From NCBI GenBank assembly GCA_009843635.1, contig VYDB01000052.1, forward strand, positions 1 through 34,261: a stretch of 34,261 nucleotides of DNA, read 5' to 3'. Shown piece by piece: positions 1 to 34,261 of the stretch. Below the pieces are notes generated by a model that was given only the letters and a program-made list of their open reading frames with translations, made no database searches and was not told the origin of the DNA. How positions within the stretch are numbered: position 1 is the first letter of the stretch; the number at the start of each line of letters is the position of its first letter. This stretch comes from Gammaproteobacteria bacterium (GTDB lineage: Bacteria; Pseudomonadota; Gammaproteobacteria; Pseudomonadales; Azotimanducaceae). The translations under genes and the position numbers were made by a program.

Positions 1-13
1 CCCCCCGGAGTAG

Positions 14-433
14 CGCTGTGATGCGCCGCGCGACCTGAATCTCAAGGCGGTGTGGATGGGGGCGGTGCGGGCGGCTGCGGCCATGGAATCAGGCAGCATC
101 ATCAACATCTCCTCGCGAGCAGCCATGGGGCCGCAACTCAAGAATGGCCCGTACGGTGCCTCCAAGGCGGCAGTCAACAGCCTCACCCAGACCTTGGCTG
201 CGGAGTTGGCCCCCAAGATTCGCGTCAACGCGGTCGCGCCCGGTCCAATTCCGACCGAGAACTTCAATCAATCCACCAACTTCCCCGAAGGCAAGCCGAT
301 CGAGAAGCTCATCGGCGTCCCCTTGGGCCGTCTCGGCGCCCCGGAGGACATCGGCCAAGCCGTCGTATTCATGGCTTCGCCGGCCGCGAGTTGGGTCACT
401 GGCCAATGCCTGTACGTCACGGGCGGGCTCTAG
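14..433 (+). CDS. Short-chain dehydrogenase/reductase, C-terminal part (5' end missing or broken)
   Basis: This is the C-terminal part of a classical NAD(P)-dependent SDR oxidoreductase. The visible order is a helix with the conserved Asn (DLNLKAVW), the strand with the catalytic Ser (INISS), then the YGASK active-site Tyr/Lys pair, the RVNAVAPGPIPT loop and the C-terminal ASWVTGQ..VTGG motif. Family similarity runs upstream of the GTG at 50, so that codon is not the true start. A TAG lies in the same frame at 11-13, and the Rossmann nucleotide-binding half is absent. Either the window edge carries a frameshift or the gene is truncated. It closely resembles the SDR at 11784-12560, so the two are probably paralogues. 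Substrate unknown. Confidence 0.8.
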   Translation, partial: RCDAPRDLNLKAVWMGAVRAAAAMESGSIINISSRAAMGPQLKNGPYGASKAAVNSLTQTLAAELAPKIRVNAVAPGPIPTENFNQSTNFPEGKPIEKLIGVPLGRLGAPEDIGQAVVFMASPAASWVTGQCLYVTGGL

Positions 434-465
434 CCAACGTGCAGCGGAGGGCTTGAGAGCGCCTC

Positions 466-1269
466 GTGGGCATTAGCGGCAAGGTCGTTGGGGGCATCCT
501 CGGTTTTGTGATTGGCGGGCCGATCGGCGCGCTGATCGGCTTGGTCCTTGGCCACCTGGTGGACTCGAATCGGGTAGCCGGTGGTGGCGTCGGATTCGGC
601 CGCGCTCGGGACCACACGACCTTTTTCAACACCACTTTTGCGGTCATGGGACACCTCTGCAAGGCCGACGGCCGGGTGTCGGCGGAGGAGATTCGCGCTG
701 CTGAGTTGGTGATGGACCAGTTGCGCTTGAGCGAGGCGCGCCGGGCGGAGGCCAGAGCCATGTTCCGAGCCGGAAAGGCGCCGGACTTCGACTTGGCCGA
801 TGCGCTGGATGCTTTCCAAGCGGCCTATGGGCGGGCAGCGCAATTGAAGTTTGTATTCCTGCAAATCCAGATGTCGGCGGCTTGGGCGGACGGCGAGGTC
901 GGTGCCGCGGAGCGCGGCGTGCTGCACGAGATTGCCCGGCGGTTGCGCATACCGGAGGTCGCATTTCGACAGGTCGAAGCGCTAGTGGCGGCCATGGCGG
1001 GACGGGCGCACCAAAGTGGTGGTGGGCGGCCGTCCCGCCAGGCTGATATTGACGGCGCCTACCGGGCCTTGGGCGTCTCTCCTACGGACAGCGACGCCCA
1101 CATCAAGCGCGCCTACCGGCGCCTGATCAGCCAGCATCATCCAGATAAGCTGATCTCCAAGGGCCTGCCCGAGGACATGATGCGGGCGGCAACCGAGCGC
1201 ACCGCGGAGATCAAGGCGTCATACGACTTGATCATGTCTCGTCGGGCGGCGGGCGCTGGCGGCGGCTGA
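466..1269 (+). CDS. djlA: DjlA-like membrane-anchored J-domain co-chaperone (TerB + DnaJ domains)
   Basis: Co-chaperone that would stimulate DnaK ATPase at the inner membrane. The 267-residue protein has a glycine-rich N-terminal transmembrane segment (about residues 8-30, rich in GxxxG spacing as in the DjlA dimerising helix), a central helical TerB-like domain (about 45-180), and a C-terminal J domain (about 197-262) with the diagnostic HPD triad at H225-P226-D227. Size and domain order match E. coli DjlA (about 271 residues). The start is GTG at 466, with a GAGAG ribosome site six bases upstream. It lies 32 bp after the SDR. It is a housekeeping gene next to catabolic genes, so it probably marks a chromosomal background. 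Confidence 0.88.
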   Translation: MGISGKVVGGILGFVIGGPIGALIGLVLGHLVDSNRVAGGGVGFGRARDHTTFFNTTFAVMGHLCKADGRVSAEEIRAAELVMDQLRLSEARRAEARAMFRAGKAPDFDLADALDAFQAAYGRAAQLKFVFLQIQMSAAWADGEVGAAERGVLHEIARRLRIPEVAFRQVEALVAAMAGRAHQSGGGRPSRQADIDGAYRALGVSPTDSDAHIKRAYRRLISQHHPDKLISKGLPEDMMRAATERTAEIKASYDLIMSRRAAGAGGG

Positions 1270-1402
1270 ACCCCCGTCCAGAGCCGGTGGGGCGAATCAC
1301 CGGATGTCGTTGATGCCGAACTTCGTCGTTTCCGCAGTGTATGCTTAAACGAACAATCGCCTGACTAATGGCGTTCACTAGGAAAGAAGAACGGGAGAAC
1401 CC

Positions 1403-1762
1403 ATGATCGTTGTTGCCGCCATGATCGATTTTGCCACCCAAGCCGACCGCGACCAAGCGGTTCTTGAGACCGGGCCGGTGCAAAAGGCCACCCGGGACGA
1501 GGAGCCCGGCTGCCAGGCCTACTGCTTCGCTGCCGACCCCTGCGTGCCGACCCGCATCCAGGTCTATGAGCTTTGGGACGACGCCCCGACCTTGGCGGCC
1601 CACTTCAAGCACCAGAACTATGAGGACATGAAGACGGTGCTGGGCAAGTACGGCATCGTCAACAACTGGAACCGGATGTATCGGGTCACCGACGAAGAAC
1701 CGGTTTACGACGCGGCAGGGCAGCCCCGGGAAGCCGACGCCTTCTTTGGTGGCAAGGCCTAA
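1403..1762 (+). CDS. Antibiotic biosynthesis monooxygenase (ABM)-fold protein
   Basis: A 119-residue protein of the dimeric alpha/beta-barrel ABM type. An N-terminal strand (IVVAAMIDF) is followed by a helix, a central EEPGCQAYCFAADP strand-turn, the strand IQVYELWDD, then the helix ending with AAHFKHQNY. This is the usual ABM order. Members are small cofactor-free monooxygenases or stress proteins, often beside aromatic or terpenoid catabolic genes. A good ribosome site (GGGAG) lies five bases before the ATG. The stop is 12 bp before the amidohydrolase, so the two are probably co-transcribed. The specific reaction is unknown. Confidence 0.75.
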   Translation: MIVVAAMIDFATQADRDQAVLETGPVQKATRDEEPGCQAYCFAADPCVPTRIQVYELWDDAPTLAAHFKHQNYEDMKTVLGKYGIVNNWNRMYRVTDEEPVYDAAGQPREADAFFGGKA

Positions 1763-1774
1763 GGCACCAGCCAG

Positions 1775-2815
1775 ATGAGCGCCGCGGAGCGCCCCAATCA
1801 GAAGGGAGTTTGGCGCCAGCCAAACTCCAACGGGCCGAAGGCCCGCCGCGTCATCGACCTGCACGCCCACATTGTGCTGGAGGAGGGCTTCGGCGTGGCG
1901 GGACGCTACGGCCCGGAACTGGCGGCGGATGGCGACGGCGTGCCGTACTTCCGCATTGGCGCTTACCGGATGAAGCCCATGGCCTACCGGGGCACGGTGT
2001 TCATGGACGTGGACAAGCGCTTGGCGCTGATGGACCAGCTCGGCATCGACCTGCAACTGCTTTCGCCCAATCCGCTGACCATGTTCCACGGCATTGAAGC
2101 GGATGTCGCCGAGCGCTTCTGCCGCGTCCACAACGATGCCATGGCCGAAGTGGTGGCGAGGCATCCGGACCGATTGCTCGGCGCCGCGGCGCTGCCCATG
2201 CAAGACCCGGAGGCGGCTTGCCGGGAGTTGGAGCGGGCCGTGAAGGAATTGGGATTGACCGCCGCCCACACTGGTACCGACTACCCCTTTCCGCTTTACG
2301 ACCCTCGCTTGGATGACTTCTACCGAACCCTAGTCGCCTTGAACGTGCCCTTGTTCTTGCACCCCGCCTCCACCGACGGTGCCAACCCGCCAGCGGACGA
2401 GCGGTTGAACCACTTCGACTTGGGCCTGATCGTCGGCTACGCCTATGACGAGTCCTTGGCGGTGGCAAACCTGGTTTTCGGCGGCGTGCTGGAACGGCAT
2501 CCCGAGGTGGACATCTGCATCTCCCACGGCGGCGGTGCGCTGCCCTTCCTCATGGGGCGTTACGAAGGCATGGCGCGGCTCCGGTCCTGGGCGCCGGAGT
2601 CGGTGCGTGAGCGCGGCTTTCGCTTTGAGGCGCGCAAACTCTGGTACGACGCCCACGTGGAGGGTGAGGCAGCGCGCCATCTGCTGCTCAAAGCAGTCGG
2701 TCAGGAACGGCTGGTGTTCGGCACCAACTTCGGCGGCTGGGACACGCCCAGCAGCCCAGCGACGGCCTTCGATGCCTCGTTGACGCCGAATGCGGAGAAG
2801 CTGATGCGCTTGTGA
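1775..2815 (+). CDS. Amidohydrolase family 2 protein (ACMSD-like TIM barrel)
   Basis: A metal-dependent hydrolase or decarboxylase of the amidohydrolase-2 group (relatives include ACMSD and gamma-resorcylate decarboxylase). The 346-residue TIM barrel shows the strand-1 metal site H30-x-H32 (DLHAH), a strand-5 histidine in LFLHPAS, a strand-6 histidine in ISHGGG, and the C-terminal NAEKLMRL helix, so it looks complete. The strand-8 motif usually reads GSDyP with a metal-binding Asp; here it reads FGTNFGG, with Asn at residue 318. Other subgroups also vary at this site. It sits 12 bp after the ABM-fold gene. The likely role is ring-cleavage or decarboxylation chemistry in the catabolic pathway; substrate unknown. 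Confidence 0.82.
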   Translation: MSAAERPNQKGVWRQPNSNGPKARRVIDLHAHIVLEEGFGVAGRYGPELAADGDGVPYFRIGAYRMKPMAYRGTVFMDVDKRLALMDQLGIDLQLLSPNPLTMFHGIEADVAERFCRVHNDAMAEVVARHPDRLLGAAALPMQDPEAACRELERAVKELGLTAAHTGTDYPFPLYDPRLDDFYRTLVALNVPLFLHPASTDGANPPADERLNHFDLGLIVGYAYDESLAVANLVFGGVLERHPEVDICISHGGGALPFLMGRYEGMARLRSWAPESVRERGFRFEARKLWYDAHVEGEAARHLLLKAVGQERLVFGTNFGGWDTPSSPATAFDASLTPNAEKLMRL

Positions 2816-2817
2816 TG

Positions 2818-2958
2818 TCAGCATACTCGTCGGTTGCCGATGGTCCCGATCTTGACTGGCGCAACGTTCAAGCCGATGCCCTGAGCCAAGCGCATGCAGA
2901 AGGCTTCGTTTTCCGTTATGCCGGGAAAGCGCTCGCTCGCTGGTTTCAGAGTGTGCGT
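2818..2958 (-). pseudogene. hipA: hipA remnant (internal fragment, both ends lost)
   Basis: About 46 codons on the minus strand match the HipA Ser/Thr kinase toxin: a THTLKP strand, then the signature ERFPGITENEAFCMRLA and GLNVAPV. This is an internal HipA segment, normally well over 100 residues into a protein of about 430. The N-terminal region between hipB and this point is missing, and the frame ends at TGA 2818-2820, after which no HipA sequence continues. The fragment starts about 20 bp past the hipB stop, the place where hipA would normally begin, so two deletions are implied. Its end lies two bases from the amidohydrolase stop. It cannot encode an active kinase. Confidence 0.8.
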
Positions 2959-2977
2959 CGTGGGTGCCCTGGAATGC

Positions 2978-3205
2978 TCAAGGCCCTTGTCGTGGCGTGT
3001 CGGCGTTCGAGGCTTTGATGGTGAGGCTGCAGCCAAGGGCCGCGAGAACGTTGAGGGCCTTGCCGATCTGCGCGGTCGATTTACCGGCCTCCAGCTCGAC
3101 CAGAAAGCGCTGCCCGACCCCGGCCGCGGCCGCTAGTTGATCTTGACGCAATCCCTGCGCCTTGCGGGTTTGGCGAATGACCTCGCCGATGTCTTTTGGC
3201 GTCAT
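2978..3205 (-). CDS. hipB: HipB-like XRE-family antitoxin/transcriptional repressor
   Basis: A 75-residue Cro/C1-type helix-turn-helix protein. The segment IGEVIRQTRKAQGLRQDQLA, then AAGVGQRFLVELEAGK, is the HTH, and the C-terminal part (IGKALNVLAALGCSLTI) is the HipB dimerisation strand. HipB normally binds HipA, neutralises it, and represses its own operon. Here the hipA partner survives only as a fragment just downstream, so the protein is now an orphan repressor. A near-consensus promoter and two identical palindromes lie upstream. The start ATG at 3203-3205 has a weak GGGA ribosome site that is itself part of the proximal operator. It may be kept as a stand-alone regulator or be decaying. 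Confidence 0.85.
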   Translation of the reverse strand: MTPKDIGEVIRQTRKAQGLRQDQLAAAAGVGQRFLVELEAGKSTAQIGKALNVLAALGCSLTIKASNADTPRQGP

Positions 3206-3209
3206 GATT

Positions 3210-3224
3210 ATTTCCCGATCGGGA
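3210..3224. promoter_or_regulatory. Proximal operator O1 of the hipB-like gene
   Basis: Perfect palindrome TCCCGATCGGGA (3213-3224) inside a 14-bp sequence ATTTCCCGATCGGG that recurs exactly 49 bp away. It overlaps the -10 edge, the predicted start point and the weak ribosome site. This is the expected placing for HipB autorepression. Confidence 0.75.
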
Positions 3225-3252
3225 CAATAGCCGAGCGTCGGGAGGCTTTCAA
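3224..3252 (-). promoter_or_regulatory. Sigma-70 promoter of the hipB-like gene
   Basis: Read on the minus strand, a -35 TTGAAA (3247-3252) and a -10 TATTGT (3224-3229) are separated by 17 bp. The predicted start point near 3217 falls inside the proximal operator, leaving a leader of only about 12 bases. Operator occupancy would therefore block both transcription start and ribosome access. Confidence 0.72.
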
Positions 3253-3258
3253 GTAAAA

Positions 3259-3272
3259 ATTTCCCGATCGGG
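3259..3272. promoter_or_regulatory. Distal operator O2 of the hipB-like gene
   Basis: Second exact copy of ATTTCCCGATCGGG with the palindrome CCCGATCGGG at 3263-3272, just upstream of the -35. Centre-to-centre distance to O1 is 49 bp, close to a whole number of helical turns. Two HipB dimers could therefore sit on one DNA face and clamp the promoter. Confidence 0.75.
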
Positions 3273-3273
3273 T

Positions 3274-3512
3274 ATATCTCGCTGGGTGGATCAGTGGTTC
3301 CCTGATAGCTGTTCTGCGGGGGAGTCGCCGGATTCGACCTTGTACTGTTGTATCATCCGAACCTCACAGTTCAATGCAGTGTTGGGTGAACGTGGTGATA
3401 CTGATCAAGGCTGAGACCCTGCGAGGTTGCGCGGGCGCAAGTCCCGTGGCTGTCTTGGCGAGGTGTTTGTCCTGGCGCCTATTCCCTTTGAAGAGATTGA
3501 GGAATACGGGAC
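3274..3512. other. Intergenic region without a recognisable gene
   Basis: Together with the hipB control region this makes about 307 bp between coding starts. Beyond the operators, no convincing open frame, tRNA or terminator was found. The sequence is less GC-rich than the catabolic genes. It must hold the promoter of the rightward gene at 3513, but no well-spaced -35/-10 pair stood out. A modest ribosome site (GAGGAA about 10 bases upstream) precedes the 3513 ATG. Confidence 0.5.
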
Positions 3513-3965
3513 ATGAAACTTGAGGAATCCTTGGAGTCAGCAAGAGAATACCTCGGTGGGCTACATCAGAGCGGAACTGCGCTGATCAAGAGGGGAACGG
3601 CGATGGGTCCGCTAATCCCGTTGCTGCTCCTAGTTCCGATTCTGATATTTGCGGCCTGGCTGTTCCTGGAGGTGGCCGTAATTAAAAGCGTGCCAAGCTT
3701 TAGCGCTCTTTGCATGCTCGGAATCCTCGTTATTGTTGCCATGTACCTCCGACACTACGGCAGGTTCGCCAAGGAGGACCCGGATCGGCTGCAATCCGAG
3801 GAGTTTCGGGTGCGCATGGAACAGTTAGAGCTACAGCGAGTGGTTGCTAAAGATGGGCTTTTGCCCGCGGAAGTACTGGACCCCGCAATTGGCAATCCAG
3901 TCACGGAAAACGGCGAAGACGATGCCGACGGTCGAAACGAGCAACAGGAGGAACCGCGAGCATGA
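3513..3965 (+). CDS. Two-helix membrane protein, unknown function
   Basis: Not recognised. The 150-residue protein has a charged N-terminal segment (1-30), two strong transmembrane helices (about 32-55 from GPLIPLLLLVP, and about 63-80 from SALCMLGILVIV) with a short loop, then a charged cytoplasmic helix (EEFRVRMEQLELQRV) and an acidic, disordered tail (NGEDDADGRNEQQEE). No signal peptide cleavage site is evident. The stop overlaps the next gene's start (ATGA), so the two are translationally coupled. Base composition (about 52-58% GC in sampled lines) is lower than in flanking catabolic genes, suggesting acquired DNA. It may belong with the restriction-modification gene downstream. Confidence 0.7.
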   Translation: MKLEESLESAREYLGGLHQSGTALIKRGTAMGPLIPLLLLVPILIFAAWLFLEVAVIKSVPSFSALCMLGILVIVAMYLRHYGRFAKEDPDRLQSEEFRVRMEQLELQRVVAKDGLLPAEVLDPAIGNPVTENGEDDADGRNEQQEEPRA

Positions 3966-4273
3966 AGGCTTACTTGTTCACTTACAGCAACCTGTGTCCT
4001 CCATTGCAGGCTCAGGCAATCCTCAACAACACAGCAGCGGTAACCACGTGGGTGCAGCCGTTTCCGAATGCGGCCGTGGTGGTTTCCAGCCTTAGTGCAA
4101 GGGATCTCGCTGCCGTGCTTCGGGGGCGGCTTGGAGAGACATGGTTTCTCATTACGGAACTGAACGGTGGGAGTGTGGACGGCTATCTTCCGGGGAATCT
4201 CTGGCAGTTTATCAATAGCGCACAGATACCTTGGCAGCCGCAGATTTCAGGCACAGCGCTCGAAGCCGGGTAG
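3962..4273 (+). CDS. Small alpha/beta protein, possible SinR/Cas2-like fold
   Basis: A 103-residue protein of unknown function. The predicted order is strand (KAYLFTYS), helix (LQAQAILNN), a hairpin of strands (TTWVQPF, AAVVVSSL), helix (SARDLAAVLRGRL) and strand (TWFLITEL). This beta-alpha-beta-beta-alpha-beta order is that of ferredoxin-like folds, and the spacing is reminiscent of SinR-family/Cas2-like proteins seen near defence genes. The resemblance is by pattern only and is weak. It overlaps the membrane protein gene by four bases (ATGA) and precedes the MmeI-like gene by 30 bp, so a three-gene transcript is likely. Confidence 0.65.
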   Translation: MKAYLFTYSNLCPPLQAQAILNNTAAVTTWVQPFPNAAVVVSSLSARDLAAVLRGRLGETWFLITELNGGSVDGYLPGNLWQFINSAQIPWQPQISGTALEAG

Positions 4274-4303
4274 CGTTTGCGTCCTGAAGGATTTCTGTAA
4301 GCT

Positions 4304-7096
4304 GTGCGCCTGTCCTGGAACGAGGTCCGCGCTCGGGCCGCGGCCTTCGCGGATGAGTGGCAGGACGCGGCCTACGAGAAGCGCGAGACACAGAGCTTCT
4401 ACAACGCCTTCTTCCGCGTGTTCGGCGTTCAGCGGCGGAGTGTCGCGCGGTACGAGGAGCATGTCGCGAAGCTGGACAACCGCTCGGGCTTCATCGACCT
4501 GTTCTGGCCCGGCGTGCTCATCGTGGAGCAGAAGAGCGCCGGGCGCGACCTGAACGCGGCCTACCAACAGGCCGGGGAGTACTTCGACGCGCTGTCCGAG
4601 CGCGACCGGCCGCGCCACATCCTCGTCAGCGACTTCCAGACCTTCGAGCTTCACGACCTGAGCGAGCGGCGGAAGACCGCCTTCGCGCTGGCGGACTTGC
4701 CCGCCCACGTGGAGGCGTTCGGCTTCATCCTCGGCCGCGAGCGCCGGACGTTCCGCGACCAGGACCCCGCCAACATCGAGGCGGCCGAACTGGTGGGCCG
4801 GCTGCATGACGCGCTGACGGAGGCGGGCTACCGGGGCCACGACCTCGAACGCTTTCTCGTTCGCATCGTGTTCTGCCTGTTCGCGGACGACACCGGGGTG
4901 TTCGAGCCCCGCGACATTTTCCTGGACTTCATCGAGACCCGGACAGGCGAGGACGGCGCGGACTTGGGCGCACTGCTGATGCAACTCTTCCAAGTGCTGG
5001 ACACACCGCAGGCGGAGCGGCTGGCGACGCTGGACGAGGATCTCCTTCGTTTTCCGTACATCAACGGCGATCTCTTCGACGGGCCGTTGCGCATCCCCGC
5101 CTTTGACTCCAGCATGCGCGAGAGGCTGCTGGACCTCTGCCGATTCGACTGGTCGAACATCTCCCCGGCCATTTTCGGCTCCCTGTTCCAGTCCGTGATG
5201 GACCCGAAGGAGCGCCGGGCCAAGGGGGCGCACTACACGACCGAGAGAAACATCCTCAAGGTCATCGAGCCGCTGTTCATGGATGACCTGCGAGCGGAGT
5301 TCGAGCGCTTGAAGTCCCGCAAGGACAGCCGCCGCCTGCCGGAGCTTCGGGCGTTCCAGGCGAAGCTCGGGCGGCTGAAGTTCCTCGACCCGGCCTGCGG
5401 CTGCGGGAACTTCCTCATCATCGCCTACCGGGAGTTGCGGCTTCTGGAAATCGAGGTGGTCCGGGAGATTCGCGACGCGACCGCCGCATCGACGCAGGAG
5501 GTGCTCGACACGGCATGGCAGTCGGTGGTGGATGTGGACCAGTTCCACGGGATCGAGCTTGGGGAGTTCCCGGCCCGCATCGCGGAGACGGCGCTGTGGA
5601 TGATGGACCACATCATGAACAACCGGCTGAGCCTGCAGTTCGGCCAGTCCTTCGCCCGCATCCCGCTTCAGAAGTCGCCGCACATCGTCAGCGGCGACGC
5701 GCTGGAGATCGATTGGTCCGGCCTACTGGCGCCCGGCGACTGCTCCTACCTGCTGGGCAATCCGCCGTTCGGGGGCGCGAAGTACCAGACGGCGGAACAG
5801 CGCGCACAGGTGAAGGAGATCGCTGCGCTCGGCAAGAGCGGCGGTACGCTTGATTACGTCGCGGCGTGGTTCATCAGGGCAGGGGAGTACGTGAAGGGCG
5901 GCAGCGCTCGGATCGGCTTCGTTGCGACCAACTCGATCACTCAAGGCGAGCAGGTCGCGCAGCTTTGGCCGGTCCTGTTCCAGCGCTGCGGGCTCGAGAT
6001 CGCCTTTGCGCACCAAACTTTTGCGTGGGGGTCGGATGCGCGAGGCAAGGCGCATGTGCATGTCGTCATTCTCGGGCTCGACCGACGCGAGGCGGCGCGG
6101 TCGGACAAGCGGCTGTTCAGCTATCCCGACATTAACGGCGACCCGGAGGAGAGTCGTCATGCGGTTCTCTCGCCGTACCTGTTTGATGCGAGTGGGTTAT
6201 CGGACCCGCATCTGGTGGTGCGGGAGGAAAGCAAGCCGATCAACGGGATGGGCAGATTGGTCAGCGGCAGTCAGCCCATCGACGACGGCGAGTACATCTT
6301 CAACATGGAAGAACGGGCCGAACTGTTGGAGGCTGAGCCGGACGCCGCGCCATTCCTGCGCCCCTACGTCGGGGCACGGGAGTACCTTCAGGGCGGGGAG
6401 CGATGGATTCTAGCCTTGCAGGATGCATCGCCGACGACATTGAAGTCCCTTCCGCGCGTGAGGGAGCGCATGGCCGCTGTTCGCGTTTTCCGGGCAAAGA
6501 GCAAGCGTAAGAGCACGTTGGAAATCGCGGATTTCCCGACGCGGTACAACGTCGAGGTCATCCCCGAGGCACCGTTTCTGGCGGTTCCGAAGACCAGTTC
6601 GGAGCGCAGGGAGTATGTGCCCATTGGGTGGCTGGAGCCACCGACGATACCAAGCGACCTCATTTTCGTCCTCCGAGATGCCTCGCTGGCAGACTTCGCG
6701 CTGCTGACCTCTGCGATGCACATGGCGTGGCTGCGGCATATCGGGGGACGGCTCAAGAGCGACTACCGGTACTCCATCGGCCTCGTTTACAACACCTTCC
6801 CGCTGCCGCCTGACGGTTTGGACCCTTCGAAGCTGGACCCGCTCGCCCAAGCCGTGCTCGATGCTCGTGCGGCGCACTCGGACGCGACGCTAGCCGACCT
6901 CTACGACCCGGACCTGATGCCGCCGAACCTGCGCCGGGCGCATCGGGCGCTCGACCGGGCGGTGGACCGTCTCTATCGCCGTGCCGGCTTTGCCTCCGAA
7001 CGCGAGCGAGTCGAGCACCTGTTCATGCTCTATGAGAAGGCGCGGACACCGCTGGAGTCTGGAATGAAGGAGAGTAAGAGGCGACTGAAGCGATGA
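4304..7096 (+). CDS. MmeI-type (type IIL/IIG) single-chain restriction-modification enzyme
   Basis: A bifunctional enzyme that methylates adenine in an asymmetric site and cuts DNA a fixed distance away; MmeI-type enzymes modify one strand only. The 930 residues are close to MmeI (about 919). The N-terminal nuclease has D65 (GFIDLFW) and E75-x-K77 (VEQKSAG), matching the MmeI D-E-K catalytic set. A helical connector follows, then the N6-adenine methyltransferase with SAM motif DPACGCGNF (D362) and catalytic NPPF (N486), then the target-recognition domain and a C-terminal helical part. The GTG start gives the family's usual N-terminus (MRLSWNEVRARAAAF). All key residues are present and the frame is intact, so it is likely active. 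The recognition sequence cannot be predicted here. Confidence 0.92.
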   Translation: MRLSWNEVRARAAAFADEWQDAAYEKRETQSFYNAFFRVFGVQRRSVARYEEHVAKLDNRSGFIDLFWPGVLIVEQKSAGRDLNAAYQQAGEYFDALSERDRPRHILVSDFQTFELHDLSERRKTAFALADLPAHVEAFGFILGRERRTFRDQDPANIEAAELVGRLHDALTEAGYRGHDLERFLVRIVFCLFADDTGVFEPRDIFLDFIETRTGEDGADLGALLMQLFQVLDTPQAERLATLDEDLLRFPYINGDLFDGPLRIPAFDSSMRERLLDLCRFDWSNISPAIFGSLFQSVMDPKERRAKGAHYTTERNILKVIEPLFMDDLRAEFERLKSRKDSRRLPELRAFQAKLGRLKFLDPACGCGNFLIIAYRELRLLEIEVVREIRDATAASTQEVLDTAWQSVVDVDQFHGIELGEFPARIAETALWMMDHIMNNRLSLQFGQSFARIPLQKSPHIVSGDALEIDWSGLLAPGDCSYLLGNPPFGGAKYQTAEQRAQVKEIAALGKSGGTLDYVAAWFIRAGEYVKGGSARIGFVATNSITQGEQVAQLWPVLFQRCGLEIAFAHQTFAWGSDARGKAHVHVVILGLDRREAARSDKRLFSYPDINGDPEESRHAVLSPYLFDASGLSDPHLVVREESKPINGMGRLVSGSQPIDDGEYIFNMEERAELLEAEPDAAPFLRPYVGAREYLQGGERWILALQDASPTTLKSLPRVRERMAAVRVFRAKSKRKSTLEIADFPTRYNVEVIPEAPFLAVPKTSSERREYVPIGWLEPPTIPSDLIFVLRDASLADFALLTSAMHMAWLRHIGGRLKSDYRYSIGLVYNTFPLPPDGLDPSKLDPLAQAVLDARAAHSDATLADLYDPDLMPPNLRRAHRALDRAVDRLYRRAGFASERERVEHLFMLYEKARTPLESGMKESKRRLKR

Positions 7097-7132
7097 AATG
7101 CCGTTCCGACTATCAAATTGGAACTGCTCCAC

Positions 7133-7504
7133 TTAGGACCGACTTACGGCCTCCTTGCCAAGGTCAACCAAACACGCCTTTAGCGCGTTGAAAGCGAGGC
7201 CGCCCGTTGCTTCAAGGCACTTCTTCTTCGCCTTTTCCCAAATGGTATCGTTTCGAGCGGCATCCAAAAAATCATGGCCTGCCCAAGTCATTCTATTGAT
7301 CCAATAGACCAGAATCCTGTGCGCAGATCCATCACTGCTTGCTTTGGCTCTCCCGTCGATCAGCCCGTGTTCGATCAAGAGTTCTACATGCAGGCCGACT
7401 TCCTCTTCATCGTAGTTGGGAATGTCGAGACTGATTTTCTCCCCGGACTCGGTCGCTTCGGTCTGCCGAAGAATCTCACGGACAAGGTCCATATCTCGTT
7501 TCAT
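7133..7504 (-). CDS. DUF2513 domain protein
   Basis: A 123-residue protein beginning MKRDMDLVREIL, the hallmark start of DUF2513, followed by a winged-helix-like section (VGLHVELLIEHGLIDGRA) and the conserved ITWxGHDFLDAARND-type segment (here RMTWAGHDFLDAARND). DUF2513 proteins are short, often phage- or plasmid-borne, and of unknown function; the layout suggests a DNA-binding winged helix. It converges on the restriction-modification gene with 36 bp between stops. Upstream in-frame codons before 7504 look non-coding and include the hairpin at 7537-7570, so the ATG at 7502-7504 was chosen. No strong ribosome site was seen. Confidence 0.85.
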   Translation of the reverse strand: MKRDMDLVREILRQTEATESGEKISLDIPNYDEEEVGLHVELLIEHGLIDGRAKASSDGSAHRILVYWINRMTWAGHDFLDAARNDTIWEKAKKKCLEATGGLAFNALKACLVDLGKEAVSRS

Positions 7505-7536
7505 GTTGGCTGAGGTGCGAAAAGTGAGAGGGGTAT

Positions 7537-7570
7537 CCGGGAGCGCCAGCGTTGCACATGGCGCTCCCGG
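7537..7570 (-). terminator. Strong hairpin after the TonB-dependent receptor gene
   Basis: A perfect 12-bp inverted repeat, CCGGGAGCGCCA / TGGCGCTCCCGG, with a 10-base loop. It lies 24 bp past the stop of the receptor gene at 7594. Read in that direction, the stem is followed by a pyrimidine-rich stretch with only a short delayed T run, so it is not a textbook intrinsic terminator. It may protect the 3' end or insulate the DUF2513 gene. Confidence 0.55.
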
Positions 7571-7593
7571 AACAATCGGGCGCGGAGGCGATC

Positions 7594-9996
7594 CTACAGC
7601 GTGTAGCGGTACTGCAGGCTCAGGGTTCGGCCGAGAGGCGTGGTTGCCGCTTGGTCGAGGCTGTTCGGGCCGGTATTGTTGCAGGTGGCGAACGGGCCCA
7701 AATGGGGCGTTGCGTTGGGACACCGGCCCGGAATTGCACCGCCGCCTATGGCGTAGATCTCATCGGTGATGTTGCGACCGATCAGGTTGAACTGATGTCG
7801 GCCATCTTCCGAATACAGACTGATGGCGGCGTCGAGCACCCAGAAGCTGTCTTGCTTGAACGGGTCGAGGGTCGCGGTCCAGGCGTAGTCGCCAGTGTAG
7901 CGGCCGTCAGCAGACAGATTGACCCGCCAGCCGCCGCCAGCGTTCCAGTCATAGGATCCGCCGATGTAGCCGGTGAAGTCCGCGCTGCCGGAACCGTCCT
8001 CGCCCTTGAGGTTCTCGCCTGTCGCGTTGATGAAGTCCTTGGAGTAAGAGGTGTCGGTCCACGCCCAAGCCCCCCTCAAGGTCAGGCCTTCGATGTTGGT
8101 GTTCCACTGGGCGTCGAATTCGACGCCGTAGGTTTCCAGCGCTGAGGCGTTGAAGGTGCTGAACTGGATGATGGTGGAATCGAACAACTGCACCTGAAGA
8201 TCGGAGTACTCATAAACGAAGGCCGTTGCGTTGAATCGCAGCGCACTGTCCAGGAAGCGGCCCTTGAGGCCGGCTTCGAAGCCTTCGGCTTCCTCGGATT
8301 CATAGATCAGGAAGCTGAAGTCGCCGCCGTTAACCGCGGGGTTAAGCGCGGCGGTCGGCAAGGCGCTGTTGTCAACGCCGCCGGACTTGAAGCCTTGCTT
8401 GTAGGAGAGGTAAACACTTACGTCGTCGTTCAGGTAATAGTTGATCGCGGCCTCTGGCGAGAGGTTGTCGTCATCGAATTCCAGCCCGTCGATCAGGGGC
8501 GGTGCGCCGAAACCGAACGCACCGGCGAGTGCATGCAGGTAGGGAATCTCAATGTGGCCGTCTTTTTCCTCGTCCGTGTAGCGCACGCCTACGGTGACCT
8601 CCGTGCGCTCGTTGACGTCCCAATAGAGGGCCATGAATCCGGAAAACACCTGCGTATCGAGGAAGTGGTGCTTGTTGTAGTCGTACCCCCAGCCAGTCAC
8701 TGGGTCCGGGCCAAACAGGATGCCCAGATTGAACGCGTACTGGTAGGCGTCGAATTCCTGCTCGATGTCTTGGTAGTACAGCCCCGCCTGAAAGTTCACT
8801 GGGCCGTCGAAGTCGCTGGCGAGGCGGAGTTCCTGGCTGATGCTCTTGTAGATGTTGTTGTGCAGGCCGCCGAAGACGCTGGCGCCGTAGCTGTAGTCGT
8901 CCAGTTCCCAGTGCTTGAGGTCAACCCAGCCGGTGATCGAAGTGGCGGTGAACTGCTCGTTGACGTCCCAGTCCATGCGCAACGACAGGAAGTGCGTTTC
9001 CTGCTCCAAGCCGGGCTCGCCGTCGTCAAAGCCTTGCGGCAGGCCAGCTCTCAACGCCGGATGCAGGTTGAGCTTGGAGGTGTTGCCGTTGAGCTTGCAG
9101 TCGTCCACGCCCTGAAAGAGCGCGAGGGCAGCGGATGCCGCTGGAATGGCGGTTGGCTGGTGCTTGCCTTCGGGGCACACGTCCTCCGCCCAGGCCGTGC
9201 CCGCGCCATGGTTGTCATATTCGGAGTAGCTGTACTTCATCTTGGCTTGGAAGTTGTCCGCCGGATCCCAAACCAAGGTCAGCCGGGTGTTCAGGGACTC
9301 ATCGCCGAAGTACTTCTTGGTGCCGCTGATGGCGACGTTGACCGGATCGTTCTCCGCCGAGTAGTTCTCGAACAGCTCGTCGTTCTTAGTCCAGCCCACG
9401 GCGAGCCGAGCGCCGAGGGTATCGGAGAGCGGGCCGGAAATGACGAACTCGCCAAAGATGCCGTCGTATTCGGTTTCGTAGCCGCCGCTGACTTCCATCT
9501 CGAACTCGTCCCCCGGATCGTTGGTGGTGATGGACACTACGCCGGCGGTGGCGGACTTGCCGAAATACAGGGACTGGGGACCCTTGAGCACTTCAAGCTG
9601 GCCCATGTCCATGTAGGAGTTGTGGATGAAGCGGCCCCGGTTGACCACCACGCCGTCCAGGTTGATGGCTACCGAGTGGTCGAAGGCGGCCGAAATGGAG
9701 CTTGAGCCGATGCCGCGCAGCCGCAGGCTCGAGCCGTTGCCGGAGCCGCCATGGGAGATCACCATGTTGGGCACCATCTTGGCGGCGTCCACCAGATTGG
9801 TGATGTTGTAGCGGTCGAGGTCCGCCTCGGTCAGCGCGGCGATCGTGACCGGCACGTCCTGCAGGGTTTCCTGCTGCTGGCGGGCGGTGACGATGATCTC
9901 CTCGATGACCTCGCCTTCCACGGCAAGGGCTGGCATCAAGGGCGCCCACGCCAAGGCACAGGCGAGGGTTCCGAGAATTCGGGTACGGGTGGTCAT
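7594..9996 (-). CDS. TonB-dependent outer-membrane receptor
   Basis: Outer-membrane active transporter powered by TonB-ExbB-ExbD. The 800-residue precursor has a signal peptide (residues 1 to about 25, ending in PALA), a TonB-box-like segment (VIEEIIVTAR), a plug domain with the LRLRGIGSSS motif and the VEVLKGPQS.YFGKSATAGVVSI type segment (here LEVLKGPQSLYFGKSATAGV), and a 22-strand barrel ending in SLQYRYTL. The ATG at 9994-9996 follows an excellent GGAAGGAGAG ribosome site, and a near-consensus promoter lies about 57 bp further upstream. It is of the kind found in sphingomonads and marine gammaproteobacteria beside catabolic genes. The likely ligand is a hydrophobic carbon source; no siderophore genes are near. 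Confidence 0.93.
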   Translation of the reverse strand: MTTRTRILGTLACALAWAPLMPALAVEGEVIEEIIVTARQQQETLQDVPVTIAALTEADLDRYNITNLVDAAKMVPNMVISHGGSGNGSSLRLRGIGSSSISAAFDHSVAINLDGVVVNRGRFIHNSYMDMGQLEVLKGPQSLYFGKSATAGVVSITTNDPGDEFEMEVSGGYETEYDGIFGEFVISGPLSDTLGARLAVGWTKNDELFENYSAENDPVNVAISGTKKYFGDESLNTRLTLVWDPADNFQAKMKYSYSEYDNHGAGTAWAEDVCPEGKHQPTAIPAASAALALFQGVDDCKLNGNTSKLNLHPALRAGLPQGFDDGEPGLEQETHFLSLRMDWDVNEQFTATSITGWVDLKHWELDDYSYGASVFGGLHNNIYKSISQELRLASDFDGPVNFQAGLYYQDIEQEFDAYQYAFNLGILFGPDPVTGWGYDYNKHHFLDTQVFSGFMALYWDVNERTEVTVGVRYTDEEKDGHIEIPYLHALAGAFGFGAPPLIDGLEFDDDNLSPEAAINYYLNDDVSVYLSYKQGFKSGGVDNSALPTAALNPAVNGGDFSFLIYESEEAEGFEAGLKGRFLDSALRFNATAFVYEYSDLQVQLFDSTIIQFSTFNASALETYGVEFDAQWNTNIEGLTLRGAWAWTDTSYSKDFINATGENLKGEDGSGSADFTGYIGGSYDWNAGGGWRVNLSADGRYTGDYAWTATLDPFKQDSFWVLDAAISLYSEDGRHQFNLIGRNITDEIYAIGGGAIPGRCPNATPHLGPFATCNNTGPNSLDQAATTPLGRTLSLQYRYTL

Positions 9997-10052
9997 GGTT
10001 CTCTCCTTCCGTAAGGCTAATGCGCACGAACGACGCCGGCGCGAAGCGGGAA

Positions 10053-10080
10053 ATTGTAGGGATTCTTGAAGGTATGTCAA
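10053..10080 (-). promoter_or_regulatory. Promoter of the first TonB-dependent receptor gene
   Basis: On the minus strand, a perfect -35 TTGACA (10075-10080) and a -10 TACAAT (10053-10058, five of six consensus bases) are 16 bp apart. The transcript would start near 10046 and have a leader of about 50 bases with a strong ribosome site. This is the best housekeeping-type promoter in the window. Confidence 0.8.
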
Positions 10081-10234
10081 TGAAACTGGAGAAATAATTG
10101 AGGGCTAAACTTGCCACCTTGATGCCAAGGTTCGCTATTCTTGGAACGCGGGGCGGGGGAGCCACGCGCTGGTAGCCGCTCGCCTGCCGGACCGACAGGC
10201 GTTGCGGGGTGGGACGCGGTTGGGAGAAGAAGGC

Positions 10235-11767
10235 ATGGCGCAAGGCGCAGCGGGGGGAAGGGCACCGTCCAGGCGGGCCCCGCTTTCGAAGCGGGTGCTG
10301 GCCTCCTATGGCGCTCCGGCGCTGCCGCTGTCGATGACCACCCTGCCGTTGGCGGTGTATCTACCGGCCGTGTACGCCGACTCGGAAGGCTTCGGGCTCT
10401 CCCTGGGCTTCGTCAGCCTGATGCTGGTGTTGTCGAGGGCGTTCGATGGCGTCACCGACCCGGTCATCGGCTTCCTGTCGGACCGCAGCCGCAGCCGCTG
10501 GGGTCGCCGCAAGCCATTCTTCCTGTTGGGCACGCCGCTGTTCGTGATCGGCGTTTGGCTGCTTTGGGTGCCGCCATTTGAATTCGGGCCAGTCTCCGTA
10601 TTCGGCCAGGAGATGAATTCCGGATACCCCTACCTGCTGGCGACCTTGGTGTTGCTGTTCGTCGGCGCCACCATCAAGGACGTGCCGTACAGCGCTTGGG
10701 GCGCTGAACTGTCGCAAAACTACAATGAGCGCACCCTGATCACGAGTTGGCGCGAGGGCTTCAACGTGGCGGGCAATCTCATTGGCGCCTTCGTGCCCGC
10801 AGTGATCTTCTTTTGGGGCTACTCCAAGCCTACGGACGCCGTGTTCTTCCTGTCGGTCGCCATTGTCTTCCTGATGCCGGTGCTGGTGGTCAACACCCTG
10901 TTCAACGTACCCGAACCCAAACTGAAGGAGCATCGCCACGAACGGCTGCCCATCCGCGAGAGCTTCCGTCACGCCTGGGCCAACGAGCCCTACCGCCGGC
11001 TGCTCATCATTTTCTTTTTCTCCACCATCGGCTCGGCCATGACGAACACCTTGAGCTTCTTCTTCGTCAAGCACGTGCTGCTGGCCGGCGACCTGTACGG
11101 CTTTTACTTAGCGCCCTACTTCATCTCGCAGATTGTCGCCATTCCGCTATGGTTCCGGCTCTCAAGACGCATCGGCAAGCATCGGGCGACCATGGCGGCC
11201 ATCGGGTGGTATGCCCTCTGGTCCTGCTTCATTCCCCTGATTGCGGTGGCGCCGATGGCTTGGTTCGAGACGTTTGAGGTGGCGAACCTGCTGCGGTTCC
11301 TGCCCGACGGGGCCTATGCGGCGACGCTCGACTACTTCACCGGCATTCCCACCGGCAAGTTCCTGTTCTTCATCGGCGTGATGTGCCTGAAGGGTTCCGC
11401 CATCGGCGCCCTCTCGGCGCTGCCCTACGCCATGGCCGCTGATGTGGTGGACCTGGATTCCGCCCGCACGGGCAAGCGGCAGGGGGGCGCCTACTTCTCC
11501 ATCTGGCTCATGGTGCGCAAGCTGGCCTACGCCTTCGGCTTGCTCGCTGGTGCCAACATTGTCATCTGGTTCGGCTTCGATTCACTTGCCAATCCCTTGA
11601 ACACGACCAACACGGCGTTCGCCTTGCTCATGCTGGCCGTGACCTATTCGATCATCCCCGCGATCCTCAAGTTCGTGGCCATGCCGCTGCTCTGGAACTA
11701 TCCATTGACCGAAGCCCGGCTGGGGGAGATTCAGCAGCAGATCGAGACTCAGGCACAGCGCGCCTGA
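10235..11767 (+). CDS. GPH-family MFS symporter
   Basis: A 510-residue inner-membrane transporter of the glycoside-pentoside-hexuronide:cation (GPH) branch of the MFS. The GPH signature between helices 2 and 3 reads GFLSDRSRSRWGRRKPF, and a second conserved stretch (IKDVPYSAWGAELS..YNERT) follows helix 4. About 12 helices are evident. The ATG at 10235 has GGGAG eight bases upstream and is preferred to the TTG at 10202. GPH-family proteins in such clusters often carry non-sugar catabolic substrates. It is divergent from the TonB receptor and shares its intergenic region, which fits outer- and inner-membrane steps of one uptake route. It is paralogous to 16756-18123. Confidence 0.9.
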   Translation: MAQGAAGGRAPSRRAPLSKRVLASYGAPALPLSMTTLPLAVYLPAVYADSEGFGLSLGFVSLMLVLSRAFDGVTDPVIGFLSDRSRSRWGRRKPFFLLGTPLFVIGVWLLWVPPFEFGPVSVFGQEMNSGYPYLLATLVLLFVGATIKDVPYSAWGAELSQNYNERTLITSWREGFNVAGNLIGAFVPAVIFFWGYSKPTDAVFFLSVAIVFLMPVLVVNTLFNVPEPKLKEHRHERLPIRESFRHAWANEPYRRLLIIFFFSTIGSAMTNTLSFFFVKHVLLAGDLYGFYLAPYFISQIVAIPLWFRLSRRIGKHRATMAAIGWYALWSCFIPLIAVAPMAWFETFEVANLLRFLPDGAYAATLDYFTGIPTGKFLFFIGVMCLKGSAIGALSALPYAMAADVVDLDSARTGKRQGGAYFSIWLMVRKLAYAFGLLAGANIVIWFGFDSLANPLNTTNTAFALLMLAVTYSIIPAILKFVAMPLLWNYPLTEARLGEIQQQIETQAQRA

Positions 11768-11783
11768 CGGTCGTACCCAATTC

Positions 11784-12560
11784 CTACGGCCCGCCCTTGA
11801 TCGAGATGGTGTGCCCGGTCATCCAGCTTGAGGCTTCCGAGGCCAGATAGACCACCGCTGGCGCGATGTCTTCCGGGGTGCCCACGCGGCCGAGCGGGAT
11901 CTGAAAGCGCTCGCCGAGCTCCGGAATCTCCTCCTCCTTTAGGTTGAGGAACTCCAGGAAGACCTCTGTGGGGATCGGCCCGGGCGAGACGCCGTTGACG
12001 CGGATGCCCAGCGCCGCCATCTCCGCGGCCAAGGTCTGGGTCAAGTTGTTGACGCCGCTCTTGGCGACTGCGTAGGGGCCGTTGAACGGCGCAGCGCCGC
12101 CGGCGGCCGCCGATGAGATGTTGATGATGGTGCCGCCGCCGTGGTCCTTCATGATGTTGGCCGCCGCCTGGGCGCCGGTCCAGACCGCCTTGAGATTCAG
12201 GTTGAGTTGAAAGTCCCACTGCCGTTCCGGCATTTCCAAAAAGGTGCGCGGCACCCGGTCGTCAGCACCGCCGGCGTTGCTCACCCAGCAGGTCAGGGCG
12301 CCCATCTCGGCGAACGCCTTGTCAGCCAGCGCCTGCACCTGCTCGATTTCCATGACATTGGCGGTCACCGCCAAGGCGCGGCGGCCCAACGCGCGAACCT
12401 TGTCCGCCACGGCCTCGATCTCGTGGGTGCGGCGTGCGGCCACCACCACGTCGGCGCCCGCTTCCGCAAGGCCCAAGGCCAGCCCCTCGCCAATGCCCCG
12501 GCCGCCGCCGGTTACCACCGCCACTTGGCCATCCAAGCGGAACCTGTCCAAAATGCCCAT
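11784..12560 (-). CDS. Short-chain dehydrogenase/reductase
   Basis: A complete 258-residue classical SDR. It has the TGGGRGIG cofactor loop (residues 17-24), NAGG (95-98), a structural Asn in NLNLKAV (about 122), catalytic Ser in INISS (about 149), and Tyr163/Lys167 (PYAVAKSG). A basic pair (AARR, residues 41-44) after the second strand would favour NADP(H). An AGGAG ribosome site sits six bases before the ATG. It is divergent from the P450 gene, sharing a 115-bp control region, and convergent with the transporter (16-bp gap). The pairing suggests it oxidises the alcohol made by the P450 (inference). Confidence 0.9.
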   Translation of the reverse strand: MGILDRFRLDGQVAVVTGGGRGIGEGLALGLAEAGADVVVAARRTHEIEAVADKVRALGRRALAVTANVMEIEQVQALADKAFAEMGALTCWVSNAGGADDRVPRTFLEMPERQWDFQLNLNLKAVWTGAQAAANIMKDHGGGTIINISSAAAGGAAPFNGPYAVAKSGVNNLTQTLAAEMAALGIRVNGVSPGPIPTEVFLEFLNLKEEEIPELGERFQIPLGRVGTPEDIAPAVVYLASEASSWMTGHTISIKGGP

Positions 12561-12602
12561 GCCTACGCTCCTGTCTGAATTTGCCTAGAGCTTAGATGAG
12601 CC

Positions 12603-12624
12603 GTGAGCCAATTGGAAAGCTCAC
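12603..12624. promoter_or_regulatory. Candidate operator between divergent SDR and P450 genes
   Basis: GTGAGC and GCTCAC form an inverted repeat with 10-base spacing, and the inner palindrome CCAATTGG (12608-12615) is nested inside. It lies midway between the two divergent genes, a fitting place for a shared regulator. No regulator gene is adjacent, so the binding protein is unknown. Confidence 0.4.
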
Positions 12625-12641
12625 CTACGAAATCGATGGGC

Positions 12642-12647
12642 TATAGT
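12642..12647 (+). promoter_or_regulatory. Possible -10 element of the P450 gene
   Basis: TATAGT matches the -10 consensus at five of six positions, but no good -35 lies 16-18 bp upstream, so an activator may be needed. Transcription would start near 12654. This supports the ATG at 12676 rather than the GTG at 12652 as the start codon. Confidence 0.35.
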
Positions 12648-12675
12648 CCGCGTGAACGTCCTTGATGGGAAGAAA

Positions 12676-13833
12676 ATGGCGATTGCCGCATACGATCCGT
12701 TCAAACCGCCAGTGTTCGACGAGCCGAGCGTGGCCTACGCGCACTTGCTGGCCGAACGGCCGGTGCACTACTTCGCCGATTTCGATCCACCCTTCTATAC
12801 GCTGTCCCGCCATGCGGATGTGCAACGCGCACTGCGCGACATCGACACCTATTCCAGCGAGTTCGGGCAGGGGCCGCGCTTCACGCCGCCGGCCGGCATG
12901 CTCTCCAATCCGCCGCAGCACACGTTCTTTCGCAGCTTGGTGCAGCAGGCGTTCTCGCCCCGCGCCATCGAGGCCATGCGCGGCCGGGTCGAAGAATTGG
13001 CGGAGGAACTGCTCGACGAGATTCCGGCAGGCGAGTGGGATTTGCATGATGCCTTCGCGTTTCCCCTGCCCGTCATCGTCATCGCCGAAATGTTGGGGGT
13101 GCCGGCGGACGACCTGCATCTGTTCAAGCGTTGGTCGGATGCCTCGGTGGCGGCGATGGGCGCAGCCGATCCGTCGGCCTACGAATCGGAGCTGGCTGAC
13201 TTGGCCAACTACATTCTCGCCCGGATCCGCGAGCGCCGGGCAGCGCCCGGCCGAGGCGACCTGATTGATCGCCTAGTGCAGGCGGAGCAGGACGGCAAAG
13301 TGCTGACCGACGAGGACATCCTCAGCGTCGTCAATCAACTGCTGGTGGGCGGCAACGAGACCACCACCTCCCTCATCACCAACGCCGTCTGGCGGCTGCT
13401 GGAACGCCCGGCGCTTTGGCGACAGGTGGTGGCGGAGCCAGGTTTGGTGGACCGGGCGCTGGAGGAAAGCCTGCGCTTCGACCCGCCGGTGCTGGGGCTG
13501 TACCGTTCGACCACGCGGGCGGTGGAACTGCATGGCGTGCGCATTCCCAAGGACGCCAAGGTGATGCTGCACTACGCCGCTGCCAATCGCGATCCTGAAG
13601 TTTGGGATGACCCTGACACCTTCTCCTTGGACCGACCGGCGCAACGCCACCTGTCCTTCGGCCTTGGGGTGCATTTTTGCTTGGGCGCCCAATTGGCCCG
13701 CCTAGAAGCCAATGCGGCGCTGCGGGCGCTGGCGGCGCGCTGCCCGGATCTGCGGCTGGTCAATCCGGGTGAGCGCATCACGCCTTGGTTCCTCTGGGGC
13801 CGCCGGCATTTGCCGGTGTCGTCTAGGCGTTAG
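12676..13833 (+). CDS. Cytochrome P450
   Basis: A soluble bacterial P450 monooxygenase of 385 residues. The I-helix motif is GGNETT (225-230), the K-helix ExxR is E264-S-L-R267, and the haem loop FGLGVHFCLGAQLAR has the thiolate ligand C335. The start ATG at 12676 has GGGAAG three bases upstream; an alternative GTG at 12652 would add eight residues. Proteins of this class (CYP101/107/125-like soluble enzymes) need a ferredoxin and a reductase, and neither is encoded in the window. Likely role: regio-selective hydroxylation of a terpenoid, steroid or fatty compound to start catabolism, with the divergent SDR acting next (inference). Its stop codon overlaps that of the next gene. Confidence 0.95.
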   Translation: MAIAAYDPFKPPVFDEPSVAYAHLLAERPVHYFADFDPPFYTLSRHADVQRALRDIDTYSSEFGQGPRFTPPAGMLSNPPQHTFFRSLVQQAFSPRAIEAMRGRVEELAEELLDEIPAGEWDLHDAFAFPLPVIVIAEMLGVPADDLHLFKRWSDASVAAMGAADPSAYESELADLANYILARIRERRAAPGRGDLIDRLVQAEQDGKVLTDEDILSVVNQLLVGGNETTTSLITNAVWRLLERPALWRQVVAEPGLVDRALEESLRFDPPVLGLYRSTTRAVELHGVRIPKDAKVMLHYAAANRDPEVWDDPDTFSLDRPAQRHLSFGLGVHFCLGAQLARLEANAALRALAARCPDLRLVNPGERITPWFLWGRRHLPVSSRR

Positions 13834-16091
13834 CGATAGACCGGTCGCCAGACGATCGTCGCCCCGTAGTGCCTCGGCGGCGCTGGGGTGGCGAAGCCAC
13901 CGCCCGCCGCTGGGTAGTTGTGCAGGAAGTACTCCTCATCGAAGGCATTGGTCATCCAGGCGGTGACCTGGTAGGTGCCGCCGGGTGATTCGTAACTGAC
14001 CCGGAAGTCAACCGCGTCGTAGGCGGGCACGGCCGCCACCTCAAGCACGTCGGGATCCTGATAGACCTTGTCCTTGTGACGGTAATCGCCTTGCAGGGCC
14101 AGCATGGCGCCGTTCGCCAGCGGGTGTTCATAGCGCACCAGCAGGTTGTAGGCCCAGTCCGGCGCGTTGCGCAGCGCGTTGCCGTCGCGGCTGGTGGAGG
14201 GCGCCGCCACGGGCGGCCGGAAGCCTGTGGGCACGAAGAAATTCGAAAACTCCGTGTCCAGAGTTGCCACGGCGCCGCTCAGCAGCAGCCGCTCGTGGGG
14301 CCGGGCGGTGAACTCGATCTCGACGCCTTCGATTTTCGCGTCCGCCGCGTTCTGGGTGAGCAGAATGCCGGGCGCGTCCGGCGGCGCATCCACCGGCACC
14401 AGAAGCTGCAGAATCTGTAAATCGGTGTAGTCGGTGGTGAACCAGGCGACATTAAGCCGCAGCCGATTGTCAAACCATTCGGTCTTGGCACCCACTTCCC
14501 ACTGTTCGGCCGCTTCGGGGTTGAACTGGTTGTTGGCGATGGAGCGCAGGTTGGACAGCCCTTGCCAACCGCCGGACTTAAATCCCTCCGAGTAGGTGGC
14601 GTAGAGCAGCGCATCGTTGGTCGGCGTCCAGTTCAGACTGAATTTCGGGGTGAAGGAGTCGAACTTGGCCTTGTCCACAAAATCCCAAGGCTCAGACGGT
14701 TGGCTTAAGCCCGGTATGACCACTGGCGCCGGTGTGCCGATGCGGTGAATGCGCTTGCGCTCCTCCGTTTGGCGCCCGCCGGCGCTGATGCTCCACTGAT
14801 CGTTGAACGAGTAGGTGATGTCCCCAAAAATGGCGTAGCTGTTGGTTTCGTTGTCCTGCCAGTCGCTGCCGGTGAATTTCGGCACTGCCACCAGGGAGCC
14901 GCCGGCGCCGTCAGGAACGGCTAGGCCCAAGCCGAGGGTTTCGGTGCGCTCGGTCTGCTCGTTGGAATAGTACAGGCCTGCCACCCATTGCCAGTTGCTG
15001 GCGCCTGAGTAGGCGATGCGCAGTTCTTGGGTGAAGGTGTCTGATTCGTCCCAGGAGTCGTTGTCGCCAAAAATTCCCGATATGCCGCCGGCGCCTGGGC
15101 TGCTGGCACGCAACAGGCCCATGGCGGCAGTGGCGACGGGCTCGTCATTCTGGCCGTCCACGTTGCGGAACGAGGTCACCGAGGTCAGGGTCAGCGCGTC
15201 GGTGGGGTAGTACTCGATGCGCGAGGTGACGCCGATCTGCTCGATGGCGCCGAGCCCTCGGTCGTCGGCCAGCACGGTGTGGATTTTGTCGTCGTAGTCC
15301 GCGTAGGTGGCTGACAGGTTAAGGTCCCACTGGTCGTTTGGCGCCCAACGCAAGTGGCCGCGCACGCTGGTGGAGTCGATGTCGAGCAGGTCGTCGCTAT
15401 CCACCGCATCAGGCAACTCGTTGGGGTAGTTTTCCGCAAAGTTGTCCAAGTAGCCGTCGCGGTTCTTGTGCGAGAAGGCCAACTTGCCGAACACCGTGTC
15501 GGCCAGCGGCCCCATCACGCGGCCGCGCACGCCGAACAGGCCCATGTTGCCAGCGCTTGCCTCGAGCACCGCTTCCGGCTCCTCGGTGGGCTTCTTGGTG
15601 ATGATGTTGATGGCGCCGCCTACCACGTTCTTGCCGAACAGGGTGCCTTGGGGGCCGCGCAGCACTTCCACCCGCTCCACGTCGAATATGTCCAGATTGA
15701 AGCCGGCCGAACGACCGCCATAGACATCATCTATGAACACGATCACCGACTGGTCGCCGCCGGCCCCGTCCTCGTTGGAACCAATGCCTCGAATGTAGAG
15801 CTGGGTTTGCAGCGGGTTGAACATACCCATCGTGAAGCCGGGCGTGCGCTCGGTGATGGCCTTGATGTCGCTGATGCCCATTTCCTCGAGTTGATCCCCG
15901 GAGAACGCGGACACGGAAAGCGGCACGTCCTGCAAGCGCTCAGCTCGCCGCTGGGTGGTGACGATGATCTCCTCAAGCACGCCCTCCTGGGCTAGCGCCG
16001 GCGCCCATGCGGGCAGCGTGAGCGGCACCGCCAGCAGCAGGGCGGTGGCCCTGTGCAGGCGCCGGCGGGTTCGATTCGATGTTGATGCCAT
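13830..16091 (-). CDS. TonB-dependent outer-membrane receptor
   Basis: A 753-residue receptor precursor. It has a basic N-terminus (NRTRRRLHR) and hydrophobic signal peptide ending PALAQ (about residue 35), a TonB-box-like LEEIIVTTQRR, a plug with LYIRGIGSN and VEVLRGPQGTLFGKN, and a 22-strand barrel ending in TIVWRPVYR. A GGAGAGG ribosome site precedes the ATG. It follows the NTF2-like gene by 36 bp in the same direction, so the two are probably one operon. Its TAA and the P450's TAG share bases 13831-13832 in a tail-to-tail overlap. The barrel differs widely from the first receptor, so it may take up a different compound. Confidence 0.93.
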   Translation of the reverse strand: MASTSNRTRRRLHRATALLLAVPLTLPAWAPALAQEGVLEEIIVTTQRRAERLQDVPLSVSAFSGDQLEEMGISDIKAITERTPGFTMGMFNPLQTQLYIRGIGSNEDGAGGDQSVIVFIDDVYGGRSAGFNLDIFDVERVEVLRGPQGTLFGKNVVGGAINIITKKPTEEPEAVLEASAGNMGLFGVRGRVMGPLADTVFGKLAFSHKNRDGYLDNFAENYPNELPDAVDSDDLLDIDSTSVRGHLRWAPNDQWDLNLSATYADYDDKIHTVLADDRGLGAIEQIGVTSRIEYYPTDALTLTSVTSFRNVDGQNDEPVATAAMGLLRASSPGAGGISGIFGDNDSWDESDTFTQELRIAYSGASNWQWVAGLYYSNEQTERTETLGLGLAVPDGAGGSLVAVPKFTGSDWQDNETNSYAIFGDITYSFNDQWSISAGGRQTEERKRIHRIGTPAPVVIPGLSQPSEPWDFVDKAKFDSFTPKFSLNWTPTNDALLYATYSEGFKSGGWQGLSNLRSIANNQFNPEAAEQWEVGAKTEWFDNRLRLNVAWFTTDYTDLQILQLLVPVDAPPDAPGILLTQNAADAKIEGVEIEFTARPHERLLLSGAVATLDTEFSNFFVPTGFRPPVAAPSTSRDGNALRNAPDWAYNLLVRYEHPLANGAMLALQGDYRHKDKVYQDPDVLEVAAVPAYDAVDFRVSYESPGGTYQVTAWMTNAFDEEYFLHNYPAAGGGFATPAPPRHYGATIVWRPVYR

Positions 16092-16127
16092 GATTCCTCT
16101 CCAGGTTGGTGGCGGCCGGTTCCGGGC

Positions 16128-16685
16128 TTATAGTTTAAAGTAGGGCGGCAAGTCGTTGGGCTCGATCTTCCGGAGGTTGGCGAAGGGGCTGGCGCCAAAG
16201 TAGATGTCTTCGCCGATCAGCTTGCCATCGGCGTCGGCGGGCCACAGCGTCACCAGTTGGGCGCCGCCGAGCCAGAGGTCGCCGCCCTGGACGTCGACGT
16301 CGCCGACCTTGGTCACGTCCATGGCAAGCAATGCCTCACCCTTATAAACCTGCTTGACTTGGCCTTCCGTGATGACGTGGTCGTCGCTAGCCACGACCTT
16401 ATCCACCACCACCTCAAATTGCTGGCCGCCGGTCTGGAACATGCCGGCGTAGAAGGCCCGCACGGCCTCCCGGCCCTCGATCACCGAAGGCTCGCCGCTG
16501 CCCCAGAAGTGATAGATCGGATGCGCCGTCAGGGTGTCCATCAAGGGGTCCAAGCGGCCCTTGATTTCATGCTCCATATGGTCGCGCACCTCAGTGATCA
16601 AGGCTTTGCGCCTAGGGCTGGTCTCTTGGGCAACTTGGGCTTCCAAGGCCAGCCAGCTCTGATGGGGGTTGATGGCATAGGTCAT
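16128..16685 (-). CDS. NTF2-like/SnoaL-fold protein
   Basis: A 185-residue protein of the cone-shaped NTF2-like superfamily. It has an N-terminal helical part, then DPLMDTLTAHPIYHFWG, the strand/helix VIEGREAVRAFYAGMF, and a beta-sheet (FEVVVDKVVASDDHVITEGQV) as in SnoaL-type polyketide cyclases and ketosteroid-isomerase-like proteins. The family includes isomerases, dehydratases and non-enzymatic binders, so the function is open. The AAGGAA ribosome site is about eight bases from the ATG. It leads the second TonB receptor and is divergent from a GPH transporter (70-bp gap), suggesting use on the same imported substrate. Confidence 0.8.
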   Translation of the reverse strand: MTYAINPHQSWLALEAQVAQETSPRRKALITEVRDHMEHEIKGRLDPLMDTLTAHPIYHFWGSGEPSVIEGREAVRAFYAGMFQTGGQQFEVVVDKVVASDDHVITEGQVKQVYKGEALLAMDVTKVGDVDVQGGDLWLGGAQLVTLWPADADGKLIGEDIYFGASPFANLRKIEPNDLPPYFKL

Positions 16686-16755
16686 GGCTCGGTTCCTTTT
16701 TGCTTCCTAAATCATCTACCATGCGGACAGGGATTGCCGCGGGGGGCGGTGCATC

Positions 16756-18123
16756 TTGCAGACCGGTTCGCAAAGCTCGCACAGACTGAAGCGCTCGACG
16801 CTGTTCTACTACAGCCTGGCCGACGTGCCGGTGATGATGTCGATCTTCCCCGCCCTCGTCTTCATCCCAAAATTCTACACCAGCGACATGGGCGTGCCCT
16901 TGGCCTTGGCGGCCAACATCATTCTGGGCGTGCGGCTGTTCGACATGGTGAGCGACCCGCTGATGGGCTACATCAGCGACCGCACCCAGACCCGCTGGGG
17001 ACGGCGGCGCCCTTGGCTGGTGGTGGCCACGCCCATCCTGATGCTCGGCATCTACCAGCTCTACCTGCCGCCGGAAGGCGCTGGCACCCTGCACATGCTG
17101 ACCTGGATGGCGGTGGTGTCTGTGGGCACCACCATGCTGCTCATTCCCTACTACGCTTGGGCGGCGGAGCTTTCGCCAGACTATAACGAGCGCTCCCGCA
17201 TCACCGGCTGGCGGTCCATGGCTGGCGTCGTCGGCAGCTTGGTGGCACAGTTGGCGCCGGCGCTGGCGTTGTTGCTCTTCGGCATCGGCGGCAGCCGCGC
17301 CGTGCTGGCGGTGGTGGGCGTCTCCATGCTGGTGCTGATGCCGATCTGCATCTTGCTGACGGTGACCCGGGTACCGGACAGCGGGGCGCCGCAGCCAACG
17401 GGGATGCCCATTTGGCAGGGCTTGAAGGTGATGCTGGCCAACGGTCCGTTCAAGCGGCTGGTGCTGACCTTCATGATCGGGCAAACGGCATTGGCCATCA
17501 CCACCCCGCTGTACGTCTTCTTCATCGCCTTTGTGCTGCGCGCCGAGGAAATGGCCATCTTCATGCTGACGTTCTTCTACGCGGCCAATTTCGCTGCGGT
17601 GCCCTTTTGGGTGTGGGCGTCGAGGCACATCGGCAAGCACCGGGCCTACGTGGCCAGCTTCGTCATCATCGCTTTTGCGCACCCCTTCTACATGCTGCTT
17701 GGCGAGGGCGACTTCTGGTGGATGCTGCCGGTCACCTTGACCACGGGCTTTGCGGCGGGTGGGTTTTCGGCGGCCCTGCCAAACTCCATGAAGGCCGACG
17801 TGATCGATCTGGATACCTTGAAGAGCGGCGAAAACCGCGCCGCTTCCTTCTTCTCGGTTTGGTCGTTCACTTATAAGGCGACCGCCTCATTGGGCGTGTG
17901 GATCGCCCTGACCGGGCTTGCGTTCTTCGGCTTCAATGCCGACCCGGAGGCCGTCAATGGCCCTGACGAACTTTTCGGGTTGCGCTTTTTGTTCTCGACG
18001 CTGCCGTCGTTGTTCTTCCTAGCCGCCGCTGCGGTGGTGTGGAACTACCCCATCACCGAAGCCCGGCATGCGGAGTTGCGGGCTCAATTGGAGCAGCGAG
18101 CGGCTGGGTCAGCCGCCGGATAG
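16756..18123 (+). CDS. GPH-family MFS symporter (TTG start)
   Basis: A 455-residue inner-membrane carrier, second GPH-type paralogue of the window. The signature GYISDRTQTRWGRRRPW follows helix 2, and IPYYAWAAELSPDYNERSRI follows helix 4, aligning with the protein at 10235-11767. Twelve helices are evident. No ATG occurs before the first helix; the TTG at 16756 follows a G-rich run and gives a normal cytoplasmic N-terminus (QTGSQSSHRLKRSTLFYY). It is divergent from the NTF2-like/TonB operon. The C-terminal NYPITEARHAELRAQL is shared with the paralogue. The substrate is unknown and probably the same class as that of the neighbouring receptors. Confidence 0.9.
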   Translation: MQTGSQSSHRLKRSTLFYYSLADVPVMMSIFPALVFIPKFYTSDMGVPLALAANIILGVRLFDMVSDPLMGYISDRTQTRWGRRRPWLVVATPILMLGIYQLYLPPEGAGTLHMLTWMAVVSVGTTMLLIPYYAWAAELSPDYNERSRITGWRSMAGVVGSLVAQLAPALALLLFGIGGSRAVLAVVGVSMLVLMPICILLTVTRVPDSGAPQPTGMPIWQGLKVMLANGPFKRLVLTFMIGQTALAITTPLYVFFIAFVLRAEEMAIFMLTFFYAANFAAVPFWVWASRHIGKHRAYVASFVIIAFAHPFYMLLGEGDFWWMLPVTLTTGFAAGGFSAALPNSMKADVIDLDTLKSGENRAASFFSVWSFTYKATASLGVWIALTGLAFFGFNADPEAVNGPDELFGLRFLFSTLPSLFFLAAAAVVWNYPITEARHAELRAQLEQRAAGSAAG

Positions 18124-18128
18124 ACCGC

Positions 18129-18722
18129 CTACCGGACGACGATGGCCTCTTCGTTCCAAGGAGAGAGCGTCTTGTCGGTTTCGGCCTGAAAGGCAGCGGG
18201 TAACTCCTCGGTCATGTGCAAGGTGGCGGCTAGCCGACCAAAGCCCACGAAGAACGCCACGGTCATGCCCAGTTCCATCACCTGCGCTTCGCTAAAGTGC
18301 TCCTTCAGGCCGTTATACACGGCGTCATCGATGGCCAAGTGATTGTTGGCGAACAGGTCGGCGTAGGCGATGGCGGCCTGTTCGGCATCGGTGAGGTTGT
18401 CGGCAGCGGGCGGGTCAGCGAGTTCGCATACCAGATCTTCGGTGACGCCAGCGGCCACGGCGTCGGTGTAGCGGATGGCCATGCAGCTTCGGCACTGGTT
18501 GTGGAAGGCCACCCGCAGCCGCACCAGCTCGACGAGCCGGTCGGGCAGGGTGCGATGCATCTTCAGCGAACCGCCGAATGCGGCCACCCCCTTGGCCAGG
18601 CCGGGGCAGTGGGCGAACATCCGCATCAGCCCCTGCTCCAGGGGCGTGGCGGTGTCCGGGCGGGTCATCTCCTTGAGAGCGGGATCCCAGTGTTCGGGAT
18701 CGATCTTGCTGATTCGGGTCAT
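18129..18722 (-). CDS. Carboxymuconolactone decarboxylase (AhpD)-family protein
   Basis: A 197-residue all-helical AhpD/CMD-fold protein. The key segment LVELVRLRVAFHNQCRSCMAIR has the redox pair C77-x-x-C80 after the usual E/R pattern, as in AhpD alkylhydroperoxidases. The His that usually follows at CxxCxxxH is replaced by Arg/Tyr. It may act as a peroxide-detoxifying or gamma-carboxymuconolactone-type enzyme. The ATG at 18720-18722 fits a GAGGAA ribosome site; a TTG three codons earlier is too close to it. The gene converges on the GPH transporter with five bases between stops. Confidence 0.85.
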   Translation of the reverse strand: MTRISKIDPEHWDPALKEMTRPDTATPLEQGLMRMFAHCPGLAKGVAAFGGSLKMHRTLPDRLVELVRLRVAFHNQCRSCMAIRYTDAVAAGVTEDLVCELADPPAADNLTDAEQAAIAYADLFANNHLAIDDAVYNGLKEHFSEAQVMELGMTVAFFVGFGRLAATLHMTEELPAAFQAETDKTLSPWNEEAIVVR

Positions 18723-18884
18723 GGGGTGCAATTCCTCAGGCGGCAGCGCCTCGCGCGTGATGGCGAAAGCTTGCCACGGTGGGTGACGGGGTTCAATGCG
18801 AAGCTTGGCCGCGCCCTGAGTGCGTGGGTGGGCAATTTCTTACAGCTTCGTGAGAGATTGGCTACAGACGGGATGGCCCCCAAG

Positions 18885-18909
18885 AGGTTTGAATGACCTT
18901 TTCAAACCT
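18885..18909. promoter_or_regulatory. Perfect 9-bp inverted repeat at a putative promoter
   Basis: AGGTTTGAA and TTCAAACCT are exact inverted copies with a 7-base spacer. The right arm covers the likely -35 (TTTTCA, 18899-18904) of the -10 TATACT at 18921. This is the position of a repressor site, or of a hairpin ending read-through from upstream. Confidence 0.5.
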
Positions 18910-18926
18910 GAGCAAGGGCCTATACT
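18899..18926 (+). promoter_or_regulatory. Putative promoter of the coiled-coil membrane protein gene
   Basis: -35-like TTTTCA (18899-18904), 16-bp spacer, -10 TATACT (18921-18926, five of six). Start near 18933 gives a 25-base leader containing AAGGAG before the ATG at 18958. The -35 is weak. Confidence 0.45.
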
Positions 18927-18957
18927 CATGAAACGAGCGCTGAAGGAGATTTCGGAC

Positions 18958-19296
18958 ATGGCCACAGGCCTTGAGGCTTCCGGGATAGAGCGGCAACAGG
19001 CGGCGGCCACTCTCGAGGCCATCGCCAACTCGATCGAGAAGTTCGCGGTCACCCCGGAGCGGCTGCGGGAGACCATTGAGGCGTCCCAACAGGCGCTGTA
19101 CGAGAGCATCAAGGGAGAGATGGACCAGCGTTTCGATGCGGTTGACAAGCGCTTTGGTGACATCATCTCCAGCATCAACGATTCGCGGCAGCAGCAGCGG
19201 GCGGACTCCGCCAAGGTGTTCAACCTGATGCTGGGCATCGCTCTTGGCATGGCCGGCGTCACGGGTGGCTTGATCTTCAACCTGTTCTTTCCGTAG
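18958..19296 (+). CDS. DUF1640-like coiled-coil protein with C-terminal membrane anchor
   Basis: A 112-residue tail-anchored protein. The N-terminal segment (GLEASGIERQQAAATLEAIA) resembles DUF1640/CCDC90-like proteins, a long coiled coil follows (about 20-85, with MDQRFDAVDKRFGDI), and one transmembrane helix closes the protein (LMLGIALGMAGVTGGLIFNLFF). ATG 18958 is chosen for its AAGGAG ribosome site nine bases upstream and because the family starts near here; ATG 18928 would add ten residues and lie on the start-point region. Function unknown; DUF1640 genes are often associated with mobile DNA or toxin-antitoxin loci. Confidence 0.7.
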   Translation: MATGLEASGIERQQAAATLEAIANSIEKFAVTPERLRETIEASQQALYESIKGEMDQRFDAVDKRFGDIISSINDSRQQQRADSAKVFNLMLGIALGMAGVTGGLIFNLFFP

Positions 19297-19404
19297 GGGG
19301 CTGACGGCTGGCCTCCCAGCGCTAGGCTTAGCCCGCCAAAGCCGCTAAGCTGCGGCATCGCCGCAATCGGCATGCGGCTTAACCCATTTTCAAGAGGATC
19401 AACG

Positions 19405-19749
19405 ATGGCCAAGAAATTGGTTCTAGTGGGGCTGGTTCAGCCCGAAAGCGAGGATCTCGTGGAGGCGTTCAACGAGTGGTATCTCGGCAACCACGTCGAG
19501 GATACCTACAACTGCCCCAACATCACGTCGGTACGCTGCTTCAAGGCGGCGCGGGGCTTCATGGGCGATCCGCCGTCCCAATACCTCACCATCTATGAAT
19601 TCGAAGGGGAGGATGCGGAGCAGGCCGAAAGGGTGCTGGCTGCCTACCAGGCGGATCCTGATGGCTGGAGCAAGCGGCAACCGAACAACAACTCCATGGC
19701 GGTGGTCGGCGCCGGCTGGTACCACGAGGAGCTGGCATTCGGCGTCTAG
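19405..19749 (+). CDS. EthD-like dimeric alpha/beta-barrel protein
   Basis: A 114-residue ferredoxin-like-fold protein. Strand KLVLVGLVQ, helix DLVEAFNEWYLGNHVEDTYN, strand ITSVRCFKAAR, strand YLTIYEFEG, and helix EQAERVLAAYQ give the EthD/ABM barrel order. The WYLGNHVEDTY segment corresponds to the EthD-type WYxxxHxxxx helix. Such proteins are small monooxygenase- or isomerase-like helpers in catabolic clusters. Start ATG 19405 has GAGGA six bases upstream. It precedes a transporter gene by 23 bp. Confidence 0.72.
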   Translation: MAKKLVLVGLVQPESEDLVEAFNEWYLGNHVEDTYNCPNITSVRCFKAARGFMGDPPSQYLTIYEFEGEDAEQAERVLAAYQADPDGWSKRQPNNNSMAVVGAGWYHEELAFGV

Positions 19750-19772
19750 CCCCTTCCGCAGAGTCCTCGGCC

Positions 19773-21086
19773 GTGCAGGTTCCCTATTCGAGCCGTACCC
19801 AGTGGTACGTGGTGCTGCTGTTGACGTTGGCGGCCACCCTGTCGTTCATCGACCGCCAGATCCTCAACGTCATGATCGGCCCCATCAAGCGAGATCTTGG
19901 CGGCCTGACCGACACCGAAATCTCGCTCATCATCGGCCTTGCCTTTTCGTTGGTCTATACGCTGGCGACCGTGCCTTTGGCGCGCATGGCGGACCGCGCC
20001 AACCGGCGCAACATCATCGCCGCCGGGATTTTTGCCTGGAGCCTGGCCACGGCGTTGGCCGGCAAGGCGGACAGTTTCCGCAACCTGTTCTTGGCACGCA
20101 TGGGCGTCGGCATCGGCGAGGCGACCTTGGGGCCGGCTTCAACCTCGCTGCTGGCCGACTACTTTGACAACGCTCGCCTGCCATTGGCCTATGGCATCGT
20201 CGGCGCGGCGCCCTTCATCGGCACGGGCCTCGCCAACATCGTCGGTGGGCCGCTGATCGATTGGCTGGAGGCGCGGCCCAACTTCACGTTGCCGTTGTTC
20301 GGCGAGCTTTACTCCTGGCAAATGGTGCTGGTTTGCGTGGGGCTGCCGGGCATCCTGTTGGCGGCGGTGATGTTCACCATCGCCGAGCCGGTGCGCCGCG
20401 GGGCGCTCAAGGATCCTGCCGCCGGCTTCCCGCTGCGCGAGGTTTGGCGCTTCGTCGCCTCGCGGGGCAAGTACCTCACCTACCACTTCATCGCCTATCT
20501 GTGCCTGTCGATCCAGGGCTTCGCCTTCCTCACCTGGGTCGTTGAGTTCTTCGTGCGCAAGCATCAGTGGACCAAGACCGAAATCGGCCTCACCTACGGC
20601 TTCATCGCCTTGGTGGTAGGCGTCATCGGCAGCGTCTGGGCCGGATTCTACGCTGGCAGGCTGATTGGCCGCGGCGGGGGCGATGCGCCGATGCGGGTCA
20701 CGCTCTGGGGCACCTTGGTGCTGGGTCCAGTGGCAGTGGTGCTGCCGCTGCTCGACAGCGGCATCGCCGCCGCCGTCATGCTGGTGCCCATCACCTTCAC
20801 CATGGCCATGCCGCCGGGCCTGAGCAACGCCGCCCTGCAGGCCATTGCGCCCAACCAGATGCGCGGGCAGCTCATCGCCCTCTATCTGATCTGCGTGTCC
20901 TTCCTGTCGTACCTGTTTGCGCCACTCATCATCGGTGTTATGAACGACTACGTGTTTGGCCGTGAGGACGCCATAGACCTTTCGTTGGCGACCTTGGCTG
21001 TGCTCAACTACAGCATCGCGGCGCTGTGCCTGGCGCTCAGCTTGAAGCCCTTGCGCATCGCCTTGGCTAAAATTCAATCGCAATAG
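19773..21086 (+). CDS. Spinster-type MFS transporter (GTG start)
   Basis: A 437-residue, 12-helix inner-membrane transporter of the spinster/Spns-like branch. Diagnostic segments are LSFIDRQILNVMIGPIKRDL after helix 1, the motif-A loop ARMADRANRRNI, and ARMGVGIGEATLGPASTSLLADYF in helices 4-5. Spinster-like carriers in proteobacteria are common beside aromatic, steroid and terpene catabolic genes. The GTG at 19773 has no strong ribosome site, so translation may depend on the gene 23 bp upstream. A 21-bp gap separates it from the alpha/beta hydrolase, suggesting one transcript into the 21108-22939 genes. Confidence 0.92.
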   Translation: MQVPYSSRTQWYVVLLLTLAATLSFIDRQILNVMIGPIKRDLGGLTDTEISLIIGLAFSLVYTLATVPLARMADRANRRNIIAAGIFAWSLATALAGKADSFRNLFLARMGVGIGEATLGPASTSLLADYFDNARLPLAYGIVGAAPFIGTGLANIVGGPLIDWLEARPNFTLPLFGELYSWQMVLVCVGLPGILLAAVMFTIAEPVRRGALKDPAAGFPLREVWRFVASRGKYLTYHFIAYLCLSIQGFAFLTWVVEFFVRKHQWTKTEIGLTYGFIALVVGVIGSVWAGFYAGRLIGRGGGDAPMRVTLWGTLVLGPVAVVLPLLDSGIAAAVMLVPITFTMAMPPGLSNAALQAIAPNQMRGQLIALYLICVSFLSYLFAPLIIGVMNDYVFGREDAIDLSLATLAVLNYSIAALCLALSLKPLRIALAKIQSQ

Positions 21087-21107
21087 CATCCAGACGAAGG
21101 AGGCATC

Positions 21108-21920
21108 ATGGGACGCTTATTGGTGGAAGGGGATCGGCAGATTTATTTTGAGCACTACCCCGGTACGGGACGCACGGTCGTGCTATCCCACGGCTGGGGA
21201 ATGGGCTGTCGGGTCTGGGACAACACGGTGGCCCGGCTTACTGACGCTGGGCACCGGGCGGTCATCTACGACCACCGTTGCTGCGGGCAGTCCGACAAGG
21301 ACTTTGCCGACGTCTCGATCGAGGCCCTCGGCACCGACCTGGCGGCATTGTGCCAGCACTTGCAGTTGGACCGTCCGGTCTTGAATGGCTGGTCATTGGG
21401 CGGCGCAGTGGTGGTGGATGCCGCCAGCCGCCTGGGCAGCAACGTAGGCGGCTTGGTGCTGACCGGCGGCGCCACGCCCCGCTACACCCAGGGCGAGGGC
21501 TTTCCCCACGGTGGCCAAGCGGAAGACGTTGCGGCCACCGTGGCTGCCTTGCGCGCCGACCGGGTGAGTTTCCTGAAGTCCCTGTACTTTGATGGCGTCT
21601 TTGCAAAGGAAGTGGGAGAGGACGTCAAGGGCTGGTGCTGGCGCATCGCCCTGCAGGCGAGCTCCGGGGCGGATGCCTCCTTAGGCGCCTTGGCGCAGCT
21701 CGACCAACGCAGCGCCATGGCGGATCTGTCCTGTCCCGCGTTGGTGGCGATCGGCGGGCAGGATGGGGTGGTGGTGCCCGAGATCGGCCGCTACGCCGCT
21801 GGCTGCTTGCCAAATGCTGAATTGGTCGAGTTCGAGGACTGTGGCCACGCCGTCTTTCTGGAGGACGCGGAGCGCTATCATGGGGCGTTGCTGGAGTTTC
21901 TGGCCGGGGTTGCCTCATGA
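21108..21920 (+). CDS. Alpha/beta hydrolase
   Basis: A 270-residue alpha/beta-fold hydrolase with intact triad: nucleophile S96 in GWSLGG, acid D219 in IGGQDGVV and base H247 in DCGHAVFLE. The oxyanion region is SHGWGMG (27-33). A strong AAGGAGG ribosome site precedes the ATG. Its stop overlaps the start of the luciferase-like monooxygenase (ATGA), so the two are coupled. A hydrolase coupled to a flavin monooxygenase is what one expects for a Baeyer-Villiger/lactonase pair, although ester or haloperoxidase-like chemistry is also possible. Confidence 0.9.
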   Translation: MGRLLVEGDRQIYFEHYPGTGRTVVLSHGWGMGCRVWDNTVARLTDAGHRAVIYDHRCCGQSDKDFADVSIEALGTDLAALCQHLQLDRPVLNGWSLGGAVVVDAASRLGSNVGGLVLTGGATPRYTQGEGFPHGGQAEDVAATVAALRADRVSFLKSLYFDGVFAKEVGEDVKGWCWRIALQASSGADASLGALAQLDQRSAMADLSCPALVAIGGQDGVVVPEIGRYAAGCLPNAELVEFEDCGHAVFLEDAERYHGALLEFLAGVAS

Positions 21921-22939
21921 GCGGGCGCCAAGTCAATTTCGGCCTCTGGTACGACTTCCGCAACCCGCCGCCCAGCCAAGTCGGCTTTCAGGACCTTTAC
22001 CGGGCCTGCCTCGACCAGATCGTTTGGGCGGAGTCTTTGGGCTTCGATTCCGTCTGGCTCACCGAGCACCACTTTTGCGAGGACGGCTACACCCCGTCGC
22101 CCTTGGTCATCGCCGCCGCCATCGGCGAGCGCACCATGCGGATGCGCATCGGCACCAACCTCATGCTGCTGCCGCTGGCGGACCCCGTGCGCCTTGCCGA
22201 GGATTCGGCGACGCTTTCCATCCTCACCGGCGGACGGTTCGACCTCGGCGTGGGCCTGGGGTACCGGCAACTGGAGTTTGACTACTTCGGGCGGCAGTTG
22301 AAGCATCGGCCGAGCCTCATGGAGGAGGGCATCGACATCATCCGTCAGTGCTGGAGCGGCGAGCCGGTGCGCATCGATGGCAAGCGTTTCCGCATCGACA
22401 GCTTGCCGGTTGCGCCGGCCCCCGAACAGGCGCCCAAGCTCTACATGGGTGGCATGGCACCGCCTGCCATCGCCCGGGCGGCAAGGCTGGGGGACGGTTT
22501 CCTCTCCACCGGCGGCATCGGCCACGACCTCTATGCTAGAGCGCTCGCCGACCTAGGCAAGCCGCGTTCGGCGGGCGCCATCTGTGCTGGCAACTGGTCT
22601 ATCGTCGCCCCGGACCCGGAAGCGGAGGCCGCGCGCATCGGCGAGCATGTGCTCTACCAAACCAATCAGTACATCGCTTGGGGCGCATTCGGCCCGCCGG
22701 ACCAGACGCCGCAATTCCCAGACGCCGCCAGCGCCATCGAAGGCGGCCTCTACGAGTTGTGCGACGCGGATGGCGCCGTGGCAAGCCTGACCGCCCTGTT
22801 GACGGACTGCCCGGAGATCATCGATGTTCACTTCTGGGCGCAATTCCCTGGCGAGCCGGTGGAGAGCGGCAGCCGGCGAATAGAGTACTTGGCCCGCCAA
22901 GTGCTGCCTCGAGTGCGGTCGGCGCTGGGTTTGAACTGA
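21917..22939 (+). CDS. Luciferase-like (LLM class) flavin-dependent monooxygenase
   Basis: A 340-residue TIM-barrel enzyme of the bacterial-luciferase superfamily, using reduced FMN from a separate reductase. The core shows AESLGFDSVWLTEHHF (strand/helix 2), IGTNLMLLPLADPVRLAED, then LSGGRFDLGVGLGYRQLEFDYFG-type segment (here ILTGGRFDLGVGLGYR) and later LYMGGMAPPAIARAARLGDGFL. It overlaps the hydrolase gene by four bases. The class covers alkanal, alkanesulfonate and type II Baeyer-Villiger enzymes (diketocamphane monooxygenases). The neighbouring P450, SDR and hydrolase make the Baeyer-Villiger role attractive, but it is inferred. No flavin reductase gene was seen. Confidence 0.9.
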   Translation: MSGRQVNFGLWYDFRNPPPSQVGFQDLYRACLDQIVWAESLGFDSVWLTEHHFCEDGYTPSPLVIAAAIGERTMRMRIGTNLMLLPLADPVRLAEDSATLSILTGGRFDLGVGLGYRQLEFDYFGRQLKHRPSLMEEGIDIIRQCWSGEPVRIDGKRFRIDSLPVAPAPEQAPKLYMGGMAPPAIARAARLGDGFLSTGGIGHDLYARALADLGKPRSAGAICAGNWSIVAPDPEAEAARIGEHVLYQTNQYIAWGAFGPPDQTPQFPDAASAIEGGLYELCDADGAVASLTALLTDCPEIIDVHFWAQFPGEPVESGSRRIEYLARQVLPRVRSALGLN

Positions 22940-23036
22940 AGGGGGTTTCGCCCAAGGGGAGCGTGCGAACATCATTCGACCGTGATTGTTTTCCGCAACT
23001 TCGTTATATTGGCTTCCAATCTATTGGGAGAGTGAC

Positions 23037-24107
23037 ATGAAGGTAGGTCTGTTGATGGTATTCCAGAATTTCGAGGACGGAATCACCGACCAAGGCGCGT
23101 GGGAGCGGGACATTCACCTAGGCGGCTTGGCCGAGCCCTTGGGGTTCAACACCTTGAGCGCCGTCGAGCACCACTTCTTCAACTACGCCATGTCGCCGGA
23201 CAACTTGCAGTACTTGAGCTACATGGCGGCCAAGACCGAGCACATCGGCCTGCTGACCGGGGCGGTCATTTTGCCTTGGCATGATCCCCTGCGGGTGGTG
23301 GAGCGCATGATCGTGCTCGATCACTTGAGCCAAGGCCGTGCCCTGTTCGGCATCGGCCGGGGTCTCGCCCGGCGCGAGTACGACACCTTCGGCGTGGACA
23401 TGAATGAGGCGCGGGACCGCTTTGACGAGTCCGCGGAAATGATCATCCGCGCCTTGGAGACCGGCGTCATCGAAGGCAACGGACCCTACTACAAGCAGGT
23501 GCGCACGGAAGTGCGTCCGCGCCCGTACGCTAGCTTCAAGGACCGCTTCTATGCGGTCGGCATGTCGTCGGACTCGGTGCCCGTGGTGGCCCGGCTCGGT
23601 GCCAAGATGATGAGCTTCGCGCAGAAGCCCTGGGCGGAAATGGCGCCCCACTTCGACCGTTACCGCACCCTCTACCGAGAGCATCACAACACCCAGCCGC
23701 CCTCGCCGGTGTGCGTGGACTTCCTGAGTTGCGACGAATCCGCCGAACTCGCCGAGGCCAACGCCCGCAAGTACATGGCCAACTACTACATCACGGTCAT
23801 GGAGCACTACGAAATGGCGGGCGAGCACTTTCGCAAGATGAAGGGCTACGGAGACTACGCGGACAACGCCGAACTGCTGAAGGACACCGGCATGGCGGAC
23901 GCCGCCAACGCCTTTGTTGACATCAACACCTTTGGCACTCCGCAGCAGATCCTCGACAAGATGGACCAGCGGCGCAAGGACATCGGCGACTTCGACCTCA
24001 CTGTGCAGGTCAGCTACGGCGGCCTGACTGGCGAGCAGGCCGAGAAGAGCATTCGCCTGTTCGCCGACCAGGTGCTGCCGGAGCTGCAGTCCTGGGAGAC
24101 GCACTAG
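23037..24107 (+). CDS. Luciferase-like (LLM class) flavin-dependent monooxygenase, second copy
   Basis: A 356-residue LLM-class oxidoreductase. It begins MKVGLLMVFQNF and has LAEPLGFNTLSAVEHHFFNY, HIGLLTGAVILPWHDPLRVVE, then LSQGRALFGIGRGLARREYDTFG, the normal order of the luciferase barrel. The start ATG 23037 has GGGAGAG upstream; earlier in-frame codons look untranslated. It is only distantly similar to the protein at 21917, so they probably act on different substrates or steps. A 97-bp gap with an isolated TATATT (23005-23010) separates it from the previous gene, so it may have its own promoter. Confidence 0.9.
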   Translation: MKVGLLMVFQNFEDGITDQGAWERDIHLGGLAEPLGFNTLSAVEHHFFNYAMSPDNLQYLSYMAAKTEHIGLLTGAVILPWHDPLRVVERMIVLDHLSQGRALFGIGRGLARREYDTFGVDMNEARDRFDESAEMIIRALETGVIEGNGPYYKQVRTEVRPRPYASFKDRFYAVGMSSDSVPVVARLGAKMMSFAQKPWAEMAPHFDRYRTLYREHHNTQPPSPVCVDFLSCDESAELAEANARKYMANYYITVMEHYEMAGEHFRKMKGYGDYADNAELLKDTGMADAANAFVDINTFGTPQQILDKMDQRRKDIGDFDLTVQVSYGGLTGEQAEKSIRLFADQVLPELQSWETH

Positions 24108-24128
24108 CACGGAAGGCTCGCAAGCGCC

Positions 24129-24162
24129 GAGTTGCGAAGCAACTCGAACGCTTCGTGAAGCG
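24129..24162. promoter_or_regulatory. Two adjacent hairpins before the acyl-CoA synthetase start
   Basis: GAGTTGC-GAA-GCAACTC (24129-24145) and CGCTTC-GT-GAAGCG (24149-24162) are perfect short inverted repeats that end six bases before the ATG at 24169. There is no clear Shine-Dalgarno sequence. In RNA the second stem would sit on the ribosome landing site, so it may tune translation relative to the upstream gene. Confidence 0.4.
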
Positions 24163-24168
24163 AAGCGC

Positions 24169-25716
24169 ATGAACATCGGCGACATTCCCGCCAAGTGGGC
24201 CAACCTTGACGCTAGCCGTCCGGCCTTAGTGGACATTCCGGCCGGACGGCGGCTGTCGTTCGGCGAGTTGGAGCAGGCCGTGCGGCGGCTGGCGAACGGC
24301 CTGCTCGGCTTGGGGCTGGCCAAGGGCGACCGGGTGGCCGTGCTGGCCAAGAACGGCATTGAGTACTTCGAAATCTATTACGCCTGCGCCCGGGCCGGGT
24401 TGATTGCCCAACCCCTGAACTGGCGCCTGGGCGTGCCGGAGCTGGCGCGCATTCTTGAGAATGGCGAGCCGTCGGTGTTGGTCACCTCAACGGATTTCGA
24501 GGCCGGGCGCCAAGCCCTCGAAGGCCAGGTGGAGATTCCCCATTGGCTGCACTACGGTCCCGGCAGCGACGGTTCCTTTGAACGGCTCAAGGCCAGCGCC
24601 GAGGATGCCAACCCCAAGACCGGTGCCGGTGGCGACGACCCGGTGCTCATCCTCTACACCGGCGGCACCACTGGCTTGTCCAAGGGGGCGCTGCACTCCC
24701 ATCGCACGCTTTACACGGGCATGCTCAACCAGACCGTCGCCGAGCGCGTGGTGCCGAGCGACGTGTACATGCTCACTGGCCAGATGTTCCACATTCCCGT
24801 CGCCTTGGCCATGAACTACATGGCCCACGGCTGTCCCGTGGTGCTGATGAACTTCGACGCTACCGAAGCCTTGGAGATCATCCAAGCGGAACGGGTGTCG
24901 GCGTTCCTTGGCATCACCACCATGCTCAATTGGATGATGGCGGTGGACGGCTTCGACCGCTACGACCTGTCGAGCCTGCGCAACATCCAATACGGCGGCG
25001 GGCCGATGCCGGAAACGGTGGTCAAGGCCGCCCTCGACGCCTTCCCCTGCACCCTGATTCAAGGCTACGGTCAGACCGAGGGCATGACCATGACTTTCCT
25101 CTCCCAGGAGGACCATGCCGCAGCGGTGTCGGGCAACCGTCCCGAACGCCTCAATTCGTGTGGACGCGAGGGCTTCATCACCCGCGCCCGGGTGGTTGAT
25201 GATGTGGGCCAGGACGTGCCCAAGGATGGCCGCACGCCCGGCGAGATCGTCATTCAATCCGAAGCCAACATGCTCGGCTACTGGCGCCAGCCCGACCTGA
25301 CCGCCAACACCCTGCGCGATGGCTGGATGTGGACCGGCGATGTGGCCACCTGGGACGAGGACAGCTACATTTTCATCGTCGATCGGGCCAAGGACATGAT
25401 CATTTCCGGTGGCGAGAACATCTACTCCACCCAAGTGGAAGCCGCCATTCACCAGCACCCCGGCGTGTTGGAGGCGGCGGTGATCGGCGTGCCCGACGAC
25501 GAATGGGGCGAAGCCGTGAAGGCGGTGGTGGTAATGAAGCCGGGTGAGGCCGCCACCGAGCAGGAGATCATCGACACCGCCCGCGCCCATCTCGCCTCCT
25601 ACCAGAAACCGCGCAGCGTGGATTTCGTGGACAGCCTGCCCAAGGCCCCCACCGGCAAGATACTCAAGCGTGACCTGCGCGACCCGTACTGGCAGGCGCG
25701 GGGCCGCAACGTCTGA
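24169..25716 (+). CDS. Acyl-CoA synthetase (AMP-dependent, class I adenylate-forming)
   Basis: Activates a carboxylic acid to its CoA thioester through an acyl-AMP. The 515 residues show the P-loop LYTGGTTGLSKGA (around T164), the aromatic/acid motif YGQTEGMT (about 301), the hinge-side motif WMWTGDVATWDEDSYIFIVDRAKDMI, GGENIYSTQVE, and the C-terminal catalytic Lys497 in PTGKILKRDLR. All are intact and the length is typical. It opens the set of tightly packed CoA-ester genes ending at 28164, four bases before the first hydratase subunit. It is related to medium/long-chain or bile-acid-type CoA ligases, and the substrate acid is presumably produced by the monooxygenase/hydrolase genes upstream. 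Confidence 0.93.
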   Translation: MNIGDIPAKWANLDASRPALVDIPAGRRLSFGELEQAVRRLANGLLGLGLAKGDRVAVLAKNGIEYFEIYYACARAGLIAQPLNWRLGVPELARILENGEPSVLVTSTDFEAGRQALEGQVEIPHWLHYGPGSDGSFERLKASAEDANPKTGAGGDDPVLILYTGGTTGLSKGALHSHRTLYTGMLNQTVAERVVPSDVYMLTGQMFHIPVALAMNYMAHGCPVVLMNFDATEALEIIQAERVSAFLGITTMLNWMMAVDGFDRYDLSSLRNIQYGGGPMPETVVKAALDAFPCTLIQGYGQTEGMTMTFLSQEDHAAAVSGNRPERLNSCGREGFITRARVVDDVGQDVPKDGRTPGEIVIQSEANMLGYWRQPDLTANTLRDGWMWTGDVATWDEDSYIFIVDRAKDMIISGGENIYSTQVEAAIHQHPGVLEAAVIGVPDDEWGEAVKAVVVMKPGEAATEQEIIDTARAHLASYQKPRSVDFVDSLPKAPTGKILKRDLRDPYWQARGRNV

Positions 25717-25720
25717 ACCC

Positions 25721-26173
25721 ATGGGCGTGCTCACCCCGGAACTCAAGGCCAACATCGGCAAGGCCGCACCGCCAAGGATCGAGGTGGTCACCCGCCGCGA
25801 CATTCGCAAGTACGCCATCGCCACCAACCAGCGGCAGCGCAAGTACCTGGATGGCGACGAAGCGCCGCCCCTCTACCACGTGGCGCTTTTTTGGGACGTG
25901 GTGGAACTCGACGAACTGACCCCGGATGGTGTCTCCATCGACGCGCTGTTGCCCAAGTTCCCCTTGGAGAAGGCCATGGCCGGTGGTCTGAACATCACCT
26001 ACCACGACCGCATCCGCCCGGGCGATGTGCTGGTTGGCGAGCGCACCCTGACCGACATCTATGAAAAGGAGGGCCGCTCCGGGCCCCTGATCTTCTACGA
26101 AGTGGTGCTCGAAGTGCGCCGTCAGGACGGCAGCCCGGTGATCACTGAAAAGACCACGAGGATCCTGCGATGA
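25721..26173 (+). CDS. MaoC-type hotdog protein, FAS1-like dehydratase domain (hydratase subunit)
   Basis: A 150-residue single-hotdog protein of the MaoC N-terminal/FAS1-like dehydratase group. The segments IRKYAIATNQRQRKYLDG, APPLYHVALFW, and GLNITYHDRIRPGDVLVGERTLTDIYEKEG are the usual hot-dog helix, loop and sheet. It lacks the catalytic hydratase motif, so it probably pairs with the next gene's product as a heteromer, as ChsH2(N) pairs with ChsH1 in steroid side-chain hydration. The ATG has no ribosome site and lies four bases after the synthetase stop; translation is likely coupled. ATGA overlap with the next gene. Confidence 0.85.
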   Translation: MGVLTPELKANIGKAAPPRIEVVTRRDIRKYAIATNQRQRKYLDGDEAPPLYHVALFWDVVELDELTPDGVSIDALLPKFPLEKAMAGGLNITYHDRIRPGDVLVGERTLTDIYEKEGRSGPLIFYEVVLEVRRQDGSPVITEKTTRILR

Positions 26174-26589
26174 GTGCACTGCGGATCGCGGCGCTGAGAC
26201 CGGGCCATGAACTGCCTGCGCAGACCCACAAGCCGGACAACGTGCAGCTTTTCTTCTACAACGCAGCGCTCTGGAACGCCCACCGCATCCACTACGACCT
26301 GCCTTACGCCACCGAGGCGGAAGGCTATCCGGGCTTGGTGATCGCCGGCCCCTTGATGGGCGATTGGCTCGGGCAGTGCGTGGAGGCTTGGTTGGGAGAC
26401 GGCGGCGCCCTGGTGAACTTGGAGTACTCCAATCGCGGTGCGGCTTACATCGGCGAAACCCTGACCGCGGGCGGGACCGTGGAAACGGTGGATGCCGCCA
26501 AGGGCGAGGCGTCCTTAACCCTCTTCGTCCGCAACGAAGCGGGCGACGTCATCACGCCGGGGCGCGCCTTGGTTCGCCTGCATGGCTGA
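26170..26589 (+). CDS. MaoC-like hydratase subunit (catalytic hotdog)
   Basis: A 139-residue single-hotdog protein. The segment LWNAHRIHYDLPYA..GYPGLVIAGPL is the hydratase-2-type active-site region in the N-x4-H form used by HTD2/mesaconyl-CoA-hydratase-like enzymes, where the conventional D-x4-H has Asn. It would add water across an enoyl-CoA to give the beta-hydroxyacyl-CoA. It overlaps the upstream hotdog gene by 4 bp and the thiolase-like gene by 8 bp. Its product is therefore expected to be the partner of the 25721 protein and to feed the Ltp2-like enzyme. Confidence 0.87.
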   Translation: MSALRIAALRPGHELPAQTHKPDNVQLFFYNAALWNAHRIHYDLPYATEAEGYPGLVIAGPLMGDWLGQCVEAWLGDGGALVNLEYSNRGAAYIGETLTAGGTVETVDAAKGEASLTLFVRNEAGDVITPGRALVRLHG

Positions 26590-27757
26590 GGGTCCTTCAC
26601 TGCGCGGCCAAGTCGCCATCGTCGGCGTTGGCGACACCCAAGTGGGCAAGGTGCCGGAGTTGAGCGCCACGGGCCTGTGCATCGACGCCGCACAACGGGC
26701 GCTCGACGATGCGGGTCTCACCAAGAACGACATCGATGGGTTGGTCACCTGCAATAGCATGGCCGAGCCGCACATGTATCACGCCGAGGCGATGGCGGAG
26801 CATCTGCAGATCTTCCCCAGCTACTGCGTCAGCGCCGGCGCTGGCGGTGGCACCACTTTCGCCGTGCTCTACCAAGCCGCTTTGGCGATCATGCACGGGG
26901 TTTGCGACCGTGTGCTGATCAGCATGGCGGACAGCTTGCGCACTGGGCTTTCGCGGGAGCAAGCCATGGTGATGCAATCCTCCTCGGGCCATCCCCAATT
27001 TGAGACGCCCTACGGCGCGACGGTGCCTGGCTACTACGCCCTGATCGCCAACGCCTACATGCACAAGTACGGCGTCACGGCGGAGCAGATGGCCGCCGTG
27101 GCGGTCACCGCCCGGGCCCATGCAGCGCTGCACCCGGGCGCCCAGATGCGCACGCCGTTGACCGTGGAGGACGTGCTGGCCAGCCGCATGATTGCCGATC
27201 CGTTGCGCCTGCTCGATTGCTCCTTGGTCTCCGACGGCGGTGCCGCAGTGGTGCTGGCCCGCGCTGAGGCGGCGGGCGACCATCCGCACCAGCCGGTCTA
27301 TTTGCTTGGTGCCGGGGAGGGGCATGGCCACGAACACATCAGCCAAGCCGGGGACCTGACCTCCTCCCATGCTCGTCAGGCCGGGGAGCGGGCCTACGCC
27401 ATGGCTGGGATAAACCCACAAGATATTGATTTTGTTGAACTTTATGATTGCTTTACACCGGTGGTGCTGATCGAGCTGGAAGACTTGGGCTTCTGCGGGC
27501 GAGGGGAGGCGGGCGCTTTCGTCGCCGAGGGGCACACTAGGCTGGGGGGCAGCCTGCCGATGAACACTCACGGCGGCTTGCTGTCGCATTCCCATCCGGG
27601 TAACCCGGGCGCGATGTTCGCGCTCACCGAAGCGGTGCGCCAGTTGCGCGGCGAGGCAGGCGAACGCCAAGTGGCGAATGCGGAAACGGCCTTGATCCAC
27701 GCCCAGGGCGGCATCCTGTCGAGCCATTGCACCGCGATTTTGGGGCGAGACCGGTGA
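26582..27757 (+). CDS. Thiolase-superfamily, Ltp2-like retro-aldolase candidate (lipid-transfer/SCPx-type)
   Basis: A 391-residue thiolase-fold protein (VAIVGVGDTQVGK start; RTPLTVEDVLASRMIADPLRLLDCSLVSDGGAA middle domain; NTHGGLLSHSHPGNPG near the end). The nucleophile region reads SAGAGGGTT, with no cysteine where SCPx thiolases have NCATG, so normal Claisen chemistry is unlikely. The usual His-Asp-x-Phe motif reads ELYDCFTP, with Tyr288 in place of His, as expected for Ltp2-type aldolases, which are known to use tyrosines and a DUF35 partner. The next gene is exactly such a DUF35 protein (GTGA overlap). Likely role: cleavage of a beta-hydroxyacyl-CoA. Sixteen codons (27410-27457) are strikingly AT-rich. 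Confidence 0.88.
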   Translation: MAEGPSLRGQVAIVGVGDTQVGKVPELSATGLCIDAAQRALDDAGLTKNDIDGLVTCNSMAEPHMYHAEAMAEHLQIFPSYCVSAGAGGGTTFAVLYQAALAIMHGVCDRVLISMADSLRTGLSREQAMVMQSSSGHPQFETPYGATVPGYYALIANAYMHKYGVTAEQMAAVAVTARAHAALHPGAQMRTPLTVEDVLASRMIADPLRLLDCSLVSDGGAAVVLARAEAAGDHPHQPVYLLGAGEGHGHEHISQAGDLTSSHARQAGERAYAMAGINPQDIDFVELYDCFTPVVLIELEDLGFCGRGEAGAFVAEGHTRLGGSLPMNTHGGLLSHSHPGNPGAMFALTEAVRQLRGEAGERQVANAETALIHAQGGILSSHCTAILGRDR

Positions 27758-28164
27758 GCGTTGACGCCAAGCCCCTGCCGCCGATCAATCCCAGCACCCA
27801 GCCCTTCTGGGATGCCTGCGCCCAAGGACGCCTGCTGCTGCAGCGTTGCGGCGATTGCGGCCATCTACAGTTCTATCCGCGCTTGCTGTGCGCCGCCTGC
27901 GGCAGTCGGACGCTCGAGTGGGCGGAGGTCAGCGGTCGGGGCAGGGTGAAGACCTTCACCATCATTCGCCGCGCCGTCAGCGCCGCCTTCGAACCCGATG
28001 CACCCTACGTGGTGGCGCTGGTCGAGCTGGAGGAGGGGCCGACCCTGATGAGCAACATCGTCGGCTGCGATCCGGCCGACGTCGCCATCGGCCAGCCGGT
28101 TCGAGTCACCTTCGAGATGCGTGCGCAGGGCATCGCGGTGCCCCAATTCGAGCCAGCGGCCTGA
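27754..28164 (+). CDS. DUF35 OB-fold/zinc-ribbon partner of the Ltp2-like protein
   Basis: A 136-residue DUF35 protein: N-terminal helix PSTQPFWDACAQGRLLLQRC, a rubredoxin-like zinc ribbon with CGDCG and CAACG pairs, then an OB-fold (GRGRVKTFTIIRRAVS, PYVVALVELEEGPTLMSNIVG). DUF35 proteins bind acyl-CoA and partner thiolase-fold enzymes; ChsH2's DUF35 domain with Ltp2 is the best-known case. Start GTG 27754 overlaps the thiolase stop (GTGA), giving strict coupling and probably stoichiometric expression. In actinobacterial ChsH2 this domain is fused to a hotdog domain; here the parts are separate genes. Confidence 0.9.
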   Translation: MSVDAKPLPPINPSTQPFWDACAQGRLLLQRCGDCGHLQFYPRLLCAACGSRTLEWAEVSGRGRVKTFTIIRRAVSAAFEPDAPYVVALVELEEGPTLMSNIVGCDPADVAIGQPVRVTFEMRAQGIAVPQFEPAA

Positions 28165-28203
28165 ATCCATCATCCATCCACAAAGGAGCAGATCAGATAC
28201 GCC

Positions 28204-28683
28204 ATGGACCGCACCGTACAGCTTGCCCAAGCCCGCTTCGTGATCGAGGAGATCATATTCCGCTACGCCGAACTGCTTGATTCCGGCAATCTTGAAGGCC
28301 TTTCCGCCCTGTTCGCCCGAGGCGCCATCAAGCCCGCCGTCGGGGAGCCCGTGAAGGGTGCCGAAGAGGTCTTCGGGCTCTATTCCACCGTGGTGAAGTT
28401 CTACGACGCGGATGAGAGCCTCGTCCCGTACGAGCGCGGCCAATGCACCCCGCGCACCCGGCACGTCACCACCAACCTGATATTCGAGTTCGACAATGCG
28501 GTCAAGCAAGCGACGGTGCGCAGCGTTTTCACTGTTTACCAAACTTTGGCTGGCCGCAATGAAATAGTGGCGGGAGGGCGCTACGTCGATAAGTTCGCGC
28601 GCACCCTGCAAGGTTGGCACATCGATGAGCGGGAGATCATCATCGAGAACGCGGGTGACATGAGCAGGCACTTAAATGGCTAG
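28204..28683 (+). CDS. SnoaL-like/NTF2-fold protein
   Basis: A 159-residue NTF2-superfamily protein. It starts with the typical helix (ARFVIEEIIFRYAELLDSGNLEGLSALFA), then a beta-sheet with TPRTRHVTTNLIFEFDNAVKQATVRSVFTVYQ and WHIDEREIIIE. Members act as small isomerases, dehydratases or lactone-forming cyclases, or are inactive. A canonical AAGGAG lies about 15 bases before the ATG, further than usual. It overlaps the next gene by eight bases. In these catabolic clusters it may isomerise a ring product; the function is not established. Confidence 0.8.
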   Translation: MDRTVQLAQARFVIEEIIFRYAELLDSGNLEGLSALFARGAIKPAVGEPVKGAEEVFGLYSTVVKFYDADESLVPYERGQCTPRTRHVTTNLIFEFDNAVKQATVRSVFTVYQTLAGRNEIVAGGRYVDKFARTLQGWHIDEREIIIENAGDMSRHLNG

Positions 28684-29401
28684 TTCATGGAGCAATGCGG
28701 AGGGGCTGGCCGGTGCCATGGCAGTGGCCATCCGCAATGGTGGAACGCTCCCAAAGATGCCAGCGAACTTGGGGATCGAAGAGGCCTATGCGCTTCAGAA
28801 AACGGTCGTCGCAGCCGTGTCGGGCGGTTCGGTGGCCGGCCTCAAAGCGGGCCTGACCGCTGCGGCAGCCCAAGCGCAGTTCGGCGTCAGCCATCCTCTG
28901 ATTGGCAGCCTCTACAAGCAGGGCCGCATGGCCCCGGGCGTCTCGTTCGCCAGCGCGCCGGGCGTCATGCTGGAATGCGAAATCGGCGTCGTGATCGACG
29001 AGCGGGGTGTGCCCCAGTCGGCAGGGCCGGTCATTGAAGTGCCGCGCATGGCGTTTGCCGATTCGGAGGACGTCAACGGCGTCAACCTGCTTGCCTGCAG
29101 CATCGCCGCCGACCGCTACATCGTGGGTACCCAGTTACCGATGCTGGCGTCCTATGCGGAAATCGAAGCGCGGCTCATCCGGGATGGCCAGACCGTCAGC
29201 GCCGCGCCAGCCACCGAGGCCTTGGGCGGACCCGGTCCAGCCGTCGAATGGATTCTCCGCGAAGCCCGTTTGCGCGGATTGCCGATTGCCGAAGGCATGC
29301 TGCTCATCACCGGCGCCATCGGCGGCATCCATCCGGCGGAGCCCGGCAGCTACCGCGCAGACTACGGCGTCTTGGGAAGCATCGAGTTCACGGTCACTTA
29401 A
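28676..29401 (+). CDS. 2-keto-4-pentenoate hydratase/FAH-fold family protein
   Basis: A 241-residue member of the fumarylacetoacetase-fold hydratase/decarboxylase family (MhpD/DmpE-like). Conserved parts are GLKAGLT, the PLIGSLYKQGRMAPG loop, metal-ligand segment ECEIGVVID (E-x-E type), and the late LLITGAIGGIHPAEPGSYRADYG. These enzymes add water to 2-oxopent-4-enoates from meta-cleavage or related ring breakdown. The start overlaps the SnoaL-like gene by eight bases; a start further in is not supported. It probably ends the 24169-29401 operon. Confidence 0.85.
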   Translation: MASSWSNAEGLAGAMAVAIRNGGTLPKMPANLGIEEAYALQKTVVAAVSGGSVAGLKAGLTAAAAQAQFGVSHPLIGSLYKQGRMAPGVSFASAPGVMLECEIGVVIDERGVPQSAGPVIEVPRMAFADSEDVNGVNLLACSIAADRYIVGTQLPMLASYAEIEARLIRDGQTVSAAPATEALGGPGPAVEWILREARLRGLPIAEGMLLITGAIGGIHPAEPGSYRADYGVLGSIEFTVT

Positions 29402-29430
29402 TCGATTTCGCTGAGGGAGCCCATTCGATC

Positions 29431-29697
29431 ATGTGTCGAAACATCAAGACGCTCTACAACTTCGAGCCGCCCGCCACTGACGAGGAGGTCCGCGCCTCCG
29501 CGTTGCAGTTCGTGCGCAAGCTCAGCGGCTTCAACAAGCCTTCGCGGGCCAACGCAGCAGTCTTTGAGCGGGCCGTGGACGAGGTGACGTTCGCGGCGGA
29601 GCGCCTGCTATCTGATCTGGTGACGGCGGCGCCAAAACGCAACCGGGAAGCGGAGGCGGCAAAGGCGAGGGCCAGGGCAGCCCAGCGCTTCGCTTGA
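29431..29697 (+). CDS. DUF2277 protein
   Basis: An 88-residue protein beginning MCRNIKTLYNFEPPATDEE, the clear signature of DUF2277, with helix ALQFVRKLSGFNKP and AAVFERAVDEVTFAAERLLSDL, and a basic tail. The family is widespread among soil and marine bacteria, and its role is unknown. Start chosen at the family-typical MCRN, ATG 29431; GAGGGAG lies about a dozen bases upstream. It follows the hydratase gene by 29 bp and may be the operon's last member. Confidence 0.88.
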   Translation: MCRNIKTLYNFEPPATDEEVRASALQFVRKLSGFNKPSRANAAVFERAVDEVTFAAERLLSDLVTAAPKRNREAEAAKARARAAQRFA

Positions 29698-29743
29698 ATC
29701 TGCACCGGTTTGGCGAGCCATGCGGGCTGTCGTCCGAGAGAAT

Positions 29744-29756
29744 GAACACGTTGTTC
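29744..29756. promoter_or_regulatory. Short palindrome upstream of the nuclease-like gene
   Basis: GAACA-CGT-TGTTC is an exact inverted repeat, and part of it recurs as ACACGTTCTC nearby. It has the look of an operator 71 bp before the 29827 start. It is close to, but not identical with, known LexA boxes (five instead of four central bases). Confidence 0.3.
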
Positions 29757-29826
29757 TCAACTACACGTTCTCCGCGGCTGCGATTGCGTTGAATTGACTT
29801 TACCGAGTTTGGGAGGGAATGGTCCT

Positions 29827-31170
29827 ATGGTTGACGAACTTCCGCACATGCTCCAGCGAGGGGAGCCCGCAAGACTCTTTCCGGTGTTGGCCGAAAAATC
29901 CAAGGAAGGACGTGCCTTGTCGGTGTTGCTTGCTTGCGTGAGCAGTGTAGATGACCTTGCCAGAACTCTACTTTCAACATTGGGCCAACGATTTGGGCAA
30001 CGCTTGCGCATTCGCACGTTCACTGAGGTCGTTCTCAGCAGGGAGCCTGAAGGCGTGTCTGGTCGTCCCGACGGCCTTATTGTTGTCGAGACCGGACGTC
30101 GTGTTTGGAGCGCCCTCGTTGAGGCAAAGGTTGGAGGATCCCGGCTCGATTCGGAGCAGATGGAAGCTTATCTTAAGCTTGCAAGGACCAATGGTATCGA
30201 CGCCCTCGTAACGATCTCCAACGACTTCGCTGCCGTGCCGGACCATCACCCTGTGCGAGTCGGGCGCCTCCCCAAAGGCGTTGGCCTCTACCATTGGTCT
30301 TGGACTAGCATATTGACGCATGGAAAAGTCCTGCTAGCGGCAAAAGGCGTGGAGGACAACGAACAGCGTTTCCTGCTCGACGAATTGGTTAGGTTCCTCG
30401 ACCATCCGAGCTCTGGCGTAAGGCGCTTTGACCAGATGGATGGCAACTGGAGGCACATCGTGACGGCAGTCGTTTCGGGCGCTTCGCTCTCAACAAGTAT
30501 GGGGACCGTTACCGACACTGTTGCCAACTGGCACCAGGAGTGCCGCGACTTGGCTCTAAAGCTCATGGAGGGTGTTAACTCCAACGTCGTGATCCGGTTG
30601 CCGAGTGCCCACCGGTCCGATCCGCGGCTCAGAATCGATGATGAGGCCAAACGCCTTTGCGAGTTTTCCGTGCTATCCGTGGAGTTCAATATCCCTGATG
30701 CAGCATCGCCCATCAAGGTAGAAGCGGACTTAAGAACCCGCACAATTCATGTGCACATGACGTTGTCCGCCCCACAAGATCGCAAGTCTGCCCGTGCCAG
30801 GACGAACTGGGTGTTGCGGCAACTCGCCGGTAGTGAACCCACTGATCTGCACGTAAAGGCAATCTTCCCAGGTCGCGTGATCGCCACGCAGCACCCGCTT
30901 GCAGCCGTTCGGATGGAGCCCGATGTTCTGCAGGCTTCAAAACCAAACCTCGCCCCTAAGGCCTTTGAGATACGCTTGGTTTGCGATGCGGGGAAACGCT
31001 TTGCGGGTCCCAAGACGTTTGTTGAAGATCTAGAGAAGTCGGCGCTTCGCTTTTACGCTCAGGTTGGGCAACGGCTGAAGAACTGGCAGCCGACTGCCCC
31101 CAAGATGATCGACAAGCCTTCCGAGATGCTTGCTGACGCCTCCGCACCCGATGAAACCGACCAAGGTTGA
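29827..31170 (+). CDS. PD-(D/E)XK nuclease-like protein, function unknown
   Basis: A 447-residue protein with a PD-(D/E)XK nuclease signature: PDG (P81-D82) at the end of one strand, then W..LVEAKV with E99-x-K101, and the following helix SEQMEAYLKLAR and strand IDALVTISNDF, as in restriction-endonuclease-like folds. The remaining two thirds are not recognised (a mixed alpha/beta region from about 230 on). The ATG at 29827 has GGAGGG nine bases upstream and is preferred to the TTG at 29794. Base composition in sampled lines is 47-57% GC, well below neighbours, so it was probably acquired. It may be a defence or DNA-repair nuclease. Confidence 0.65.
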   Translation: MVDELPHMLQRGEPARLFPVLAEKSKEGRALSVLLACVSSVDDLARTLLSTLGQRFGQRLRIRTFTEVVLSREPEGVSGRPDGLIVVETGRRVWSALVEAKVGGSRLDSEQMEAYLKLARTNGIDALVTISNDFAAVPDHHPVRVGRLPKGVGLYHWSWTSILTHGKVLLAAKGVEDNEQRFLLDELVRFLDHPSSGVRRFDQMDGNWRHIVTAVVSGASLSTSMGTVTDTVANWHQECRDLALKLMEGVNSNVVIRLPSAHRSDPRLRIDDEAKRLCEFSVLSVEFNIPDAASPIKVEADLRTRTIHVHMTLSAPQDRKSARARTNWVLRQLAGSEPTDLHVKAIFPGRVIATQHPLAAVRMEPDVLQASKPNLAPKAFEIRLVCDAGKRFAGPKTFVEDLEKSALRFYAQVGQRLKNWQPTAPKMIDKPSEMLADASAPDETDQG

Positions 31171-31284
31171 CTCAGTGGAGAACTCGATGGGAGTTGAGAG
31201 ATCCGGTAGAACCCCAAACTGGCGCAGGCCGAACAGCCGTCCTAGTATCCGACACATTTGAAAAACAAAACAAGGAGCGCGCTC

Positions 31285-32193
31285 ATGGCGCAAGCGAACG
31301 ACATCAGTCAGCAGCCCTTTGAGGTGCTGCCAGCCGCCGACGGAGCCGTTGCGGGTCCAGTTCGCAGCCCCCGCAACATTGAGCAGTCCCTGCCCAATTC
31401 GATACATAACGATGCGGTGGCCCAGAAGCTCGGGCTGCGCGGGGGCACGGTGGCCGGGTCGCTGCACATGGAGCAGTTTCCGCCGCTTCTCGTCTCGTTG
31501 TTCGGTCCGGAGTGGTGGTCCAGTGGGGGCCTCTCGCTCTACTTCAAATATGCGACGACGGATCGGGAGGCGGTGCAGTGCTTTGCGAAGCGGCCGAATT
31601 CCCCTGACCTTGGGGTGCAGGCGCCGGTTTGGATGGACACCGATGATGGGCGTCTAGTCGCCGAAGGCACCGCTTGGACCGGTCGGACACAAGCGCCCAC
31701 GCCGTTGTCGGAGCGGGCCGCAAATGTGCCGCTGCCGAGGGATCTGCGCATATTCAAGGATTTTGGTGTCGGCAGGGCGATGGAGGGCATTCCGGTTCGC
31801 ATCGATGAGGCGGCCCTTGCGCGCCGTCTCGATGTCATCGTGGAGCCTCTTGAGCAGTACGTCGAGCCGGATCGGTACGGCGAGCGGGTGCTGCCGCCGA
31901 GCATGCTGACCCATGCACTCACGGCCTATCACACCACCATGCTGCAGGGCTGGCCTGACTTGGGTGTCGGCCTCTACGGCGCCATCGAAATCGAGCACCT
32001 CGCCGGGCCGTGCTTCGTGGAGCACGACTACGAGGTGCGCGGAGAGGTACTTGCCGTGGGCGAAACGCCGAGAACAGAGTACTTGTGGTATGAGAGCATC
32101 CTCTCGGAGCCGTCCAGCGGCGTGGACCGGGCGCGGATGCTGATGATGCTGCGTTTCATGAAGGACTCCAGCCGGGCATGGCGGGTGAGTTGA
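31285..32193 (+). CDS. Double-hotdog MaoC-like dehydratase/hydratase protein
   Basis: A 302-residue protein with two hotdog-like halves. The N-terminal half has NSIHNDAVAQKLGLRGGTVAGSLHMEQFPPLL, the usual H/D hydratase loop with the long hydrophobic helix; the second half (LYGAIEIEHLAGPCFVEHDYEVRGEVLAVGETPRTEYLWYESIL) resembles the sheet of another hotdog. ATG 31285 has AAGGAG seven bases upstream and is chosen over the TTG at 31258. Likely an enoyl-CoA hydratase-like or thioesterase-like enzyme of the same catabolic region, separated from the operon by the nuclease-like gene. Composition returns to the GC-rich level, unlike its left neighbour. Confidence 0.78.
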   Translation: MAQANDISQQPFEVLPAADGAVAGPVRSPRNIEQSLPNSIHNDAVAQKLGLRGGTVAGSLHMEQFPPLLVSLFGPEWWSSGGLSLYFKYATTDREAVQCFAKRPNSPDLGVQAPVWMDTDDGRLVAEGTAWTGRTQAPTPLSERAANVPLPRDLRIFKDFGVGRAMEGIPVRIDEAALARRLDVIVEPLEQYVEPDRYGERVLPPSMLTHALTAYHTTMLQGWPDLGVGLYGAIEIEHLAGPCFVEHDYEVRGEVLAVGETPRTEYLWYESILSEPSSGVDRARMLMMLRFMKDSSRAWRVS

Positions 32194-32218
32194 ATTAGAC
32201 TAGCCGACAAAATAGACT
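32190..32218 (+). promoter_or_regulatory. Putative promoter and operator of vapBC
   Basis: -35 TTGAAT (32190-32195) and -10 TAGACT (32213-32218) with 17-bp spacing, each four of six consensus bases. Direct copies AGACTAG (32197-32203) and AGACTGG (32214-32220) recur 17 bp apart, and AGAC-TG-GTCT (32214-32223) is a small palindrome. These suit autoregulation by a VapBC complex. Confidence 0.55.
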
Positions 32219-32250
32219 GGTCTGATTGGTTGCCCTGAGAGGACAGAGCC

Positions 32251-32493
32251 ATGCAGACCATCGGTTCATACGAAGCGAAAACCCGCCTTCCCGAGTTGCT
32301 CCGCCAAGTTGAGCGGGGGGAGAGATTCACCATTACTCGCCGGGGCTTGCCTATCGCTCGAATTGTTGGAGTCGAGGAAAGTGTCGATGATCGCCGCTCT
32401 GTCATCGAACGCTTGAAGGCCGCTCGCGCAAGGCGACCTTCCATTTCGGTCGAGGAACTGATAGCCACTCGAAATGAAGGGCGAAGACCCTGA
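32251..32493 (+). CDS. vapB: Phd/YefM- or VapB-type antitoxin
   Basis: An 80-residue type II antitoxin. The N-terminal IGSYEAKTRLPELLRQVERGERFTITRRGLPIARIVG is the Phd/YefM DNA-binding fold (short strand-helix with the ITRRGLPIA motif), and the C-terminal part (about 50-80) would wrap around the toxin. A GAGAGGAC ribosome site precedes the ATG. It overlaps the PIN-domain toxin by one base (TGATG), the usual coupling of such pairs. Confidence 0.9.
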   Translation: MQTIGSYEAKTRLPELLRQVERGERFTITRRGLPIARIVGVEESVDDRRSVIERLKAARARRPSISVEELIATRNEGRRP

Positions 32494-32897
32494 TGTCCTT
32501 TGTGCTCGATGCATCAGTCACGGCCTGCTGGTGCTTTCCTGATGAGCAGGCTGCGGCGGCGGATGCCGCCATGCGAAGGCTGCTCGGCGAAGAGGCGATG
32601 GTCCCATCGGTGTGGTCCTTGGAGGTTCGCAACATTCTGGTGGTGAACGAACGTCGGGGCCGCATCGAGCCTGAGGACTCCGATGCTTTTCTCCGTGAAC
32701 TTCTCCTGCTCCCGATCCGAATCCGCCCCGACCAAGATGAAAGTGCGCTATTGACCCTCGCTCGAAAGCACCAACTCACTGCCTACGACGCGGCATACCT
32801 TGACCTCGCTGTGCGAATTTCCGTCCCAGTTGCGACGTTGGACCGGTCACTTGCCCGTGCGGTTCGGGCCGAGGGGCTGCAGGTCATCGCCGCGTAG
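32493..32897 (+). CDS. vapC: VapC-type PIN-domain toxin (ribonuclease)
   Basis: A 134-residue PIN-domain endoribonuclease. The acidic metal-binding set is intact: D6 (VLDAS), E44 (WSLEVRN), D99 (TAYDAAY) with D104, and D117 (ATLDRSL). The order of strands and helices is typical and the length is normal for VapC (about 130-140). VapC toxins cut tRNA or rRNA to stop translation; the target cannot be read here. Coupled to vapB through TGATG. With all key residues present, the pair is likely functional, in contrast to the ruined hipBA locus at the other end of the window. Confidence 0.92.
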   Translation: MSFVLDASVTACWCFPDEQAAAADAAMRRLLGEEAMVPSVWSLEVRNILVVNERRGRIEPEDSDAFLRELLLLPIRIRPDQDESALLTLARKHQLTAYDAAYLDLAVRISVPVATLDRSLARAVRAEGLQVIAA

Positions 32898-33015
32898 GTT
32901 TGCCGGAAGCGCGGTGGAATGGCGACAACCCGAACTCGGTATGATCAGGTGGTTGTCTAGAGGCTTTCGAGCAGACTTCGGCGTCCTGAAGCGCGTGAAA
33001 TCTGCCGAAACCCGA

Positions 33016-33645
33016 TTAGATGAGTGCCCGGACTTTCGCGATGGCGCGTTCCCAACTCGGACGAGCGGGTTTGTGATTCGCACCGGGTGGCGATAGCGCA
33101 TAAGCCTTTTCGTGTTCGACGCCAGCTTGCCGCAAGTAGTATTGGGCTTTGCCGCCGAATCCAACTACCGTCGCTTTAGGCAGCATCTTGAGTTGCTGTG
33201 AGAGATAGTGCTTGGCGCATCGAGGATCTTTTGTAGTGCCAGTCTCTTCCTTGATCGAGCAAAGTCTGCCTTCCGTAAGCCACGCATGTTCGAGTTGTTC
33301 ATCGAAATCCAAGTTAGGAAATAATTGGGACAGAAACCAGCGAACGTTGCGATGAAACGGATCCCTGCCGCATCTGAAGCTGCGGTGAACGTGTTGAAGT
33401 CCGCTTTTGAGCAGTCGCTCAGGGGATTGATTCGGATCGTACTCCTCGCCCGAGTGGGGATGGCCAGGCTCCGAAAACACCATTACGACCTTGACGTCCG
33501 AGAGGTTTTTTGTGGCGCCAAGAAAACCGCGTGGAATGTAGCCGCGCTCAGGGCTCCAGACAGCCTGCTTGCAGGTTGTCATTTGCCAGCAGGGGCGATA
33601 GGCGTCAATCAGCACGTTGAAGAGCTTCGGATTCAGGTCCGGCAT
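33016..33645 (-). CDS. Uracil-DNA-glycosylase-superfamily protein
   Basis: A 209-residue protein with UDG-superfamily features. VVMVFSEPGHPHSGE resembles the motif-1 GE.PG region, LPKATVVGFGGKAQYYL matches the characteristic strand plus helix, and the C-terminal LSPPGANHKPARPSW resembles the HPSP loop. Cysteines C19, C25, C129 and C143 are spaced like a [4Fe-4S] site of family 4/5 UDGs (CSIKEETG..C.KHYL region). ATG 33645 is preferred to ATG 33652 because an ACGAGG ribosome site lies nine bases upstream. It would remove uracil or another damaged base. Composition is lower in GC than neighbours. Confidence 0.62.
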   Translation of the reverse strand: MPDLNPKLFNVLIDAYRPCWQMTTCKQAVWSPERGYIPRGFLGATKNLSDVKVVMVFSEPGHPHSGEEYDPNQSPERLLKSGLQHVHRSFRCGRDPFHRNVRWFLSQLFPNLDFDEQLEHAWLTEGRLCSIKEETGTTKDPRCAKHYLSQQLKMLPKATVVGFGGKAQYYLRQAGVEHEKAYALSPPGANHKPARPSWERAIAKVRALI

Positions 33646-33693
33646 CCCAAGCATCCTCGTTGGTTGGTGAAAGGAACAGCCTTGAAGAGGGTT

Positions 33694-34206
33694 CTACCCA
33701 ATCTCCGGCCGCGGCATGATCGGGCTGTCGCCCGGTCGGTACAGCTCGTGGGCCCGTTTCCAGCCGGCGAATGTGGCTAGTATGTGCGGCGGGTCGCCGT
33801 GGATTTCGGTGAAGCAGCCGTTGGCGCTGCGGGTGTCCAGGTAGGCGGCGTTGACGTTGTCGGCCCAGAGGTCGCAGGCGGTCTCGAAGCCCATGTCGTT
33901 GAGCCGCTTCATCTCGGCATCGAAGTCGTTGACCAAAACACCGATGTGGTGGAAGCCTTCCTCGCCGGGCGCGTACATGTCCCGGTAAATGGAGGGCGTG
34001 TCGTCATGCTGCTGGATGAACTGGATCATCATGTCGCCCAAGTAGCCGAAGGCGTAGGACACGTCGGCCTCTTGGTCGGTGCCCCGGTAGGTGAAGCGGT
34101 CGGTGACGTGGTGGGGCACCAGCACGAAGGGGCCGGCGCCGAACAGTTTTGACCAGTTGTGGCAGGCCTGTTCGAGGTCGTTGACCAAGTAGGCTTGTTG
34201 GAACAG
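33694..34206 (-). CDS. VOC-family (glyoxalase/dioxygenase-like) protein, 5' end disrupted at the window edge
   Basis: A vicinal-oxygen-chelate fold protein: LVNDLEQACHNWSKLFGAGPFVLVPHHV (first module), GFHHIGVLVNDFDAEMKRLNDMGF, and CFTEIHGDP (second module with the E ligand). The family match begins near LFQQAYLV, upstream of the only in-frame start (TTG 34186-34188), and the frame is closed by TAG at 34216-34218. An ATG at 34221-34223 in another frame reads into the same place, so a one-base shift near 34207-34215 would give a normal start. Members include glyoxalase, methylmalonyl-CoA epimerase and extradiol dioxygenase; function undetermined. It is followed by the UDG-like gene 48 bp on. 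Confidence 0.72.
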   Translation of the reverse strand: MFQQAYLVNDLEQACHNWSKLFGAGPFVLVPHHVTDRFTYRGTDQEADVSYAFGYLGDMMIQFIQQHDDTPSIYRDMYAPGEEGFHHIGVLVNDFDAEMKRLNDMGFETACDLWADNVNAAYLDTRSANGCFTEIHGDPPHILATFAGWKRAHELYRPGDSPIMPRPEIG

Positions 34207-34261
34207 CGGGCAGGGCTATTCAAAAGTCCTGACGGCGGTTGGCTGAGGTTTCCGGTTGGTT

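Follow-up and report, generated by a model that had tools for sequence, protein, structure and literature searches.

What reaction could be carried out by a thiolase-fold protein that is encoded, together with an acyl-CoA synthetase, two hotdog proteins and a DUF35 protein, in a single tight row of genes? The question is raised by a window of 34,261 nucleotides, the whole stretch of DNA analyzed here, from an uncultured bacterium. The five touching genes encode the synthetase (ACS), hotdog-N (HDN), hotdog-C (HDC), the thiolase-fold protein (THL), and a stand-alone DUF35 protein. Judging from sequence, we consider it rather likely that the cassette is a machine for side-chain shortening, acting by hydration and then retro-aldol cleavage.

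Gene order and conservation of the block

The cassette and its neighbors in the window are as follows.

21108..21920, + strand, alpha/beta hydrolase, conserved alongside the cassette in some relatives (23 of 80 loci at 45% identity or more)
21917..22939, + strand, luciferase-like monooxygenase LLM1 (PF00296), likewise conserved in some relatives (18 of 80 loci at 55% identity or more)
22986..24107, + strand, luciferase-like monooxygenase LLM2 (PF00296); a start at 23034 was used in computations
24169..25716, + strand, acyl-CoA synthetase ACS, open reading frame (PF00501, 2.2e-77; PF13193)
25721..26173, + strand, hotdog-N (PF13452, 4.2e-16)
26170..26589, + strand, hotdog-C (no Pfam match; phmmer to 8huc/8khg, 9.6e-14)
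26582..27757, + strand, thiolase-fold protein THL, probable retro-aldolase (PF22691, 1.1e-67)
27754..28164, + strand, stand-alone DUF35 protein, zinc ribbon plus OB fold (PF12172 and PF01796)
28204..28683, + strand, SnoaL_4/ring-hydroxylating beta-subunit-like protein, just downstream of the cassette (PF13577, PF00866)
28676..29401, + strand, 2-keto-4-pentenoate hydratase-like protein, just downstream (NCBIfam NF008461, 1.7e-12, below the cut-off; no Pfam match)

The start codons were read as ATG at 25721 for hotdog-N and GTG at 27754 for the DUF35 gene, the latter sharing bases with the TGA whose last base is 27757, and therefore the positions and the gaps of 4, -4, -8, and -4 given for the five open frames in the first-pass annotation are exact. 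That annotation was also correct in placing the modules in separate genes, as DUF35 is not fused to another domain and the hotdogs are two reading frames overlapping by 4 bases.

Relatives' loci were gathered solely by similarity to THL, and the best 80 of 90 were kept. By tblastn, the genes for hotdog-N, hotdog-C, THL, and DUF35 were adjacent and in the same order in 64 of the 72 loci with enough flanking sequence, and in 48 of 68 relatives the gene immediately before hotdog-N was that of ACS. Because loci fetched by THL so often keep all four genes together, the block is more than a chance association, and the split layout is what the relatives usually show. The tblastn counts are used here because greedy picking of reading frames, which often chose antisense frames in this GC-rich DNA, gave lower bounds. 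Farther upstream, LLM2 was 87-100% identical in the relatives' loci L009-L014.

Hotdog-N was carried by 29 of 200 genomes of the window's family, and 16 of 58 relatives had a THL match at E<=1e-100. Cultured carriers include Seongchinamella unica, Haliea alexandrii, and Luminiphilus syltensis. A class-wide spread of the cassette was rejected, as a search of 369 genomes with hotdog-N at E<=1e-40 returned the window's own genome alone. No match was found in a phage collection, and a phage origin was likewise set aside. Plasmid records matched THL (573 records; best among the matches listed, 51%) and hotdog-N (34 records; best among those listed, 39%), but all at less than 60% identity; the cassette itself was therefore not seen on plasmids, and spread by plasmid was rejected. 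The window's genome holds ten thiolase-like/DUF35 gene pairs. Among the titles and abstracts listed by a search of open literature, none describes the cassette.

The active site of the thiolase-fold protein

Residues were counted over 86 unique relatives, leaving out nine loci that repeat contigs already included; one row was unreadable at 288-377 (likely L046, whose frame contains a stop) and two at 82-90. The position of the thiolase nucleophile is occupied by Gly89 in 84/84 readable relatives. A YDCF motif containing Tyr288 and Cys290 is present in all 85 readable rows, as is His338 (85/85), and His373 is listed among the site residues as well. The description of THL as cysteine-less thus holds for the nucleophile loop, where the thiolase cysteine named beforehand as evidence against an aldolase is not present, but not for the protein, which has 8 cysteines including Cys290, a likely catalytic acid. 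With the nucleophile missing, a true thiolase was rejected, and thiolysis by THL appears unlikely. SCP2-thiolase has the nucleophile cysteine and HDCF, where THL has Gly89 and YDCF instead.

Two aldolases, TcLtp2 and CtSal, are among the solved chains nearest to THL in sequence. The closest is 4u4e, a putative thiolase from Sphaerobacter thermophilus (49% identity over aligned columns), which also lacks the nucleophile cysteine and keeps His338 but has YDSF and falls in a neighboring clade. Comparison of folds did not discriminate function, as thiolases and aldolases score alike. In the tree, THL falls in a clade of its own (support 100). CtSal is sister to this clade plus that of 4u4e with a support of 79, a placement resting on one Sal sequence, and the TcLtp2 clade (support 100) holds a paralogue from the same genome, L004, but not THL.

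The first-pass annotation had proposed a retro-aldolase with Ltp2 as the closest design. Retro-aldolase chemistry is plausible; Ltp2 as the closest design was not borne out. TcLtp2 with ChsH1-ChsH2 (6ok1) shares the fold, the lack of a nucleophile cysteine, a DUF35 with a C4 zinc site, and a hotdog hydratase of unlike subunits, one of them catalytic, but has YDHF, Tyr344, and a fused MaoC-DUF35 protein, whereas here the site is of Sal/SLP type with YDCF and His338 and the modules are split. Because motif and tree both disagree, direct orthology of THL to Ltp2 was rejected.

Closer in its site is the bile-acid hydratase-aldolase CtSal/CtShy of Comamonas testosteroni (9myr; PMC12329534, PMC11321319), which shares with the cassette the thiolase fold, glycine at the nucleophile position, the Tyr/Cys dyad of YDC, a DUF35 partner, and a linked hydratase. 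The dyad, Tyr302/Cys304 in CtSal, is reported there to be essential (PMC12329534). CtSal is 32% identical to THL over aligned columns, and its Gln347 and Gln352 are replaced by Leu333 and His338; at the latter site the same source describes an inert glutamine in CtSal and the catalytic Tyr344 in TcLtp2. Shy is a fused MaoC-DUF35 protein with a Cys3His1 zinc finger, whereas here a separate DUF35 protein has a C4 zinc site and the hydratase is two unfused hotdogs.

The hydratase pair, the DUF35 protein, and a proposed reaction

The hotdog-N profile matched the N half of itaconyl-CoA hydratase (8huc/8khg; 7.2e-10 to 8huc) and, weakly, the HadA-like Rv0504c (0.005). The hotdog-C profile matched the C half (4.4e-15 to 8huc) and HadB, a catalytic subunit (1.5e-6). 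Hotdog-C has an NxHRIHxD motif whose N36, H41, and D43 are invariant in 23/23 rows, while hotdog-N has no HRIHxD motif. One hotdog thus looks catalytic and the other does not, as first annotated, and hotdog-C is the probable catalytic subunit of a hydratase in which hotdog-N is probably non-catalytic. A ChsH-type hydratase was not clearly supported: entries for ChsH1/ChsH2 reached only E 0.19-0.2 with the hotdog-C profile (0.19 for ChsH1) and were not among the matches listed for hotdog-N, and other hotdog families outscore them by far. The pair is of the itaconyl-CoA hydratase type, having the HRIHYD motif in common with that enzyme, which is one fused chain rather than two genes. The C-C cleaving partner of itaconyl-CoA hydratase comes from another family. 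A literature search for the structure of that hydratase found no paper.

The DUF35 protein matched by phmmer the DUF35 domains of both aldolases' partners, CtShy (3.8e-23) and TcChsH2 (3.4e-20), and its zinc cysteines C41, C44, C55, and C58 are invariant in 23/23 rows; it would be expected to be the partner of THL. A split, stand-alone DUF35 is not new in itself, as ChsH4/Atf1 and IpfD/IpfE precede it. Atf1 and ChsH4 of Mycolicibacterium neoaurum are an aldolase and a stand-alone DUF35 in one operon, which by the description in the available text of PMC10398937 also contains a reductase and a regulator but no hotdog pair; Atf1 is there given as 56% identical to Sal1.

From the fold, residues, conservation, and linkage computed for the cassette, we infer an activity, a complex, and residue roles as follows. 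ACS would load an acid onto CoA to give the thioester. After desaturation, a hotdog-N/hotdog-C heterodimer would hydrate the alpha,beta double bond; no desaturating enzyme was seen in the window, and a relative of the acyl-CoA dehydrogenase of locus L030 (at least 45% identity) occurs in 6 of 80 loci. THL, held by DUF35, would then cleave the beta-hydroxyacyl-CoA by retro-aldol reaction, releasing a short acyl-CoA along with an aldehyde or a ketone. Tyr288 would be the base taking the beta-hydroxyl proton, and the enolate would be protonated by Cys290, either together with His338 or replaced by it.

Candidate substrates and rival reactions

There are slight indications that the substrate is bulky and probably a polycyclic acid of steroid or terpenoid type. 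As a special case of hydration and retro-aldol cleavage, the cassette could be a steroid side-chain complex proper, in which a Sal-like aldolase and a differently built hydratase act on the side chain of a sterol or of a bile-acid-like compound and an Ltp2-type paralogue handles the C3 step, a tentative reading to which we give some credence. The grouping of L004 with TcLtp2 is in keeping with it. Another contig of the genome, C19, carries HsaA-, HsaC-, and HsaD-like genes in a row, albeit with matches below curated cut-offs, and two CoA-transferase-like genes, the first matching PF01144 (1.9e-25) and the second the IpdB structures 6co6/6con (3.9e-60 and 3.8e-56). The markers HsaA, IpdE2, and HsaD gave no match over cut-offs. 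Of the 29 tested genomes that have a THL relative, 15 carry an IpdB-like protein at E<=1e-80, among them 14 of the 25 with the full block; ignoring kinship, it occurs in 12/12 of the tested genomes with LLM1 versus 3/17 without it. At a cut-off of 1e-20, however, the marker was missing in 12 of 29 named genomes, with only weak matches in two more. In the window's family (cut-off 1e-60, kinship ignored), it occurred in 9 of the 29 genomes carrying hotdog-N, against 7 of the other 171, and was thus missing in 20 of the carriers; outside the window's own genus the link fell to 3/22 versus 6/169 (p 0.07, kinship again ignored). The C4 zinc ribbon, not C3H1 as in Shy, also argues against a steroid complex. 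Isolates of Halieaceae and Spongiibacteraceae degrade steroids, according to the available text of PMC5790920. An earlier guess of a non-steroid substrate found no direct support and is weakened, since the genome has steroid-ring-like genes and every tested LLM1 carrier has an IpdB-like protein.

Removal of an aromatic side chain, as in ibuprofen catabolism (ipfABDEF), where a CoA ligase and a ring oxygenase act with a thiolase-like and a DUF35 protein to strip the acyl chain off a dihydroxylated ring, seems unlikely. In the available text on pIBU218 (PMC9195938), IpfD and IpfE are likewise separate thiolase-like and DUF35 genes beside a CoA ligase and a Rieske oxygenase; IpfD is 36% identical to THL, IpfE 39% to DUF35, and IpfF 32% to ACS. 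Among the relatives, a Rieske alpha subunit directly follows DUF35 in 37/69 loci and a SnoaL/ring-hydroxylase-beta-like gene directly precedes ACS in 38/66. The relatives' Rieske protein, however, is only 27% identical to IpfA, and none was found among 28 window proteins scanned, with 26 Rieske matches elsewhere in the genome. IpfD has YDAF and belongs to another clade, and the annotation of the ipf cluster shows no pair of hotdog genes.

It is very unlikely that THL works as a genuine thiolase or as an acyltransferase (SCP2-thiolase or a PhlABC-like Friedel-Crafts acylase) using Cys290 or another cysteine, given the invariant glycine and a likely SCP2-type thiolase with cysteine and HDCF elsewhere in the genome (L006), which groups with SCP2-thiolase 6hsj (support 98). 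A decarboxylase or inactive scaffold is highly improbable: TbSLP, poorly active, also has YDCF and is described in the available part of PMC12329534 as only slowly decarboxylating malonyl-CoA, but CtSal, with the same residue pair, is there reported to give no acetyl-CoA from malonyl-CoA, and THL is linked to a hydratase pair and DUF35 gene.

Returning to hydration and retro-aldol cleavage, we suggest, tentatively, that among marine and soil Proteobacteria the cassette could represent a hydratase-aldolase complex for polycyclic acids, the third to have been put together independently. In it, a heterodimer of itaconyl-CoA-hydratase type and a hybrid Tyr-Cys-His retro-aldolase would be joined by a free DUF35, so that beta-oxidation could proceed past a beta-carbon not open to oxidation to a ketone. 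If so, the DUF35-linked thiolase-fold aldolases would form a wide-ranging set of C-C lyases, each time joined to a different hydratase, rather than a family pair confined to steroids. The invariant Tyr-Cys-His site would aid in testing by what route thiolases gave rise to aldolase activity, and predictions of side-chain catabolism among Halieaceae and related bacteria would gain from the cassette.

Layout and conservation of the cassette

Reading of the open frames and starts bore out the five-gene order, positions and gaps of 4, -4, -8 and -4 reported in the first-pass annotation. The domain calls from Pfam and NCBIfam were concordant for the cassette proteins, hotdog-C excepted.

24169-25716, acyl-CoA synthetase (open frame; Pfam and NCBIfam domain calls)
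25721-26173, hotdog-N (open frame; domain call)
26170-26589, hotdog-C (without a Pfam match; identified via the itaconyl-CoA hydratase chains)
26582-27757, THL, the thiolase-fold putative retro-aldolase (open frame; domain call)
27754-28164, DUF35 protein (GTG start; open frame; domain call)
7594-18123, upstream of the cassette: two TonB receptors, a P450, an SDR and two MFS_2 transporters

The content of this upstream region is compatible with a catabolic island. An alpha/beta hydrolase and two luciferase-like monooxygenases, including LLM1 (21917-22939), lie 5' of the cassette on the same strand, and a SnoaL_4 protein and a weakly hydratase-like protein lie 3' of it. Neither an acyl-CoA dehydrogenase nor a Rieske oxygenase was found among the 28 window proteins scanned against Pfam. 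The window also encodes an MmeI-like restriction-modification protein of 930 aa with all five MmeI Pfam domains (4304-7096), a 311-aa protein lacking a Pfam match (31258-32193, scanned from 31288) with 72-92% identity in loci L009-L011, and a small type II toxin-antitoxin pair comprising a Phd/YefM-like antitoxin (PF02604) and a PIN-domain protein (PF01850) (32251-32897).

The best 80 of 90 THL relatives, with flanks, were used for neighbourhood counts. Their titles, from which taxa were taken, are mainly of Pseudomonadales/Halieaceae, Sphingomonadales and Lysobacterales/Xanthomonadales MAGs and isolates, with three Bacillota isolates; some of the MAG titles look unreliable (Klebsiella pneumoniae for L016, for example). 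In 72 loci the flanks reached at least 1 kb before THL and at least 0.5 kb after it; 64 of these have hotdog-N, hotdog-C, THL and DUF35 side by side in this order, so that separate genes are the usual arrangement in these relatives. The cassette is real and well conserved. Adjacency was absent in L012, L013, L024, L037, L045, L056, L063 and L070; in L037 a hotdog pair lies approximately 7 kb upstream. The synthetase is directly upstream of the block in 48/68 relatives, a SnoaL protein immediately 5' of the synthetase in 38/66 loci, and a Rieske alpha subunit directly downstream of the block in 37/69 (one protein of each of the latter two kinds was checked). LLM1 (at least 55% identity) was found in 18 of the 80 loci, the alpha/beta hydrolase (at least 45% identity) in 23, and a Baeyer-Villiger-like flavoprotein in six.

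The distribution of the cassette is patchy: of 200 genomes from the window's family, 29 gave a hotdog-N match (E<=1e-40), and of 369 drawn from the class, this genome alone did. The THL-DUF35 copies of the Bacillota isolates (L024, L037 and L045), 66-69% identical to the window protein, are a sign of inter-phylum transfer.

The hotdog, DUF35 and thiolase-fold proteins

The top profile matches of hotdog-N and hotdog-C were, respectively, the N half (7.2e-10) and C half (4.4e-15) of itaconyl-CoA hydratase (8huc/8khg). Next came Rv0504c (0.005) and HadA (0.15) for hotdog-N, and HadB (1.5e-6) for hotdog-C. ChsH1/ChsH2 entries matched hotdog-C weakly (0.19-0.2) and were absent among the matches listed for hotdog-N. 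The NxHRIHxD motif is kept in hotdog-C, with N36, H41 and D43 invariant in 23/23 rows, and was not found in hotdog-N. Catalytic residues are described in HadB and none in HadA or HadC (PMC11321319). These results support a catalytic role for hotdog-C and a non-catalytic one for hotdog-N. The earlier proposal of a ChsH1/ChsH2-like pair thus stands as to this division of labor, but by profile match the pair is nearer to itaconyl-CoA hydratase.

The DUF35 protein matched CtShy and TcChsH2 best, in their DUF35 domains. Its zinc ligands, C41, C44, C55 and C58, are invariant in 23/23 rows, which makes it a C4 type, whereas the zinc site of Shy is described as C3H1 (PMC12329534). Like the window protein, ChsH4, the partner of Atf1 (PMC10398937), and IpfE, the partner of IpfD on pIBU218 (PMC9195938), are unfused, and a Comamonas mutant expressing the MaoC and DUF35 parts separately retained both activities (PMC12502768); separation of DUF35 is therefore not by itself novel.

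THL carries Cys82 seven residues N-terminal of the glycine at the nucleophile position; 83 of the 84 relatives readable here share this cysteine. The genome holds 12 THL matches, ten with a DUF35 (OB_ChsH2_C) match no more than 350 bases away, on contigs C47, C28, C86, C1, C59, C115, C113, C147 and C145 and in the window. With ten such pairs, these genes are greatly expanded in this genome. Seven paralogues were retrieved, and their active-site motifs vary (YDSF, YDCF, YDHF, YDAF, HDCF, YDCY and YENF). One paralogue, L004 (G000:C86:16651-17739), combines YDHF with a Tyr aligned to Tyr344 and falls inside the TcLtp2 clade with support of 100; since the genome has this Ltp2-type enzyme, the window enzyme would serve another step. 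On pRB98 (L108), a mobilizable plasmid of Rhodococcus oxybenzonivorans, two thiolase/OB-fold pairs flank a synthetase that shares 65% identity with the one in the window, and one of the two thiolases clusters with IpfD.

Proposed chemistry

An acid would be activated to its CoA thioester, desaturated by an enzyme encoded elsewhere, hydrated by the hotdog pair and cleaved in a retro-aldol reaction by THL-DUF35. The product of itaconyl-CoA hydratase is a tertiary alcohol, destined for a C-C lyase, and by analogy the kinship of the hotdog pair suggests a substrate with a branched beta-carbon. Oxidation to a ketone being impossible at such a carbon, retro-aldol cleavage would be the way out. Speculating from linkage, the released ketone might undergo Baeyer-Villiger-type oxidation by LLM1 and be passed to the hydrolase. 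The mechanism type is already known; in the literature searched, we found no description of this combination of parts or of the Tyr-Cys-His site (Tyr288/Cys290/His338).

Steroid-ring markers and the substrate

Contig C19 of the genome (L110, G000:C19:30000-46000) carries HsaA-, HsaC- and HsaD-like genes in a row that includes two CoA-transferase-like genes, with an SDR nearby. The Hsa-like scores (300, 248 and 195 bits) are all below the curated cut-offs (450, 450 and 400), and the SDR is above its NCBIfam cut-off. The first CoA-transferase-like protein matched PF01144 at 1.9e-25 and the second only weakly; the second matched 6co6 (3.9e-60) and 6con (3.8e-56), with glutaconate CoA-transferase far lower (3.8e-19). 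We take 6co6/6con to be the steroid-ring hydrolase IpdAB. The C19 genes probably form a cluster for steroid-ring degradation. HsaD, HsaA and IpdE2 were also searched for directly, with no match above cut-offs.

An IpdB-like marker (E<=1e-80) was present in 15 of 29 genomes with a THL relative (L050 was left out of 30), with weak matches in two more and none in 12; it was present in 14 of the 25 holding the full block. It occurred in 12/12 genomes with LLM1, as in the window, versus 3/17 without (2/13 for full blocks only), and in a Halieaceae-like subset assigned by title and neighbourhood in 10/10 versus 2/6, all uncorrected for kinship. Within the window's family (marker cut-off 1e-60), 9/29 hotdog-N carriers had the marker versus 7/171 others, and with the window's own genus removed, 3/22 versus 6/169 (p 0.07). 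The marker was absent in Luminiphilus syltensis and Pseudohaliea rubra, both with the full block, and in the three Bacillota. The C19 genes and the co-occurrence of the IpdB-like marker with LLM1 speak against the non-steroid substrate first suggested. For the version of the cassette in the window they make a steroid, or a compound resembling one, a plausible substrate, a reading that we do not extend to the whole family.
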